Of a stretch of DNA of 64,000 nt, positions 1 through 64,000 are shown one piece after another. Numbering within the stretch: position 1 is the stretch's first letter; every line of letters starts with the position of its first letter. The position numbers and the translations under genes are program-made. Origin of the DNA: Terebella lapidaria (lineage: Eukaryota > Annelida > Polychaeta > Terebellida > Terebellidae); the NCBI GenBank assembly GCA_949152475.1, contig OX424560.1, positions 17,485,106-17,549,105 on the forward strand. The letters run 5' to 3'. A model generated the notes under the pieces. It had not been told where the DNA came from, did not search any database, and was given only the letters and a program-made list of their open reading frames with translations.

Positions 1-406
1 AGCAAAATAATGAAAATGACACCATTATTTAACACGACATGCAATGTACAGTGACAGGGAAAAGATATTAAAATGATGATGGGTGATCCAAAATTGATGC
101 ATGTTTTTAATGATACTGTTTGAACTGGAACATTGTTTAAAGTAATTATCAGTGAAAACTGGATAAGTTTGCTATTGTTTGAAAATAAATATATTTTACA
201 CACTAGATGTTCTTTGCTCTTAATGTTACTGATGCCTCTTCCAATACGAATGTTCAATCAGTATGGGTTTCTATTCACACTTGTGTTTCTATTTTCATCA
301 ACAAAATACCGCTATGAGAGTTGGATACTAGTATATCCATACTTGTTTCAATTGTACAAAAACCAATGTCTATTTTGGAAATGACTAATGTTTGCAAGAA
401 TCAAAT
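1..406. other. AT-rich sequence, no gene seen
   Basis: Only short open frames without codon character or recognisable motifs occur. The stretch lies downstream of the stop codon of GNAT copy 1. Similarity to the sequence downstream of copy 2 fades within about 30 bases of the stop, so this is close to one edge of the inverted duplication. Confidence 0.5.
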
Positions 407-1164
407 TCAAGCATAGTCACAGAACAAATTGAGAACAGAATACACTTTCCCGTGTGCGGATGTCGGTGCGCAAACCCCAGTGGACATTTGGTACCCATCA
501 CGTGTCTTTTTGGGTTCAACAACACTGAACTTACTGGCGAGCTCACACACGGTCAGCTCATTAGTTGAGTAGAATGCGAAGGAATATCTGACAATGGAAG
601 AAGGGAGGCGATCCAAAATCATGCCTTGTAGTAGGGAGGAAGCCACTTGAGCGCTATCAGCGTAAAACCCCATTGCTTTGTAATGTGGATATGCATCACT
701 TCCTGTACTTGAAACTTTCCGCATAGCAAGATATCCACATATTTTTCCAGTTGATGGCGTTTCCGCAACAAGAGATATGGTGCCCGGCGAACCAAGAAAA
801 ATCCTCAAGTATGGCCCACGTTCATGACAAGACACACTCGTGTCATATGCGATAACGTCATCATAGTCCGCTATTGATATTGTTCTCAGAACAATCTCGT
901 CACATCGTGGTAAATTTGCAGCAAGGTTCCCGTCACTGATGCCTTCTATGATAATGGAATCAATACCATGATAGTGAAAGCCAGCTGATGAATACATATC
1001 CTTCCTGGTGATAGCCGCGTCTAGTAGAACTGTACGGGTTCCAGATATGTTCATTGCGTGATCAAAAAGACGTCGCCCGATGCCGCGTCTACGGTAAACC
1101 TTGCTGGTGATGTACAGAGACAAGTAAGCAGTAGTTGGTGATGTCACGATGATACCCACATGTG
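407..1164 (-). CDS. GNAT N-acetyltransferase copy 1, exon 2 (YitH/Acetyltransf_18 type)
   Basis: This is the second and last coding exon of a 316-residue two-domain acetyltransferase, predicted to move an acetyl group from acetyl-CoA to an unknown amine. The acceptor is a TTTACAG ending at 1165, and the exon enters in phase 1. The joined protein reads LVSHVGII across the junction, which restores the beta4 strand of the GNAT fold. The acetyl-CoA pyrophosphate loop follows at residues 89-95 (YRRRGIG), then RRLFDHAM. Residues from about 165 to the end resemble the Acetyltransf_18 domain found C-terminal to GNAT in YitH-like proteins (SLVA, GKICGYLAMRKV, the YKAMGFYAD strand and a closing KVYSVLNLF). 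The frame is open with no frameshift. Substrate is unknown. Family assignment rests on motif recognition, not a search. Confidence 0.82.
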
Positions 1165-1383
1165 CTGTAAACATACACACAATATAAAACCAGATATTCA
1201 TAAGTGGAGTGCCAGAGTAACTAGTACATACCATGCTGAAATTAACTTATGTAATGATGGTGACTTTGAGATAAAAAAAATGTCAGCCGGTGATGGTATT
1301 GACACCATTACACCATTGGTATTGACTCCATTATTTGAAGTGACAACATTACAGTAGAATTCACTCATACAAAACTCACTCAC

Positions 1384-1576
1384 ACACAAGTTGTCCGTCT
1401 CCCAAAAACGCCCCGATAAGTCCACCAGGTGTCGCTTGGAGGATCAGTTTGTACTCTTCCACTGACGCAGACCATCCAACTTCAGACGTCATCGCGTGCA
1501 ATTGATCCAGGTCATCACTGCGCAAGCGCCTGATCGTCAGCCTCAAGTTATCTATGCTCCACGTTTCTTCATTCAT
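1384..1576 (-). CDS. GNAT N-acetyltransferase copy 1, exon 1
   Basis: This is the first coding exon, 193 nt: ATG at 1576-1574 and a strong GTGAGT donor directly after 1384. It gives residues 1-64, the N-terminal GNAT strand (LRLTIRRLRSDDLDQL), helix 1 and the SVEEYKLIL segment, and leaves phase 1 to join exon 2. The intron is 219 bp, about half as long as in copies 2 (436 bp) and 3 (409 bp). The start agrees with the ATG at the same place in all three copies. Copy 1 is more diverged from copies 2 and 3 than those are from each other. Confidence 0.8.
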
Positions 1577-2274
1577 TTCTGTGCAATGAACTAATCATTC
1601 TATATGTAATTCGCACATAACATTTGCAATACAGGCACACGCAATACACGCACGTGCGTCCAGTAATTTACATTACACATACGAAATCGAGTTTAAATAT
1701 CATTATATTTCTAGGGTTGTGATATGATCAAATCCTGGAAATATAAGTTAAATATTAAAATGGAAACACTTCCCTGATGCTCACCACCAAAACTTTAAAA
1801 AAAAAACTTTGATGGGATCCACTGTTGCGTCGAATCTTGAAAAAAAAACTTGATGCGATCCAACAGCGGGTGTGTCCCGAAATATTTCGACAGTGATCGA
1901 ATCAGTAAAATAATAACTTCAATATATGAACACCAAAGGACACCTGAGATACACGCCAGAAGCGCTCTAGAGACTGTAAATATGCATTTTCCTCGGGGGG
2001 CGATCCCCAGACCGGTAAGCGATCGAGCGAAGTCCCCGCTTCTTGTAGCATGTGCGTGTACGAATTTTATGGCTGCAGGCGCCACTGTTTGATATACGTA
2101 CCATATGTTATTTGTTTCTGTATACAATATTGTTACCATTATCAGATCAACAAAAACACGATTATTCTATGGTATGATAACAATACTTATACCTGTCGCT
2201 GTTTGAACCCTATCCAAATCCATTGAAACTATGTACAGGTTATTTGGAAACCTCTGATTTCTTCCCGTATACGC

Positions 2275-2324
2275 CACGTGACATTGGTGCAAAACTCATG
2301 AACATAACACTTATGTATATATAC
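2275..2324 (-). promoter_or_regulatory. Candidate core promoter of GNAT copy 1 (CACGTG box plus TATA-like run)
   Basis: A CACGTG at 2275-2280 and a TATATATAC-like run at 2315-2324 lie some 700-750 bases upstream of the ATG of copy 1. The same pair, in the same order and spacing, lies about 230-275 bases upstream of copies 2 and 3. The greater distance here reflects extra sequence between promoter and start in this copy. Promoter function is inference from motif and retention in all copies. Confidence 0.35.
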
Positions 2325-3254
2325 ACCGTGTCAACAATGGCTTCACAGTGTGGCCTTGACCGAGGTCATAATCAGACGAACAGCTGTTGTCGACCCTGAC
2401 TCTCACTGGTTTGTGTTGGTCTTCCATGTGAATGAAAACAAAATATTTGTTTGTCATTAACAGCAGATGTTTGGAGTACATCACAGGAGAAATGGAACGC
2501 AGAATGAAAACTAATGAATATGTGACTGCTGAAACCGGGGTGTTAGAATATATATTATCCATACATCGAGTTCTACAAGAGAGGTCAACCTTGGATGAGT
2601 TCAAATCATATCACGTAATAGTAATTCCCGGCTCCAATAATACCTCGTCCCTACCGATTTATTCAAAGTATTGATATATCTCTCTTGAACGAACCTGGGT
2701 GGAAACACTTCATGAAATTTTACTCACAAATGAAGCGCTGGCTTTGGTCTTTTGACAGTGTGATATGACTACAAATCTGAAGAAATTTTCTCAATAAAAA
2801 TTGACACCCTACTGTGCTCCGTTGTGGATATAAACATAACTACAAAAAAACTGTCAAAATGCTCACCAGTAGTTTATGTACCACCACAATATATTTATCG
2901 TCAATATCCTAACAATTCCATTTTAAAATTCCAGTTGTTTACCAGCAAACGGCATGGTTATTCAGTCTCAGATATACTGGGAGTAATAAAGTCTGTTAAA
3001 AGTGTATCCAACCTAAACTCTCACATTTCACGCCTGAAACCCGCTATAGCGCAAGACATTTACCCCCAAATTAACTATATTTCAGGACTCTGTCTTACAT
3101 GATTGTGAATTAGAATGTAGTCACGATAGCCTGTCCTCATTCGCAAGCAGGCCAATTACCAATTAGTCATGGGAATGAATACCGAGGAATCATCTGAAAG
3201 TATTTATTGGACTCCCTTGATGCTCCGTCTTGAGATAAAGGTTGGTATTTGACA

Positions 3255-4437
3255 CGTGATTGCTGGTTTTATTGCCCCTGAGACTTGAACATTGAAAAGC
3301 TGATCACAATATTAGAGTGATTCATCTCAATCTCCCTTGACGGCAACTCATGCCAGGGTGAACATTGGTTCCTAAGTGCGCCTTTGTTCGAATTCTCTAA
3401 GTTCCCTGTTCGGTCGTTTTCGTCTATTTATTGTAAATTGAATGGGGGACGCGGGGGATTGGGGGGGAGGGAGTGTTGGGAGGTTGGCAATAACTCAATT
3501 ATCGTTTTTGATAGCCTGGTTCCGTATAGAATAATTATATATATAGATCAGTTATTCATTACATCAGCGCATATTTTGCTGGAATTACTCAAATTGTTTT
3601 TTTTTCGATGCCCATTTAAAGCAGCTTTTTCTTAATTAAGCCAATTGAATGATTCATTTCCTTAAATATATTTCGATGTGATAAAATGAACAGCAACTCA
3701 GTATTACACATTTGGTAAGAACTCTTGATGAAGGAAAGACTTGGCAGCAATCGTCAACTCACTGTCCAAATATGTGCGACATATTGAATACTATTATAAG
3801 TCCCATGTTGAAGGCTCTCAATGTAGAATAGGAACTGGCATGAGGAAAGAAAATACGAACACACAATTTCAGCAATTAGTGGCTAAAATCAGCAAGTAAA
3901 TTGATATCACTGCAGTTGATGAATCGCCCCAATTCAATTCCCTTTAATGGCTGATAGCATCGCTTATTTTAATCCTCAATGAGTTGTTGTTATGAATCCA
4001 CTTCAGGAAAAGTAACTATCATAATTGTTCAGTCAGACAAACTGTCGTCGCCGGTGCAAATGGACACATTAAGGATATTGGATAAATATATCAGACAATA
4101 TACCTTTTCACCCGGGGGGAGGGCAGTATTATGCAGGAATTTACTCAACCAAGCGTACTGCTAATCGCTGTGAAATATAATTTTACCACGGTAGTCTTTC
4201 CAGTTCTTTTCATGGGCTGGGCAATTCTCATGGGACTGTGCACATGAATACCAACTAAGAATCCAGAAATATCAAGTGGGTTTATGCCGATTTTTCTCCT
4301 TGAGACAAAGGCCGAAATTCGACTCGTCAGGAATTGTTGCTTTTATTGCCCCCTGTGCCTTGAATATCTGAGAAGTCAGTCCCCACATCCAAGGGAGATA
4401 TCTCAATATACGTTGACAGTAACAGAGACAGGGGTTG
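3255..4437 (-). repeat. Two spaced copies of the 'GTCAAGGG...GGCAATAAAAGCAAC' repeat in unit C
   Basis: Copies at about 3255-3350 and 4310-4437 are inverted counterparts of those at 44416-45383 and 55401-56365. Each carries TGTCAAGGG-like and GATATTGAGATA-like blocks and, about 70 bases on, a GGGGCAATAAAAGCAAC block. They have no coding capacity. Confidence 0.5.
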
Positions 4438-4609
4438 ATGGTTGATGCGTTATTGGTGGCTTAGCTTCATAGAACTTCTCATTGTGCACCCGAAAAAAAA
4501 TTAGAAAACAAATATGAGAAATAATATCATGGACACGAATGATAGACACATACATGTAAATAGCAATGAATACGACAATATAACTGCATGGTTGATTCAT
4601 AGTATTGTA

Positions 4610-4745
4610 AGTATCAATCTATTACCACCAATACAGCCAAATTCTGATGATTCCAATAACAAACGTAAAATACAACATTTTGCAATAAAAACAAAGCCCG
4701 ACCAAATACTTTATCAAAAGACACACTGGCGTCATCAGGGACAGA
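4610..4745 (+). repeat. Dispersed ~140-bp repeat, copy 1
   Basis: It shares CTATTACCACCAATACAG, a ACAAAGCCCGACCAAAT block and GACACACTGGCGTCAT with copies at 4975-5110 and 11193-11325. A related 3' part with the GGGGCAGACAGTGTG tail occurs near 24300 and 52310. Confidence 0.6.
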
Positions 4746-4974
4746 CAGTGTGGTAAATGTAGTTGTTTCTACTGTACACCTGGTGGAATTAGTGTACAAC
4801 TGCCCAACAACTTATGAAAATAATTCAGAAATCTGAAACAAACCCCCATGGAATAGTTATATGACAAGTACATAAGTACCTAATCACAAGCCAAAAGGCT
4901 ACTGAGTTGATGGTATCCTCCGGGACAGACTTAACGTCCACCAGCAGTGACACCGACTCAGTGGTATGAATGTA

Positions 4975-5110
4975 AGAACCATTCTATTACCACAGATACA
5001 GCCAAATTTCGATGATTCCAATGACAAACGTAAAATACAACATTTTGCTATGAAAACGAAGCCCGACCAAATACTTTATCAAAAGAGACACTGGCGTCAT
5101 CAGGGGCAGA
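4975..5110 (+). repeat. Dispersed ~140-bp repeat, copy 2
   Basis: This is the same family as 4610-4745, about 365 bp downstream and in direct orientation. The frame around KPDQILYQK is open in both copies, but nothing indicates a protein. Confidence 0.6.
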
Positions 5111-5339
5111 CAGGGTCGAACCTACTTGTCTATGTACTCGTCTTTTCTTGCGACCACGGTGACTATTGTGACCATTGTCGATGAAACGGTAGTGTCCTAC
5201 GTGATCAGCATACGATTGTGCCACCTTTTCAAAGTCGATAAAATGCATTGTTCTTTGAAAATAAATCATAGTTCTTTGAAGAAAATAAATTCTCCAAGTC
5301 AGCAAAGCCCGTGAAATGTATACCTCGTATATATCATGT

Positions 5340-5840
5340 ATATACTTTGATTTTTCTAACTTGTTCACACCGTTCTTCGCTGATTTTTTTTTTGCGATGA
5401 TAAATGGTATCGTATTATCACTTGACATACTTCACCTAGAAGTCAAACGGCAATCTGCAACCGAATTTCAGACTTCTATCGCAAAAATTAAAAAAGTTGG
5501 CAATATAATTAAATTTCTGCCCAATCATTTAATTTCCTGGTTTGCACATGGTTTTGTGCCTTTGTTCGCTTCTTTAGTGGTGCAATATTTCAGAATCTAC
5601 ATGTTTGTGTAGAATATACACTTATGTCGTCTGGTCCTTTGAATAATGATACTTTGAATAATGATGTATGTAAACACAACCAAACCCACGAACATTATCA
5701 AAATCTCGAGATTCCGTTTTGGGCAGAAATTTAACATTGGCTTAGATTGCCAACTTTTTCAACTTTTGCGATAGAAGTCTGAAATTCGGTAGATCAGCGC
5801 AAAACGGTGTAAACGAGTTAGCTATTTGTGAACAACAGTT
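5340..5840. mobile_element. Inverted-repeat (MITE-like) element
   Basis: The left arm (about 5345-5525) and right arm (about 5710-5840) are inverted copies. Shared blocks include ACCGAATTTCAGACTTCTAT, GTTGGCAAT and AAATTTCTGCCCAA. The arms enclose about 190 bp. The inner blocks recur in the element at 41895-42433, so both belong to one noncoding foldback family. Confidence 0.55.
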
Positions 5841-6224
5841 TCGATAAAAAACACTGTAAAACGCTTTCACACACAACTCGTTCAACCTGCAATAAGGCCC
5901 CAATCAGCCCCCGAGATGTATCCTTGAAAGTCAAGTTGTTTTACTCCTCCATTGATGGAGATCAGCCCATCTCTGACGTCATCAAGTTTAGTTGATGCAG
6001 CATCACTGCGCAGGATATTGAATTTTTTTTCATAACATGAACATGATGAATCTTATATTAAATAGCTGTTATAAATGTGTCATGTTAGATGAATAAAAAA
6101 TCACACCACTTTCAAATTGAAGCAAAAAAAAAAACATACGCTTGAGCTTTCACGAGGAACGAGTCATTTCGCGTTCAGAAACTTCAGGTAAAATGTGTAG
6201 CAGTGCGTCCTCGATATAATCACT

Positions 6225-6350
6225 GTCTAAATACGCGTGAAAATTGCGATGTTGAATACTAACTCACGGTCACTATAAGATCTTTGAACTCGCATCTGGA
6301 AAATGATTGCAAACACACGATTTCCGCACTTGATTTCTCGTAATGAGACT
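6225..6350 (-). repeat. AATGCG...CGCATT palindromic-core repeat
   Basis: This is a member of a ~130-bp family whose core is GCGGAAATCGTGTGTT flanked by AAT and CGCATT. This copy sits at the end of unit C, followed by CGCGTGAAAATCGCGATGTTG as in the copies at 21630 and 44090. Confidence 0.55.
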
Positions 6351-6499
6351 GATTTCAATTAACCATCTGGAACCGTGATGAATATTATCATTGTCAAACC
6401 ACCAGTGAACTGTTAATATCGTTTGGATGTTTATTCGTACCATTTTTGGCGATTTCAGTGATAAAATTTGACATTCAGATCTCACTAATATTATTGTTG

Positions 6500-6800
6500 A
6501 ATCAGTCCACCCACCAAAACAAAAGTCGCGTTATATCGAGATTTTCTCTAATGATACCAAGATGTTTCTCTTTATATCGAGGTGAATTTCTCGGTATATC
6601 AAGATGAGTATCTCGTTATATTGAGATGTTGTTTGTTATAACGAGACGTATCTTAACAGGCGTATTCTAGTTATTGTCTCATCAAATTGATATAAAATGA
6701 GAAAATACCTCGATATTTCAAAATACGGATGAAAATCTTTCTCTATTTATTGACAAAACATCTAGATATGACAAGATAGTAATGCGAGAAAAACTCTAAT
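6500..6800. repeat. Short palindromic 'TATCGAGATA' cluster
   Basis: Variants of ATATCGAGAT and its mirror (TCTCGTTATAT, TATCAAGATGA, TATTGAGATG) occur about ten times in 300 bp. Similar clusters lie at 22030-22090, 26455-26575 and 54110-54235. This looks like a low-complexity repeat. Confidence 0.5.
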
Positions 6801-7019
6801 TTGTCACTGGGCGTGACTGTTTATTGGTTCTAGGAACCTCGTCATGCATATGTGATTGGTTTTAAGGACCCAGTCATTCACAAATGCATTTCTTTGACTC
6901 GTTGAGTCCAAAGAACTGTCAAGATATGAACAGTTCATTGCGATTTCAATACGAGGATGGGAACATTCGTCCAGATCAATGAATCGAGACAATTAAATAA
7001 CTGCAGTGATATTGACAAA

Positions 7020-7140
7020 GTTGCCAATTTCAGGCATCAAATGCGGAAATTGTGTTTGCATTCAAATTCTGCTGCCAATTCAGAGTTCGTAAAGAAGCCA
7101 CTTATCAAGATTTTCACGCGTACTCGGACATTCAGTTACT
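7020..7140 (+). repeat. Palindromic-core repeat, diverged copy
   Basis: GCCAATTTCAGGCATCAAATGCGGAAATTGTGTTTGCATTC-like sequence followed by TTTTCACGCGTACTCGGACA matches the family seen at 43990 and 54615. It also shares a TTCGTAAAGAAGCCACT block with the copies near 25380 and 53390. Confidence 0.5.
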
Positions 7141-7679
7141 TGGAACGCAATGGCAATGTCGTATATTTAAATTGCATTTCCAGCCCTTATTAATTTGTAA
7201 CAGTGTGATATGGTAGGAGTACAGATATGGTAGGAGAGAAAAAAAACAGATTTGCCCAAACCCACAGTGTGGGATAATGACTACAAAGAAAATGTCAAAA
7301 CATAATATATCTTGTTTGATTTGATTTTGTCAGCTTTCGCAGCAAACATTTGTGATTCTGCCATTGCCTTTGCTGTATGTTACGTTGCGGTGAGGATTCC
7401 TTCTATGGCCGTTCATTTGGTATTCATTTCTTCGATCACCAGGAAATTGTCCAGCCCATGCAACGAGCCAACGAGTTTGAACTCATTTTATATATGTTAG
7501 AGAGACGCATTGGATAAATACATTTATGGACTTGATCCTGGGTGTGTGGGCATTGCTGTCAGATGTACGACCTAGTGAAACGGAGCACCACAGTGGATTT
7601 ACCAAAAGAACAAAAAAATAGCTCATTATTGTGATCCAAGTGACGCAGCAGATAAATGAGAAATAAACATGGAACCAGT

Positions 7680-7870
7680 ACCCAAGTACAAGGTAATCCG
7701 AGCGAACAAAGCATAATCTGTTTCCCAATATCAAAGTCCAGAGTCTGACAAAATCGATCTAGTCATATGGAACTTCATGAACCTCCATTATATGGCCATA
7801 AGGAGGTGGAATTAGGTGTTTCGGAGAGAGCGAGCATTCCCTGCCCCATGTGTGTCACCCGTCATGAATT
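7680..7870 (+). repeat. Dispersed repeat with CCATTATGGCCATAAGGAGGTG-like palindrome
   Basis: It shares the AACATGGAA...CCGAGC..ACAAA and TCAAAGTCC..GTC blocks with 14940-15050, and the 'catgaacctcc...aaggaggtg...cgtcatgaattcc' part with 13450-13620. The whole also occurs inverted at about 54845-55112 in an insertion present in unit B and absent from A. Confidence 0.5.
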
Positions 7871-10650
7871 CCAAAACATTAACAAAATTTAACATGCAAA
7901 ACTAACCTCAAAACACATCAATACCTTTGAAACAATCACCATTAAATCTTCATAAAAGGTGTGAGTAAGATGACTACACCTAGACATGGAACGAAATGAA
8001 TGAACCCTTCTGTTGTGGTCAAGGTGAGAGCAACTTGAGTCATAATATGATAATATGACAATAGTTAGTCAAATTGGTCGTTCGTCAAGGTATGATGTTT
8101 TACGTTTTTACTATCAATATACAATAACACTTATCCAACATAAAAAGTAACACGGGACACATAATCCACCTGCTGGAGTTCTGATTACATGATATATCAT
8201 TGATTATTCATTCATTATACTGCAATCATGATAGTGAATAACAATGTCCGTTATTACACAACTTCACCTGCGGTTTCTGGCGAACGAGTCATTCTCATAG
8301 ATATCAAGCGTAGAGCCAACTTGTATATTTTATGAGTAGACTTAATAGACTAACGTCATTCGTTATAGGCTCGAGGTCCATATCAATAAAATTTACAAAC
8401 ACGTAGACATGTATAAAAAATGGAGTTCGGTAACCTCAAAACATGAAGGTATCACAGAAACACCACTAGTATAATAACCAAGTGAAGGACGTGAGTAAAC
8501 ACAATGTTACATCTTAGGACACACTATATGAAACTGACCCAATGTTTCCGGAAAATCTATGATCCGAAACAGCAACATTTAGGAAAACAACATCTTGTGA
8601 CAATGTGGTTTGGTTCGTGATATTGTGAACATTATTCCATCACAATTGGTAATGTAAGGACACAATGAGTCGATAAGCTGCTATCGTATGTTTTTTGGTA
8701 GTCGTCAGCATTTGTTTCAACATAAACAAACAAAATGTAGATTCGCATTCAGCAATTCTAGCATTCGTTTCTCAGAAAACAAATCGCCTGAGAACCCAAA
8801 TGTTAGATCAACTGATTCAAATCGATTTAGAATGAGCTGTATGGTGGATTGTATCCATGCTTTCATTTATAGAAAGCTCCATACTTCGAGTTCATTATCA
8901 ATATATTGATTGTTAGCACGGAACGATTCCTATCTGCACAAACAACCATTGTTATTTGCCGGGTGACAATGTTATTCTATTTGGTATGTGCAATGAATAT
9001 CGCTTTGAACACAGGCGACTAGTCCATACAGTATTGTTTGTCTGACAATCAGGTAGTTTACATTGACGCTGATTAGAATCAATAAATATTGTTCACCTGC
9101 AAATAACAACTGGTGAGATTATGAAAGACAACCTATACGTGCAAAAAACATGAGACTCCCTTCATAAGGATTGAACTGAGAATAATCAACGCCGAGAACA
9201 CGGAACAGTGAGCAGAAAAAACCTAATCGCTAGATGTTAGCACCGTTTTAGTGGTATCATAACGTCATAGCGTTATTCACTATGACGATACCATGGTATT
9301 ACTCCGAAGTATTGAATTTCTTGGAATAGAAAGTAACAAAATGTATGACAACAAATCAAAGGAGATGACCTCTTGCAGTAGTCATGGAATGAGACTGGGG
9401 ATTTATGCTGTTAGTACAAACAGAGGTCAGGCACCAACGTCAAGTGGGCCTGAAAATATTAGTGACAAGACTATCTCGCAATATCAAATACCTAAAAGAA
9501 AATACACAGACAAATTAGATCTTCTGTGATATCATTCGTTTTATAGTCTTCAAAATATCATTGTTTTCATACGACATGAATAGTTTCAACCGTTTGGTAT
9601 CAATGGTGATCGATGGATACAATTAGATCAACCATGTACACATATATGAAGTTTCTTGGTTTACCTAGTTCAAATTTATTTGTTGTAAATCATATTCATA
9701 GAAAAGGAGATGTTATTAATTATCGCTGCTCACTAGCATCCTAACATGCAACACTATCTATTGATTAGTTCTGTCAATTCGTCCTCAGAGAAGGAGTGGC
9801 TAGGAAAAATTATCCTTGTTTTATCGTAAATATGGAAACCTTCGACAGGTGAGGCATTTCCAGTTGACCGACTCAGTTTTTATCAACCGTGTCAGCATAT
9901 TTCATGACACATGCATGTTTCAGATTCGTGAATTTCTAAAATATAATTTTTTGAATCCAAGAGGACACTCTGATGGATTTTGAGATGGTCTGCTGTTCCA
10001 CAATGTACTAAATCAAGTTCCACTTACAATACAGCAGAATGCTTACAATACAGCAGGATATAGATTGATTCGACCAGGACATAAATTTATCCTAGATTAT
10101 ATCGCATCGACGCCAAATCTACACTAGAGGGCATTATATTGTGGAGGAAGTGTAGCGAAATGGGATGTCATGCACCAGAATATTTTCCCGGAATCCGATT
10201 ATTCACGGAGTAATATCTCACCTGATAATCTGTCGAGATTTGGATAACATCTATGTTCGTACTACGACAACTGTTCGTCACATGGACTTTGGTAATAAAT
10301 TCATATTGGAAAGTTCTTCTTTTCTGACAGTTTTGTGACAATTCCATCAGGTGTACAGTGCAAAACAATATTCTAAAAATTGTCTGGTGATGAATGTTTT
10401 TTCGGAAAGTATAGAAAAAAACAACATCCAATGAATCCTGCAATATTATGAAATGCACCTGTCAAATAGTGTAACATCTAAATAGATGTTTTGTGTTCAA
10501 TGAATAACCAATACATATTCACACATAAAGCTCTGCAATAGATCGAGGTTATGACACTGACCGGGCTTCATACATCAAGTATGATACCAATATGTTTCAA
10601 AAACTATTCGTGTGGCCATACCAGTTACGCAAATGTTGTTATACACAAGT
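7871..10650. other. Gene-free AT-rich stretch
   Basis: No open frame with coding character was seen. A small imperfect palindrome lies at 9253-9292 (arms GGTATC and CGTCATAG). Otherwise nothing is recognisable. Confidence 0.5.
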
Positions 10651-10787
10651 ATAGACGTTTATCGTGCTGTTCGATAACACATGTTATCAGGTATATATCG
10701 TATTTGATGAATAAGTTATACTTATGGATGATATGGGACAGGAACCAGTCAACCGTGCTTTTTTAATAGGTACCATTGCTTTCCTAC

Positions 10788-10991
10788 CTTTGCAGGGTAT
10801 AAGTAACTGCCTTTGAGCGCCTTTTCCCGCACAAAAAGGCGGGATACGTTGGAGGAGCTGCGACATTCGAATAATTGGCCAGTGCTTTCGGTTCAAGGGT
10901 TTGTAGTGGTTCTCGGGAGCTGCATCTGAGAACTGTTTCTGAACAAGCTTGAGCAGTTTATCAGGCTCAACAAGTACAACAAACACATAGC
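10788..10991 (-). CDS. Candidate internal exon of an unrecognised protein
   Basis: On the minus strand an open frame of about 68 residues has protein-like composition (VEPDKLLKLVQKQF, NRKHWPIIRMSQLLQ, PPFCAGKGAQRQLLIP). It lies between a possible acceptor (GAAATCAG ending near 10992) and a good donor, GTAGGA, directly after 10788 (phase 1 exit). Codon choice is less AT-rich than the surroundings. No partner exon was found nearby and I do not recognise the family. It could be an exon of a host gene with very long introns or a relic of a transposon gene. Confidence 0.3.
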
Positions 10992-11192
10992 TGATTTCAT
11001 TATGGTTTATATAAAGGAGGCACATGCGATTAACGAGTGGGCAATTAGTGGAATAACTCACAAAATTGAGTCACAAAACAATACAAGATAGAATGCGAGC
11101 TGCCGGACATCTACAGAAACGTAACCTCCCATCCCCAGTACTTGTTGATTGCATGAGTAATGAAGCTGGAACGACTGTATGTAAGTATCAAT

Positions 11193-11325
11193 CTATTACC
11201 ACCAATACAGTGAGATTTTAATGATGCAAATAACAAACGGAAGCACAGTATTTTGCAATAGAAACAAAGCCCGACCAAATAGTTTATCCAAAGACACACT
11301 GGCGTCATGTCTATGGTGGAGTCTT
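11193..11325 (+). repeat. Dispersed ~140-bp repeat, copy 3
   Basis: It carries the same TCAATCTATTACCACCAATA and AAGCCCGACCAAATA blocks as 4610-4745, then GACACACTGGCGTCATG. Confidence 0.6.
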
Positions 11326-11399
11326 GGCTGGAGAGTTTCATTGCCAAGCGAAAACACTATATGCGAGTGATGACTACACAATTGTTTTAGCCACTTAAA

Positions 11400-14300
11400 A
11401 TGTTTTCCATGAATACACCATGAATACTGTTTACTATCTAATTATATTCACCAAATTGGCATATCAATATTTTTCAACTATTAGGGATATCTCCCAATGA
11501 GGGCCGTTGTGAGTATTTGACAATCATCGGCTGTGTTCGGTGCCAAGTCTGATGCTGGATGATAACTGCCAGTGATGACAGAAGTACTTAACCCATCTGA
11601 GGCCTTTCCTAGATGATAGTGGTAATATTCACCCAAAACATGATTGTCATTACACTTATACATTGTTGAACAAAACCAACGCAGACAATTAATATTGTAT
11701 TTTAAAGTTGAGATTTTTTATTCAAAATTATGATTCGTATGATTATGTTTATTATATATAGATCGATGTATTACAGGAAGACGAACGTTTGATGAAATAA
11801 AAAATGTTATATATATATAAAATGTAAACGTTCATATGTGTTTTTATGATTTTTTTCTCTTTATTTAAATAACAGAAAGTTACGTCACACGCCCGTTACG
11901 TGTCGTTTATGATTTCATGTGCCATTTTTACAGTCAACAGGATCGAAAACATCTGCATTGCAAATCAGTGTCAATGTTTGTCTCGCGGCGCGACAAATAT
12001 GCAAATCTTCTGCATAATTATCGGGTCGAGAGACTTCATATTAAGTCAATTATAGATGGTTATTTTATGTTTGACCGGTTATATTTCATTAACTTGTTTT
12101 GTTCAATGTTGTTTACATCCTAGGTTGTCACGAAAGAGAGAGAAAATATGTTCAATGGAATATCTAGATTTGCCACCAAAGCACAGTGTCAGGAAGTGTT
12201 TTTCATAATATCATCGACTATGGAATTTCAATGTGACAGTCATATTGATGATCAATTCCATGGTTAATACACTCTTTTACGGTTCATAGTCTAATTCACA
12301 ACTCAAGAGAAATATAGCTGTGCTTCCAAACATGGTGTTATCAGTATGGACTCAGCACGGCGAAGTCGTGCCTTTTTGACTTCGTCCCCACTACCTCCTT
12401 ACTTGACTGTATGAGGAACGCTATTCACCCGTAACCTATTCCATGTGAAAGTATAACATTTGAATCATCGAACAATGGAATGTTTAATATAAAACGTTTT
12501 AATATTTGATTAACGTTAATCATTATTCTTCGCACACACACCAAGGCCAAATGCCTTGTAAATATGATACCCCCTGTATCTACACTGAACACCTGCAAGT
12601 GAATAAGTGACTTTTTCCGAAATATTACCATTCTATCGTCAACATCATGGCCTTGTGGACGGTTTGGCATGTGATTCCACAACCTTGATCGGAATATTTA
12701 TTAGCGTCATTGTGTGCCCAGTGTTTTATGGTTGTAATGAAATAGCCAGTGTTGCTGTAAACATTAATCAGTAAGCTTATTTGTGGAAGAAAGCTCAGAT
12801 GATAAGCCAGCAATGCATAACACTTGCTGGTATTCTTCTATTGTTCTTCGCCCTGCATGAATCAGATGTACACGTCCTTGAGTTCCTTCCTCTCTTGTAG
12901 CCAGGTTGATTGCTTTCCTCCATGGAGTAGGGTTTGATCTATGGTAGGGTAGGGTCTGATTTGATCTATCAATTGGATCAACCTGGCCTGGGTATAATTA
13001 ATTACGACCTATGAAGAGGTATTTGTGTTGTATAGGCTACAGGCAGTTGAGCACGGTCACGTGTTGAGTGATGAATGTCCATTAGTATTTGCCTTTATCA
13101 GGTGTGTGTACATATCATGATTCCACATTTCGATTCATTCCCAGGTCGAGTTTTTGACTATCATAGAGTTTGCGGTCGGCATGCATCATGGTTTTGCATT
13201 CGAAGCAGGTGATGACAGCACATTTTATGCATTTAATTTGCTGGTGCTGCCGCTCTGTTTTATTGCACAGTGAAGTACTTAAACACAGTTTTGATATTAT
13301 GTCTATGCAATGCTATTTATTCCTTTTTCCCTTTAGCTAATAAAAATAAATTTAATTGATGTATGATCCAGTATAGATATAGAACCAATATTAGGTAGAG
13401 AGTACTCCAAGCAACTAAAACTGAGTTCAGTGTCAGCGAAATGGGGAATTTTTCATGAACCCCCGTATATCGCCATACGGAGGTGAAATCACATGTTCCG
13501 GGGGTGAAATTACGTGTTCCAAATTGACTGAACATTAGTGTTAGAGCATTTGTATGTAATTCACTTGTATCACATATGATATCAGGAAGATAAGAACACC
13601 TCCATGAGCTCCCCATATACTATATGAATATAAGGAGGTGATTTTATGACCACACAATCAATGCGGGTCGTTGCATATTTGGCGTTATCTGTGTCAAAGT
13701 CATGTGAATATCTGAGAGATTATCATCATTAGAAATTTGATTACAGTCAGCGAAAAGGGCAAGCCCGTGATCCGCAATGTGATCAACGCCAAGTGTTGAT
13801 AATAAAAACAACCAACTTGTGATCCATGCGTGTTATGGGTTTAATTTTCTAATAACATTATGTAAGCATTTATAGCTGCACCGTGTTATACGAAAGCAGA
13901 GTGTAATTTGATTTTTTTACATATGATATCCGAGACCGATGCACTATAAATAATGTTTTACGATCCAGTAACACTCAGTTCCACTGTAATACCATACCGC
14001 ACTGTGCATCGTGTCAGCGACGTGACGTTATATGACACCAATCAACATAAAACCTCGTCGTTCATTGATTTTATGCTACATTCCTTGCGTGTGGGTCAAA
14101 TTGAGGTCGCGTTTACAGTGCACTGATACGGAATCGATCCCCATGTATTCCTTGTTATATCTATTCCTCTGTTATATCCACCCTATGGGCTGATAAGCTA
14201 GTAAGATGATGAACCGATAAGTCGTACGTCTGATGTCCATCTGGAATAATTTCCTGGAATAATTGGCCTGATGAAGTTATATTATTACCATGGACACTAC

Positions 14301-16850
14301 CCTTTTGTTAGTAGTAACTTTTACTGATTTATTTTCTTCTCAATCAGAACAAGCACATGTCAGTCTGTTCTGATTATAAGGAGTCACATACATTGACACT
14401 TGTCAATAGTAATCACATGATGATGTGCATATCATTTTGTGCTCCACCGCTTGTGACTGTTTTATCAGCTGTAGCTGCCATTCATTATATTTTAGTACCC
14501 GTTCATTGATGATAAAATACCTTGATCAAAATATGTACTATCAGATGCATATTTTATTCACTTGGAGTACAGTTGTGAGGTCTCAAGAGAATTGAATAAA
14601 ATTGGAAAATTGGTCAGCTTATTGTCTTTTTCGTTCAATAAGTACACACGCCGAACATTCCAAGCTTGAAAACCCAAGAGGCTTGACCTTTTATATCGAG
14701 TAGCAAGATTGAAAGCACCACATCGTATTCCCAGCAGAAATTGGACAGTGACAGTGCTGTCTGTTTAGCGGATAACTATGGAGAGATGAAATATATGTCA
14801 AATCCATTGAATTATAAAAAAAAAATGCTACTTGACTTTGTAAGTATAACAAGCACAATTATCTCTTTTTATAGATGTTTTCGGACTGATCGGTCATTAT
14901 TGGAAGACCAAATGATAGATATGCATACTGATAACTGAAATGAACATGGAGAATAAACATGGAAACAACCCCAAGCATATGGTATCCGAGCAAACAAAAC
15001 CGAGTCCATTATCCACTCTCAAAGTCCGATGTCAGGCAAAATTGAGAAAATTTTATGGACACATTTTTTTCTGTTTCATTCCATAAACGATGTGAAGTGT
15101 TTACCGTTGATAAACATATCTTCGTCTTGAATGAAACTGCTCAAACTATTGATTTCAGGAAATTATCCATTTGTATCATCGTTATTGAATTCTCGAATAA
15201 AATAGCCAAAACAAATTTATTCATCAACCAAATGAAGGAAGACTTGTTCACAAAAAAATCATGCACATGATAGCTTTCAGCAGGTTGATAGGTCTGGACA
15301 CCTACAAACATTATGATTTATTCTATTAAAAAAACCAGTAGTTCATTTTCCCAATTCATCTCTAAGATAGGGTTGACACTGATCAATCTGATAAAATGAA
15401 GTTTTCTCCAACTACAAGTGAGATAACTGTAACCATTTCCTGGATGGCAGATGACTTTATCTGTACCTAAATCTTCCAAATATTGATCAGTGATGTAGGA
15501 GAAACTTGGCAATCTCCACTTCTTCTGCAAGCCTGTGATGTTTGCAATAAATTATCCACGAGGTTAAGTTGTTCGAATTGATAACCAAGATGCTGAATAT
15601 CTCATCCCGTGAACGGTACAATTTATAGCAAACAACATAGCAAGAATTAGAGACAACTCGGATGGAATATGAATACGCCATCTTGTGATGGGAAAGGGTT
15701 GTTGTCTTATAGTATAATGACAATATCAGCGTGATTGATCACATTCCATTAATGGACATGCCAAACTACGAGAAAGGCACTAATACATCACACGGTCGAG
15801 GCGTTGAGAGAAGCGCTGATGTATCTGTTTCATGGCGCAGCGATCTACGACAATCATCCAGTTGACAATTAGTATTGTTCTAACCATATCTTCTGTCACA
15901 GACCATAATTCATTCTGAAAACCTATCATGAGCAGCAGCCAGTGTCCATCACGCAACGGTTGTTGCACTCGTTCTACTGCATGATAAAAGATGTACACGT
16001 ATTGAGTCACATGCAGGATCACGACAAATATGAATATTTTACATGGAAACTTCAATTTCATCGGGACTTCCCTTTTGTAATGTTGCTCAACTACATGGAG
16101 TTTAGGCAAATATTTGAGAAGAATCGATCAAATATCATGGATGGTCCAAAATAATTTTCAGAAGGTGTTCAGCAGAAGAACCATCAATTTAATGACACAA
16201 AATTACACTCTTACCCCAAAATGGATACAGAGTTGAAATATGGGATTTTGAACAATGGGAGCATTTCCTATCCCACACATAACAATTAAATGTCGAAAAT
16301 AGTCCAATATTCATGTCATATTGAAGACAGTACAATTTGTGGTCTACAGTCAATTTGAGCTAAATTGTAATTGTCTTATCAATGATTTTATCCATATGAG
16401 CCATCGTTGAACGTGCTGATACAATATTTGCAATAAGTGATTGTACTGAGAACCTTTCAAAATAATTAACTTGAGAGCTCCGCGTCCACACGCTAATGGA
16501 AATAAACAATCCTTCTAGCCCGAAACGTGACTAAGTCTAAAGGTGTTAGTTTACCTGCATATTGAATTAAAGCCTCACGAAAATTTTTACTCATTCTTTA
16601 TACGACATCGCATGATTGTTTCAAACTAACGCAAAAAAATATTATGTGAGTATTTATGACTCGAGTAATGTCAATTTCAATTTCAATACAAATTTAAGTT
16701 TCAATTGAATAAAGTTTATTAATATATGCATCTCAGCAAATCCTGAGGTGAAATCCACTTGGGAAGGTCATCACTAGAAGAAAACTAGCCCAACGGGTAA
16801 GAAATCTTAACACAAACGTGTTTGTTGCTAAACAACAGCTGCTTATTTGT
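11400..16850. other. Gene-free stretch with scattered repeats
   Basis: Open frames are short and unbiased. Repeat fragments of the 7680 family lie at 13450-13620 (CCTCCGTAT..CATACGGAGGTG palindromic parts) and 14940-15050. A short TA run lies near 11808-11820. No RNA gene was recognised. Confidence 0.5.
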
Positions 16851-16879
16851 TTTCATCAAATTTGCCGTGTTGACCTTTC

Positions 16880-17790
16880 AATGAATCGTTTTGTATGATT
16901 ACGCTTTGGGAGTGCTAACATTTAAGCTCTGCAGAGAAGTTTTTTTAGAAGTTTACTCCATACAGCTTTCATCATGAAGCGAAAAGTAAGTAAACTCTTC
17001 CCAAATCCCAAACGTATTCGAATGGCAAAAATAGCCATTCAATTAGGTTTGATTGGCTATTATTGATTTCAGACGGAGAATTTAAACTTTTTTTCTCCAG
17101 TCTGTCCAAAAATCAGACCAACCATGCACGGACCAGCAGTTCAAAGGCAAGAAACTTATATACGTCACAAAGTTATATCATGAAATCCTATGCGTGCGTT
17201 CGAGATTGGTAACTGCATACAAATTGTCTCCCAATATCCCAAAATGGTCTCTGGGTGAAAATAGCTGTTATATCATTTCCCTTTTGAACGTTTAGGCTCT
17301 ATCTTCAAATGTTCTAGGAGCTCGCTCCATGCAGCTCCCATTAGGAAGGAGAACGTGGATGGAGTACCAAGCACAATACAATGAATGACTCATGGCTAAA
17401 TCATAATACATAGTTCTAACTCGATTTCGGAGTCAAGCTTCAAACCCTTGAAAAATCGAAATATTGGCCACACACAGGCCAACGATTCAAGTGCAGCAAA
17501 ACTTATATGGATCAGACGGGTACATCGAGGAGCCTTCTACATGATTTAGAAAAAAATACTGAACAGATTTTGGAAAAACGACCAGCAGAGCCTGAAATTG
17601 GGCAAAACCTGAAATTGAAATTGGGCGCAAAAACTAAATGTTAAATACAGAAACTGAAATAGGCATTCTATTAAAAATGTCAGGAAGATTCTACCGTATA
17701 CATATAAACGTAGATAACGGACGGACAGACGACGGACAGACATACGGCCGACACAACTCCACACCATTAGCTCAATGAAGTAATCTGAAC
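16880..17790 (-). mobile_element. Inverted, diverged copy of the GTCC-array repeat element
   Basis: Read on the minus strand, this contains GGACGGACAGAC-type tracts near 17710-17745. It also contains two diverged tandem units, visible as GCTCTATCTTCAA...GCAGCTCCCATTA-type blocks at 17295-17345 and 16930-16985. These are the reverse complement of the block repeated at 18470-18520 and 18925-18970. It lies head to head with the element at 17946-19480. Confidence 0.5.
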
Positions 17791-17945
17791 TTGCTGAATG
17801 TTTGACTTCGTCATTACTAATATATGTAGATAGGTGCAGTAACATCTTAAGGATCAGTGCAGCCCGTTGTTGATATTCCTTACAATAATATTGTTGATTC
17901 GCACATATATCCACGGAAGTATTGTCTCTATCAATAACGAGTTTT

Positions 17946-19480
17946 TTAGGTTACCGGACCTTTGGTCCGATAACCTATTGGCATGGCGTTGCGTCCGTCG
18001 TCCGTCCGTCCGTCCGTCCGTCCGTCCGTCCGGCGTTAACATTTTTATCTTTAAAGTTAACGATCGAATCTTTCTGAAATTTTGCACAAAAATGCCTAAA
18101 AATATTTTGAGAAGGAGGTATTTTTTTGTTTTTTGATTTTCGCATTTTTTTCAAAATGGCGGCCGTTTTTGTCGAAAAACGCTCAATTTTGGACTTTGAC
18201 GGCCATTTTCTCAAAAACTGTCTGATCAGTTTTGAGTTTTTGGTTTCAAAAGATTCCCCTCATATACCTCTGTGATATGTATAAGTTTGGTTGCCCTAAA
18301 TCTGCCGGTTTTCGTGTGGCGGCCATTTTGAATTTTTGGCGGGTCGGCGAAAAAATTTTTTTTCGCCCCAGATCGCATTACTATCCATTTTGGGCCATTT
18401 CTAGAGCAAAAAAAAATTTTCTCCCTTTGAAAAAAATTTTGGAAAATTTTCGGCACTTTTTCCCTTCATAATGGGAGCTGTCCGGACTGTACTCATAGAA
18501 CGCTTGAAGATAGAGCTTAGAAATTGGCACTTTCAAATGGGAAGTCATATATGGCGACTTGTGTGGTGACCTTGAATTTGACCTTGGATGACCTTGAAAG
18601 GTCAAAACAGCCATTTTTGGGTCGAAAAACGCTCAAATTTGCACCTGGTCTGTATTTTCTCAAAAACTCTCTGATCAGTTTTGAGATTTTTGCTTAAAAA
18701 GATTCCTCTTATATACCTCTGCGACGTGTATAAGTTTTGTTGCCCTTGAATCGCCGATCTCAGTCTGGCGGCCATTTTGAATTTTTGACGAGTCGGCGAA
18801 AAAAAAGTTTTTCGCCCCAAATAACATTACTATCCATTTTGGGCCATTTCTAGGCAAAAAAAAATTTTCACCCTTTGAAAAAAATTTTGGACTTAGAAAA
18901 TTTTCGGCACTTTTTTCCTTCATAATGGGAGCTGTCAGGACTGTACTCATAGAACGCTTGAAGATAGAGCTTAGAAATTGGCACTTTCAAATCGGAAGTC
19001 ATATATGGCGACTTGTGTGGTGACCTTGAATTTGACCTTGGATGACCTTGAAAGGTCAAAACAGCCATTTTGGGGTCAAAAAATGCCCAGATTTGCCTTT
19101 GTAGATGAAATGCTTGCAGATAGAGCTCCTGTTTGCATTATGAACATATAGGAAGACATATATGGCACAACTAATGATTACCTTGAACTTGACGTCAGAT
19201 GACCTTGAGTGCCAAATGTCTGATTTGGAATGTGTAAATTGACCTGAGCGGCCTAAACGATTCCACCCAACATATAGAATATCAAATGCCGCACACATAC
19301 ATGTAATGGTTACATCGAAGTTCATACGGATGACCTTGATTGGTAAATCCCAAGGTCATATGTTTACACTGCGAACCTTGATTGGTAAATCTCAAGGTCT
19401 GTTACCTGCCAATGCTGCCATGGCCAAACCAAAATTGTCCGGTAACCTATCTTAGCCTTTGGGCTAATTTTTCGAGTACA
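17946..19480 (+). mobile_element. GTCC-array repeat element with inverted ends
   Basis: It begins AGGTTACCGGACC and ends GTCCGGTAACCT followed by ATCTTAGCC, so the ends are short inverted repeats. Near the left end is a (GTCC)n array (17994-18032). The body is two tandem ~470-bp units (about 18135-18605 and 18606-19075) plus a partial third, with 'ATGGCGGCCATTTTGAATTTTTGGCG' type boxes and GACCTTGAATTTGACCTTGGATGACC-type boxes (written here only as consensus fragments). No protein is encoded; open frames on both strands follow the repeats. Transposon class is undetermined. Confidence 0.6.
17994..18032 (+). repeat. (GTCC)n microsatellite
   Basis: Eight or so consecutive CGTC/GTCC tetramers lie immediately inside the left end of the repeat element. 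Confidence 0.85.
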
Positions 19481-20610
19481 TGCGATCATAATTCCTAACT
19501 CCCATTACTCTGCGACCAGGCGTCATAACAAGATCAGTCTGTGAACCTCCCAACCCGGTTTGTGTGTTTTGTCATGCCATGTTTGGCCACTATTCATGAA
19601 ATATTCATATCATAACCAAGGGGACTGAGATCGTTCATAAAGGCTAACAACACTAGTGTATCCAATCTGATCAATTATTCTGGGCATAATATTCGCTCGA
19701 ACCTTTATGGATATCAAATATGCATTTGACCTTCATATAAATGGTAGTTTACTGAATTCTACAAAAACAAATTATTATCACTTCCAATTATTATTCACTT
19801 TTTTTACTTTAGTCCATTTTGTTGCCTACTTAATTTTCAAGTACCATAACGGAACATGGCATGTGACCTTCCCTAGTGATGTCTATCCTTTATCATGTAT
19901 ATATCATCCATACTGTCCACACAAAATAACGTGGGTGTACCAGTTGAGTGATATACTGGTAACAAGCTCGTGCCTAGACAAGCTGTCGTTTTCGTTTCGG
20001 GAGATAATCATCCTTAACAACCACTATTCCATAGCTAGATTGCTTTTGTCCAGGCGGATACAACCGTTTGGCTGCATTGTTTCCAAAGCTGATAAATTAA
20101 TAACACCCTTTATCCCATCCGCGAATCACCTGCTCAGATGCGGAGCATTTTAAGTGGTTTAAGAGCGCATATGCGCATGCTAACAGCATATCAACATGTC
20201 AAACCTGGGTTGTTTTATCAACAAAGGGAACATAGCAGCCTCCCTCCAACTGTTGTAATAAGGTTGAAGAGGAATAATTATCATGTGAATGTACAAAATT
20301 AGTTCCCTTGAGAAAACTTGTTGAACTCGTCGAGAACATTGTCATATTAAGGGTTGTGATAGAGTCCACTTAAGAGTGTAGATCATGCGAGTGTATCTAC
20401 ATGTACAGACAATGACGCGGATACCAAGTACAAGAACACCCCAGAAAATTGTAAAAGCAATTAAGATGGGGTGTGGGATGGGAAATCGGCACTACCAACA
20501 GGAATTGAACAGTTTGTTCTTAAAATGTACTATAATCAAAACTGACATGTGCACCAGCAATAATTAATTCAAATTCTGATTTCTAAACAGCTGTTGCTCT
20601 TTATTGAACT
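19481..20610. other. Gene-free stretch
   Basis: The longest frame here (19707-20153, 148 residues, plus) has no motif, an atypical composition rich in aromatic and Leu/Ile codons as expected from AT-rich DNA, and no splice context. I do not call it a gene. Confidence 0.45.
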
Positions 20611-20614
20611 CATT

Positions 20615-20880
20615 TTGTGGATTTACTGTATCAGAGCTGAAATGTACGGCAATTTTCGTCATGAATATTTTGTACAACTTTTGATGGTTTCGTTTTGAGG
20701 ACTTACTGTATCAGAGCTGAAAAATGTACGGCAATTTTCTGTATGAATATTCTATACAACTTTTGATATCTTCGTTTTGGGGATTTACTGTATCAGAACT
20801 GAAAAGTACGGCAATTTTCGGTATGAATATTCTATGCAACTTTTGATGATTTCGTTGTATCAGAACTGAATTGTACTCTA
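20615..20880 (+). repeat. Tandem repeat, ~81-bp unit, three copies plus partial
   Basis: Units start near 20621, 20701 and 20783. Each has TTACTGTATCAGA(G/A)CTGAA, GTACGGCAATTTTC, ATGAATATT and CAACTTTTGAT blocks. Isolated half units (TATCAGAACTGAA plus GTACTC) follow at 20862 and 20985. Confidence 0.8.
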
Positions 20881-21479
20881 CTACATGTGGTATTTGTAAA
20901 CGTTAGATCCAACTTTTGAATTTTTGTGTATATTTTACACACCTGTTAATTCTGTTGATTTACCAGTTTACTAGTTCTCCGAACGTATCAGAACTGAATC
21001 GTACTCTAACGTCGCTAACAATAATAAATAAAACTGTAAATATTTATCACAACTGTTAATTTTCGCTGATTGAAATTAGACAGAAATAAATCCAACTTTG
21101 CGTTTTTCAGTGTGTTGATGTGATTATGTAACACAAGTGTTGATTTTAGACGAGAACGTTCCTATTCACAAACATGATGATATGAAAACCTGATCAAGTT
21201 GGCGAATAAGAATAAGTTGCAACTTCTAAAGAACGTGTTTGAATTGCACAATTCTTCAAAAATACTTATGTACCATGTCAAGCGAAATCAGTGAAGGATA
21301 AGTATGGGGATTAAATCCAACAAGCATTCTCTAGATACCAGTTTCGATGACAACAGAACACTGTCAGATGATCTCATTTACAATATCGCAGCAACCAACC
21401 CCCAAAATGTAGCTTGAAGAATGAGGTTGCACTTTTCCCCTGCTGGAGAATCTTATCTTGAATAGCTGCTATAATTTTC

Positions 21480-21900
21480 ATCAAATTTAGATCAATAACA
21501 CAAATCACGATCACACAAATTTCAAATTGAAGCAAAAAACATACACGCTGTGGCTCTCATGGCAAACCAAGCAGTTCGCTTGCGGAGACTTCGGGGAAAA
21601 TGTGTGGGAGTACCAAATTATTCAGTGTCTAAATATGCGTGAAAATCGCGATGTTGAATACCAATTCACGGTCTCTATAAGATCTTTGAACTCGCAGCCG
21701 GAAATTGAATGCAAACACAAGATTTCCGCATTTGATGTCTACAATTGGCAAGATTTCTCGTAATGAGGCTGATTTGAATGAGTCATCTGAATTTGGGATG
21801 AATATTTTCATTGCCGAACTATCATTTGGATATTTGTTTCGTACCAATTTGGCGAGTCTCAGAGTCGCGTACTGAACAAATTGAGATCTCACTAATAAAT
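21480..21900 (-). repeat. Partial inverted copy of the 43.9-44.25 kb segment
   Basis: On the minus strand this repeats the order found at the end of unit C (6080-6480) and in A (43905-44240): 'CAATTTGAAGCAAAAAACATAC', a GTGTGGGAGTACC region, ATGCGTGAAAATCGCGATGTTG and the palindromic core (quoted as fragments). It is a fourth, truncated relative of the duplicated segment lying just before unit A. Confidence 0.6.
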
Positions 21901-22939
21901 TAGTCTAACATATTCAGTCCTGAGAACAGGACACACTATGCAATGATCCATAAAACTTACACTGACTGACAAGAATGGAAAGCTCTTAGTACGGTCAGTT
22001 TGTTGCCAAAATGTTCATATCATAACCATTAAATAGTCTAACAAAATATCGAGATGAATATTTTGTTATATCAAGATGAATATCACGGTAATTTGGGAAA
22101 CTCTGTTTCATATCGGTATATATCTTGAGATTCATGTTTCCAGTTTATTGTTTCATTAGGCCTATATTGAGATATAACGGGACAATACCCTTGTGTACCA
22201 ACTGGCTTTGTATATCCGCCCACTTCAAGGCGATGATTAACAAGAACTACGATTATGTTGTTGCAGTCGAGGAACGAGCAGCTTGATTCATAGTATGAAC
22301 ACAGTAGGAAGCCACGCAGGCGCCAGGGCCAAGTAGAGTCCATATTTCAATATAATAGGTAGCAACAGAAGACAACACAGGTCAAGCAGACGGTTTTTAT
22401 ATCTATTATATGGTGCAGAAACTACAATTATATCATTGACGTGTTGTTGCGTTTAAAATGACTGATTATCAATTGTTGCTTTTGTTCCAAAATTGCAAAA
22501 TTAATTAACTTCCAAAATTGTCTTACTTGTGTATGTATATTGTTTGGAGATTCTTTATCCTCGATACTTCGGTAGTCATAATTCCACATTTCATCTATTT
22601 GATTTACTTCATATGGCAATAGCAAAGATACGGAATGAATTGAAATTAGTTGGAAAGAATGATGGAATAGCACAGTTTGACGTTTATTGGTACGTTTAAA
22701 TGTGACAATGACATGAATTAGTTACTATATGATGGTGGGAAATGTTGTCGGGATATCGTGTAAAAACTCATTTGGTTTCAGCAAATCACGAGCAGCTGAA
22801 CACAAACCCATAACCGATTGATCTATCACACAAATTGATTTATATTATTGATTGGTTGATTGATTGAATCATTGGTCTGTCGATTCATGAATAGTAACAA
22901 GTAATGTGTTTATAGTTTAACTCCTATTTATTCCTCCCA

Positions 22940-23105
22940 CACTGTTTGTCACACACGGGTGATCCAGTACTAGGCTAATAAATACCGGTGCATCAAATTA
23001 AAAAAAATAGAGAGGAGCCCCTCGTCGAACCCACAGCTCATACACCCACGTGAACCGTGTTATGTGAGCTCTTAAGCTACTGCTCAAACACAAGATAAAT
23101 ACATG
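22940..23105 (-). repeat. tRNA-derived SINE-like element (unit A)
   Basis: On the minus strand, TAGCTTAAGAGC resembles an RNA polymerase III A box, and GGTTCGACGAG about 45 bases further on resembles a B box. An A/T-rich tail follows towards 22990. This is a tRNA-like head but does not form a clean cloverleaf, so it is a SINE or tRNA relic rather than a tRNA gene. Confidence 0.35.
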
Positions 23106-23149
23106 TATTTGTGATGTGATCAGAATTATGGTACTTGGCCTCGTTCATA

Positions 23150-23310
23150 ATCTGGGTAACACCAAAACGCAATATTAAAGCACTAGATTGTAACGGTACT
23201 TGTACCATATCACGCCTGTAATGTTTTTTTTTCTATGCAAAAAACGATGTCCCTAATCGTTGTGTACCTAATTCCCCATTGGGATCAATAAAGTTATTAT
23301 TGTCTTGTCT
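23150..23310 (+). mobile_element. 3' tail of an L2/CR1-like non-LTR retrotransposon (unit A)
   Basis: The string CCCCATTGGGATCAATAAAG followed by TTATTATTG is typical of 3' ends of L2-like elements. Upstream TGTAATG and TGTGTACCTAATT agree. No reverse transcriptase frame precedes it, so it is a 5'-truncated copy. Confidence 0.5.
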
Positions 23311-23526
23311 TGTATCAAAATCAAACTATAATACTTATATTTCGCTCCACTGAGTGCAGAATAAAGCATTGTTGAACGATGCCATGGCACATTCACCCAG
23401 ACATGTTTCATTATCTTGCAGTATGAGATGATCAAGCTTTCTTCACGCAGTGATCTATATCATTCACATGCTACAATTCACGTCATTGTCGTAAACTTCC
23501 AGACGAGTAGCGATGGAATACCGTAA

Positions 23527-23746
23527 TGAATGTATTTGTTCGCTAAAAACACAATACCAATGGCACCTGCAATCGGTCTACAACAGTATATCAATCAGTT
23601 TGAGACTATAACACACCCACACCATTTCTACTCGCGAATTGATCGCTATTGGAATCAGTGGGAGAGGAATAGGTGTGGTGGTGTGATTCCCATCTAAGAT
23701 GCAATGATCAAGAGTCGCACTCTAACAGAAGGTTCATAGATTATAC
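23527..23746. ncRNA. 220-bp block identical in both units, hairpin-forming
   Basis: Base by base this matches 51413-51632 without a difference, whereas sequence just outside it differs at about one base in ten. It holds an imperfect hairpin at 23612-23685: CACACCCACACC pairs with GGTGTGGTGGTGTG (2-base bulge) and the stem continues weakly. A small GCGA/TCGC hairpin lies in the loop. There is no open frame of note. It may be a structured RNA, a regulatory element, or a recently converted or inserted repeat. Strand is unknown. Confidence 0.3.
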
Positions 23747-23964
23747 ATTTGCTTTAAATTCTTGCTGAAGTTGTGTGACAAACGACAGCATATTTCAGCA
23801 CTTGATGCTTTCTGAAAGTGGACTATAATGCGATTATCAACAGTGAAATATTTATCCCTATATTTCGAGAATACATTTTCTTCGATAGTATTTCTGCTGT
23901 CCAGCCCTCTTACCTTCTTTGGTTCAACGGCTGTTCAATGAACTTCCACGTATTGCCTTTTCAC

Positions 23965-24100
23965 TTGCCAATCCCAAATACTAAATGCGGAAATCGTGTG
24001 TTCGCATTCAATTTCCGCTACCAGTTAATAGATCAGTTCAAGATCCTAGAAATACCGTGAGACGGTATTGTCATTATTGAGATTTTCACACACATATTTT
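23965..24100 (+). repeat. Palindromic-core repeat (unit A)
   Basis: AAATGCGGAAATCGTGTG followed by TTCGCATTCAATTTCCGC, then a GAGACGGTATTGTCATTATT block. The unit B counterpart is at 51965-52100. Confidence 0.6.
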
Positions 24101-24959
24101 CAAGCTATAAATGGACCAATGGTAAACGTTCTCCACATAGCCTGCAATTTCCAATGATTGCTGGCGTTATTGCTTAGAAATGAATACACGTTTGTACAAA
24201 TTCATTCCTCTGCCTGTAATTTTCAGTATAATGTACTTATTTTAATGTACAAGATTTTGAGGATGCGAATGAAAAATCTAACATCCAACATTCAAATATA
24301 TTAGCACTCTGGCATCAGCAGGGGCAGACAGTGTGTAAATAAATACTGAAAAAATATAAAAACCCCCATGTCAAATAATGATGCCAAATGACACAGGGTA
24401 CATTACATGGTACGTTCATATATGTGTTCAGTGTAGTTATTTCTACAATACACCAGATGGAAATGCATGACGGGTCAACAACTTATTGAAACAATTAAGA
24501 ACAGAGAATCAAACCACAAGTAACAGGTGTATGGATCAGGGAAAAATCAGTGTGTAAATATTTTTTTTCTGTTGTTATACAAGATGGAAGCAATTGGTTG
24601 ATATAACATTTATATATTTATATTTTGTTTAAACATTGTTTGATGTTAGGTTTTAGATAGAGATTTGAGTATGAACTGTTGATATACGCTTCCAATACAC
24701 ACCAATGCATCAAGTTTAAGCCACAAACATTTGTGACGTACCTGCGCTATTAATGTTTATTTCTGACATATCTGGTTATTAGTATTTTCCTGTGTTCCCA
24801 GTAAATTCAATAAATTCACATACACATCAAAATCGTTTAACTATTGATGGCAAAAAGGCAATAAGATTGTACCTTGTATCAGCTCCTTGAGGTCTAGACT
24901 GGTCTTCACCATACATTAAATGACATTTATCATTGTTAAATCTTATGTTGTGTTAGATT

Positions 24960-25165
24960 GTCACATCTGTTTACAATTGACGAAAACCGTTTTCATATTT
25001 GTGGTTGAAATATTTTTTGTGGGTGGATTTTTTTCCACATTTGTGGGTGGAGGTTTTCACATTTGTGGGTAAATGGCAAAACCTGTTTTCACATTTGTGG
25101 GTGTATATTTTATATTAGTGGTTGATTTACAAAATTTGGTTTCACTTTTGTAGGTTCAACAAATC
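24960..25165 (+). repeat. Minisatellite-like 'CACATTTGTGGGTG' cluster (unit A)
   Basis: TTTTCACATTTGTGGGTG and degenerate forms occur about six times at irregular 20-40 bp spacing. The same cluster is at 52960-53165 and, shorter, at 48775-48870. Confidence 0.7.
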
Positions 25166-25339
25166 CTCACTATAACGTATTCGACAAATGTTTGCTTGAA
25201 CAAAATATCATTGACAAGGTCTAATCAAACAAATGGGGTTGGGTTTTGTTACATCTGCTGTTTTTTCCTACCATTTCTGCCCTCTTCACATTGTTATATA
25301 CTAATGAAGATTTTCAATACATGACAATGTCTTTGCATT

Positions 25340-25460
25340 ACATGCAAGTCTCCAACTCCCAAATACGCACAAACATCTGGATGCTTAGTGGCTTCTTTAC
25401 GAGCTTCGAATTGGCTTAAATAATCGAATGCGAACACACGATTTCCGCATTGTGAATTCG
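25340..25460 (-). repeat. Palindromic-core repeat, second type (unit A)
   Basis: This minus-orientation copy has a longer left part (CATCTGGATGCTTAGTGGCT, TTCTTTACGAGCTT). On the minus strand a frame runs through it (QCGNRVFAF, then ARKEATKHPDVCAYLG) and the same frame is open at 53339-53521. No known domain is recognised. Confidence 0.55.
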
Positions 25461-26799
25461 ATGCTTGAAATCGGGAGTGCAGCGCAGACGTCCCCGTTGA
25501 ATTCATACGCCACATACTGTGATATCGACAAATGCAGTACTATACAAAAACCGTTTTTCACTTCACACAAGTCATGCAGGTTTCATTGCTACGTTCGAGG
25601 TTCGAGGTTCTGTAGCAAAAAATTCGAATCGTCGCCCCCTTAAAGCTACTGTCTTCGAACCAGTCAATATTTTTTGAAAACTATATTTCATATTAAACAT
25701 ACTAAATTGACTGAAAGAGACATACTCACATCAAACGTAATGACTATAACCAGTCCTCTGGGAAATTTTGCTCATTTGATCCATCACACGCAGATGTAAG
25801 CAAAGCATAGAAGTGCGAGATAGACTGACAATTCCACGTACATCATGGTATATCACTGATTATTTTATCATAACTGCATTATATATGCACATACAAACTG
25901 GAAAATGTACTCGATGTGGACTTTTGAGCGTGATTCGGGCATTTGTATACATTAGGGTTTGATGGATACACTTTCGTTTGTTTATGCACAAAAACGGTAC
26001 AAAATGTGTGATAATACGAATGAAAAGAGAACTCGGACAATTGTAATGGTCAAAATCATTGAGCACACCTTTTGTTATCTTGCATTAGATGTGTTGCAGA
26101 AAAATTTATTTTTGAAAAAAAATATTGCATACATTCGAAGGCAGTAGCTTTAATGTTGAAACTGGTGTTTCACAAGCCTCTCAGTGGCTAATCAGGTGGA
26201 TTGATGTCATGGTACATATGTCAAGATGCCATTTCAGATAATTTCGGGAGCTAAGTATTTCATTAGCTACTGTCTGCCCTGTAGTTAAATATTGTTTCCG
26301 ATTCATCGACTTTGATGAGAAACCACTACACAAGGGTATGACTGACTCCCTGAAACATTACACAGTTCATTAGTATTCCAACTAATAAATATAGAGAAAG
26401 TTATTTATTGTGTCAAAAACTGTAATACCCACAACTTGTTGCTTCCTGATTATCCTCATCATATATCTCAATATATTGAGCTCTTTTTGTCATTTTTTTT
26501 TGTCGTGATTTTTCTCATTATATCGTGACACGAATCTGGTAATATCGGGTTGGTTAACTCATAATATTGAGAGATCTTTTTAGTCTACTGTATTTAGGGT
26601 TTGGGGTAGACATTTGGGTGTCAAAGCTGAATTTTTGCACAGTGACTCTGGAGACCATATAGATAACCCACAAAAAAGTACCCATCAATCCCATGGGGGG
26701 TTTTCCCAAAAATCCAAGATGGCCGCCATTTATACGCAAAATAGCTTAGAATTGAACTAGCGAGTTATCTACTGCACTTACGTTGGTGATTTTAGTGTC

Positions 26800-27560
26800 T
26801 ATCCCCATGTTTTCTGGCCCAAGGAATCCGATGATGATATTGCTGAGTCTCTGTGACGGTTGGTTGTTTCAAAATCCAATATGGCTGCCACGAAAACCCG
26901 GGAAATTCGTAAAATCACGTTTCCAGCTATATTTCAGCTGCTATGACAAATAGAGGCAAAATTTGGGTGTCTACTCCCACGTTTTCTGACCCAAGGAATC
27001 CAATGGTGATAATGCTGGGTCTGTGTGACTGTTGGTTGTTTCAAAATCCAAAATCGCTGCCACAAAATCCCGGAAAAATTGTAAAATCACGTTTGCAGCT
27101 ATATTTCAGCTGCTATGGCAGATAGAAGCGAATTTTTGGTGTCTACCCCCACGTTTTCTGACCTAAGGACTCCAATGGTAATAACACTGAGTCTATGTGA
27201 ATGTTGGTTGTTTCAAAATCCAAACTGGCTGCCACAAAAACCCGGAAAAATTCGTAATATTACGTTTGCAGCTATATTTCAGCTGCTATGGCAGGTATAA
27301 GCAAAAATGTTGGTGTCTACACCCACGTTTTCTTACCTAATGAATCCAATGGTGATAATGCTGAGTCTATGTGACTGTTGGTTGTTTCAAAATCCAAAAT
27401 GGCCACAACAAAACCCCGGGGAATATAGCTATATTCCAGCTTCTATGGCAGATTGAAGCAACAGTTTGGTGTCTACCCCCAAGGACCCAAGGAATTCAGT
27501 GGTGATAAAGCCGTGTCTCTGTAACTGTTGGTTGCCTCAGAAATAAATATGGCTGCCATC
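26800..27560 (+). repeat. ~173-bp tandem repeats, left arm of the foldback element
   Basis: Units begin at CACGTTTTCTGACC-like boxes near 26805, 26979, 27151 and 27324, with a degenerate fifth near 27485. Each has TGTGACTGTTGGTTGTTTCA, a GCTGCCACAAAA.CCCGG box and AGCTATATTTCAGCTGCTAT. Confidence 0.8.
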
Positions 27561-28039
27561 AAAATCTGTGAAAAAAATGTGCAAACCCTGTTTCGACTAT
27601 ATATCAGCTTCTGTGGCAAATAAAAGATTTTGGTGTTTATATTTATGTTTTACCCAGTGAAAGGAGTAATAGCACCAGTGGACCCATATCCAACTAACAA
27701 GTTAAAAATGCCACATAATCTCTGTAAACTCAAAGTTTAGAACCAACACAGACATTGGCTTACTACAAGTCATTGATGTGACATAATGACAATCACAGTC
27801 ATTAATTCCGAATTGCAGGAATGTGGAGGGACTGCATCTTAGCAGAGCCATTTTCTCAAGACAGACAACTCAGTTTTTCATGACTGAGAGTAGCAATCAT
27901 CTGTTCGGTAGTAGTTTGGAATAAGTGTACAATTTTGATGAATAATTGCCTGTCACGATGCAATTTTTTTTTTTTATTTACAAAGTGGCTTCGTTTTGAA
28001 TGACAGCCACAGTTGCGTGAATCGTGCCTGCTCAGCACA

Positions 28040-28252
28040 ACAAAGAGTTTTGACGATCCCTTGTCATATCCACAAACAGGAAGAGTAGATTATGCAGATG
28101 CTGTGGCCGGAGAGAGGTTGATGCTAATTCACGAGAGGCAAAACATGTCAAAAATCTTGAAGGAGCATGCTTACATACAAATCATTGCACAACAAGAACT
28201 CCTCCACAATCTAGCTCAGCTCATCCACATCCACAGCTCTCACCCACAATGA
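28040..28252 (+). CDS. Unrecognised open frame in the middle of the foldback element
   Basis: A frame of about 68 residues (starting around FDDPLSYPQTGRVDYADAVA and containing ERLMLIHERQNMSKILKEH) ends at a TGA at 28252. It has protein-like composition and could be a terminal exon (a CTGCTCAG acceptor-like site lies near 28036). It may be a captured host exon or a relic of the element's own gene. I do not recognise it. Confidence 0.22.
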   Translation, partial: TKSFDDPLSYPQTGRVDYADAVAGERLMLIHERQNMSKILKEHAYIQIIAQQELLHNLAQLIHIHSSHPQ

Positions 28253-29084
28253 AACCATAAACATGTGGCTCTGCTGATATCCCTTCAAATTGAGCACAAA
28301 AGTAAAGTGTGTACAAGGGTATATGACTAACGTGACAAATCTGGGTTTCCTCTTATCAATATCCTTGTCTTGAGCAGTAATATCGCAACTTCTCCAGCCT
28401 ACGGCGTCTAAACATGTGTGTCGCAGTTTTCCAGCTTTGCCAGATAGTGCATGCATCTCACCAGGAACTCATAGCCGGAGCACAGGTTTCGACTTCCAAA
28501 CTGCTCAAAAATGATTGTATAAAGTTTAGATTTTAAAGTTTTATGATAGGCATGGTTATAGGTTAGTTAAAACCTCTCACATACATGTACATGTATGATG
28601 GTATATATTTCCCAATCATTGTGATTTTGTGGATATATTTGCATCTAAATTTACAAGTGTGGTTATATATGTCATGTTTAGCTGGCTACGACTTTGTAAG
28701 TGATAGTATCATCTGGATTCTACCACTTACATGTATTTTGATTTGATGAATTGTGTCTGTGGTCTTCGGATATGAATTTATATGTTTGTTGATATATCTA
28801 TTTGTGCTCATTTAGCTAGAAACCTGGTTTTGAGTTTTCGATTGCACTGGAACTTCGATACTACAACGCATCCCAGAGACTATCATCACCATTCCAACAT
28901 GGGTCAGAAAACATGGAGGTGAACACCAAAATCTTGTTTCGATCTTCCAGAGAAGCTTACATAATCGAATTTTAATTATGCGAATTTCACAGGTTTTAAG
29001 GACAGCCATATTGAATTCTGAGGCAAATTTCACCGTTATTGATGACAGCCATTTTGAATTTCGAAGCAATCAACAGTCACAGAT

Positions 29085-29830
29085 TTAGCATTATCACCAT
29101 TGGATTCCTTAGGTCAGAAAATGTGGGAGTAGACACCCAAATTTTGCCTCTATTTGCCACAGCAGCTGAAATATAGATGGAAACGTGATATTACAAATTT
29201 TCCCGGTTTTTGTGGCAGCCATTTTGGATTTTGAAACGACCAACAGCCACACAGACCCAGCATTATCACCATTGGATTCCTTGGGTCAGAAAACGTGGGA
29301 GTAGACACCAAATTTCGCATCTATATGCCACAGCAGCTGAAATATAGATGGATACGTGATATTACGATTTTTCCGGGTTTTTGTGGCAGCCATTTTGGAT
29401 TTTTAAACAACCAACAGTCACACAGATCCAGCATTATCACCATTGGATTCCTTGGGTCAGAAAACGTGGGAGTAGACACCCAAATTTTGCCTTTATTTGC
29501 CATAGCAGCTGAAATATAGATGGAAACGTGATTTTACGATTTTTCCGGGTTTTTGTGGCAGCCATTTTGGATTTTGAAACAACCAACAGCCACACATACC
29601 CAGCATTATCACCATTGGATTTCTTAGGTCAGAAAACGTGGGAGTAGACACCCAAATTTTGCATCTATTTGCCACAGCAGCTGAAATATAGATGGAAACG
29701 TGATATTACGATTTTTCCGGGTTTTTGTGGCAGCCATTTTGGATTTTGAAACAACCAACAGTCACAAAGACTCGGCAATATCACCATCAGATTCCTTTGG
29801 ACAGAAAACATGGGGGTAGACACTAAAATC
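29085..29830 (-). repeat. ~173-bp tandem repeats, right arm of the foldback element
   Basis: GGTCAGAAAACGTGGGAGTA boxes near 29112, 29284, 29456, 29628 and 29800 mark five units, reverse complementary to the left-arm units. Unit-to-unit similarity within this arm is higher than within the left arm. Confidence 0.8.
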
Positions 29831-30830
29831 ACCAACGTAGGTGCAGTACATAACTCGCTAGGTCAATTTTAAGCTATTTCGCGTATAAATGGCGGCCATC
29901 TTGGATTTTTGGGAAAACCCCCCATGGGATTGATGGGGACTTTTTTGTGGGTTATCTATATGGTCTCCAGAATCACTGTGCAAAAATTCAGCTTTGACAC
30001 CCAAATGTCTACCTTATGGGCTTTTTTTACCTAATTTTGGTAGACTATTTGGAGAAACAACAAAACTTAAATACATATGAATACTACGAGAAACGTTTTA
30101 AAATATAACAAGGAATTTAAAATGGGAAAATGTTGTCAAAGTGACCATACAACCTGTTCTTCATCCTTCCCGTGTTTAATGGATCATTCCAACTGGGTTT
30201 AATGGATCATCCAACTCGCATAGCATGACCTTTTAGGACTAAACATATTATTGGTATTTGTTCGGTGCTTGGACTGGTTTATTAATAATATTAATGAGAT
30301 CTCAAGGTCACAATTGATTAAAGGGGAACTCCGGCGAAAAATGATGTCCTGTAAAAATTATATCAAATGAAAGTACATAAAAATAGGTATCTAAAAAAAA
30401 TATAAATCGATTTTTTTACTTCACGGTTGATGAGAGGGCGTAAATTGAAATAATTAATAAATTAAGTGCGGGCCTCAATTTATGTGTACATTTCATGTGC
30501 TAATTGCGTAATATTTCGTACTTTCACTTTCGGTAGATTATGACGTTTTTTGGTATTGATCGACAGAAACATGATGAATCGGTCAGGCCTCGTGAACAGT
30601 TTTATCGATGTGTACTTGTGTCCACTAGTGCTCGCATTATAATTGCACACTCAATATTCGCGAAAGTGGGGTAAATTGAGCACTGATGACCTTGACCGAC
30701 GTGTCGTTTGACAGATTTGCCTCCAAGTTCATCGCTGGAGATAGATTTCAGGATACAACACCGCGAAATCACAGGAAATTGGATTCATATCTCAACTGCT
30801 CAATTTTCATTCTGTTGAATTTGTGTTAGA

Positions 30831-31246
30831 ATGTTCAAGCCTAATTTATTTGATCCTGTGGGAGTAACTAAGAAGCGCAGTGGATCTAAAAGATCAGATT
30901 TGAGTGAGGAAGATCCGGCCGCCGGCGCCGTCGATGATCGCGCACCGCCGGCACAGCCTGAGCCTGAGCCGGAGCTTCCTGATCGTCTTGGGAACACGGA
31001 CTGGTGTATGTGCGGACAGTGCATCCCAATGGCAACAGAGAGGGAGTGTGTGTGCTGCCGGGAGCTGGGTGAAGTGGTGGACCGCCGTAGGACAGACGCC
31101 CAGGGGGTAACATACGACTGTGTTACCCAGAATCCAGCCTTCCACTGGGTGGTTATTTTTCAGGATTCACTGGAAACTGCACTTGTGGGCATGCGTAGAG
31201 CAGTTTCCAGACGTCCACTGCTACCAGGAGCAGACATCCCCAGCAG
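30831..31246 (+). CDS. P2X7 ballast-domain-like protein, exon 1
   Basis: This is exon 1 of a predicted 198-residue soluble protein related to the cytosolic C-terminal 'ballast' domain of P2X7 receptors, which in vertebrates binds zinc and guanine nucleotide. Start is the ATG at 30831. Residues 1-55 are a low-complexity, acidic/Pro-rich leader. The signature begins at Trp58: Cys59, Cys61, Cys64, then PMATERECVCC with Cys73, Cys75, Cys76, and Cys97 in YDCVTQNPAF. The exon ends in phase 2 at a GTAGCT donor (31247). The exon is strikingly CG-richer than its surroundings. There is no P2X channel part (no transmembrane segments or ATP-binding ectodomain), so it is a stand-alone ballast protein encoded inside a transposon. 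Function is unknown. Confidence 0.8.
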
Positions 31247-31340
31247 GTAGCTAAATTCATTGATGTGTGTCATAATAAATAATATTATAATACATGTAAG
31301 TCTAGATAGTCAGTGATCTGGAGATGCTATGGAGTATGGT

Positions 31341-34300
31341 CAAAGATTTTCTATACCAAGATAGCCAACTCACGTCATTACGTGCGACCAGTTGAACAGT
31401 GGCGCCACACGACGGAATCTCTGTAAAAATGACGTTTTGGTGGAAATGGGCGCACGATTTCTAGCCCGACATGCAGCATTCAAATGCGGATTGCGAAAAT
31501 TTTACCGCAGTGACCCCCACATTTTATTTCATTTATTACATGTGTACAATCCAGTAGACATGCAGACTAAATTTTGGAAGTTTCTACCGTATGGATTTTT
31601 TTCTGGGGCTGTTAATTCATTTTGAAGTGAATAATATTGCGGATTTCGAAGGCTAGCTAAATTTCGTTCAGAAGTGTTTTGCAACAAATCCAACTCGACG
31701 ACCCTCATTTTTTAATCAACGATTTCAATCTACACATATCACGTGATAATCAGACAAATTTGGAAAGAAATCTGATGAACACATTTTTACCGGTGGGTGA
31801 TAATTCATCAACCATCTGGAAATATTATACGATTATTGCATGATAAATCCAGCGTGACGGAATAGCGTCCATGTGAGGGCATGGGTTGTGCAGAATTTTT
31901 CAACTCAACCATATATTTTATTATAACAGTGTCATCTATATACTCTCCTGAACATGCTTGCAAATTTTCATGTCAGTTCGTCCAAGAATGGGCGTGTTGC
32001 AAACATTTGTTTGTGTCCTCTCATCGTGAGACTTCGTTTCAAAATGTCGCGGCAATGTCAACGAAAAACTATTAAACCGATGCCCGAACGTACTTGTTTC
32101 AGTCCAGGATTGTGACAAAACCAACGCGACGACCCCCACTTTTTATTTGATTTTCTTAACAAGGATGAGAATGAATAATAATTTGTGAAATATTAATAAA
32201 TTCTATGGGTTAGAAATGTGGCAAAGTACCTTTTGTACTTATATCGAAAGTCAGAAGTGAAACGTCATATTTCATTTGTATTCAGTATCTTGTGCCTGAA
32301 ACTTATAGATATATTTCTGACAAATTGTAGGATGGAACACGTTTTCAATACTGTATGTATGACAACAATAAATGTAGATTTAGCACACGGGTGTATTCGG
32401 ATATTGTTGGTTTTTCAAGTGAAGCTGATATGGCGGTGCTACTGTTATCCTATACTGGTACTAAGTTTTCGTTTGTCTTGAAGCATTTTGTTGGGGTGGC
32501 GGAGAAATAAAATTCCCAACATTTCCTCAAGATCCACGGCGGCTTTCTGTTTTCTTTTTTTTTCACTCTAAAATTAATACAAAAAGTGCCCAGAATAACA
32601 TATCAACATTTAGGTAAAATCGCAAAAGCTATTGCAACGCAGTTTTGTGCCGCGTTCAGATCGTCGGTCACGTTAGTCGACGCCCTTTTTCGCATCGGAC
32701 ATACACGAACTGCGTCCAAGATGTTGACAAGTTCGTCTTGAAAGTCGGTGACATGTACACGGTGATACAGGAAAAGCTTACTCCTCAACCTCCTCAACAG
32801 TCCAATATCAGACGAGAAAGCTCTGACCTTGCTCGCATTCAGTCCATGGCTGAATTTAGTGATAATAAGCAGAACTATATCTTCTATGTCGCTGCATGGA
32901 TACTTGACAAATCACGGCATCATCGGACTGTGAATCCTCCAACTATGAAGCATGCAATTCACGCACACTAGATCGGTGAAAACTGGAAACGCTAATAAAT
33001 TTATGTTCATTGATAACAAACAGTACAGTGTCGTCAAGAAGGTGACTGAACACATGGATTGATGGAAAGCAGATTCGGAAACGTGAAGGAGCGAATCGAA
33101 CATGGCGGGCGTAGGCCTATCATGAGAAAAAACCCTTCCCTATGAGTTAATCCGAAATAGGCCTAGTGACGGCATCCCAGTGTTGCTTGCCCTGAACATT
33201 CAGAACAAAAGTCGCCTATTTGCCAACCTAAACCTGCACGCCTAATTGCCAACCTAAATCTGCATCATTACATCATTGCTTTTTGAATATGGTTTGAATA
33301 TACTGAGTAGCATGCTGACTGGCTAAATGAATATAAGAGACAGCATTGGCCTATAGTGTATGAATGCAAATTTAATGATACAACACTATTTTATTCATAT
33401 TTGTAAGTGCATGAGCGTGCGTGTGTGAATAGGAGCGTGCACATGTGCTAACCAAAAGATATATTAGTGCGATACTCTTATTTATAAGTTATATATAGCC
33501 TGGAATCTGGCTTGACTTGAATTCATAGTTATGTCGAATGTTAGGCCTACTATATGAATGAATGTGTTCAAGTGATGTACAGTCATGATATATCCCGTTC
33601 CATATTTTCACAGCGATGACAATTCTATTGAAAACATTAAGTTGATTGTGTTACTCAGTAAATTGTAACATGTAATTCACTTCTTTTCACATAGGCCTAT
33701 AGGCCTACTGGTATTTAAAATATGGTAAAACAATTTATAAATCGGTAATGCTCACAAAAACCCTATAAATTACATTCCAGGTGTCATAACTGCATTTGAT
33801 AATACGAAGTTATCGTTCCGATAGTTTAGAAATACCAGATATGGATATAGGCCTAGTAAATATTTCAGAGTGTCATTTTATTGGAATTGAAACGGAGTTG
33901 TAGGCTATTTGTAGGCACATTGAACATAACTCGAAATTTCCCATTTGATATCGGAAGTGAACCAGCGGTTGCAGACAATTTTGGCATGTTGTATTGCAAG
34001 AAGCCTACACCGGGTGATAACATTAGGTCTGAGCAAGCATAGCATTGACTGTACATGTCTGCTATTATTATAATGACAATTCTCGAGTGTAGCGTCAAGT
34101 TCTGTTGCGATTTTCCGTGATATATTCGCCTGATCGTGAAACCGACAAAACACAGATTGTCCTGGCACGCCACATTTACCTGTAGAATATTCCCATCCGG
34201 TAAATAAAATAGTTCAGATACTCACATACGTACACCTATTGTTGGGTAATGAGATATCAATTTAGATTCCATTCAGTGTCCGTTACAGAGACCCCGCTAG

Positions 34301-34370
34301 ATGGCGTTTACGTCATTATGTCGCAATACGTTATAACGTGAGTTGGCTATCTTGGTATAGAAAATCTTTG
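31341..34370. mobile_element. 3.0 kb DNA transposon inside the ballast-gene intron
   Basis: It is flanked by the 7-bp direct repeat GTATGGT (31334-31340 and 34371-34377). Its ends are perfect inverted repeats of 35 bp beginning CAAAGATTTTCTATACCAAG. No transposase frame was recognised. A CG-richer islet with a short open minus frame lies at 32603-32800. Motifs 'GACCCCCAC' plus TTTTTATT recur at 31511, 31698 and 32121. CA.AG-type ends are reminiscent of hAT or P elements, but both normally duplicate 8 bp, so the superfamily is left open. Apparently recent and non-autonomous. Confidence 0.75.
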
Positions 34371-34394
34371 GTATGGTGTAATCTAGCCATAAAA

Positions 34395-34418
34395 TACAGC
34401 CGCTTCAGAGCGGCTGTA
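34395..34418. other. Perfect 10-bp hairpin
   Basis: TACAGCCGCT pairs perfectly with AGCGGCTGTA around the tetraloop TCAG, 20 bases outside the right target duplication of the nested transposon. It is CG-rich in AT-rich surroundings. Confidence 0.6.
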
Positions 34419-35643
34419 AACCAATGTGCCTTTTTATTAGAAACGACTTTTTGAAACATCAAAACAAGTATGAAAATCACCGGGGGACATCATCTAACAC
34501 ATGTAGTTTGGATCTAAAATAACTCACCTTACTGCATATAAATACAAAATTTTACATCTTGAGTGCAGAGTCGTTTTATCCAGAGTTTTTGAGACAAATG
34601 TCTTCATTTTCAGTCATGATTATCGATCCCCATTTTGAGTTTCCCACCCGACCATCATATTACGTTTATGACGTTTTCTATTGCATTGTCTATGCATACA
34701 GTATTTTTGTGACGTTGGTCTCAATCTCTGTTTATCGTCAAGATCACAGAGATTGCATTCAATCTAGGTGTAATCGTATGACTGGAATCTCTGGATTATT
34801 TATTCTCTATCCAATTTCTATCCATCTGTACCGTAGGCCTAATGTAGATTCAGAACCCAACTGTTTATCACGATAAATCCTTTTTATACAGGTAGAGTCT
34901 ACTAGTATATTTCCAGTTACCCGATACAGCTAATTTTTTTTTTAATTTTGCCACAAGTGTAGATCTAGTTATCGAACAATTGTTGTGAAATCAACTCGAT
35001 CATACTGCGTGTATCAAATGTCCATATCAACATCATTATAACTACTGATTGTACTTTAAAGAAAAATTTTGTTTAGCCTGAAAATTTCAATGTGACATAG
35101 TTAGAGTGCATCTTGAAATATGGCCCATCCCCAGAGTTTTGTTTGATGCATGACATACTAGTAATTTGTAGATCTACATATAGACCGGTGTGTACCAAAT
35201 CTAGTGATGTATATCACTAGTATAATGTACTAGTATTTCAGATATCTCTCTTATGTATTTATGTGTATTTATAATGGAATCATGTTATTGTGTCATAAGA
35301 TAGTACTAGTATTAATTATCAGTGAAGAATTAATTGCCTACCAGTAATTTTTGGATCATATCATTAACATTGATAACATCACTGTAGTACAGTGGTGTGT
35401 ACTAAAGTACTTAGCAGAAGATGATTCAGTAGATTAATTTTACGATACATATTTTCTAGAGGCTAGAACTGAAAAAAAAAAACCAAATTTTATTTGTCAG
35501 CTGATTTTGAAATAAAAAATCTTTTATTTGTGCATCATTCATTTGTTTGTTCGTGCATTTCGAGCGAATTATTAATGACAATACCACGAAAGTTTAACAT
35601 ATCACAAATTCATGAACATAAGTTTCAATTTTTTTTCTTTCAG

Positions 35644-35824
35644 ACTGTATCGTCTCGTCGCCTACCAGCAGTTCACACACTGGACTCACGGTTACCTTGG
35701 GAAGCACAACAGACGGGTCATCCCTGCATGTGTCGTGAGACGGATCAGGGAGGCATATCCTGAGCCAGATGGACAGTATGTTGGCTTCCTGGAAGCTGAG
35801 GAGGATATGCCATGGCCCGTTTGA
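35644..35824 (+). CDS. P2X7 ballast-domain-like protein, exon 2
   Basis: This last exon starts after a strong polypyrimidine tract and CAG acceptor (35643). It enters in phase 2 to complete Arg139, and ends at the TGA 35822-35824. It gives residues 139-198: [18 protein letters not shown], then [17 protein letters not shown] with Cys168 and DGQYVGF. These match in order the second half of the P2X7 ballast domain (the AYR.F..W, LPSCC..IR..FP and GQY.GF elements). The tail is short and acidic. The phase and domain fit make the two-exon model firm even though the intron is 4.4 kb and contains a transposon. Zinc binding by the cysteine cluster is inferred from the family. Confidence 0.82.
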
Positions 35825-36739
35825 ACTCTGCTCATACATCTATCCCGTGTTCCAAGGCTTTTCAGTGTAAAATGTAATTCACTGATGTTCATGTTATCAA
35901 TTTTGATGATGCAATACGATACTTTGTATAATGAAATTATTGTCATTCATCTGCTAAGTTACCATGTTTGTAGCTTGTATGTATAGCAGATGTATATTTC
36001 TTTAGTCTGATTGATTACTTGCAGACATATACTAATGTACATGACTGTACATGACTGCACGTTTTCAATATATATATTCTTAGTTACTCCCACAGCCGTA
36101 TTTAGATAATTTTGTGAAAAATTTGAAACTCATGTAGATAATGCTGGTTATATTAGTAACAGTATCTTTTGAAATTGTTCACAATACTACTACTCAGTAA
36201 GAATGCGACAAACTGTGAATGCATGAATGTTAATTAGTTTTACAATAATAATTTGTTAATAACAGTCATGCTGTTAATGGTGTATAATTAGTTACTAGTA
36301 CTCTTTCTGCCATATTTTTATGTGGCCACAAGTATTAAGCATGGGCACTGATCACTGTAACCGGTTTAAAACTAAAAAGTGTGAAATTTGTTTTGCCTAT
36401 TGAGTTTAAGAAAGTGTTTGAAACTCAAGAGTGTACATGATTTTAATAACCAGCCTGCTAATAGCAATACATGTAATCAATTTTCATTGATAAGAACAAA
36501 CATATTGTGACACATGTGCACATTGTCTCATTTTGATATAGTTGTATGTAAACAAAATGAAATGTACAAAGCTGAAATGAATTTCACTCCATTAAATTTT
36601 ATTGGTGCATTAGTTTACATATATACTGGGACATAATTGTCACCACAATTTGTATTTGTATGTTTGTTCATATTAACTACTATATTACATAATATATAGA
36701 TATACTAGTATTTGTTACTCTGATTGCTGGTAGTGCATT
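35825..36739. other. Intergenic stretch between convergent genes, left part
   Basis: This AT-rich sequence downstream of the ballast gene contains no gene. An RNA 3' end must fall here, but no single polyadenylation site can be chosen. Confidence 0.45.
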
Positions 36740-37310
36740 TCTTTTGCAATCATTTTCAACATAGCCATAATGTAACAAAAAATGGCATATATATATATAT
36801 ACATGTAAATTGTAAAGCATGATATTTTTTGCAATCAGTCAACATTGACATAATGTAACAACATATGGCATTTTTTGCATATATCCCTGTAAATGTTAAA
36901 TCAAAGGTTTTTTGCAGTCAGTCCACATTGCCACAAGGTAACAATAAATAGCAAATTTGCATATGCGTGTAAAGTCATTTGCATCAATCCACATTGCCAT
37001 AAGGTAACGATAATGACATGTTTGCATATATTTCTGTAAATTTTAATACCTGAGATTTTTCTCAATATTCAACATTGCCATAATGTGATAATAAATGGCA
37101 TTTTGCATTATATACATGTAAATTGTAAAACCTGAGATTTTTTGCAACTATTCAACATTGCCATATATGTAAAAACGAATGGCTTTTTTTGCATATACAT
37201 GTAATGTGGAAACTCAAGTTTTTTGCAATCACTTCAAATTGACACACTGTAAAAATAATTTGATTTTTTGCATATATGTGTATATGTAAATCGTAAATTA
37301 CAATTTTTTC
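36740..37310 (+). repeat. AT-rich minisatellite, ~80-bp unit, about seven copies
   Basis: Each unit has CAACATTGCCATAATGTAA-like, TGGCATTTTTTGCATATA-like, CATGTAAATTGTAAA-like and GATTTTTTGCAA-like blocks. Units drift by indels. It lies between the convergent genes of the Kolobok-like element. Confidence 0.7.
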
Positions 37311-37736
37311 AATGAAGATATGAGGAAAATTTTCAAATTTGTTGTATCCCAGTATACTATTTAGTTCAATATTCTTAGTGATTCCCCATCCCCATAGCAT
37401 GTAAAGTCTGGTTCGTCAATGTTCTCCAGGGTTGTATTATAGGATTAATGTTTAAATCACAAATAGATTTAGGGGTGAGAAGTACTGTTTTACAAATGTC
37501 TAAAATTTAGTTAACATGTTTGCTGGTGTGAAGTTGTATTTTGCGACTTTCAATGGAGTGAAGTTGTGAATGTGATCCATGTACCAATTTAATGTATATA
37601 ATTTATGTAGCTAATGATGCATATGCTCAACTTTTGAAAATATTTCATCGATATTCATGCACAGTGTGGTATTATATCGGTACAGTGAAATCATATCATT
37701 GTAGTTCTACCATTCAGGAACTGACTTCCATGCAGA

Positions 37737-39554
37737 CTACTTCTCCCCAAACCTGGAAATTAGTGCCGCCACAGCGTCCCCTTTTTCCGGCTTGGGCAAG
37801 GAAGCAATATTATCAGGAAGATCTTGCTGGTCAACAACATCTTTCCTGTTGTCTGCGCATCGCTGCAAAACTCTGGACACCATGTCCTTGCGATACTGGA
37901 AGTTCTTCTTCGGGGTGAATATCTTTCGAGCACCCCACTGTTTAGTCCTTTTGCTGAACATAAGGCTAAACCTGAAAGTCCCGTCCTCAGTGACAGCTTG
38001 CTCTCGACCAAGGTTCAAGTTATGATCAAGAATAGCAAGGCGTGTCCTGGCAACCATTCCCTGATGCGAGAAGCGCAGTCGCTTCGGACAATACTTGAGC
38101 ATCATCGAATTGAATGACTCCAAGTGTCCAGTGTGGCAGAACTTGACAAGGTGGGTCAGATCCTTGACAAGTTTTGGGTCGGTTACTATGCCAACCAGTG
38201 CCTTGTGGGCGACGCTGTCCCGGGCCAGGTACTCCACGTCTACATCAGGGTCCAATGGGCCATGAGCGCACTTGTGAACAAGTTCACCCGTCTCCCATTC
38301 GTGATCATCCACAACGTGGTGAATGATTGAAATCCACTTCTCCTCCAAGAGATCTGGACTTCCTTCACAAGTGGCAGCGCTCCACCACAAGTGATACCTT
38401 ATAGCCTTGATCCAGTCAGCGAGTTGCTCACAACCCTTCTGCTTGGACTTTCGAAGGACTTTGTTGGGTACTGACCTGTCCATGTGGTATACATCATATT
38501 GGTGATCAACAGCGGGGTAATGCTCTCGAACCAATTTCACCACAGACTGATTCCTATCAGTTGCAAAACAGGCAACGTCAAGTGACAAGTCGATAGCTTC
38601 ATCCAGGGCCTTAGAGCAGCCTAACTTCTCCATGGCCACAGACGATGTGCTCTCCGTAACCTGGGTCAAACTGAAAGCAGGAATTAGGTGAGATTCCTGG
38701 TCCATCAGTACATATGTACAATACTTAGCGCTGTACCCAGGGGAGTCGCACCTTCCATCACCACATATTGTCAGGGGTTTCCCTGAGAGAAATGCTATCA
38801 CCTCACTCTGGTGCTCCAAGTATGTATCCCGAATCTCAGGAAACAGATACATTCTTTGGATATCATAGAAGCAGAACTTGCTCATAATTCTCAGATCGAT
38901 TATGGAGGCGAAGTCCTGGAATCTGGCGAAACTCAAGCCGCTGAAAAGTACAGCAGCGGACAGGGACAAATTTCCAGCAGGCCTACGGTTTACTAGTGGT
39001 TGACTTCGCCATACACCAGAGTGGTCAGATCGGAACGTATACCTGACAGAAATGAGGGACCCAGTGATATAGCATTTATAGTTGGTGATGGAAGAACCAC
39101 ACTGTGCGCAAAAGGCAAACAATTTGGATAACTCTGACCCAAAAACATTGAATTTATAGTCTCCCTGAAGAACTGTGTCATGGTCCGAATCATCGTCATC
39201 GTCAATTTTGGAGTAGTCAACGTCATAACTGTCGCTATCCTGGTGCTCATCGTCTGCCTGATTAGTCTCGTCACTGTCACTAAGTCTGTCTGTGCAGCTA
39301 TTGTCTGTATCAGCGTCGTTTGTCTTGTCACAGTCCATGTCAGTTTCATGTAAATTGTAATCAGTCTTCATGAGGTTGGGTATGTCTGTCACATCTGTCG
39401 TTTCCTTAAATAAGTCGTCTGTCCCACAAGCTTTGTCTGCTGTCTCCTTAACTACCCCCTTATCTAGATCCTTAACTAGCTTCTCTCTCCAAAGAATGCA
39501 GCAGGTACATCCACATGTTGGAGCTTCAGCTTCTGTCATAGCTTGTTGTATGAT
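37737..39554 (-). CDS. Kolobok-like THAP-DDE transposase, exon 3 (catalytic)
   Basis: This main exon gives residues 102-706 of a predicted 706-residue transposase. The acceptor is TATTGCAG (ending 39555), phase 0. It contains a CGCTCC cysteine cluster, an acidic linker rich in Asp (about residues 160-230) and a CAQC pair (250, 253). The catalytic core runs from about residue 360: CGDGRCDSPGYSAKY (Asp367/Asp371), FATDRNQSV (Asp434), YDVYHMDRS, and GHLESFNSMMLKYCPKR (Glu580), followed by ARTRLAILDHN. These are hallmarks I associate with Kolobok transposases. The frame is intact to its stop at 37737-37739. Which acidic residues form the DDE triad is inferred. It acts on the element's terminal repeats, cutting at TTAA. 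Confidence 0.85.
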   Translation of the reverse strand: MIQQAMTEAEAPTCGCTCCILWREKLVKDLDKGVVKETADKACGTDDLFKETTDVTDIPNLMKTDYNLHETDMDCDKTNDADTDNSCTDRLSDSDETNQADDEHQDSDSYDVDYSKIDDDDDSDHDTVLQGDYKFNVFGSELSKLFAFCAQCGSSITNYKCYITGSLISVRYTFRSDHSGVWRSQPLVNRRPAGNLSLSAAVLFSGLSFARFQDFASIIDLRIMSKFCFYDIQRMYLFPEIRDTYLEHQSEVIAFLSGKPLTICGDGRCDSPGYSAKYCTYVLMDQESHLIPAFSLTQVTESTSSVAMEKLGCSKALDEAIDLSLDVACFATDRNQSVVKLVREHYPAVDHQYDVYHMDRSVPNKVLRKSKQKGCEQLADWIKAIRYHLWWSAATCEGSPDLLEEKWISIIHHVVDDHEWETGELVHKCAHGPLDPDVDVEYLARDSVAHKALVGIVTDPKLVKDLTHLVKFCHTGHLESFNSMMLKYCPKRLRFSHQGMVARTRLAILDHNLNLGREQAVTEDGTFRFSLMFSKRTKQWGARKIFTPKKNFQYRKDMVSRVLQRCADNRKDVVDQQDLPDNIASLPKPEKGDAVAALISRFGEK

Positions 39555-39675
39555 CTGCAATACAGATGATAAAAAATGTTATCACATTGGCATAATACAG
39601 TTCCTATTTGCTAAATGAATACAATAATTACAATAATGATACTGTCTTGTAATTTATTAAGATATTTGCGGCAAA

Positions 39676-39820
39676 TTAACCTATCCCAAATCCAATTTGT
39701 CCGAGTCTTTTTACGTCATTTTCATCGTATTCTGCAAAACGTTACTATTGGCCAATGAGAAGTTTTCTGACGTAATTTGTGAAACTCGGACAACTTTTGA
39801 GGGCATTTGGGATAGGTCAA
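39676..39820. mobile_element. 145-bp MITE-like inverted repeat in the transposase intron
   Basis: Ends TTAACCTATCCCAAAT and ATTTGGGATAGGTCAA are inverted, and the similarity continues inwards (TGTCCGAGT and TACGTCA on both sides). There is no coding capacity. Confidence 0.6.
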
Positions 39821-40440
39821 TTACTACTCTGTATTTGTACAATTATCAATTATATGACACACATTTTTCTTATAAATGTAATGTGGTAACTTAATGTATC
39901 GTTCATTCTATATAAATAATATTGTATGTATACCATATATTTCCATAATTTGTTACCATTACTGGTATGCCTATAATTTTTAAGTTATGTATGTTAACAC
40001 CGGTATGATATACCTGAACTTCTATTGTATCAACACTATAGTTCATGAGTTATTGGATTTATAAATATTTCACATTGATGGCTTCACCTGACTATACTTA
40101 GTTTTGAAATCTTAACAAAATGTATATCTTGATATATCTTGACAAATTGTGATTCTTTTCCCGTGAATATGCTGCCAGATTTTTTGTACATCGATGTTAT
40201 TGTCATTTGTCTACCCACAAATTCTGAGAAAAGCAAGCTGGTAATAAATTCCGACAACTGCTTCAAACAGAAATTGTTGTATAACAGAGACATGCAAGGA
40301 CATGAAATTAATCTGAAAATAAGCAATGTCAACATGTTACATGATAAAATATATGTAAATTATATTTATATGTATACAATAAATAACAACAGTATAATAC
40401 CATCATCATTTGATATACTTAATCCAGTCATTATTTTATC

Positions 40441-40565
40441 AGGTGGGGGGGGGGGATCAAAAAAAAAAGGGGGGGGGGGGGGTCAGACGTTCATTTTCAA
40501 CATTATTGGGAGAGAAGGGGGGCATACTTTTATTTTCAATGGAACTGGAGGGGGGGGGGGGGGGG
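40441..40565 (+). repeat. Poly-G tracts (first cluster)
   Basis: Four runs of 6 to about 17 G lie within 125 bp, with CATTTTCAA(C/T) spacers, in the intron of the transposase gene (template strand poly-C). G-quadruplex formation is possible. Confidence 0.8.
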
Positions 40566-41204
40566 TAAGAGTTTGAATTTGATTTAATTTGAGAAAATCT
40601 GTATGTTGAAATAGTGAAATAGGTTAAAACAATCCAGTCAACATGGACTGATGGTTTATTGGAGTATACAGCATAATCCATCTTTTTGTTGAATTGTCAG
40701 TGAAACTATAGTTCCGCCGAAATTTGATCCTAGAAAGGACCATTCAGGAACACCCAAAATCCGGAGATGTCATACTAGTAACATCTAATGACCCCGAACC
40801 AGCATGTCAAAACCACAGATGTATTTTACTCAACAGTCAACACGTTGCCAAAACAGGAACTCCAGCCACTGAGAATAATCCTCGATGAAGACTTTTCCAC
40901 CCCGGATTGAAAAATAGTCCTGGATCGTCCCGGATGACCCTATAGTGATTCTGATATACCTGACTTTCTATTTGACCATGACTTTGATAGACAATCGCGG
41001 ATCATCACGGAACATTATGAACCCATCATGGTGCCAACACAGATTTGATTCAAGACAGGAAAAGTACCTATTCCAGAATGGCATTCATCAATGATATGTG
41101 AAAGAGTCATAATTTTTCCGAGTTTCGCTCTGGTGGTCCAGTTACATGTAGTCCTTAAGGAAGAAATAGATTCAAGTTTTTTTTCCGAGGAACACTTTTA
41201 TTTT

Positions 41205-41285
41205 GGATCTTGGGGAGGGGGGGGGGCATATGTAGGGGGGCATACATTGATTTACGATATCGGTGGGGGGGGGGGGGTCAACCTT
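41205..41285 (+). repeat. Poly-G tracts (second cluster)
   Basis: Runs of up to 13 G carry CATA and CATTGATTT spacers like those of the first cluster, 700 bp away, so the two clusters are probably copies of one repeat. Confidence 0.8.
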
Positions 41286-41894
41286 TGAAAACTCATTTCT
41301 CGAAAAATCCCGAATATATATGTGGATTGGAACATTCCAAGTTTTTATTAGAAATATTACAATGGTTACATGAATCTACCATTTTGCGGGAAAAGAGGGG
41401 ATGCGCTATACTATTAGGGCGTGTGCACTATTAGGACCAATACCGTATGTATTTATATACTTGACCAATGATTTCAGTCTCCATTATCCGGCACTTAGGA
41501 TGTCCTTATTCCTGAGAACTAAAACAATTTTATTCACAATCACATCACAAATTTGGACTTGTCTAAATAATCAATAGATACATATTTAAATAAATGAAAA
41601 GAATTGATATAATATGTGTATCACCTCATGCATATCATTGTAGATTTGTATGATATACAACATACATTTTCTTTACATGCGCTAATGACAACTTTTCAGT
41701 CAGTTGATTTGTCTTATCATTCGTATTTGATTGATTTCTAAATATTGATTGGCGTGGAGCAGATATCACCAGCAAACCAAAACATTAATTCAGTGGACAT
41801 TTTAAAAGTGTAGAATATAGTTGTAAATATTGAAAAAATTTCATAAAAAATATTTTCCTGGACTCTATATATGGTATATAAACCATCAATATAC

Positions 41895-42433
41895 TCAAGT
41901 TCAACACAAAACCTCATATGATTTTTGGCCATAACTTCATTTAGGATGGTCCGATCAATTTGAATTTTTTTTATGTTTCTATATCTATTTTTCACCAAAT
42001 TTCAGACCTCTATATTGAAAACTGAAAAAGTTGGCAATGTACCCAAATGTTAAATGTTGGACACAAATCAGATCACAAGAATTAAAGGAAATTCAGGGTT
42101 TTCATTATCTTTTCTCCACTAAGAGTTTTCGAGCAGGAAAAATCATTTTCTAATGAGTGTTTTCTAATGAAATATCATTTTTACAAAGTACCATGCAATG
42201 CGAACATCGAACAATATGCTAAATTCGGTTCAGACTCGCAAATTTCATATTTGATGTGAAATTCAACTTTGGAGTAGAATGCCAACTTCTTAAATTTTCA
42301 AGATAGAAATCTGAAATTTGGTGAAGAAATATGGTTTTATGCCAAATGGAAACAAACAAAATTTCAAATTGATCCGACCATCCTAAACAAAATGCCCAAA
42401 AATCATATGTATGAGTTTTTGTGTTGAACTTGA
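41895..42433. mobile_element. Inverted-repeat (MITE-like) element, same family as 5340-5840
   Basis: The arms (about 41895-42050 and 42285-42433) share CAAGTTCAACACAAAA, TAGGATGGTC and CACCAAATTTCAGA in inverted order. The inner CAGA(C/T)(T/C)TCTAT and GTTGGCA blocks match the element at 5340-5840. Confidence 0.6.
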
Positions 42434-42574
42434 CTTTAGCACATTAAAATGGTTTTGCTTTGATTAATATGAAATCTGCACCACATATTCAGCTTCATAT
42501 ATTCAATTTGACCTTATAGTATATATTTATTACGAAATATTCAAATGATTTCAATATCGTATTGACAATATTAC

Positions 42575-42695
42575 CGTTTGCCGTTCTACTTCTGTTGTTT
42601 CACTGTCTTTCTTCAGTGCTTGCGAGGGCAGCGCTTCATGCCTCAATCGCCTCCTCGGGCTGTTGGAGTAGGGTCTGAGGATCTCGATGTCACAA
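42575..42695 (-). CDS. Kolobok-like THAP-DDE transposase, exon 2
   Basis: This 121-nt exon lies between an acceptor TATGTAACAG (ending 42696) and a donor GTAATA (from 42574). Entered in phase 2 from exon 1 and left in phase 0 into exon 3, it completes the THAP domain: SCDIEILRPYSNSPRRRLR, then HEALPSQAL. The last corresponds to the conserved AVP(S/T) box closing THAP domains. The phase agreement on both sides and the domain completion support the splice model. Confidence 0.75.
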
Positions 42696-43068
42696 CTGTT
42701 ACATAGAAGTGTAAAGCTGACTATAATACTTGAAACTTAGTCTTACAAATAAATATCATGAAAGATGGAAAAAAACACAGTAATGATTCTTCTCGAAATA
42801 TTACATATTCATGTAGGCCTACATAATATTATGCTTCAAATAATAATAGTTTTGGTCATTCACTAACGTTAGATCTAGTTTATATGATCGGGCCCAAGAT
42901 AGGGCTGGCTGTTTTTTGTTTTGTTTTAGGAAATCAACATACGTTACTGTAGAGCGTTGCATTGGTAAGGGCAAGTCTATTTTTATTATAAATTATATAT
43001 TTATTTATTGTTATTGAATATTATAAATCCGATAGGCATATAGATCTATACAGGAGCCTACTACATAC

Positions 43069-43250
43069 CTCTGGAAGTGCCTCGAGCAAACTCGAAATGC
43101 CTTGTCTGTCGAAGTGGTTGGCACGCCCATGGCCTGTCGCCACGCCACCTCCTCCGACGGCGATGGACACGAGAAAATAGTTATGCCCGATTCACCAAAT
43201 GTACTCCTGCATCCAGGGATGGAGCAGCCTGGTTTCTTTCTGCTCGTCAT
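43069..43250 (-). CDS. Kolobok-like THAP-DDE transposase, exon 1 (THAP zinc finger)
   Basis: ATG at 43250-43248; 182 nt to a GTATGT donor (from 43068). It encodes the N-terminal part of a THAP DNA-binding domain with Cys9-x4-Cys14-x40-Cys55-x2-His58, the C2CH pattern of THAP, plus Trp37 and Pro44 in typical places (EEVAWRQAMGVP; FRVCSRHF). Upstream in-frame sequence has no THAP character, so this ATG is preferred. It lies about 600 bp from the right terminal repeat, reading inwards. THAP domains at transposase N-termini recognise terminal DNA. Confidence 0.8.
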
Positions 43251-43371
43251 GCTTTCATCGATGTGTATCTTGCAAATGCCGTATGAATGTAAACAAAGAG
43301 CTGTCAAAGTCAGCTGATTTTGCGCGTGTACGTATTTTTCCATGGCAACGGCAGTGAATGACCGCATGAAA

Positions 43372-43406
43372 TGTGCGCGTCATACACGTGAACTGTGCGC
43401 GTCATA
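43372..43406 (-). promoter_or_regulatory. Duplicated TGTGCGCGTCATA motif upstream of the transposase
   Basis: Two exact 13-bp copies start at 43372 and 43394, 22 bases apart, with an ACACGTG between. They lie 120-155 bases upstream of the transposase ATG and inside the right end of the element. They could be promoter sites or THAP binding sites; inference only. Confidence 0.3.
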
Positions 43407-43989
43407 GGTCTGTTTACGTCATCAACAATGAGGTCATTTTCTGGAAATTCCCAGCGGGGAAAGCACCTGTTTTGGTCTCGAAAACAGTGTAAAACACATC
43501 ATGTTCATGCAACAGTCACGACTGTGTAAATTGCGGAACTTAACATACAAAGAGGTAGGATTGTTAACAAGGGCTGAATAATCATACACATGCTTTTTGC
43601 ATTGTATTTATGCCATGTTTAACCCATGCAAAACACTCTGCATTTTCGTGTATTTCACGATTACCTGGCATTCATACCAAAACACATTTCGCTTCGTCCC
43701 TCAAAAAAAGTTTCACACACAGGTATGTACTCGTTTTAATTGATAACCTTGTACATGAGTGTATGCTTCGCACGCTGATATTTTTTCCATATTTTTAGGA
43801 CGATGCTATGCTACTTTAATTAGCGGTTGAAAACAGCCATTTTCGCCGGAGTTCCCCTTTAATACGCTATTTTACTAGTGCCAAATTTGGTACGAGTAAA
43901 CATCAAAATGACACAAACAGTTCACTGATAATTCGACAATAATAATATTCATCACGATTCTAGACGATGAATTGAAATCAGTCTTATTT

Positions 43990-44130
43990 CGAGAGATTCT
44001 GCCAATTTTAGACATCAAACGCAGAAATCGTGTGTTCCCGTTCAATTTCCGGCTGCGAGTTCGAATATCTTATAGAGACCATGAGTTAGTATTCAACATC
44101 GCGATTTTCACGCGTATTCAGACAGTGATT
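43990..44130 (+). repeat. Palindromic-core repeat (unit A, right part)
   Basis: Contains ACGCAGAAATCGTGTGTT, TCAATTTCCGGCTGCGAG and GATTTTCACGCGTATTCAGA. It is the counterpart of 54615-54760 and, inverted, of 6225-6350. Confidence 0.6.
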
Positions 44131-44415
44131 AACTGCTGACGTATTGCCACATATTTTACCTAAATCTTTGAACTCGAAATGTCTCGTTTGTCGTGAAACC
44201 CCAAGCATGCTCTTGCTTCAATTTGTAATTGGTTTGATCGTAATTTTTTTTATTGATCTAACATACAAATTTATAGCAGCTACCTAAGATGAGATTCATC
44301 ATGTTCATGTTATGAAAGAAATTTCGAGTGGATTTACCAGTGTAAATTGATGTTTTTTTGTGAGGTCAAGACCCCTAACCCCTTAACTTGCATCAACAAT
44401 TACCCCCTGTCTGTG

Positions 44416-45383
44416 TTACTGTCAAGGGATATTGAGATAGATCCTTTGAATGTGGTGACTGACTTCTCAGATATTCAAAGCACAGGGGGCAATAAAAGCA
44501 ACAATTCCTGACGAGTCGAATTTCAAGCTTTGTCTCAAGGAGGAAAATCGACGTGAACGCAATTGATACTGCCGAAGTCTTAGTTGGTATTCTTGTCCAC
44601 AAACCCATGGGAATGGCTCTGCCCATAAAATGAGCTGGAAAGACGAACCTGAAAAATCTCTACATAATACGGACCCCACTAGGTGATGAGGTCCATGTCT
44701 GATATATCCCAGACTATATACAAATTTATCCAATATCCTCAATGTGTCCATTTGTTCCTCCAACGACAATTTTTCCGACTAAATCCTTATGATACTTACT
44801 TTTCTAGTAGTGGATTTATAACAACAACTTACATGTATAGATATCTTACTATCAAAATATCCACAGTTCATTGATGGTTGAACTAAATGATGCTATCATC
44901 CATTAGAGGAAAGGAAATTGGGAAGATTCATTAACTGCAGTTATACCAATATACTTGCTGAATTTTGTCACTAATTGCCATCTCAAGCATTAACATGCGC
45001 TAATGTATTTATTCTCCTGATGCATTCGGGCACATGTGCAACTGATATATGCAATTAATATACAGTGTATATGGGAACAAGAATCGATATTTGCCACGTA
45101 TCTAGCTTATCACATTTTTATCCATTTCATTATCAACAAATCCACACAAAACGACCAAGCGGGGTGAATGGAGAATTTGAGACTAGACGGTAGCGTCCCC
45201 TCTGGCCTTTGTGACCGTCAAGGGGTATTGAGATAAATCTCTGGGATAGTGTGATGAGGTGTTCAATATTCAAGTCACAGGGGCAATAAAAGCAACAGTC
45301 ACGTGTCGAACACCAACCTTTGCCTCAAGACGCAACACCGAGGGCAGCCAAATTAATACTTGCAGGTGATTTGTTGGTATTCA
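44416..45383 (+). repeat. Two spaced ~175-bp repeats (unit A)
   Basis: 44416-44595 and 45208-45383 share GTCAAGGG(G)(A/T)ATTGAGATA, a GGGGCAATAAAAGCAACA block, a TCTCAAG or CCTCAAG block and a closing TTGGTATTC. They are paralogous within the unit and retained in all three units. Confidence 0.55.
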
Positions 45384-46339
45384 TTCTCACGACTAAAAGT
45401 GTATTGCCTCGCTTGTAGACAAATAGACTATCGTTGCTACATTCAAATTAACAACGATGAGAGAGAAGCATGGAATATGTGTACCTTTGAAGTTAATTTT
45501 TTGCGTCATACCGAGACTCCTGTGTGTGATGGGAGAGTTAAGGTTTGACTAAGTTAATTAACAACTAAATCTTCACATTTCTATATCATTGAAACAAATT
45601 CAGATTATTGCTGCAAATCAATTGATATTTTAAAAGTGAACTTGTAAGTGTGTTAGCGTGGACAAATTATGTGGTGATATATGATTTACTAGTAAGCATT
45701 TTGGCAGATTTTTTCCGTAGTTATATTTATATTCACAACGGGTTACAGTTGAGTGGCAATTTTGATTGAGAAATTTTCTTCACATTTGTAGTCACATTAC
45801 GCTATCAAAAGACCAAAACCAGCGCTTTATTTGTGGGTAAAATCTCGTGACTAGTTTCCACCCAGGTTCGTTCAAGAGAGATATATCCATACTTTGAGTA
45901 AATCGGTAGCGACGATGTATTGTTGGAACGGGAATTACTATTACGTGATATGATTTGAACTCATCCAAAGTTGGCCTCTCTCGACGACCTCATGGATAAT
46001 GAGTGCAATTCAAAGATGCATGGATAATATATATTCTAACACCCCAGTTTCACCAGTTAAATATCCATCAGTTCTTACTCTGCGTTCCATTTCTACAATG
46101 ATGTAGTCCAAACATACTGCTGCTAATGACAAACAAATATTTTGTTCCACTCACATGGAAGACCAACAAAAACCAGTGAGTCAGGGTTTTTCACCAATAT
46201 CTCGGTAGCTGTCATATCATTATATGGGCAGTATTACTACTATCGGCATCAATATTTGATAACTTTTAATCGACAACAGCTGTTTGTCTGATTTTGGCCT
46301 CGGTCAAGGCCACATTCTGAAGCCATTGTTGATATGGTG

Positions 46340-46388
46340 TATATATACATAAGTGTGATGTTCATAACTTTTGCACCAATGTCACGTG
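46340..46388 (+). promoter_or_regulatory. Candidate core promoter of GNAT copy 2
   Basis: TATATATAC at 46340-46348 and CACGTG at 46383-46388 lie about 275 and 230 bases upstream of the ATG. The whole 46260-46560 stretch is nearly unchanged in unit B (57225-57510). Confidence 0.35.
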
Positions 46389-46616
46389 GCGTATACGGAA
46401 AGAAATTGGAGGTTTTCGAACAACGTAATACAAAGTTTTAATGGATTCGGATAGGGTTCAAACAGCGAAAGGTTCGAGTATTGTTATCATCTGATAATTG
46501 TAACAATAATGTATACATACAAGACAATCATGTTTTCTAAGAAATAACAGATGGTACGTATATCAATATTGCAAATGTTATGTGTAAATATGAATGGTTA
46601 ATTCCATGCAAAAGAA

Positions 46617-46809
46617 ATGACTGAAGAAACGTGGAGCGTAGATAACTTGAGGCTGACGATCAGGTGCTTGCGCAGTGATGACCTGGATCAGTTGCACTTG
46701 ATGACGTCTGAAGTTGGATGGTCGGCGTCAGTGGAAGAGTACAAACTGATTCTCCAAGCTGCACCTGGTGGACTTATCGGGGCGTTTTTGGAAGGCGGAC
46801 GTCTTGTGT
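46617..46809 (+). pseudogene. GNAT N-acetyltransferase copy 2, exon 1, donor lost
   Basis: This matches exon 1 of copies 1 and 3 (ATG at 46617, LRLTIRCLRSDDLDQL, VEEYKLILQAAPGGLIG). In the other copies the exon is followed by GTGAGT; here the same position reads CTGAGT (46810-46815), so the invariant G of the donor is C. Read-through gives a stop four codons on (SEF then TAA at 46818-46820). The next plausible donor (GTAAAT at 46822) lies beyond that stop, so either way a 67-residue truncated product is expected. A sequencing error at this one base would also explain it. Confidence 0.65.
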
Positions 46810-47245
46810 CTGAGTTTTAAAGTAAATCTATTGTCTGTTCAATTAGATGCTATTGAAACACTATCAATGCGATCACGAGTGGGATACTCGGCTGACTGAG
46901 TCTTTTTCCCAAAATTAATACGGTGTGGTTTTTTTTCAAATAGTATCTACTAGTAACTTATACTACTGAAGTATTGAGCTGATACTTGAAACATATCCCT
47001 TATTTAGATGAATGGATATTTCGTTTGTGCATTTCCCATGCGGTCACAGAAAGCAAATTTAATAACATGGAAGTGTTGTAAAAATATACCCAAAAGTTCA
47101 TATTGTAAGGACAATAGCAAATTTCCGATTATAACTGCTGATGGATGGATTGTTTGCTCCTATCGTTTGCACTCAAAAATAAGTGTCAATATGGGTGTTG
47201 ACTACCATATGGGTACAGACTACAATATTGTGTGTGTGTTTACAG

Positions 47246-48042
47246 CACATGTGGGTATCATCATGACATCACCGACTACTGCTTACTTGTCTCTGTACAT
47301 CACCAGTGAGGTTTACCGTAGACGCGGCATCGGGCGACGTCTTTTTGATCACGCAATGAACATATCTGGATCCCGTACAGTTCTACTAGACGCGGCTATC
47401 ACCAGGAAGGATATGTATGCATCAGCTGGCTATCACTATCATGGGATTGATTCCCTTATCATAGAAGGCATCAGTGACGGGAATTTTGCTGCAAATTCAC
47501 CACGATGTGACGAGATTGTTCTCAGAACAATATCAGTAGCAGACTTTGATGACGTCATCGCGTATGACACGAGTGTGTCTTGTCATGAACGTGGAGCATA
47601 CTTGAGGAATTTTCTCGGTTCGTCTGGCACGGAATCGATTGTTGCACAAATGAAAATAACTGGGAAAATATGTGGATATCTTGCTATGCGGAAAGTTGCA
47701 AGTACAGGAAATGATGCATATCCACATTACAAAGCTATGGGTTTCCACGCTGATAGTGCCAAAGTGGCTTCCTCGCTACTACAAAACATGATTTTGGGTC
47801 ACCTTCCTTCTTCCATAATAAAATATTCTTTCACATTCTACTCCAGCAATGAGCTGGCCGTGTGCGAGCTCGCCAGTAAGTTCAGTGTTGTTGAACCCAA
47901 AAAGACTCCTTGTGGGTATCAAATGTCCACTCGCCTTGGCGCACCAACATCCGCACATGAAAAGGTGTATTCTGTTCTCAATTTGTTCTATGACTATGCC
48001 TATATTTGTTTCTTGCAGAAATTAAAATCATTTACAAAATGA
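47246..48042 (+). pseudogene. GNAT N-acetyltransferase copy 2, exon 2, stop lost
   Basis: The acceptor TTTACAG is intact. The exon carries the acetyl-CoA loop YRRRGIG and the full C-terminal domain without frameshift. Where copies 1 and 3 stop after DYA, copy 2 has TAT instead of TAA (48000-48002 region) and continues for 13 residues (YICFLQKLKSFTK). If copy 2 could splice, the product would be 329 residues. The combination of donor loss and stop loss argues for decay. The open frame and mostly conservative changes say the decay is recent. Confidence 0.6.
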
Positions 48043-48774
48043 GCATAGTTTGTTTTATACATTTGGAACAGCAATGTATGTATACGACTCACTTCACCGT
48101 ATTTTGTTGATGCAAATAAAAACACAATCATGACACATTCCAGAATAGAAACTCGCCTAGATCAGGCAAGAGCAGATGTGTAAAATATAGTGACTTCAAT
48201 ACAATAACAAACCTATGCAGTCTTCACTGATAACAATTATTGTTTCAGTTTAAACAGTGTCATTCACAAAAATGCATTATTCAAAAATAATAATAATGAC
48301 AATTGTCTGAGTAAAATTCGTTTTTGAAAATCCAGCCATTTTTGGGGGTTGGAAGTATCTCAAAACAGATTACTTGATTTGGGACCCTAATTGTGACAAA
48401 TGCTCAAACAGGCAATTCAATGGCAATGAAAAATACACACATCACAGGTGTACATATGGTGAGTCCAACATTACTATGATATAATGGTAAAAGACCAGCC
48501 TATACCTCATAGAGCTGAGACAACGTACAACCCTATTGTCGTTTTGTCATTCATTTGTATTGATAATGTTAGAGGGAATCCCGGCTTTCTTCAAGATTTG
48601 ATACGGGTGAGGTGTTTAAATTGGATTTTGTCACTGCCAGCTTGAATACTCCAGCGACAGTTTCCAGAAAATAAGGCTTTTGATGGCTTAAATCCCGCAT
48701 CATCTCCTAAAGTCGAGAAATTGCATTTGTATCAGATAATAGTTCCACATTATCTCTTTGCAACTATTAGATTT

Positions 48775-49365
48775 CATTTGTGGTTGATTTACAAAATTTG
48801 TCTTCACATTTGTGGGTTTTCACATTGATGAGCGTTTTCTCTTTTGTGGGTTCAACAAATCCTCACTAGATCTATAATATATTCAACAAATGTTTGCTGA
48901 AAAGAATATAACTGGCAAGGTCAAATCAAACTAGTGGGATTGGGTCTGGGTACATCTGCCTTTTCTCTCCTACCATATCTGCCCTCTTCACAGTGTTATA
49001 TACTAATTAAGATTTTCAATACACGACAACGTCTTTGCATTACATGCAAATCTCCAACTCAGTGCCCAAATATGCACAGACATCCGGATGCTTAGTGGCT
49101 TCTTTACGAGCTTTGAATTGGCATAAGAAATTGAATGCGAACACACGATTTCCGCATTGTTAATTCGATGCTTGAAATTGAGAGTGCAGTGCAGACGTCC
49201 CCGTTGAATTCATATGCCACAGTGATATCGACAAATGCAGTACTATACAAAAACCCTTTTTCACTTCACACAAGTCATGCAGGTTTCATTGCTTCGCACC
49301 ATCGTTAAGCTTTGGAGTGTAATTGACATGGACACACACATATATAAAGTATAGTCTGTGTTTTG
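48775..49365 (+). repeat. Third partial copy of the 25.1-25.6 / 53.1-53.7 kb segment
   Basis: It contains the TTGTGGGTT cluster, the CTCTTCACA.TGTTATATAC block, the minus-oriented palindromic core near 49060-49165 and the GTTAAGCTTTGGAGT tail. It is closer to the unit B copy (GTGCCCAAATATGCACAGAC shared) than to A. It lies between units A and B and may mark the duplication junction. Confidence 0.65.
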
Positions 49366-49369
49366 GTCA

Positions 49370-50100
49370 CACTACTGGTCAGCGCTGACCAGCTCCTATG
49401 AATATTTATTGATTTCAGTCATTTCCGGTTTAATTCTTGGACATTAGAATATTCATATATGGCAAGTCGGGTTTACATACAAAATGATACAAATAATTTT
49501 TAACTTCCGATAATTTACCCCATCCTCACATTTTGGTTGAAGCATACAAATCTTTACACAAACCAAAATGGGGAAAAAAGCTTATCATATAACACTACCT
49601 TCAAGATGAAGACGGCTACATGAAGTGTTGCTATTTTGGAGATGTGCTTGAATTGTAGGATATCATGGTAAATAATGGGGAACCGGCGACTATGGTAGAT
49701 TTGTTCTCGGGGAATCATCCATGCAAAGCGCAGTGTTTTCGGTAACCCTATCTATGAAAATTGATTGATTCTAGCCAGGAATTTGGTGCTATAGACCAAT
49801 TTCTGTAGAATGGTATGATAAGATTACTAAACATCTATCATACACAGGAAATGTGGCCATTCAACAAATATGTGTGAGTAAAACGAAATCAATCATCCTC
49901 TGTGATGTTCAGTTTCTCAAGTCAAAATGTGTTATATCATATGTCGTTTGGGATATGTCGTATATAAGATAGTAAGCTATATGTGTCACTTTTAATTTAA
50001 ATGTGGTGTGTTGTAATTTGTTTGGACTTCTAGAGGTATAAGTATTGAATGAATAACGTAACACACTATGTTTTTCACTCAACACTCACGTTTCAACATT
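49370..50100. other. Unique AT-rich spacer between units A and B
   Basis: No gene or recognised repeat. A short palindrome GGTCAGCGCTGACC lies at about 49377-49390. Confidence 0.45.
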
Positions 50101-50854
50101 CAACCTTTGTGTACTAACTGGCTTTGTATATCCGACCACTTCTAGGCGATGAACAACAAGAACGACCGAATCCGTTGTGGTCCAGAAGAGAGCAACTTGA
50201 TTTATAGTATGAAAACAGTAAGGAACCACGCAGGCGCCAACGCCAAGTAGAGTCCATATTTCAGTATTATAGGTAACAACAGAAGGCACATAGATCAACC
50301 AGACGATTTTTTATATCTATTATATAGCGCAGAAATTACAATTATATGCATTGACATGTGGTTTTCTTTGAAATGACTGACAAGCAATTGATTTTTTGGT
50401 TCCAAGTGTGCAGTCTTATTTGTGTATGTTTATTCTTCAGAGATCCTTTACCCTCGATACCATTACTCCAGAATTGTGTCTTTGATTTGATTTATTTGGC
50501 AATAGCAAAGATACAGCATGACTTCAAATTAGATTTCAAAGAATGATGGAATAGCACAGTTTGACGTTTAATGGTACATTTAAATGTGACAATGAAATAA
50601 ACTAGTATATGATGGTGGGAAATGTTGTCAGGATATCGTGTAAAAACTGATTTGTTTTCCATCAATCACGAGCAGCTGAACACAAACCAATAACCAATTG
50701 ATCTATCACACAAATTGATTTATATTATTGATTAGTTGATTGATTGATTGATTTATCATTGGTCTGTCGATTCATAAATAGTAACAAGTAGCGTGTTTAT
50801 CTTCAACTCCTATTTATTCCTCCCACACTGTTTGTCACACATGGGTGATCCAGT

Positions 50855-50995
50855 ACTAGGCTAATAGAGATATCGTTACATCAAATTGAAAAAAAAATAG
50901 ACAGGAGCCCCACGTCGAATCCACAGCTCATACACCCATGTGAACCGTGTTATGTGAGCTATTAAGTTACTGCTTGAATACATAATAAATACATG
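50855..50995 (-). repeat. tRNA-derived SINE-like element (unit B)
   Basis: Counterpart of 22940-23105. The A-box-like part has changed to TAACTTAATAGC, and the B-box-like part reads GATTCGACG. Confidence 0.3.
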
Positions 50996-51054
50996 TATTT
51001 GTGATGTAATCAGAATTATGGTACTTGGCCTCGTTCATAATCTGGGTAACACCA

Positions 51055-51215
51055 AAACGCAACATTAAATCACTAGATTGTAACGGTATTTGTACCATAT
51101 CACGCCTGTAATGTTTTTTTTGTATGCAAACAACGGTGTTCCTAATCGTTGTGTACCTGATTTCCCATTGGAATCAATCAAGTTATTATTGTCTTGTCTT
51201 GTATCAAAATCAAAC
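51055..51215 (+). mobile_element. 3' tail of an L2/CR1-like retrotransposon (unit B)
   Basis: Counterpart of 23150-23310: GTGTACCTGATTTCCCATTG followed by GAATCAATCAAGTTATTATTG, slightly more decayed than the A copy. Confidence 0.45.
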
Positions 51216-51412
51216 TATAATACTTATATTCTGCTCCATTGAGTGCAGAATAAAGCATTGTTGAACGATGCATATTCACCCGAACATGTCCTTTCATTAT
51301 CTTGTGGTATGAGATGATCAAGCTTTTTTCACGCAGTGATTTATATCATTTACATGCTACAATTCACGTCATTGTCGTAAACTTCCAGACGAGTAGCGAT
51401 GGAATACCGAAC

Positions 51413-51632
51413 TGAATGTATTTGTTCGCTAAAAACACAATACCAATGGCACCTGCAATCGGTCTACAACAGTATATCAATCAGTTTGAGACTATAACAC
51501 ACCCACACCATTTCTACTCGCGAATTGATCGCTATTGGAATCAGTGGGAGAGGAATAGGTGTGGTGGTGTGATTCCCATCTAAGATGCAATGATCAAGAG
51601 TCGCACTCTAACAGAAGGTTCATAGATTATAC
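51413..51632. ncRNA. 220-bp block identical to 23527-23746
   Basis: Identical throughout, hairpin at 51498-51571. It is interrupted immediately after its last base by the 105-bp insertion at 51633. Confidence 0.3.
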
Positions 51633-51743
51633 TAACAATATACTACCATTATAATTGTAGTGTATATACATGATGAGGATATTTAATCAGCATATTCAAG
51701 ATCAGAATGGACAAATAGCGAGGAGATGTTGTGTTCTTTATAC
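51633..51743. mobile_element. 105-bp insertion with TTATAC target duplication
   Basis: Unit A reads TTATAC straight into ATTTGC. Unit B has TTATAC, 105 bp, TTATAC (51738-51743), then ATTTGC. The insert has no clear inverted ends or coding capacity. Confidence 0.65.
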
Positions 51744-51964
51744 ATTTGCTTTGAATTTTTGCTGAAGTTGTGTGACAAAAGACAGGATATTTCATCAGTT
51801 GATGCTTTCTGAAAGTGGACGATAACGCGATTATCAACACTGAAACTGTTATCTCTATATTTCAAGAATACAATTTCTTTGATAGTATATCTGCTGTCCA
51901 GCCCTCTCACCTTCTTTGGTTCAACGGCTGTTCAATGAACTTCCACGGTATTGCCCTTTCACTT

Positions 51965-52100
51965 GCCAATGCCAAATACTAAATGCGGAAATCGTGTGTT
52001 CGCATTCAATTTCCGCCACCAGTTCATAGATCAGTTCAAGATCATAGAAATACCATGAGACGGTATTGTCATTATTAAGATTTTCACACACATATTCTCA
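51965..52100 (+). repeat. Palindromic-core repeat (unit B)
   Basis: AAATGCGGAAATCGTGTGTT then CGCATTCAATTTCCGCC, the counterpart of 23965-24100. Confidence 0.6.
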
Positions 52101-52959
52101 AGCTGTGAATGGACCAACGCTAACGTGCTCACTTATATAGCCTGCTATTTCCAGTACTTGCTGACGTTATTGCTTAGAAATTAATATATGTTTGAACAAA
52201 TTAATTCTTCAGTATAATATGTGCATTACCCCTTAGTACAAGATTTTGAGGATGCGAATGAAAAATCAAACATCCATCATTCCAATCTATTAGCACTCAG
52301 GCATCATCAGGGGCAGACAGTGTGTAAGTAGATACTGAAACAATTTAAAAGCCCCTATGTCAAATGATGATGACACGGGGCACATGACATGGAACATTTA
52401 TATATTTGTTCAGTGTAGTTATTTCTACTATACACCAGATGGAAATACATGACGGCCCAACAACTTATCGAAACAATTAAGAAACGAGAATCAAACCACA
52501 AGTAACAGGTGTATGGATCAGGGACAATCAGTGTGTAAATATTGTTTTTTTCTGCTGTTACACAAGATGGAAACAAATGGTTGATATCTCATTTATATAT
52601 TTATATTTTGTTTAAAAATTGTTTGATGTTAGGTTTTAGATGGAGCTTTGAATATCAACTGTTGATATACGCTTCCAATACACATCAATGCATCAAGTTT
52701 AAGTCACAAAAAATTGTGATATACCTGCGCTAATAATGTTTTTTTCTGACATATGTGGGTTATTAGTATTTCCCTGTCTTCCCAGTAAATTCAATAAATT
52801 CATTTCACATACACATCAAAACCGTTAAACTATTGATGGCAAAAAGGCAATAAGATTGTACCTTGTATCAGCTCCATGAGGTCTAGACTGATCTTCACCA
52901 TACATTAAATGACATTTATCCTTGTTAAGTCTTATGTTGCGTTAGATTGTCACATTTGT

Positions 52960-53165
52960 TTGCAATTGACGAAAACCGTTTTCATATTTGTGGTTGAGTT
53001 GTGGTTAAGTTTTTTGGGTGGATTATTTTCCACATTTGTGGGTGGAGGTTTTCACATTTGTTGGTAAATGACAAAACCCGTTTTCACATTTGTGGGTGAA
53101 CATTTTACATTAATGGTTGATTTACAAAATTTGTTTTCACTTTTGTAGGTTCAACGAATCCTCAC
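52960..53165 (+). repeat. 'CACATTTGTGGGTG' cluster (unit B)
   Basis: Counterpart of 24960-25165, with CACATTTGTTGGTAAATGAC in place of the A variant. Confidence 0.65.
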
Positions 53166-53349
53166 ATAACGACGTATTCAACAAAAAATGTTTGCTGGAA
53201 CAAAATATCACTGACAAGGTCTAATGAAACAAGTGGGTTTGGGTTTCGTTACATCTGCTGTGTTTCTCCTACCATTTCCGCCCTCTTCACACTGTTATAT
53301 ACTAATGAAGATTTTCAATACACGACAACGTCTTTGCATTACATGCAAA

Positions 53350-53470
53350 TCTCCAACTCAGTGCCCAAATATGCACAGACATCTGGATGCTTATTGGCTT
53401 CTTTACGAGCTTTGAATGGACATAAGAAATTAAATGCGAACACACAATTTCCGCATTGTGAATTCGATGC
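53350..53470 (-). repeat. Palindromic-core repeat, second type (unit B)
   Basis: Counterpart of 25340-25460; the minus frame QCGNCVFAFNF...ARKEANKHPDVCAYLG stays open. Confidence 0.55.
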
Positions 53471-54614
53471 TTGAAATTGGGAGTGCAGCGCAGACGTCCC
53501 TGTTGAATTCATACGCCACATACTGTGATATCGACAAATGCAGTACTATACTAAAACCTTTTTTCACTTCACACAAGTCATGCAGGTTTCATTGCTTTGC
53601 ACAATCGTTAAGCTTTGGAGTATAATTGACATGGACTCACACATATATAAAGTATAGTTGTATGACAAAAACGACAATAATATCTCCATATTGCATGCCA
53701 CCATGATCGATTGAATATGCGAAATAATATTAAGGTGAATACGAGCTTGAGATGTTCGAGGTTCTGTAGCAAAAAGTTCGAATCGACCATCGACCCCATT
53801 GTTGATTTGTGTAAACAAGACTGGTATTTCACAAGCCTCTCAGTGGCTATTACGGTGGATTGGTGTCATGGTACATATGCCAAGACGCCATTGCAGATAA
53901 TTTCGGGAGTTAAGTATTTCATTAGCTACTGTCTGCCCTGTAGTTAAATAATGTTTTGGATTCATTGACTTCGATGAGAAACCACTACACAAGGGTGTGA
54001 CTGACGCCCTAAAGCATTACACAGTTCAATAGTATACCAACTTATACCTATAGAGAAAGTTATTTGTTGTGTCAAAAACCCACAACTTGTTGCTTCTCGA
54101 TTATCCTCATCATATATCTCGATATATTGAGCTCTTTTTGTCGTTTTTTTTTTTGTCGCGATTTTTCTCATTATATCATGAAACGAATCTGGTAATATCG
54201 AGTTAATTAACTCATAATATTGAGAGATCTTTTCGAGAAACGACATAACTTAAATACATATGGATACTACAAGAAAGGTTTCAATATAACAAGGAATTTA
54301 AAATGGGATTTTTTTGTCAAAATGACCATACAACCTGTTCGTCATCCTTTCCATGTTCAACTGGGTTTAATGGATCATCCAAATTGCATAGCATGACCTT
54401 TTAGGACTGAACATATTATTGGCGTTTGGTTGGTGCTCGGACTGGTTTATTAATAATATTAATGAGATCTCAAGGTCACACCTAATCACTACGCTGTCTT
54501 ACTCGTGCCAAATTTGGTACGAGTAAACATCGAAATGACATAAACAGTTCATTGATAGTTCGACAATAATAATATTCATCACGATTCTAGACGATGAATT
54601 GAAATCAGTCTTAT

Positions 54615-54759
54615 TTCGAGGGATTCTGCCAATTTTAGACCTCAAACGCGGAAATCTTGTGTTCCCATTCAATCTCCGGCTGCGAGTTCAAATATTTTAT
54701 GGAGACTGTGAGTTAGTATTCAACATCGCGATTTTCACGCGTATTTAGACAGTGATTAA
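54615..54759 (+). repeat. Palindromic-core repeat (unit B, right part)
   Basis: Counterpart of 43990-44130. Its right end, GTGATTAA, is the target of the 353-bp insertion that follows. Confidence 0.6.
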
Positions 54760-55112
54760 TGTTTTACCAAGACTTAAAGCTGCGTTTAAGAAATTCTATG
54801 GACGTCATCATGATTTGGTTGATAAATACAGCAAATCCATGTCTGCCATGCAACTAGATCTATTTTCATGTTAATTTTGGGGAATTCATGACGGGTGCCA
54901 CTAGTGGGGCAGGAAATGCTCACTCTTTCCGGAACACCTGATTTCACCTCCTAATGGCCATTTACGGGGGTTCATGAGTTTCCCTGTCATTTTTGTTTTC
55001 TCTCACTTCGTATGCCTGATATGACTTTCTGTCCCTGGACTGTGAGATTGGATAACGGACCCTGTTTTGTTTGCTCGGAATACTTAATACTGGGTATTGA
55101 TTCCACGTCTAA
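54760..55112 (-). mobile_element. 353-bp insertion in unit B with TAA duplication
   Basis: Unit A runs GTGATTAACTGCTGACG. In B the same flanks are separated by about 353 bp with TAA at both edges (54757-54759, 55110-55112). The right two thirds are an inverted copy of the dispersed repeat seen at 7680-7870 and 14940-15050. The left part has a 35-codon plus-strand frame (54767-54874) containing KFYGRHHDLVDKYS and ending in TAA, which looks like the C-terminus of a retroelement reverse transcriptase polyprotein; that reading is tentative. Confidence 0.5.
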
Positions 55113-55400
55113 TACTGCTGACGTATTGCCACACATTTTACCCAAATCTCTGAACTCGAAATGCCTCGTTTGTCGTGAAAGCTCAAGCATGCTCTTGCTT
55201 CAATTTGTAATTGATTTGATCGTAACTTTTTTTTATTGATCTAACATACAAATTTAGCAGCTACCTAAGATTTGATTCATCATGTTCATGTTATGAAAGA
55301 AATTTCGGGTGGATTTACCATTGTACTTTGTTTTCTTTCTGTGAGGTCAAGACCCCTAACCCATTAACTTGCATCAACAATTACCCCCTGTCTGTGTTAC

Positions 55401-56365
55401 TGTCAAGGGATATTGAGATAGATCCTTTGGATGTGGTGACTGACTTCTCAGATATTCAAGGCACAGAGGGCAATAGAAGCAACAATGCCTGAAGAGTCGA
55501 ATTCCAAGCTTCGTCTCAAGGAAGAAAATCGACGTGAACCCAATTGATACTGCCGAATCTTAGTTGGTATTCTATGTCCACAATCCCATGAGAATGGTTC
55601 TGCCCATGAAATGAGCTGGAAAGACGAAACTGGCAAAATCCCTGCCTAATACGGACCCCACTGGGTGATGAGGTCCATGTCTGATATATCCAACACTATA
55701 TACAAATTTATCCAGTATCCTTGATGTGTCCATTTGTTTCTCCAACGACAATTGTACTGACTAAATCATTATGATACTTACTTTTCTAGTAGTGGATTTA
55801 TAACAACAACTTACATGTATAGATATCGTACTATCAAAATATCCACAGTTCATTGATGGTTGAACTAAACGAAGCTATCATTCAGTAGAGGGTAGGGAAT
55901 TGGGACGATTCATTGCCTACAGTTATACCAATTTACTTGCTGATTTCAGCCACTAATTGCCAACTAACATTTATATGCGCTAATGTATTTATTCTCCTGG
56001 TGCATTCGAACACATGTGCAACTGATCTATGCAATTACTATATATGGGAACAAGAATCGATATATGCCACGTATCTAGCTTATCACAATTTTATCCCTTT
56101 CGTTATCAACAAATCCACACAAAACGACCAAACTGGGTGAATGGAGAATTTGAGACTAGACAGTGGCGTCCACCCTGGCCTTTGTGACCGTCAAGGGGTA
56201 TTGAGATAAATCTCTGGAATAGTGTGATGAGGTGTTCAATATTCAAGTCACAGGGGCAATAAAAGCAACAGTCACGAGTCAAACACCAACCTTTGCCTCA
56301 AAACGCAACATCGAGGGCAGCCAAATCAATACTTGCAGGTGATTTGTTGGTATTCATTCTCACGA
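55401..56365 (+). repeat. Two spaced ~175-bp repeats (unit B)
   Basis: Counterparts of 44416-45383, at about 55401-55578 and 56188-56362. Confidence 0.55.
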
Positions 56366-57310
56366 CTAAAAGTGTATTGCCTTGCTTGTTAGACAAATAG
56401 ACGATCGTTGCTACATTCAAATTTACAACGATGAGAGAGAAGCATGAAATATGTGTACCTTTGAATTAATTTCTTGCGTCATACCGATACTCCTGTGTGT
56501 GATGGGAGAGGTAAGGTTTGACTAAGTTAATTAACAATTAAATCTTCACATTTCTATATCATTGAAACGAATTCAGATAATTGCTGCAAATCAATTGATA
56601 TTTTAAAAGTGAAATTGTAAGTATGTTAGCGTGGATAAATCACGTGGTGATATATGATTTACTAGTAAGCATTTTGGCAGGTTTTTTCCGTAGTTATATT
56701 TATATTCACAACGGGTTACAGTTGAGTGGCAATTTTGAATGAGAAATTTTCTTCACATTTGTAGTCATATTACGCTATCAAAAGACCAAAACCAGCGCTT
56801 TATTTGTGGGTAAAATCTCGTGACGAGTTTCCACCCAGGTTCGTTCGAGAGAGATATATCCATACTTTGAGTAAATCGGGAGGGAGGAGGTATTATTGGG
56901 AACGGGAATTACTATTACGTGATATGATTTGAACTCATCCAGAGTTGGTCTCTCTCGAAGAACTCATGGATAATGAGTGCAACTCAAAAATGCATGGATA
57001 ATATATATTCTAACACCCCAGTTTCACCAGTTAAGTATCCATTCATTTTTACTCTGCGTTCCATTTCTCCATTGATGTAGTCCAAACATACTGCTGCTAA
57101 TGACAAACAAATATTTTGTTCCACTCACATGGAAGACCAACAAAAACCAGTGAGTCAGGGTTTTTCACCAATATCTCGGTAGCTGTCATATCATATATGG
57201 GCAGTATTACTACTATCGGCATCAATATTTGATAAATTTTAATCGACAACAGCTGTTTGTCTGATTTTGGCCTCGGTCAAGGCCACATTCTGAAGCCATT
57301 GTTGATATGG

Positions 57311-57361
57311 TGTATATATACATAAGTGTGATGTTCATAATTTTTGCACCAATGTCACGTG
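57311..57361 (+). promoter_or_regulatory. Candidate core promoter of GNAT copy 3
   Basis: TGTATATATAC at 57311-57321 and CACGTG at 57356-57361, the same arrangement as copy 2, about 255 and 215 bases upstream of the ATG. Confidence 0.35.
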
Positions 57362-57573
57362 GCGTATACGGAAAGAAATTGGAGGTTTTCGAACAACGTA
57401 ATACAAAGTTTTAATGGATTCGGATAGGGTTCAAACAGCGAAAGGTTCGAGTATTGTTATCATCTGATAATTGTAACAATAATGTATACATACAAGACAA
57501 ATAACAGATGGTACGTATATCAATATTGCAAATATTATGTGTAAATATGAATGGTTAATTCCATGCAAAAGAG

Positions 57574-57766
57574 ATGACTGAAGAAACGTGGAGCGTAGAT
57601 AACTTGAGGCTGACGATCAGGTGCTTGCGCAGTGATGACCTGGATCAGTTGCACTTGATGACGTCTGAAGTTGGATGGTCGGCGTCAGTGGAAGAGTACA
57701 AACTGATTCTCCAAGCTGCACCTGGTGGACTTATAGGGGCGTTTTTGGAAGGCGGACGTCTTGTGT
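57574..57766 (+). CDS. GNAT N-acetyltransferase copy 3, exon 1
   Basis: ATG at 57574; 193 nt to an intact GTGAGT donor (57767-57772). It encodes the first 64 residues of the GNAT domain, nearly identical to copy 2, and exits in phase 1. The intact donor here and in copy 1 shows what copy 2 has lost. The intron is 409 bp. Confidence 0.82.
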
Positions 57767-58175
57767 GTGAGTTTTAAAGTAAATCTATTGTCTCTTCAAA
57801 TAGATGCTTTTGAAACACTATCAATACGCTCACCAGTGTGATACTCGGCTGACTGAGTATCTTTCCCCAAATTACGGTGTGTGTTTTTTCAAATAGTATT
57901 GAACTTATACTACTGAAGTATTGAGCTGATACTTGAAACATATCCCTTATTTAGATGAATGGATATTTCGTTAGTGCATTTCTCATGCGGTCACAAAAAG
58001 CCAATTTAATAACATGAAAGTGTTGTAAAAAATATACCCAAAAGTTCATATTGTACGGACAATAACAAATTTCCGATTATAACCACTGATGGATCAATTG
58101 TTTGCTCCTATTGTTTGCACTCGTAAATAAGTGTCGATATGGGTGTTGACTACAATATTGTGTGTATGTTTACAG

Positions 58176-58933
58176 CGCATGTGGGTATCATCATGTCATC
58201 ACCAACTACTGCTTACTTGTCTCTGTACATCACCAGTAAGGTTTACCGTAGACGTGGCATCGGGCGACGTCTTTTTGATCACGCAATGAACATATCTGGA
58301 ACCCGTACAGTTCTACTAGACGCGGCTATCACCAGGAAGGATATGTATGCGTCAGCTGGCTTTCACTATCATGGGATTGATTCCCTTATCATAGAAGGCA
58401 TCAGTGACGGGAACCTTGCTGCAAATTCACCAAAATGGGACGAGATTGTTCTCAGAACAATATCAGTAACAGACTTTGATGACGTTATCGCATATGACAC
58501 GAGTGTGTCCTGTCATGAACGTGGAGCATACTTGAGAAATTTTCTTGGTTCGTCTGGCACCATATCGCTTGTTGCACAAATGAAAATAACTGGAAAAATA
58601 TGTGGATATCTTGCTATGCGGAAAGTTGCAAGTACAGGAAATGATGCATATCCACATTACAAAGCTATGGGTTTCTACGCTGATAGCGCTCAAGTGGCTT
58701 CCTCGCTACTACAAAACATGATTTTGAGTCACCTTCCTCCTTCCATCGTCAGATATTCCTTCACATTCTACTCCAGCAATGAGACGGCCGTATCTGAGCT
58801 TGCCAGCAATTTCAGTGTTGTTGAACCCAGAAAGACGCCTTGTGGGTACCAAATGTCCACTGGCCTTGGCGCACCAACATCCGCACATGAAAAGGTGTAT
58901 TCTGTTCTCAATTTGTTCTGGGACTATGCCTAA
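58176..58933 (+). CDS. GNAT N-acetyltransferase copy 3, exon 2 (YitH/Acetyltransf_18 type)
   Basis: The acceptor TTTACAG ends at 58175 and the stop TAA is 58931-58933. With exon 1 it gives 316 residues, the same length as copy 1. Order: SHVGIIMSS strand, YLSLYITS, the acetyl-CoA loop YRRRGIG (about residues 88-94), RRLFDHAMN, and the YHGIDSLIIEG strand. Then comes the C-terminal Acetyltransf_18-like half (CHERGAYLRNFLGS, GKICGYLAMRKV, YKAMGFYADSAQVASSLL and a terminal KVYSVLNLFWDYA). It is cytosolic, with no signal peptide or membrane span. Of the three copies this is the most clearly intact, together with copy 1. Substrate unknown. Confidence 0.85.
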
Positions 58934-59735
58934 ATTTGCTTCTTGCAGAAATTAAAATCATTTGCAAAATCGGCATTGTTTGTTCTATACATTCGAAATA
59001 GCAATGTATGTATACACCTCACTTTACCATATTTTGTTGATGCAAATAGAAACACCATCACGAAACATTTCAGAATAGAAACTCGCCTAGATCAAGCATT
59101 CCTGTCTGAAAACACATCAGAATCAGGAAGAGCAGATGACATATTGTGTGTAAAATATAGTTATTTCAATACAATAACAAACCTATGCAGTCTTCACTAA
59201 TAACAGTTATTGTTCCAGTTTAAACAGTGTCATTCACAAACATGCATTACTCGAGAATAATAATAATGACAAGTAATTTTTAAAAAAAAATCCAGCCATT
59301 TTTTGGGTGCGGAAGTATCTCAAAACAGATTACTTGATTTGGGACCAAAATTGTGACAAATGCTCGAACCGGCAATTCAATGGCAATGAGAAATACACAC
59401 ATCACAGGTGTACACATGGTGAGTCCAACATTACTATGATACAATGGTAAAAGACCAGTCTACACCTCATACAGCTGAGACAACGTACAATCATATCGTC
59501 CTTTTGTCATTCATTTGTATTGATAATGTTAAATGGAATCCCAGCTTTCTTCAAGATTCGATTCGGGTGAGGTGTTTAAATTGGATTTTGTCACTGCCAG
59601 CTCGAATACTCCAGCGACAGTTTACAGAGAATAAGGCTTTTGATGGCTTAAATCCCCCCATCATCCCCTAAAGTCGAGAAACCAATTGATTGAATTTGTA
59701 TCAGATAATATCTCTTCGCAATTATTTGATAAATG

Positions 59736-60115
59736 CCAAATTATTGTTTGCTATGACTGTTCCGTCGAACAAGTGTGTTCGTTTGGATCATGTCTATGAT
59801 GTCTAATGAAGGAAAATATGTTAACACAAACAATTAAAAAAATCAGTGAATAATTTAGTTTGTAACATACTGCTCCCTGCAACTTGATATGTCGTAAACT
59901 GTCGCTGGCACTGCATATTCGCTCAAGTAAAGGCCAATAGGGGGTTATCGAACATCATTCAACAGGGGGCAGCATTGTGCTATCAGTCCTTTTTGGTGCC
60001 AAAATCATAAACGGATATCGTCTGTAATCATTGATGACGTACATTTTGGCGGGAAAATTACGTTTATATTGATAACGCCATCAAAAACAGTAAAATGACG
60101 TCATAAGACTGATAA
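59736..60115. other. Gene-free spacer between unit B and the PIF-like element
   Basis: Nothing recognised. Confidence 0.4.
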
Positions 60116-60229
60116 AGCCCAATGTACACCGGACGCGGCGCAGCGCGATGCGACGCGATAATGTACACGCGATTTTGCTACGTACACCGCAAGCGATTCC
60201 AGTGGCGCTAATTTGAGTTAGATTGTGAC

Positions 60230-61505
60230 CAGGGGCGCCGGAACCACGGGGGCAGCGGGGGTAGCTGTCCCAGTTGCCCTTTCGTTGCGGGGGCTGCACG
60301 GGGGCACAATTAAAATGTGCCCTCTCATTCGGTACTGTAGTAAATGTCTTTTACAAAGTAATTTCTTTACAAACAATATTGGGTTAATCGGTAACTGTAG
60401 AATACATGTAAGCTGAGGGCAATCTCACCAATGCCCAGTAAACATGGTAAGCCCGTCGATGACTAGCATCCAGTTCTTGGATTATTTATCGAATCTTCAG
60501 AGGGATGTCGTTTTTCGCATATCGGCGAAAAAACTTCAGACTTTGACAGTCGTTTTTTATTTCAAAATCTGCTCAGTGACTTTTTGTCTAATTTTGCATT
60601 AACTCAACCTTGCAGTGTATAAAGATGACACGTTTTGAATCGCTCGAAAGGCCCGAAATTGAGGATCAAAAGTAAAAAAAACCCGCCGAAAATCTACATC
60701 TTGGCACTTTGCTGGACATCAATGCAGTAACTTTCTCTCTAATCTGACGCATGTATGACATTTTGAACTGCTTATCTTGTGTAAAAGCAAGATGGAATTC
60801 CTTCTTTCCTTCAAAGCCCAGAATGTAGGCTCAAAATGGCGTAAAATTCACAAATTGACCCATGGGAACAAAATGCTTCAGTATACATTACGAGCATATA
60901 TATATTCACAATATGGAACATCCTTTAGTGAACTTGAACTTGACATCACAGGTTGACCTCACAGGACCTTGTGTGCCTATTTTCAATGTCACGCCCACCT
61001 GAAATGTATATGAATTGGCCTCTACAAACAAAAAAACTGCAGATGAAGCTTGAGTTTGTATTATGAGCATATACGTAGGAAGTCATATACACGTATAACG
61101 GACCGTCCCATTAATGGTCTTTAACTTGACTTAAGATCACCTTGAGTGGTAAATGTGTTTCAGACCTGAATAATGTAAATTGGTCACATAAGTAGATCTT
61201 TTGGTGACCTTAGGTAGATCATATTATGAGTGATGTTCAATGAACATTCAAGCTGCTTTACACAAATCTAATATCCCTCACTAATTATTTCACTAGTTCG
61301 AATAAAGTTGTCCATTGATAGTAAATTCAGCTGGTCTTCACTGTCCAAAGTACACCTGTTTGTGGACACGCGCATGGGGGGGGGGGGTACCCTATACCCA
61401 TTTAGGTTAATTTTTCATGATTACAGCGATTTCTTCTTATTATACAAAATCTGCCCTTCTAATCACTGCTGCCCCCGCCATTCAAATTTGCTTCCGGCGC
61501 CCCTG
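60230..61505. mobile_element. Nested element with hAT-like CAGGGGCGCCGGAA ends
   Basis: CAGGGGCGCCGGAA at 60230 and its reverse complement ending at 61505 are inverted, and both are followed inwards by GGGGGCAGC-type sequence. CAGGG ends suggest hAT, but no 8-bp target duplication is visible. The interior includes a diverged GTCC-element relative and a poly-G run near 61377-61389. Confidence 0.5.
60470..61230 (+). repeat. Diverged relative of the 18.1-19.4 kb repeat element
   Basis: GGCGAAAAAAC, TCAAAATCTGCTCAGTGACT, ACCTTGAACTTGAC-type and GACCTTGAGTGG(T/C)AAATGT-type blocks occur in the same order as in 18160-19350, heavily diverged. Confidence 0.45.
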
Positions 61506-61665
61506 CGCATGCCTAGTATTGATCTAGATCTTAATCTATGTTGCCATCGTGAGTCTAGGGCGTATGTAGGCTCCTACCGTTTTATAGTTTGATATTCTAG
61601 AGTATATCTGAACATATAATTGATATGGGGTAGGCGCTGCCCTATGCTATTGTTTTGACCATGCA

Positions 61666-62910
61666 CACTGGGGCGCACCTATCCCTGCAGAAATCGTTTT
61701 TTTTACGACTTTTCGCCCATGGTTTTCTACTATACTGTCCATGGTTTTTGACGACGCCCATGGTTTTCTACATGAGGAACATTTGGAAGCCCAGATTAAT
61801 CATGGTATTTGACTGTTTCAAGCTATTTAAACAACATTAATTGAAAACTAAGTGATATATTCTGGTAAATAATGTATTGTAGGCGACTGTAGTTGACTAT
61901 AAATGATGATATGATCAGATAATAGGGCAATTATAGATTCTGGAATTTTCATGTGCTAAATAATAACATGAACGTTGTTCCAACGCCCTGGGGTTATTAC
62001 TGTATTACTATCATGAATATATTTACTTAAAGCATACAACAAATTGTTGTTTTATAGTGTATTTGTGTGACAAAGCCCCGGGAAAATAAATCTAATGCCC
62101 ATGGCTTTTTTCGACGAGCCCATGGTTTTTCATGATTTGATACATAGTGTCCATGGTTTTCTACAACCTAAGAAATAAAATGTAAATAAATTATGATTGC
62201 TTTTTAGAACCAGTTCCGGTGCTACTACTGCCATCAAAAGGTCACGACAGTAAGGCACTGTATGGAGAAACACAGTGAGTGGCCAACCATTGTGTCTGGC
62301 TGGACTAAGATTTCCAAAACTTACTGCTTACCACTGCCGCCATTAGGGTTATAACACTTCTCATAAGGACTGCTTGAAATTACCCGGGCCCCCTTTGACA
62401 GTGTCAAATCGGTGTAGATTTGATACAGCTATCACACTCATTTTAGGTAACTGCCTTAGCCTTTCACATGAATAAATATTGTCCAAGAGCAAATAAGTAT
62501 TAATAATCAACCACTGACATCTAACTGACTAGTGCAATGTGAAACAACTTTCTGAACTTTATATACACACCCTGTCAGCTATACGAAATGAGATTGAACT
62601 GTGGTCCAACAAAGCTGGTGAAGTTGTCACAAGGGTATTCCTTCGTTTTGAGTTCCTGTCTCAGCACAGTTACTTCTAAACTGACAACAACCATTTGGTA
62701 TACACTTTGACTGAAACAAAACACGAATTTTCAGCAGTTGACTTTCAATTTCACTGATATTACTTTAGAATGACATCAAATGCTCACCATGTCTGTGTAC
62801 CGCTTGTAGAAAACCATGGGCGTCGTCGAAACCATGGACAGTAGTAGAAAACCATGGGCATAAAAAAGTCGTAAAAAAACGATTTCTGCAGGAGCAGGTG
62901 CGCCCCAGTG
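61666..62910. mobile_element. 1.25 kb inverted-repeat element in the MADF-gene intron
   Basis: It is flanked by ATGCA (61661-61665 and 62911-62915). Both ends read CACTGGGGCGCACCT inwards, and the inverted similarity extends about 110 bp through CTGCAGAAATCG, TACGACTTTT and several CCCATGGTTTTCTAC boxes. Further single boxes lie near 62097-62160. No transposase frame was seen. Confidence 0.7.
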
Positions 62911-62977
62911 ATGCAGATCCATATAATAGGGTTGAATTTAGACGTGTGTGGAAGGGGGGGAGGGTGATTCAATTTAC

Positions 62978-63140
62978 CGTTCAGCGTCCGGGCGATACTA
63001 CCCCACGCATTCTCTTTCGCTACGCTGTCTCTGTAGCTCTTATGACTTATCGCGTACAGCTGAGGATATTTTTGCACTTCGGCAATTAGCTTTTCTTCAT
63101 CTATTTTGCTCATTTTAACCTTCTCGCTGCTGTTAGCCAT
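62978..63140 (-). CDS. MADF-domain protein of the PIF-like element, exon 1
   Basis: ATG at 63140-63138; 163 nt to a GTAAAT donor (from 62977), exit phase 1. Residues 1-54 include the first half of a MADF (Myb/SANT-like) DNA-binding domain: EEKLIAEVQKYPQLY, HKSYRDS and ENAWGSIARTLN with Trp46. Downstream exons are not identifiable, because the intron is filled by the element at 61666-62910 and nothing MADF-like lies beyond. In PIF/Harbinger elements such a protein partners the nuclease. A host MADF gene is possible, but the position just inside the terminal repeat favours the transposon. Confidence 0.65.
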
Positions 63141-63324
63141 TTTGAAAAAGGGTTGTCTGAAATTTCAAGAAATCGCGCGCGACTTCATGAAAAATAGAAC
63201 CGTTTTCTATCGCTCCTAATCGCACCGCGTCGCGCCGCACCGCGTCTGGTGTGCATAGTTCCTATCATTTGTATGTGTTGTATATTTTCAGTCGCGCCGC
63301 GTCGCGTCCGGTGTACATTGGGCT

Positions 63325-64000
63325 CAAAGCAGTGCTGCCAGCTGGTGATTGCAGATATTTCTGATAAACCCTCATTTCTGGCATACGTTTGCCAAACGCT
63401 TCATTATTGATATATTCATTATTTTCGTTCATTGTAGTGACATAATATATTAGCCAGCCAACACTTTAGTGTGCAACCTTGGATCTCCTCGTCTCAAATG
63501 ATAAATGATCAATCAAACACAGGTACAACTAACATGGTTATTTTCTAAATAGTGACATATTACCGAGACAACAATTCCTGATGAAACAGATTGAGAGCAT
63601 ATTTCCGGTTTTTCCGCACTCCGTTTCGCTCCACTTATCGCATTATGCATTGCTTCGGGAATGGAATTTGCGGGTCTGGTGTCATCTCAGATTGATTGAT
63701 GTTGAAGTTGACTGAGCGTAGATGCCATTGGTGGTGTGTTGTGGGCGACAGCAGCACATTCGGCGCGATTCTCCGAAGCATCTCGCCTGGAAATCGCAAC
63801 AATGAAGTTAAATTTAACTGATATTGATCACTATGAGGGGGAAACCATGATTGTGGAAGACTATGAAAGAATGTGTATGGTTGCATATGTTGAGCAAATG
63901 ACATTGATTGATAATGCTACAAATCAACACTGATCAGAGTAACATATGATGATGATATTCCGTTATATAATACTGATTACAACAACAATAAGCGGATTCA
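63325..64000. other. Window end, no gene supported
   Basis: A short frame at 63802-63933 (plus; MKLNLTDIDHYEGETMIVED start) has mild protein character but no recognisable motif or splice context. Confidence 0.4.

Follow-up and report, generated by a model that had tools for sequence, protein, structure and literature searches.

Kolobok DNA transposons have termini defined as 5'-RR...YY-3' (PMC9587614), and elements of the Kol0 lineage, for which Kolobok-1_XT is named as the representative with KolX, encode the ballast-fold protein KolX (Kojima & Bao 2022, PMC9587614). The lineage has been reported from vertebrates, annelids, cnidarians, and sponges, and P2X7 has been proposed to have arisen by fusion with KolX (Kojima & Bao 2022, PMC9587614). 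P2X7 is an inflammation receptor (PMC9859053) whose ballast contains a GTP/GDP site (PMC9859053; PMC7016195); the function of the zinc and guanine-nucleotide sites of this ballast is described as unknown (PMC9859053). The two-gene arrangement was already published in 2022, and the element analyzed here is a well-preserved new example of it.

The window, i.e., the whole 64,000-nucleotide stretch of DNA that was analyzed, contains a complete-looking transposon of 13,537 bp (30322-43858). Its features and those of a related empty site are as follows:

30318..30321, left target-site duplication TTAA
30322..30340, + strand, left terminal inverted repeat (TIR), 19 bp, starting with AGGGG (RR; AGGRR motif)
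30831..31246, + strand, exon 1 of the KolX-type (ballast-domain) protein, with start ATG and first cysteine clusters (Pfam P2RX7_C)
31341..34370, nested insertion in the KolX intron, with TIRs of about 48/51 bp and the 7-bp duplication GTATGGT on either side
35644..35824, + strand, exon 2 of the KolX-type protein, with the last conserved cysteine and stop (Pfam P2RX7_C)
39554-37737, - strand, transposase exon 3, with DDE catalytic body, H2CH finger, and stop
41895..42433, imperfect palindromic insertion in transposase intron 2
42695-42575, - strand, transposase exon 2, second half of the THAP domain (ALPSQA replaces AVPTIF), borders picked among several in-frame options
43250-43069, - strand, transposase exon 1, with the chosen start ATG and the C2CH of the THAP domain
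43840..43858, - strand, right TIR, 19 bp
43859..43862, right target-site duplication TTAA
54486..54489, paralogous empty site, TCAC here versus TTAA in the filled copy

The 19-bp TIR AGGGGAACTCCGGCGAAAA is the same at both ends of the element and TTAA adjoins each of them, in agreement with the perfect terminal repeats and the TTAA on both sides claimed in the first-pass annotation. When the whole window was searched with a 21-mer composed of the TIR and two TTAA bases, only the element's two ends were found at up to four mismatches. Counting TTAA and one extra base, the exact inverted match amounts to 24 bp, and the expected number of such pairs in the window is about 3e-5 under a simple base-composition model. 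Since the window holds 95 exact inverted pairs of at least 20 bp, the longest of which lie within duplicated segments or a second insertion, the case for the element is not built on the inverted match by itself. This second insertion lies to the left of the element (26581-30047). Beyond the TIR, the two 700-bp ends have in common words of just 9 to 11 bases, and repeated subterminal transposase sites are unconvincing.

Stronger evidence than the inverted match is provided by the paralogous empty site: the window contains a duplicated copy of the element's flanks that lacks exactly the element and one TTAA. The left flank of the empty site (54215-54480) matches 30032-30312 at 84%, and the right flank (54490-54759) matches 43863-44132 at 93%; between empty and filled flanks, 187 of 207 aligned columns are identical and gaps are absent. 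No residue of the 13.5 kb is carried by the empty paralogue. Its target reads TCAC, and the two substitutions that have to be assumed there count against the Kolobok identification given below. Because the paralogous site lacks the whole interval, the ballast gene is part of the mobile unit rather than a host gene flanked by insertions. As judged from the DNA sequence, both genes are thus shown to lie inside one pair of ends as one mobile unit, and KolX and transposase are tied together within one window, without database annotation.

The two genes are convergent, with KolX on the + and the transposase on the - strand, and both models are stop-free, as anticipated when intact convergent genes were proposed for this locus. 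The predicted ballast gene comprises two exons with GT/AG splice sites and encodes 198 residues. In this protein Pfam found only P2RX7_C (E 1.9e-21) and no P2X channel domain, which bears out its earlier description as a P2X7-type ballast protein; KolX is here a stand-alone protein and not part of a receptor. Comparison with the sequences of solved structures gave four distinct matches, each of them P2X7 (best E 3.3e-10). Seventeen relatives were found among 5741 candidates, originating from amphioxus, crinoid, sea cucumber, clam, and cnidarians (three rows lack an organism name), and two amphioxus proteins matched KolX at 44 to 49% in the alignment. When the protein was aligned with these 17 relatives (n = 18; several phyla), C59, C61, C64, C97, C168, R142, Y146, R162, and V170 were identical in all 18 sequences. 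The CC pair (C75, C76) is absent from two of the 18 and is not set opposite the CC pair of P2X7 in the KolX-P2X7 alignment. The ballast fold was checked on the AlphaFold model of one relative only (P0121, mean pLDDT 68.1), for which all 14 PDB matches at E<=0.001 were P2X7, with TM-scores of 0.37 to 0.41 of the query.

The three-exon transposase model, for which splicing is predicted, yields 706 residues without a stop; joining exons 1 and 3 without exon 2 gives 66 residues and then a stop. Alternative borders of exon 2 likewise keep the frame, and two in-frame ATGs (43367, 43343) are situated upstream of the chosen start. In a scan of the first 164 residues, a THAP domain with C2CH was recognized at E 2.4e-9 over profile positions 1 to 85 of 87, exon 2 included. 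The AVPTIF box of this domain is divergent, reading ALPSQA in the chosen exon 2; among Xenopus transposases, the exact box was counted in only 17 of 38 and in 12 of 24 (PMC6004289). For the transposase body, 218 relatives at E<=1e-3 were found among 6012 candidates (best E 3.1e-134), and conservation was counted over 30 sequences, i.e., 29 of the 120 relatives listed (218 in total) and the ORF of the window. Among the predicted catalytic residues, D274 is present in 29/30 (the nearby D278 in 30/30), and D341 and E487 are invariant. The DxxH signature between the second D and E (D362/H365) and the H2CH zinc finger between signature and E (H421, H426, C437, H439) are likewise conserved in all 30. 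Together with the THAP match, these features uphold the claimed THAP-DDE transposase. Between D274 and D341, C277 is the only (near-)invariant cysteine of the 30 aligned sequences and histidines of this kind are absent; KolobokP/E/D/5 have a second CCHC finger located downstream of the first catalytic D. Pfam PF20700 (Mutator-like), present in many of the relatives listed, was not recognized in the window ORF, whose sole weak Pfam row was DUF7870 (E 0.064). The structure model of the transposase body (mean pLDDT 75.3) matched transposases and integrases in Foldseek, albeit with low TM-scores: ISCth4 at E 4.1e-6 (TM 0.32/0.46), foamy-virus integrase from about 3e-4, the P element at 1.9e-3, and Hermes at 2.2e-3.

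Taken by its features, the locus is very probably one Kolobok DNA transposon with a complete structure, belonging to the type that bears KolX (Kol0). No transposase match listed is named Kolobok, and therefore the assignment rests on features: the TTAA duplication, termini of the 5'-RR...YY-3' form (AG...CT here), and the DDD/E triad with C/DxxH signature and H2CH finger belong to the Kolobok definition, the THAP domain with C2CH is a usual Kolobok trait, and an encoded KolX, whose ballast fold was checked on P0121 only, is a trait of Kol0. The earlier Kolobok identification agrees with all defining features tested, the AVPTIF box being divergent. An element of the piggyBac type would likewise target TTAA, and a few piggyBac families have a KolX-like C-terminal part (PMC9587614), but that part lacks most of the seven cysteines, whereas the ballast protein here retains its cysteine clusters; the THAP domain, DxxH and H2CH, and the RR/YY termini are Kolobok traits, and the transposase relatives have Pfam Mutator-like and THAP domains. 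These features contradict a piggyBac origin, which was rejected as practically negligible. Alternatively, the ballast gene might be a NANOR-like host gene caught between or beside transposon pieces, given that stand-alone ballast proteins are known from many animals (relatives listed) and that ballast genes are linked to two markers across invertebrates (Rump et al.). Yet Rump et al. find no synteny block common to all these genes, no further TIR copies lie within the element, and the duplicate of the locus is without the entire 13.5 kb, with nothing left behind. An independent host locus that merely received neighboring insertions, which the first-pass annotation had named as a refuting outcome, is contradicted by this empty site, and we consider the host-gene explanation very improbable and have rejected it.

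The remaining content of the element was also surveyed. Neither the ORFs scanned from the insertion in the KolX intron nor, at E<=0.05, 10 further ORFs of the element had a Pfam match, and a nuclease or RecQ helicase domain, as encoded by the extra gene of KolobokE/H/D/P, was not seen in 17 of the 73 ORFs at 29000-45500. KolobokP was rejected, as its long terminal direct repeats were absent from the direct repeats reported for 30000-44200. Rfam gave no match at the gathering threshold within the window. Searches of transposase or KolX against viral contigs, and of the transposase profile against prokaryote contigs, gave no confirmed relative, a result made weak by the content of these collections.

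The ballast gene had been regarded as either cargo or a working second component. Its place in the mobile unit stands by virtue of the empty site, and since the Kol0 lineage carries KolX according to PMC9587614, the protein is a component of the lineage and not the accidental cargo of one copy; between cargo and working component, three readings were weighed. By analogy with its family, the transposase would bind the element ends via its THAP domain, cut with its DDE RNase-H-like domain, and paste into TTAA. Our preferred mechanism, put forward tentatively, is that KolX is a diffusible, zinc-stabilized accessory subunit: made at the far end of the element from the transposase, it would associate with the transposase bound to the transposon ends and promote end pairing or strand transfer, and its conserved basic residues R142, R162, and R174 may hold phosphate, whether that of a nucleic acid or of a guanine nucleotide. 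That KolX is instead passive cargo of the lineage, kept by chance, is unlikely in our estimation; the accessible portions of the literature contain no experiment that shows a role for it, and other Kolobok lineages have different accessory genes or a transposase only (PMC9587614), but its reading frame is intact, nine residues are identical in all 18 aligned sequences from several phyla, and the taxonomic breadth reported for Kol0 (PMC9587614) likewise speaks against chance retention. It is possible, if doubtful, that KolX acts on the host outside the transpososome, e.g., as a regulator or silencing antagonist protecting the element, in line with the host proteins NANOR and P2X7 (tail) as its proposed domesticated relatives (PMC9587614); P2RX7_C, the one domain seen by Pfam, does not favor this. 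If the ancestor of the P2X7 ballast was a transposition factor, as the origin proposal of Kojima & Bao allows, ballast function could be tested starting from the transposon. A complete-looking two-gene KolX element whose empty site is clean offers a favorable basis for tests of what the ballast fold does outside P2X7.

The proposed accessory subunit can be compared with two proteins that handle guanine nucleotides. The C-terminal ballast domain of P2X7 resembles KolX in its cysteine clusters, its fold match, and two of five GDP-contact residues; it differs in being fused to a channel part. P2X7 R546, Y550, and R578 correspond to KolX R142 (18/18), Y146 (18/18), and R174 (17/18), the two arginines matching GDP contacts, whereas the other three of the five contacts (H547, R574, and K583; Rump et al.) are absent from the KolX protein here. 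The P element transposase shares the THAP and RNase-H-like DDE domains and differs in that its duplication is 8 bp long and that it has a built-in insertion domain for GTP binding; it requires GTP (PMC7776569). By analogy with that domain, KolX could be a guanine-nucleotide-binding subunit given in trans to the THAP-DDE transposase, which would make the P2X7 nucleotide pocket a remnant of a transposition cofactor site. We regard this as quite improbable: H547, R574, and K583 have no counterparts here, a review terms the GTP use of the P element unique (PMC7776569), and a structural role or DNA binding would account for the conserved arginines just as well. Such a role for KolX was not met in the portions of the literature at hand, which were not searched for exactly this claim.

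Among the other known systems, the Xenopus XKol transposases and T2-MITEs (PMC6004289) are alike in the THAP, DDE, and H2CH features of the transposase and in TTAA and AGGRR ends, and differ in the AVPTIF box, which reads ALPSQA here; KolX and P2X7 do not occur in the main text of that paper. Zebrafish NANOR and NANOR-like proteins (PMC7016195, PMC9587614) are short stand-alone ballast proteins as well, whereas the KolX described here sits inside a transposon beside its transposase. The closest counterpart is Kol0 with KolX (Kolobok-1_XT, PMC9587614), with which the element shares the TTAA duplication, RR/YY ends, a DDE transposase with DxxH and H2CH, and a separate KolX. From the published Kol0 elements it differs as a new family, in which, according to splicing predicted from this element alone, the transposase gene has long introns and the KolX gene is split by a 4.4-kb intron holding a nested insertion.

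The element, a Kolobok-like transposon of 13,537 bp (30322-43858), carries the perfect 19-bp inverted repeat AGGGGAACTCCGGCGAAAA at both ends and TTAA directly outside each of them. The 21-mer formed by this repeat and two TTAA bases did not recur in the window when up to four mismatches were allowed. Since the window holds 95 exact inverted pairs of at least 20 bp, the longest of which lie in duplicated segments or in a second insertion, the inverted match alone is not the main argument for the element.

The main argument is provided by a tandem duplication in the window (44132-48741 versus 55114-59710, 91% match). Copies of the element's left flank (30032-30312) and right flank (43863-44132) are present at 54215-54480 (84%) and 54490-54759 (93%), respectively. 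When the left flank including its TTAA was fused to the sequence that follows the right-hand TTAA and aligned to 54381-54600, 187 of 207 columns were identical and no gap occurred. The duplicate thus lacks exactly the element and one target-site copy. Opposite the target TTAA it has TCAC (54486-54489); either the duplicate was altered since, or the target there was never TTAA. The element was either inserted after the duplication or precisely lost from one copy, and under either reading the 13.5 kb including the ballast gene, which encodes a cysteine-rich protein of 198 residues resembling the P2X7 tail, are a single mobile unit. The alternative that the ballast gene is an independent host locus that merely received neighboring insertions, envisaged in the first-pass annotation, is therefore contradicted by the empty duplicate site.

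The host locus itself is a small tandem/inverted cluster. Open frames at 410-1246 (minus strand), 47008-48039 (plus), and 58127-58930 (plus) lie in duplicated segments and share 83 to 91% identity; the latter two, which were scanned, match GNAT acetyltransferase Pfam families. The second insertion (26581-30047, 3,467 bp), with ends TAGTCTAC and GTAGACTA and TTT on either side, has no counterpart in the paralogous copy, where the empty site lies near 54224-54241. Its inverted subterminal repeats are two facing 172-bp tandem arrays, at 26789-27419 and 29046-29823.

The exons of the ballast gene, those encoding the THAP domain of the transposase, and the insertions within the element are as follows.

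30831-31246, plus strand, ballast exon 1 (predicted, in-frame join)
31341-34370, nested insertion of 3,030 bp in the ballast intron, inverted ends of about 48/51 bp, 7-bp duplication GTATGGT
35644-35824, plus strand, ballast exon 2 (predicted, in-frame join)
41895-42433, imperfect palindromic insertion of about 540 bp in transposase intron 2
42695-42575, minus strand, transposase middle exon, remainder of the THAP domain
43250-43069, minus strand, transposase exon 1, C2CH half of the THAP domain

Both genes run inward and converge. The distance from the left end to the ballast ATG is 509 bp, that from the right end to the chosen transposase ATG 608 bp, and a diverged tandem repeat array of 82- to 83-bp units (36742-37287) lies between the two genes. 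Their stop-free frames and predicted splicing agree with the convergent gene models proposed initially, as does the window sequence with the terminal repeats and TTAA. The G+C content is 0.47 to 0.56 in exons, higher than the values of 0.33 and 0.37 measured for two introns. The nested insertion, whose CA...TG ends and 7-bp duplication we take to recall P-type elements, and the palindrome, possibly a foldback or MITE-like insertion, leave the coding exons of both models unbroken; the description "intact-looking" is thus right, yet the element, hit twice itself, is not brand new.

The catalytic body of the transposase is encoded by a 613-codon open frame (37740-39578, minus strand), which 218 of 6012 candidates matched at E ≤ 1e-3. 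In an alignment of the window ORF with 29 relatives, drawn from 120 of the 218 matches, the DDE triad, the DxxH signature, and the H2CH finger were invariant or nearly so; one relative (P0020) has N in the column of D274, the putative first catalytic Asp. In Pfam, no transposase family matched the window ORF, whose best row was DUF7870 (E = 0.064); many relatives carry PF20700 (Mutator-like). The body model (mean pLDDT 75.3) best matched the bacterial ISCth4 transposase (E = 4.1e-6, TM 0.32 of the query), followed by foamy-virus integrase, the transposase of the P element (E = 1.9e-3), and that of Hermes (E = 2.2e-3). The THAP domain lies upstream, split over two exons: without the middle exon the model reaches a stop after 66 residues, and with it the predicted protein comprises 706 residues and covers positions 1 to 85 of the 87-position THAP profile (E = 2.4e-9). 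The exon 2 borders of this predicted splice model were picked by eye as those best extending the THAP domain of the relatives; alternative acceptors and donors are likewise in frame, and two in-frame ATGs precede the chosen start.

The joined ballast exons give 198 codons plus a stop, and the product matches Pfam P2RX7_C (profile positions 73 to 191 of 192, E = 1.9e-21) and solved P2X7 receptors (best E = 3.3e-10). Searches of 5.8 billion proteins returned 2 ballast relatives among 205 candidates with the single sequence and 17 among 5741 with a three-sequence profile, the 17 stemming from amphioxus, crinoid, sea cucumber, clam, and cnidarians (three rows without organism name). In the resulting alignment of 18 sequences, the window protein and the 17 relatives, C59, C61, C64, C97, C168, R142, Y146, R162, and V170 are identical throughout, R174 is present in 17, and C75 and C76 are present in 16, being absent from two Hydractinia proteins. 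The fold was modeled for the relative P0121 in place of the spliced window protein (mean pLDDT 68.1, much of the N terminus below 50); all 14 PDB matches at E ≤ 0.001 were P2X7, with modest superposition (TM 0.37 to 0.41 of the query). R142, Y146, and R174 align to R546, Y550, and R578 of rat P2X7, whereas L143, V170, and E179 stand opposite the GDP contacts H547, R574, and K583, so that in this alignment these three are absent from the ballast protein. This agrees with the statement of Rump et al. (PMC7016195) that their non-vertebrate ballast proteins conserve only R546 and R578 among the GDP contacts.

From family knowledge, the THAP domain would bind the element ends, the DDE domain would cut and join, and TTAA would be duplicated on insertion. 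For KolX, the ballast-fold protein of the Kol0 Kolobok lineage, we tentatively rank first a role as accessory subunit of the transposition complex, the most likely of the options; that it acts on the host as a regulator seems somewhat less probable, and that it is passive cargo slightly less probable again. In a bolder version of the accessory role, and quite improbably, KolX might supply in trans the guanine nucleotide that, according to PMC7776569, the P element transposase brings in cis; the two conserved arginines speak for this analogy, the three missing contacts against it.

Kojima and Bao (PMC9587614) describe the Kol0 lineage as encoding a transposase and KolX, match KolX to the P2X7 tail and ballast fold, propose it as the source of P2X7 and NANOR, and mention a few piggyBac families with a protein resembling its C-terminal part. 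In the full-text literature, whose scope leaves out most subscription papers, KolX was not found outside that paper, and Kolobok together with P2X appeared besides only in a general review. Rump et al. (PMC7016195) report invertebrate ballast genes linked with two markers and an Ixodes protein combining a "TAHP" (probably THAP) domain with ballast; linkage to a Kolobok transposase could explain both. Apart from the AVPTIF box, the element shares the Kolobok/T2 features listed in work on Xenopus (PMC6004289), namely, THAP, DDE, H2CH, and TTAA with terminal AGGRR, which upholds the Kolobok-like assignment. Given these features and the published pair of transposase and KolX, the element is a new, well-documented case of a transposon type already described.
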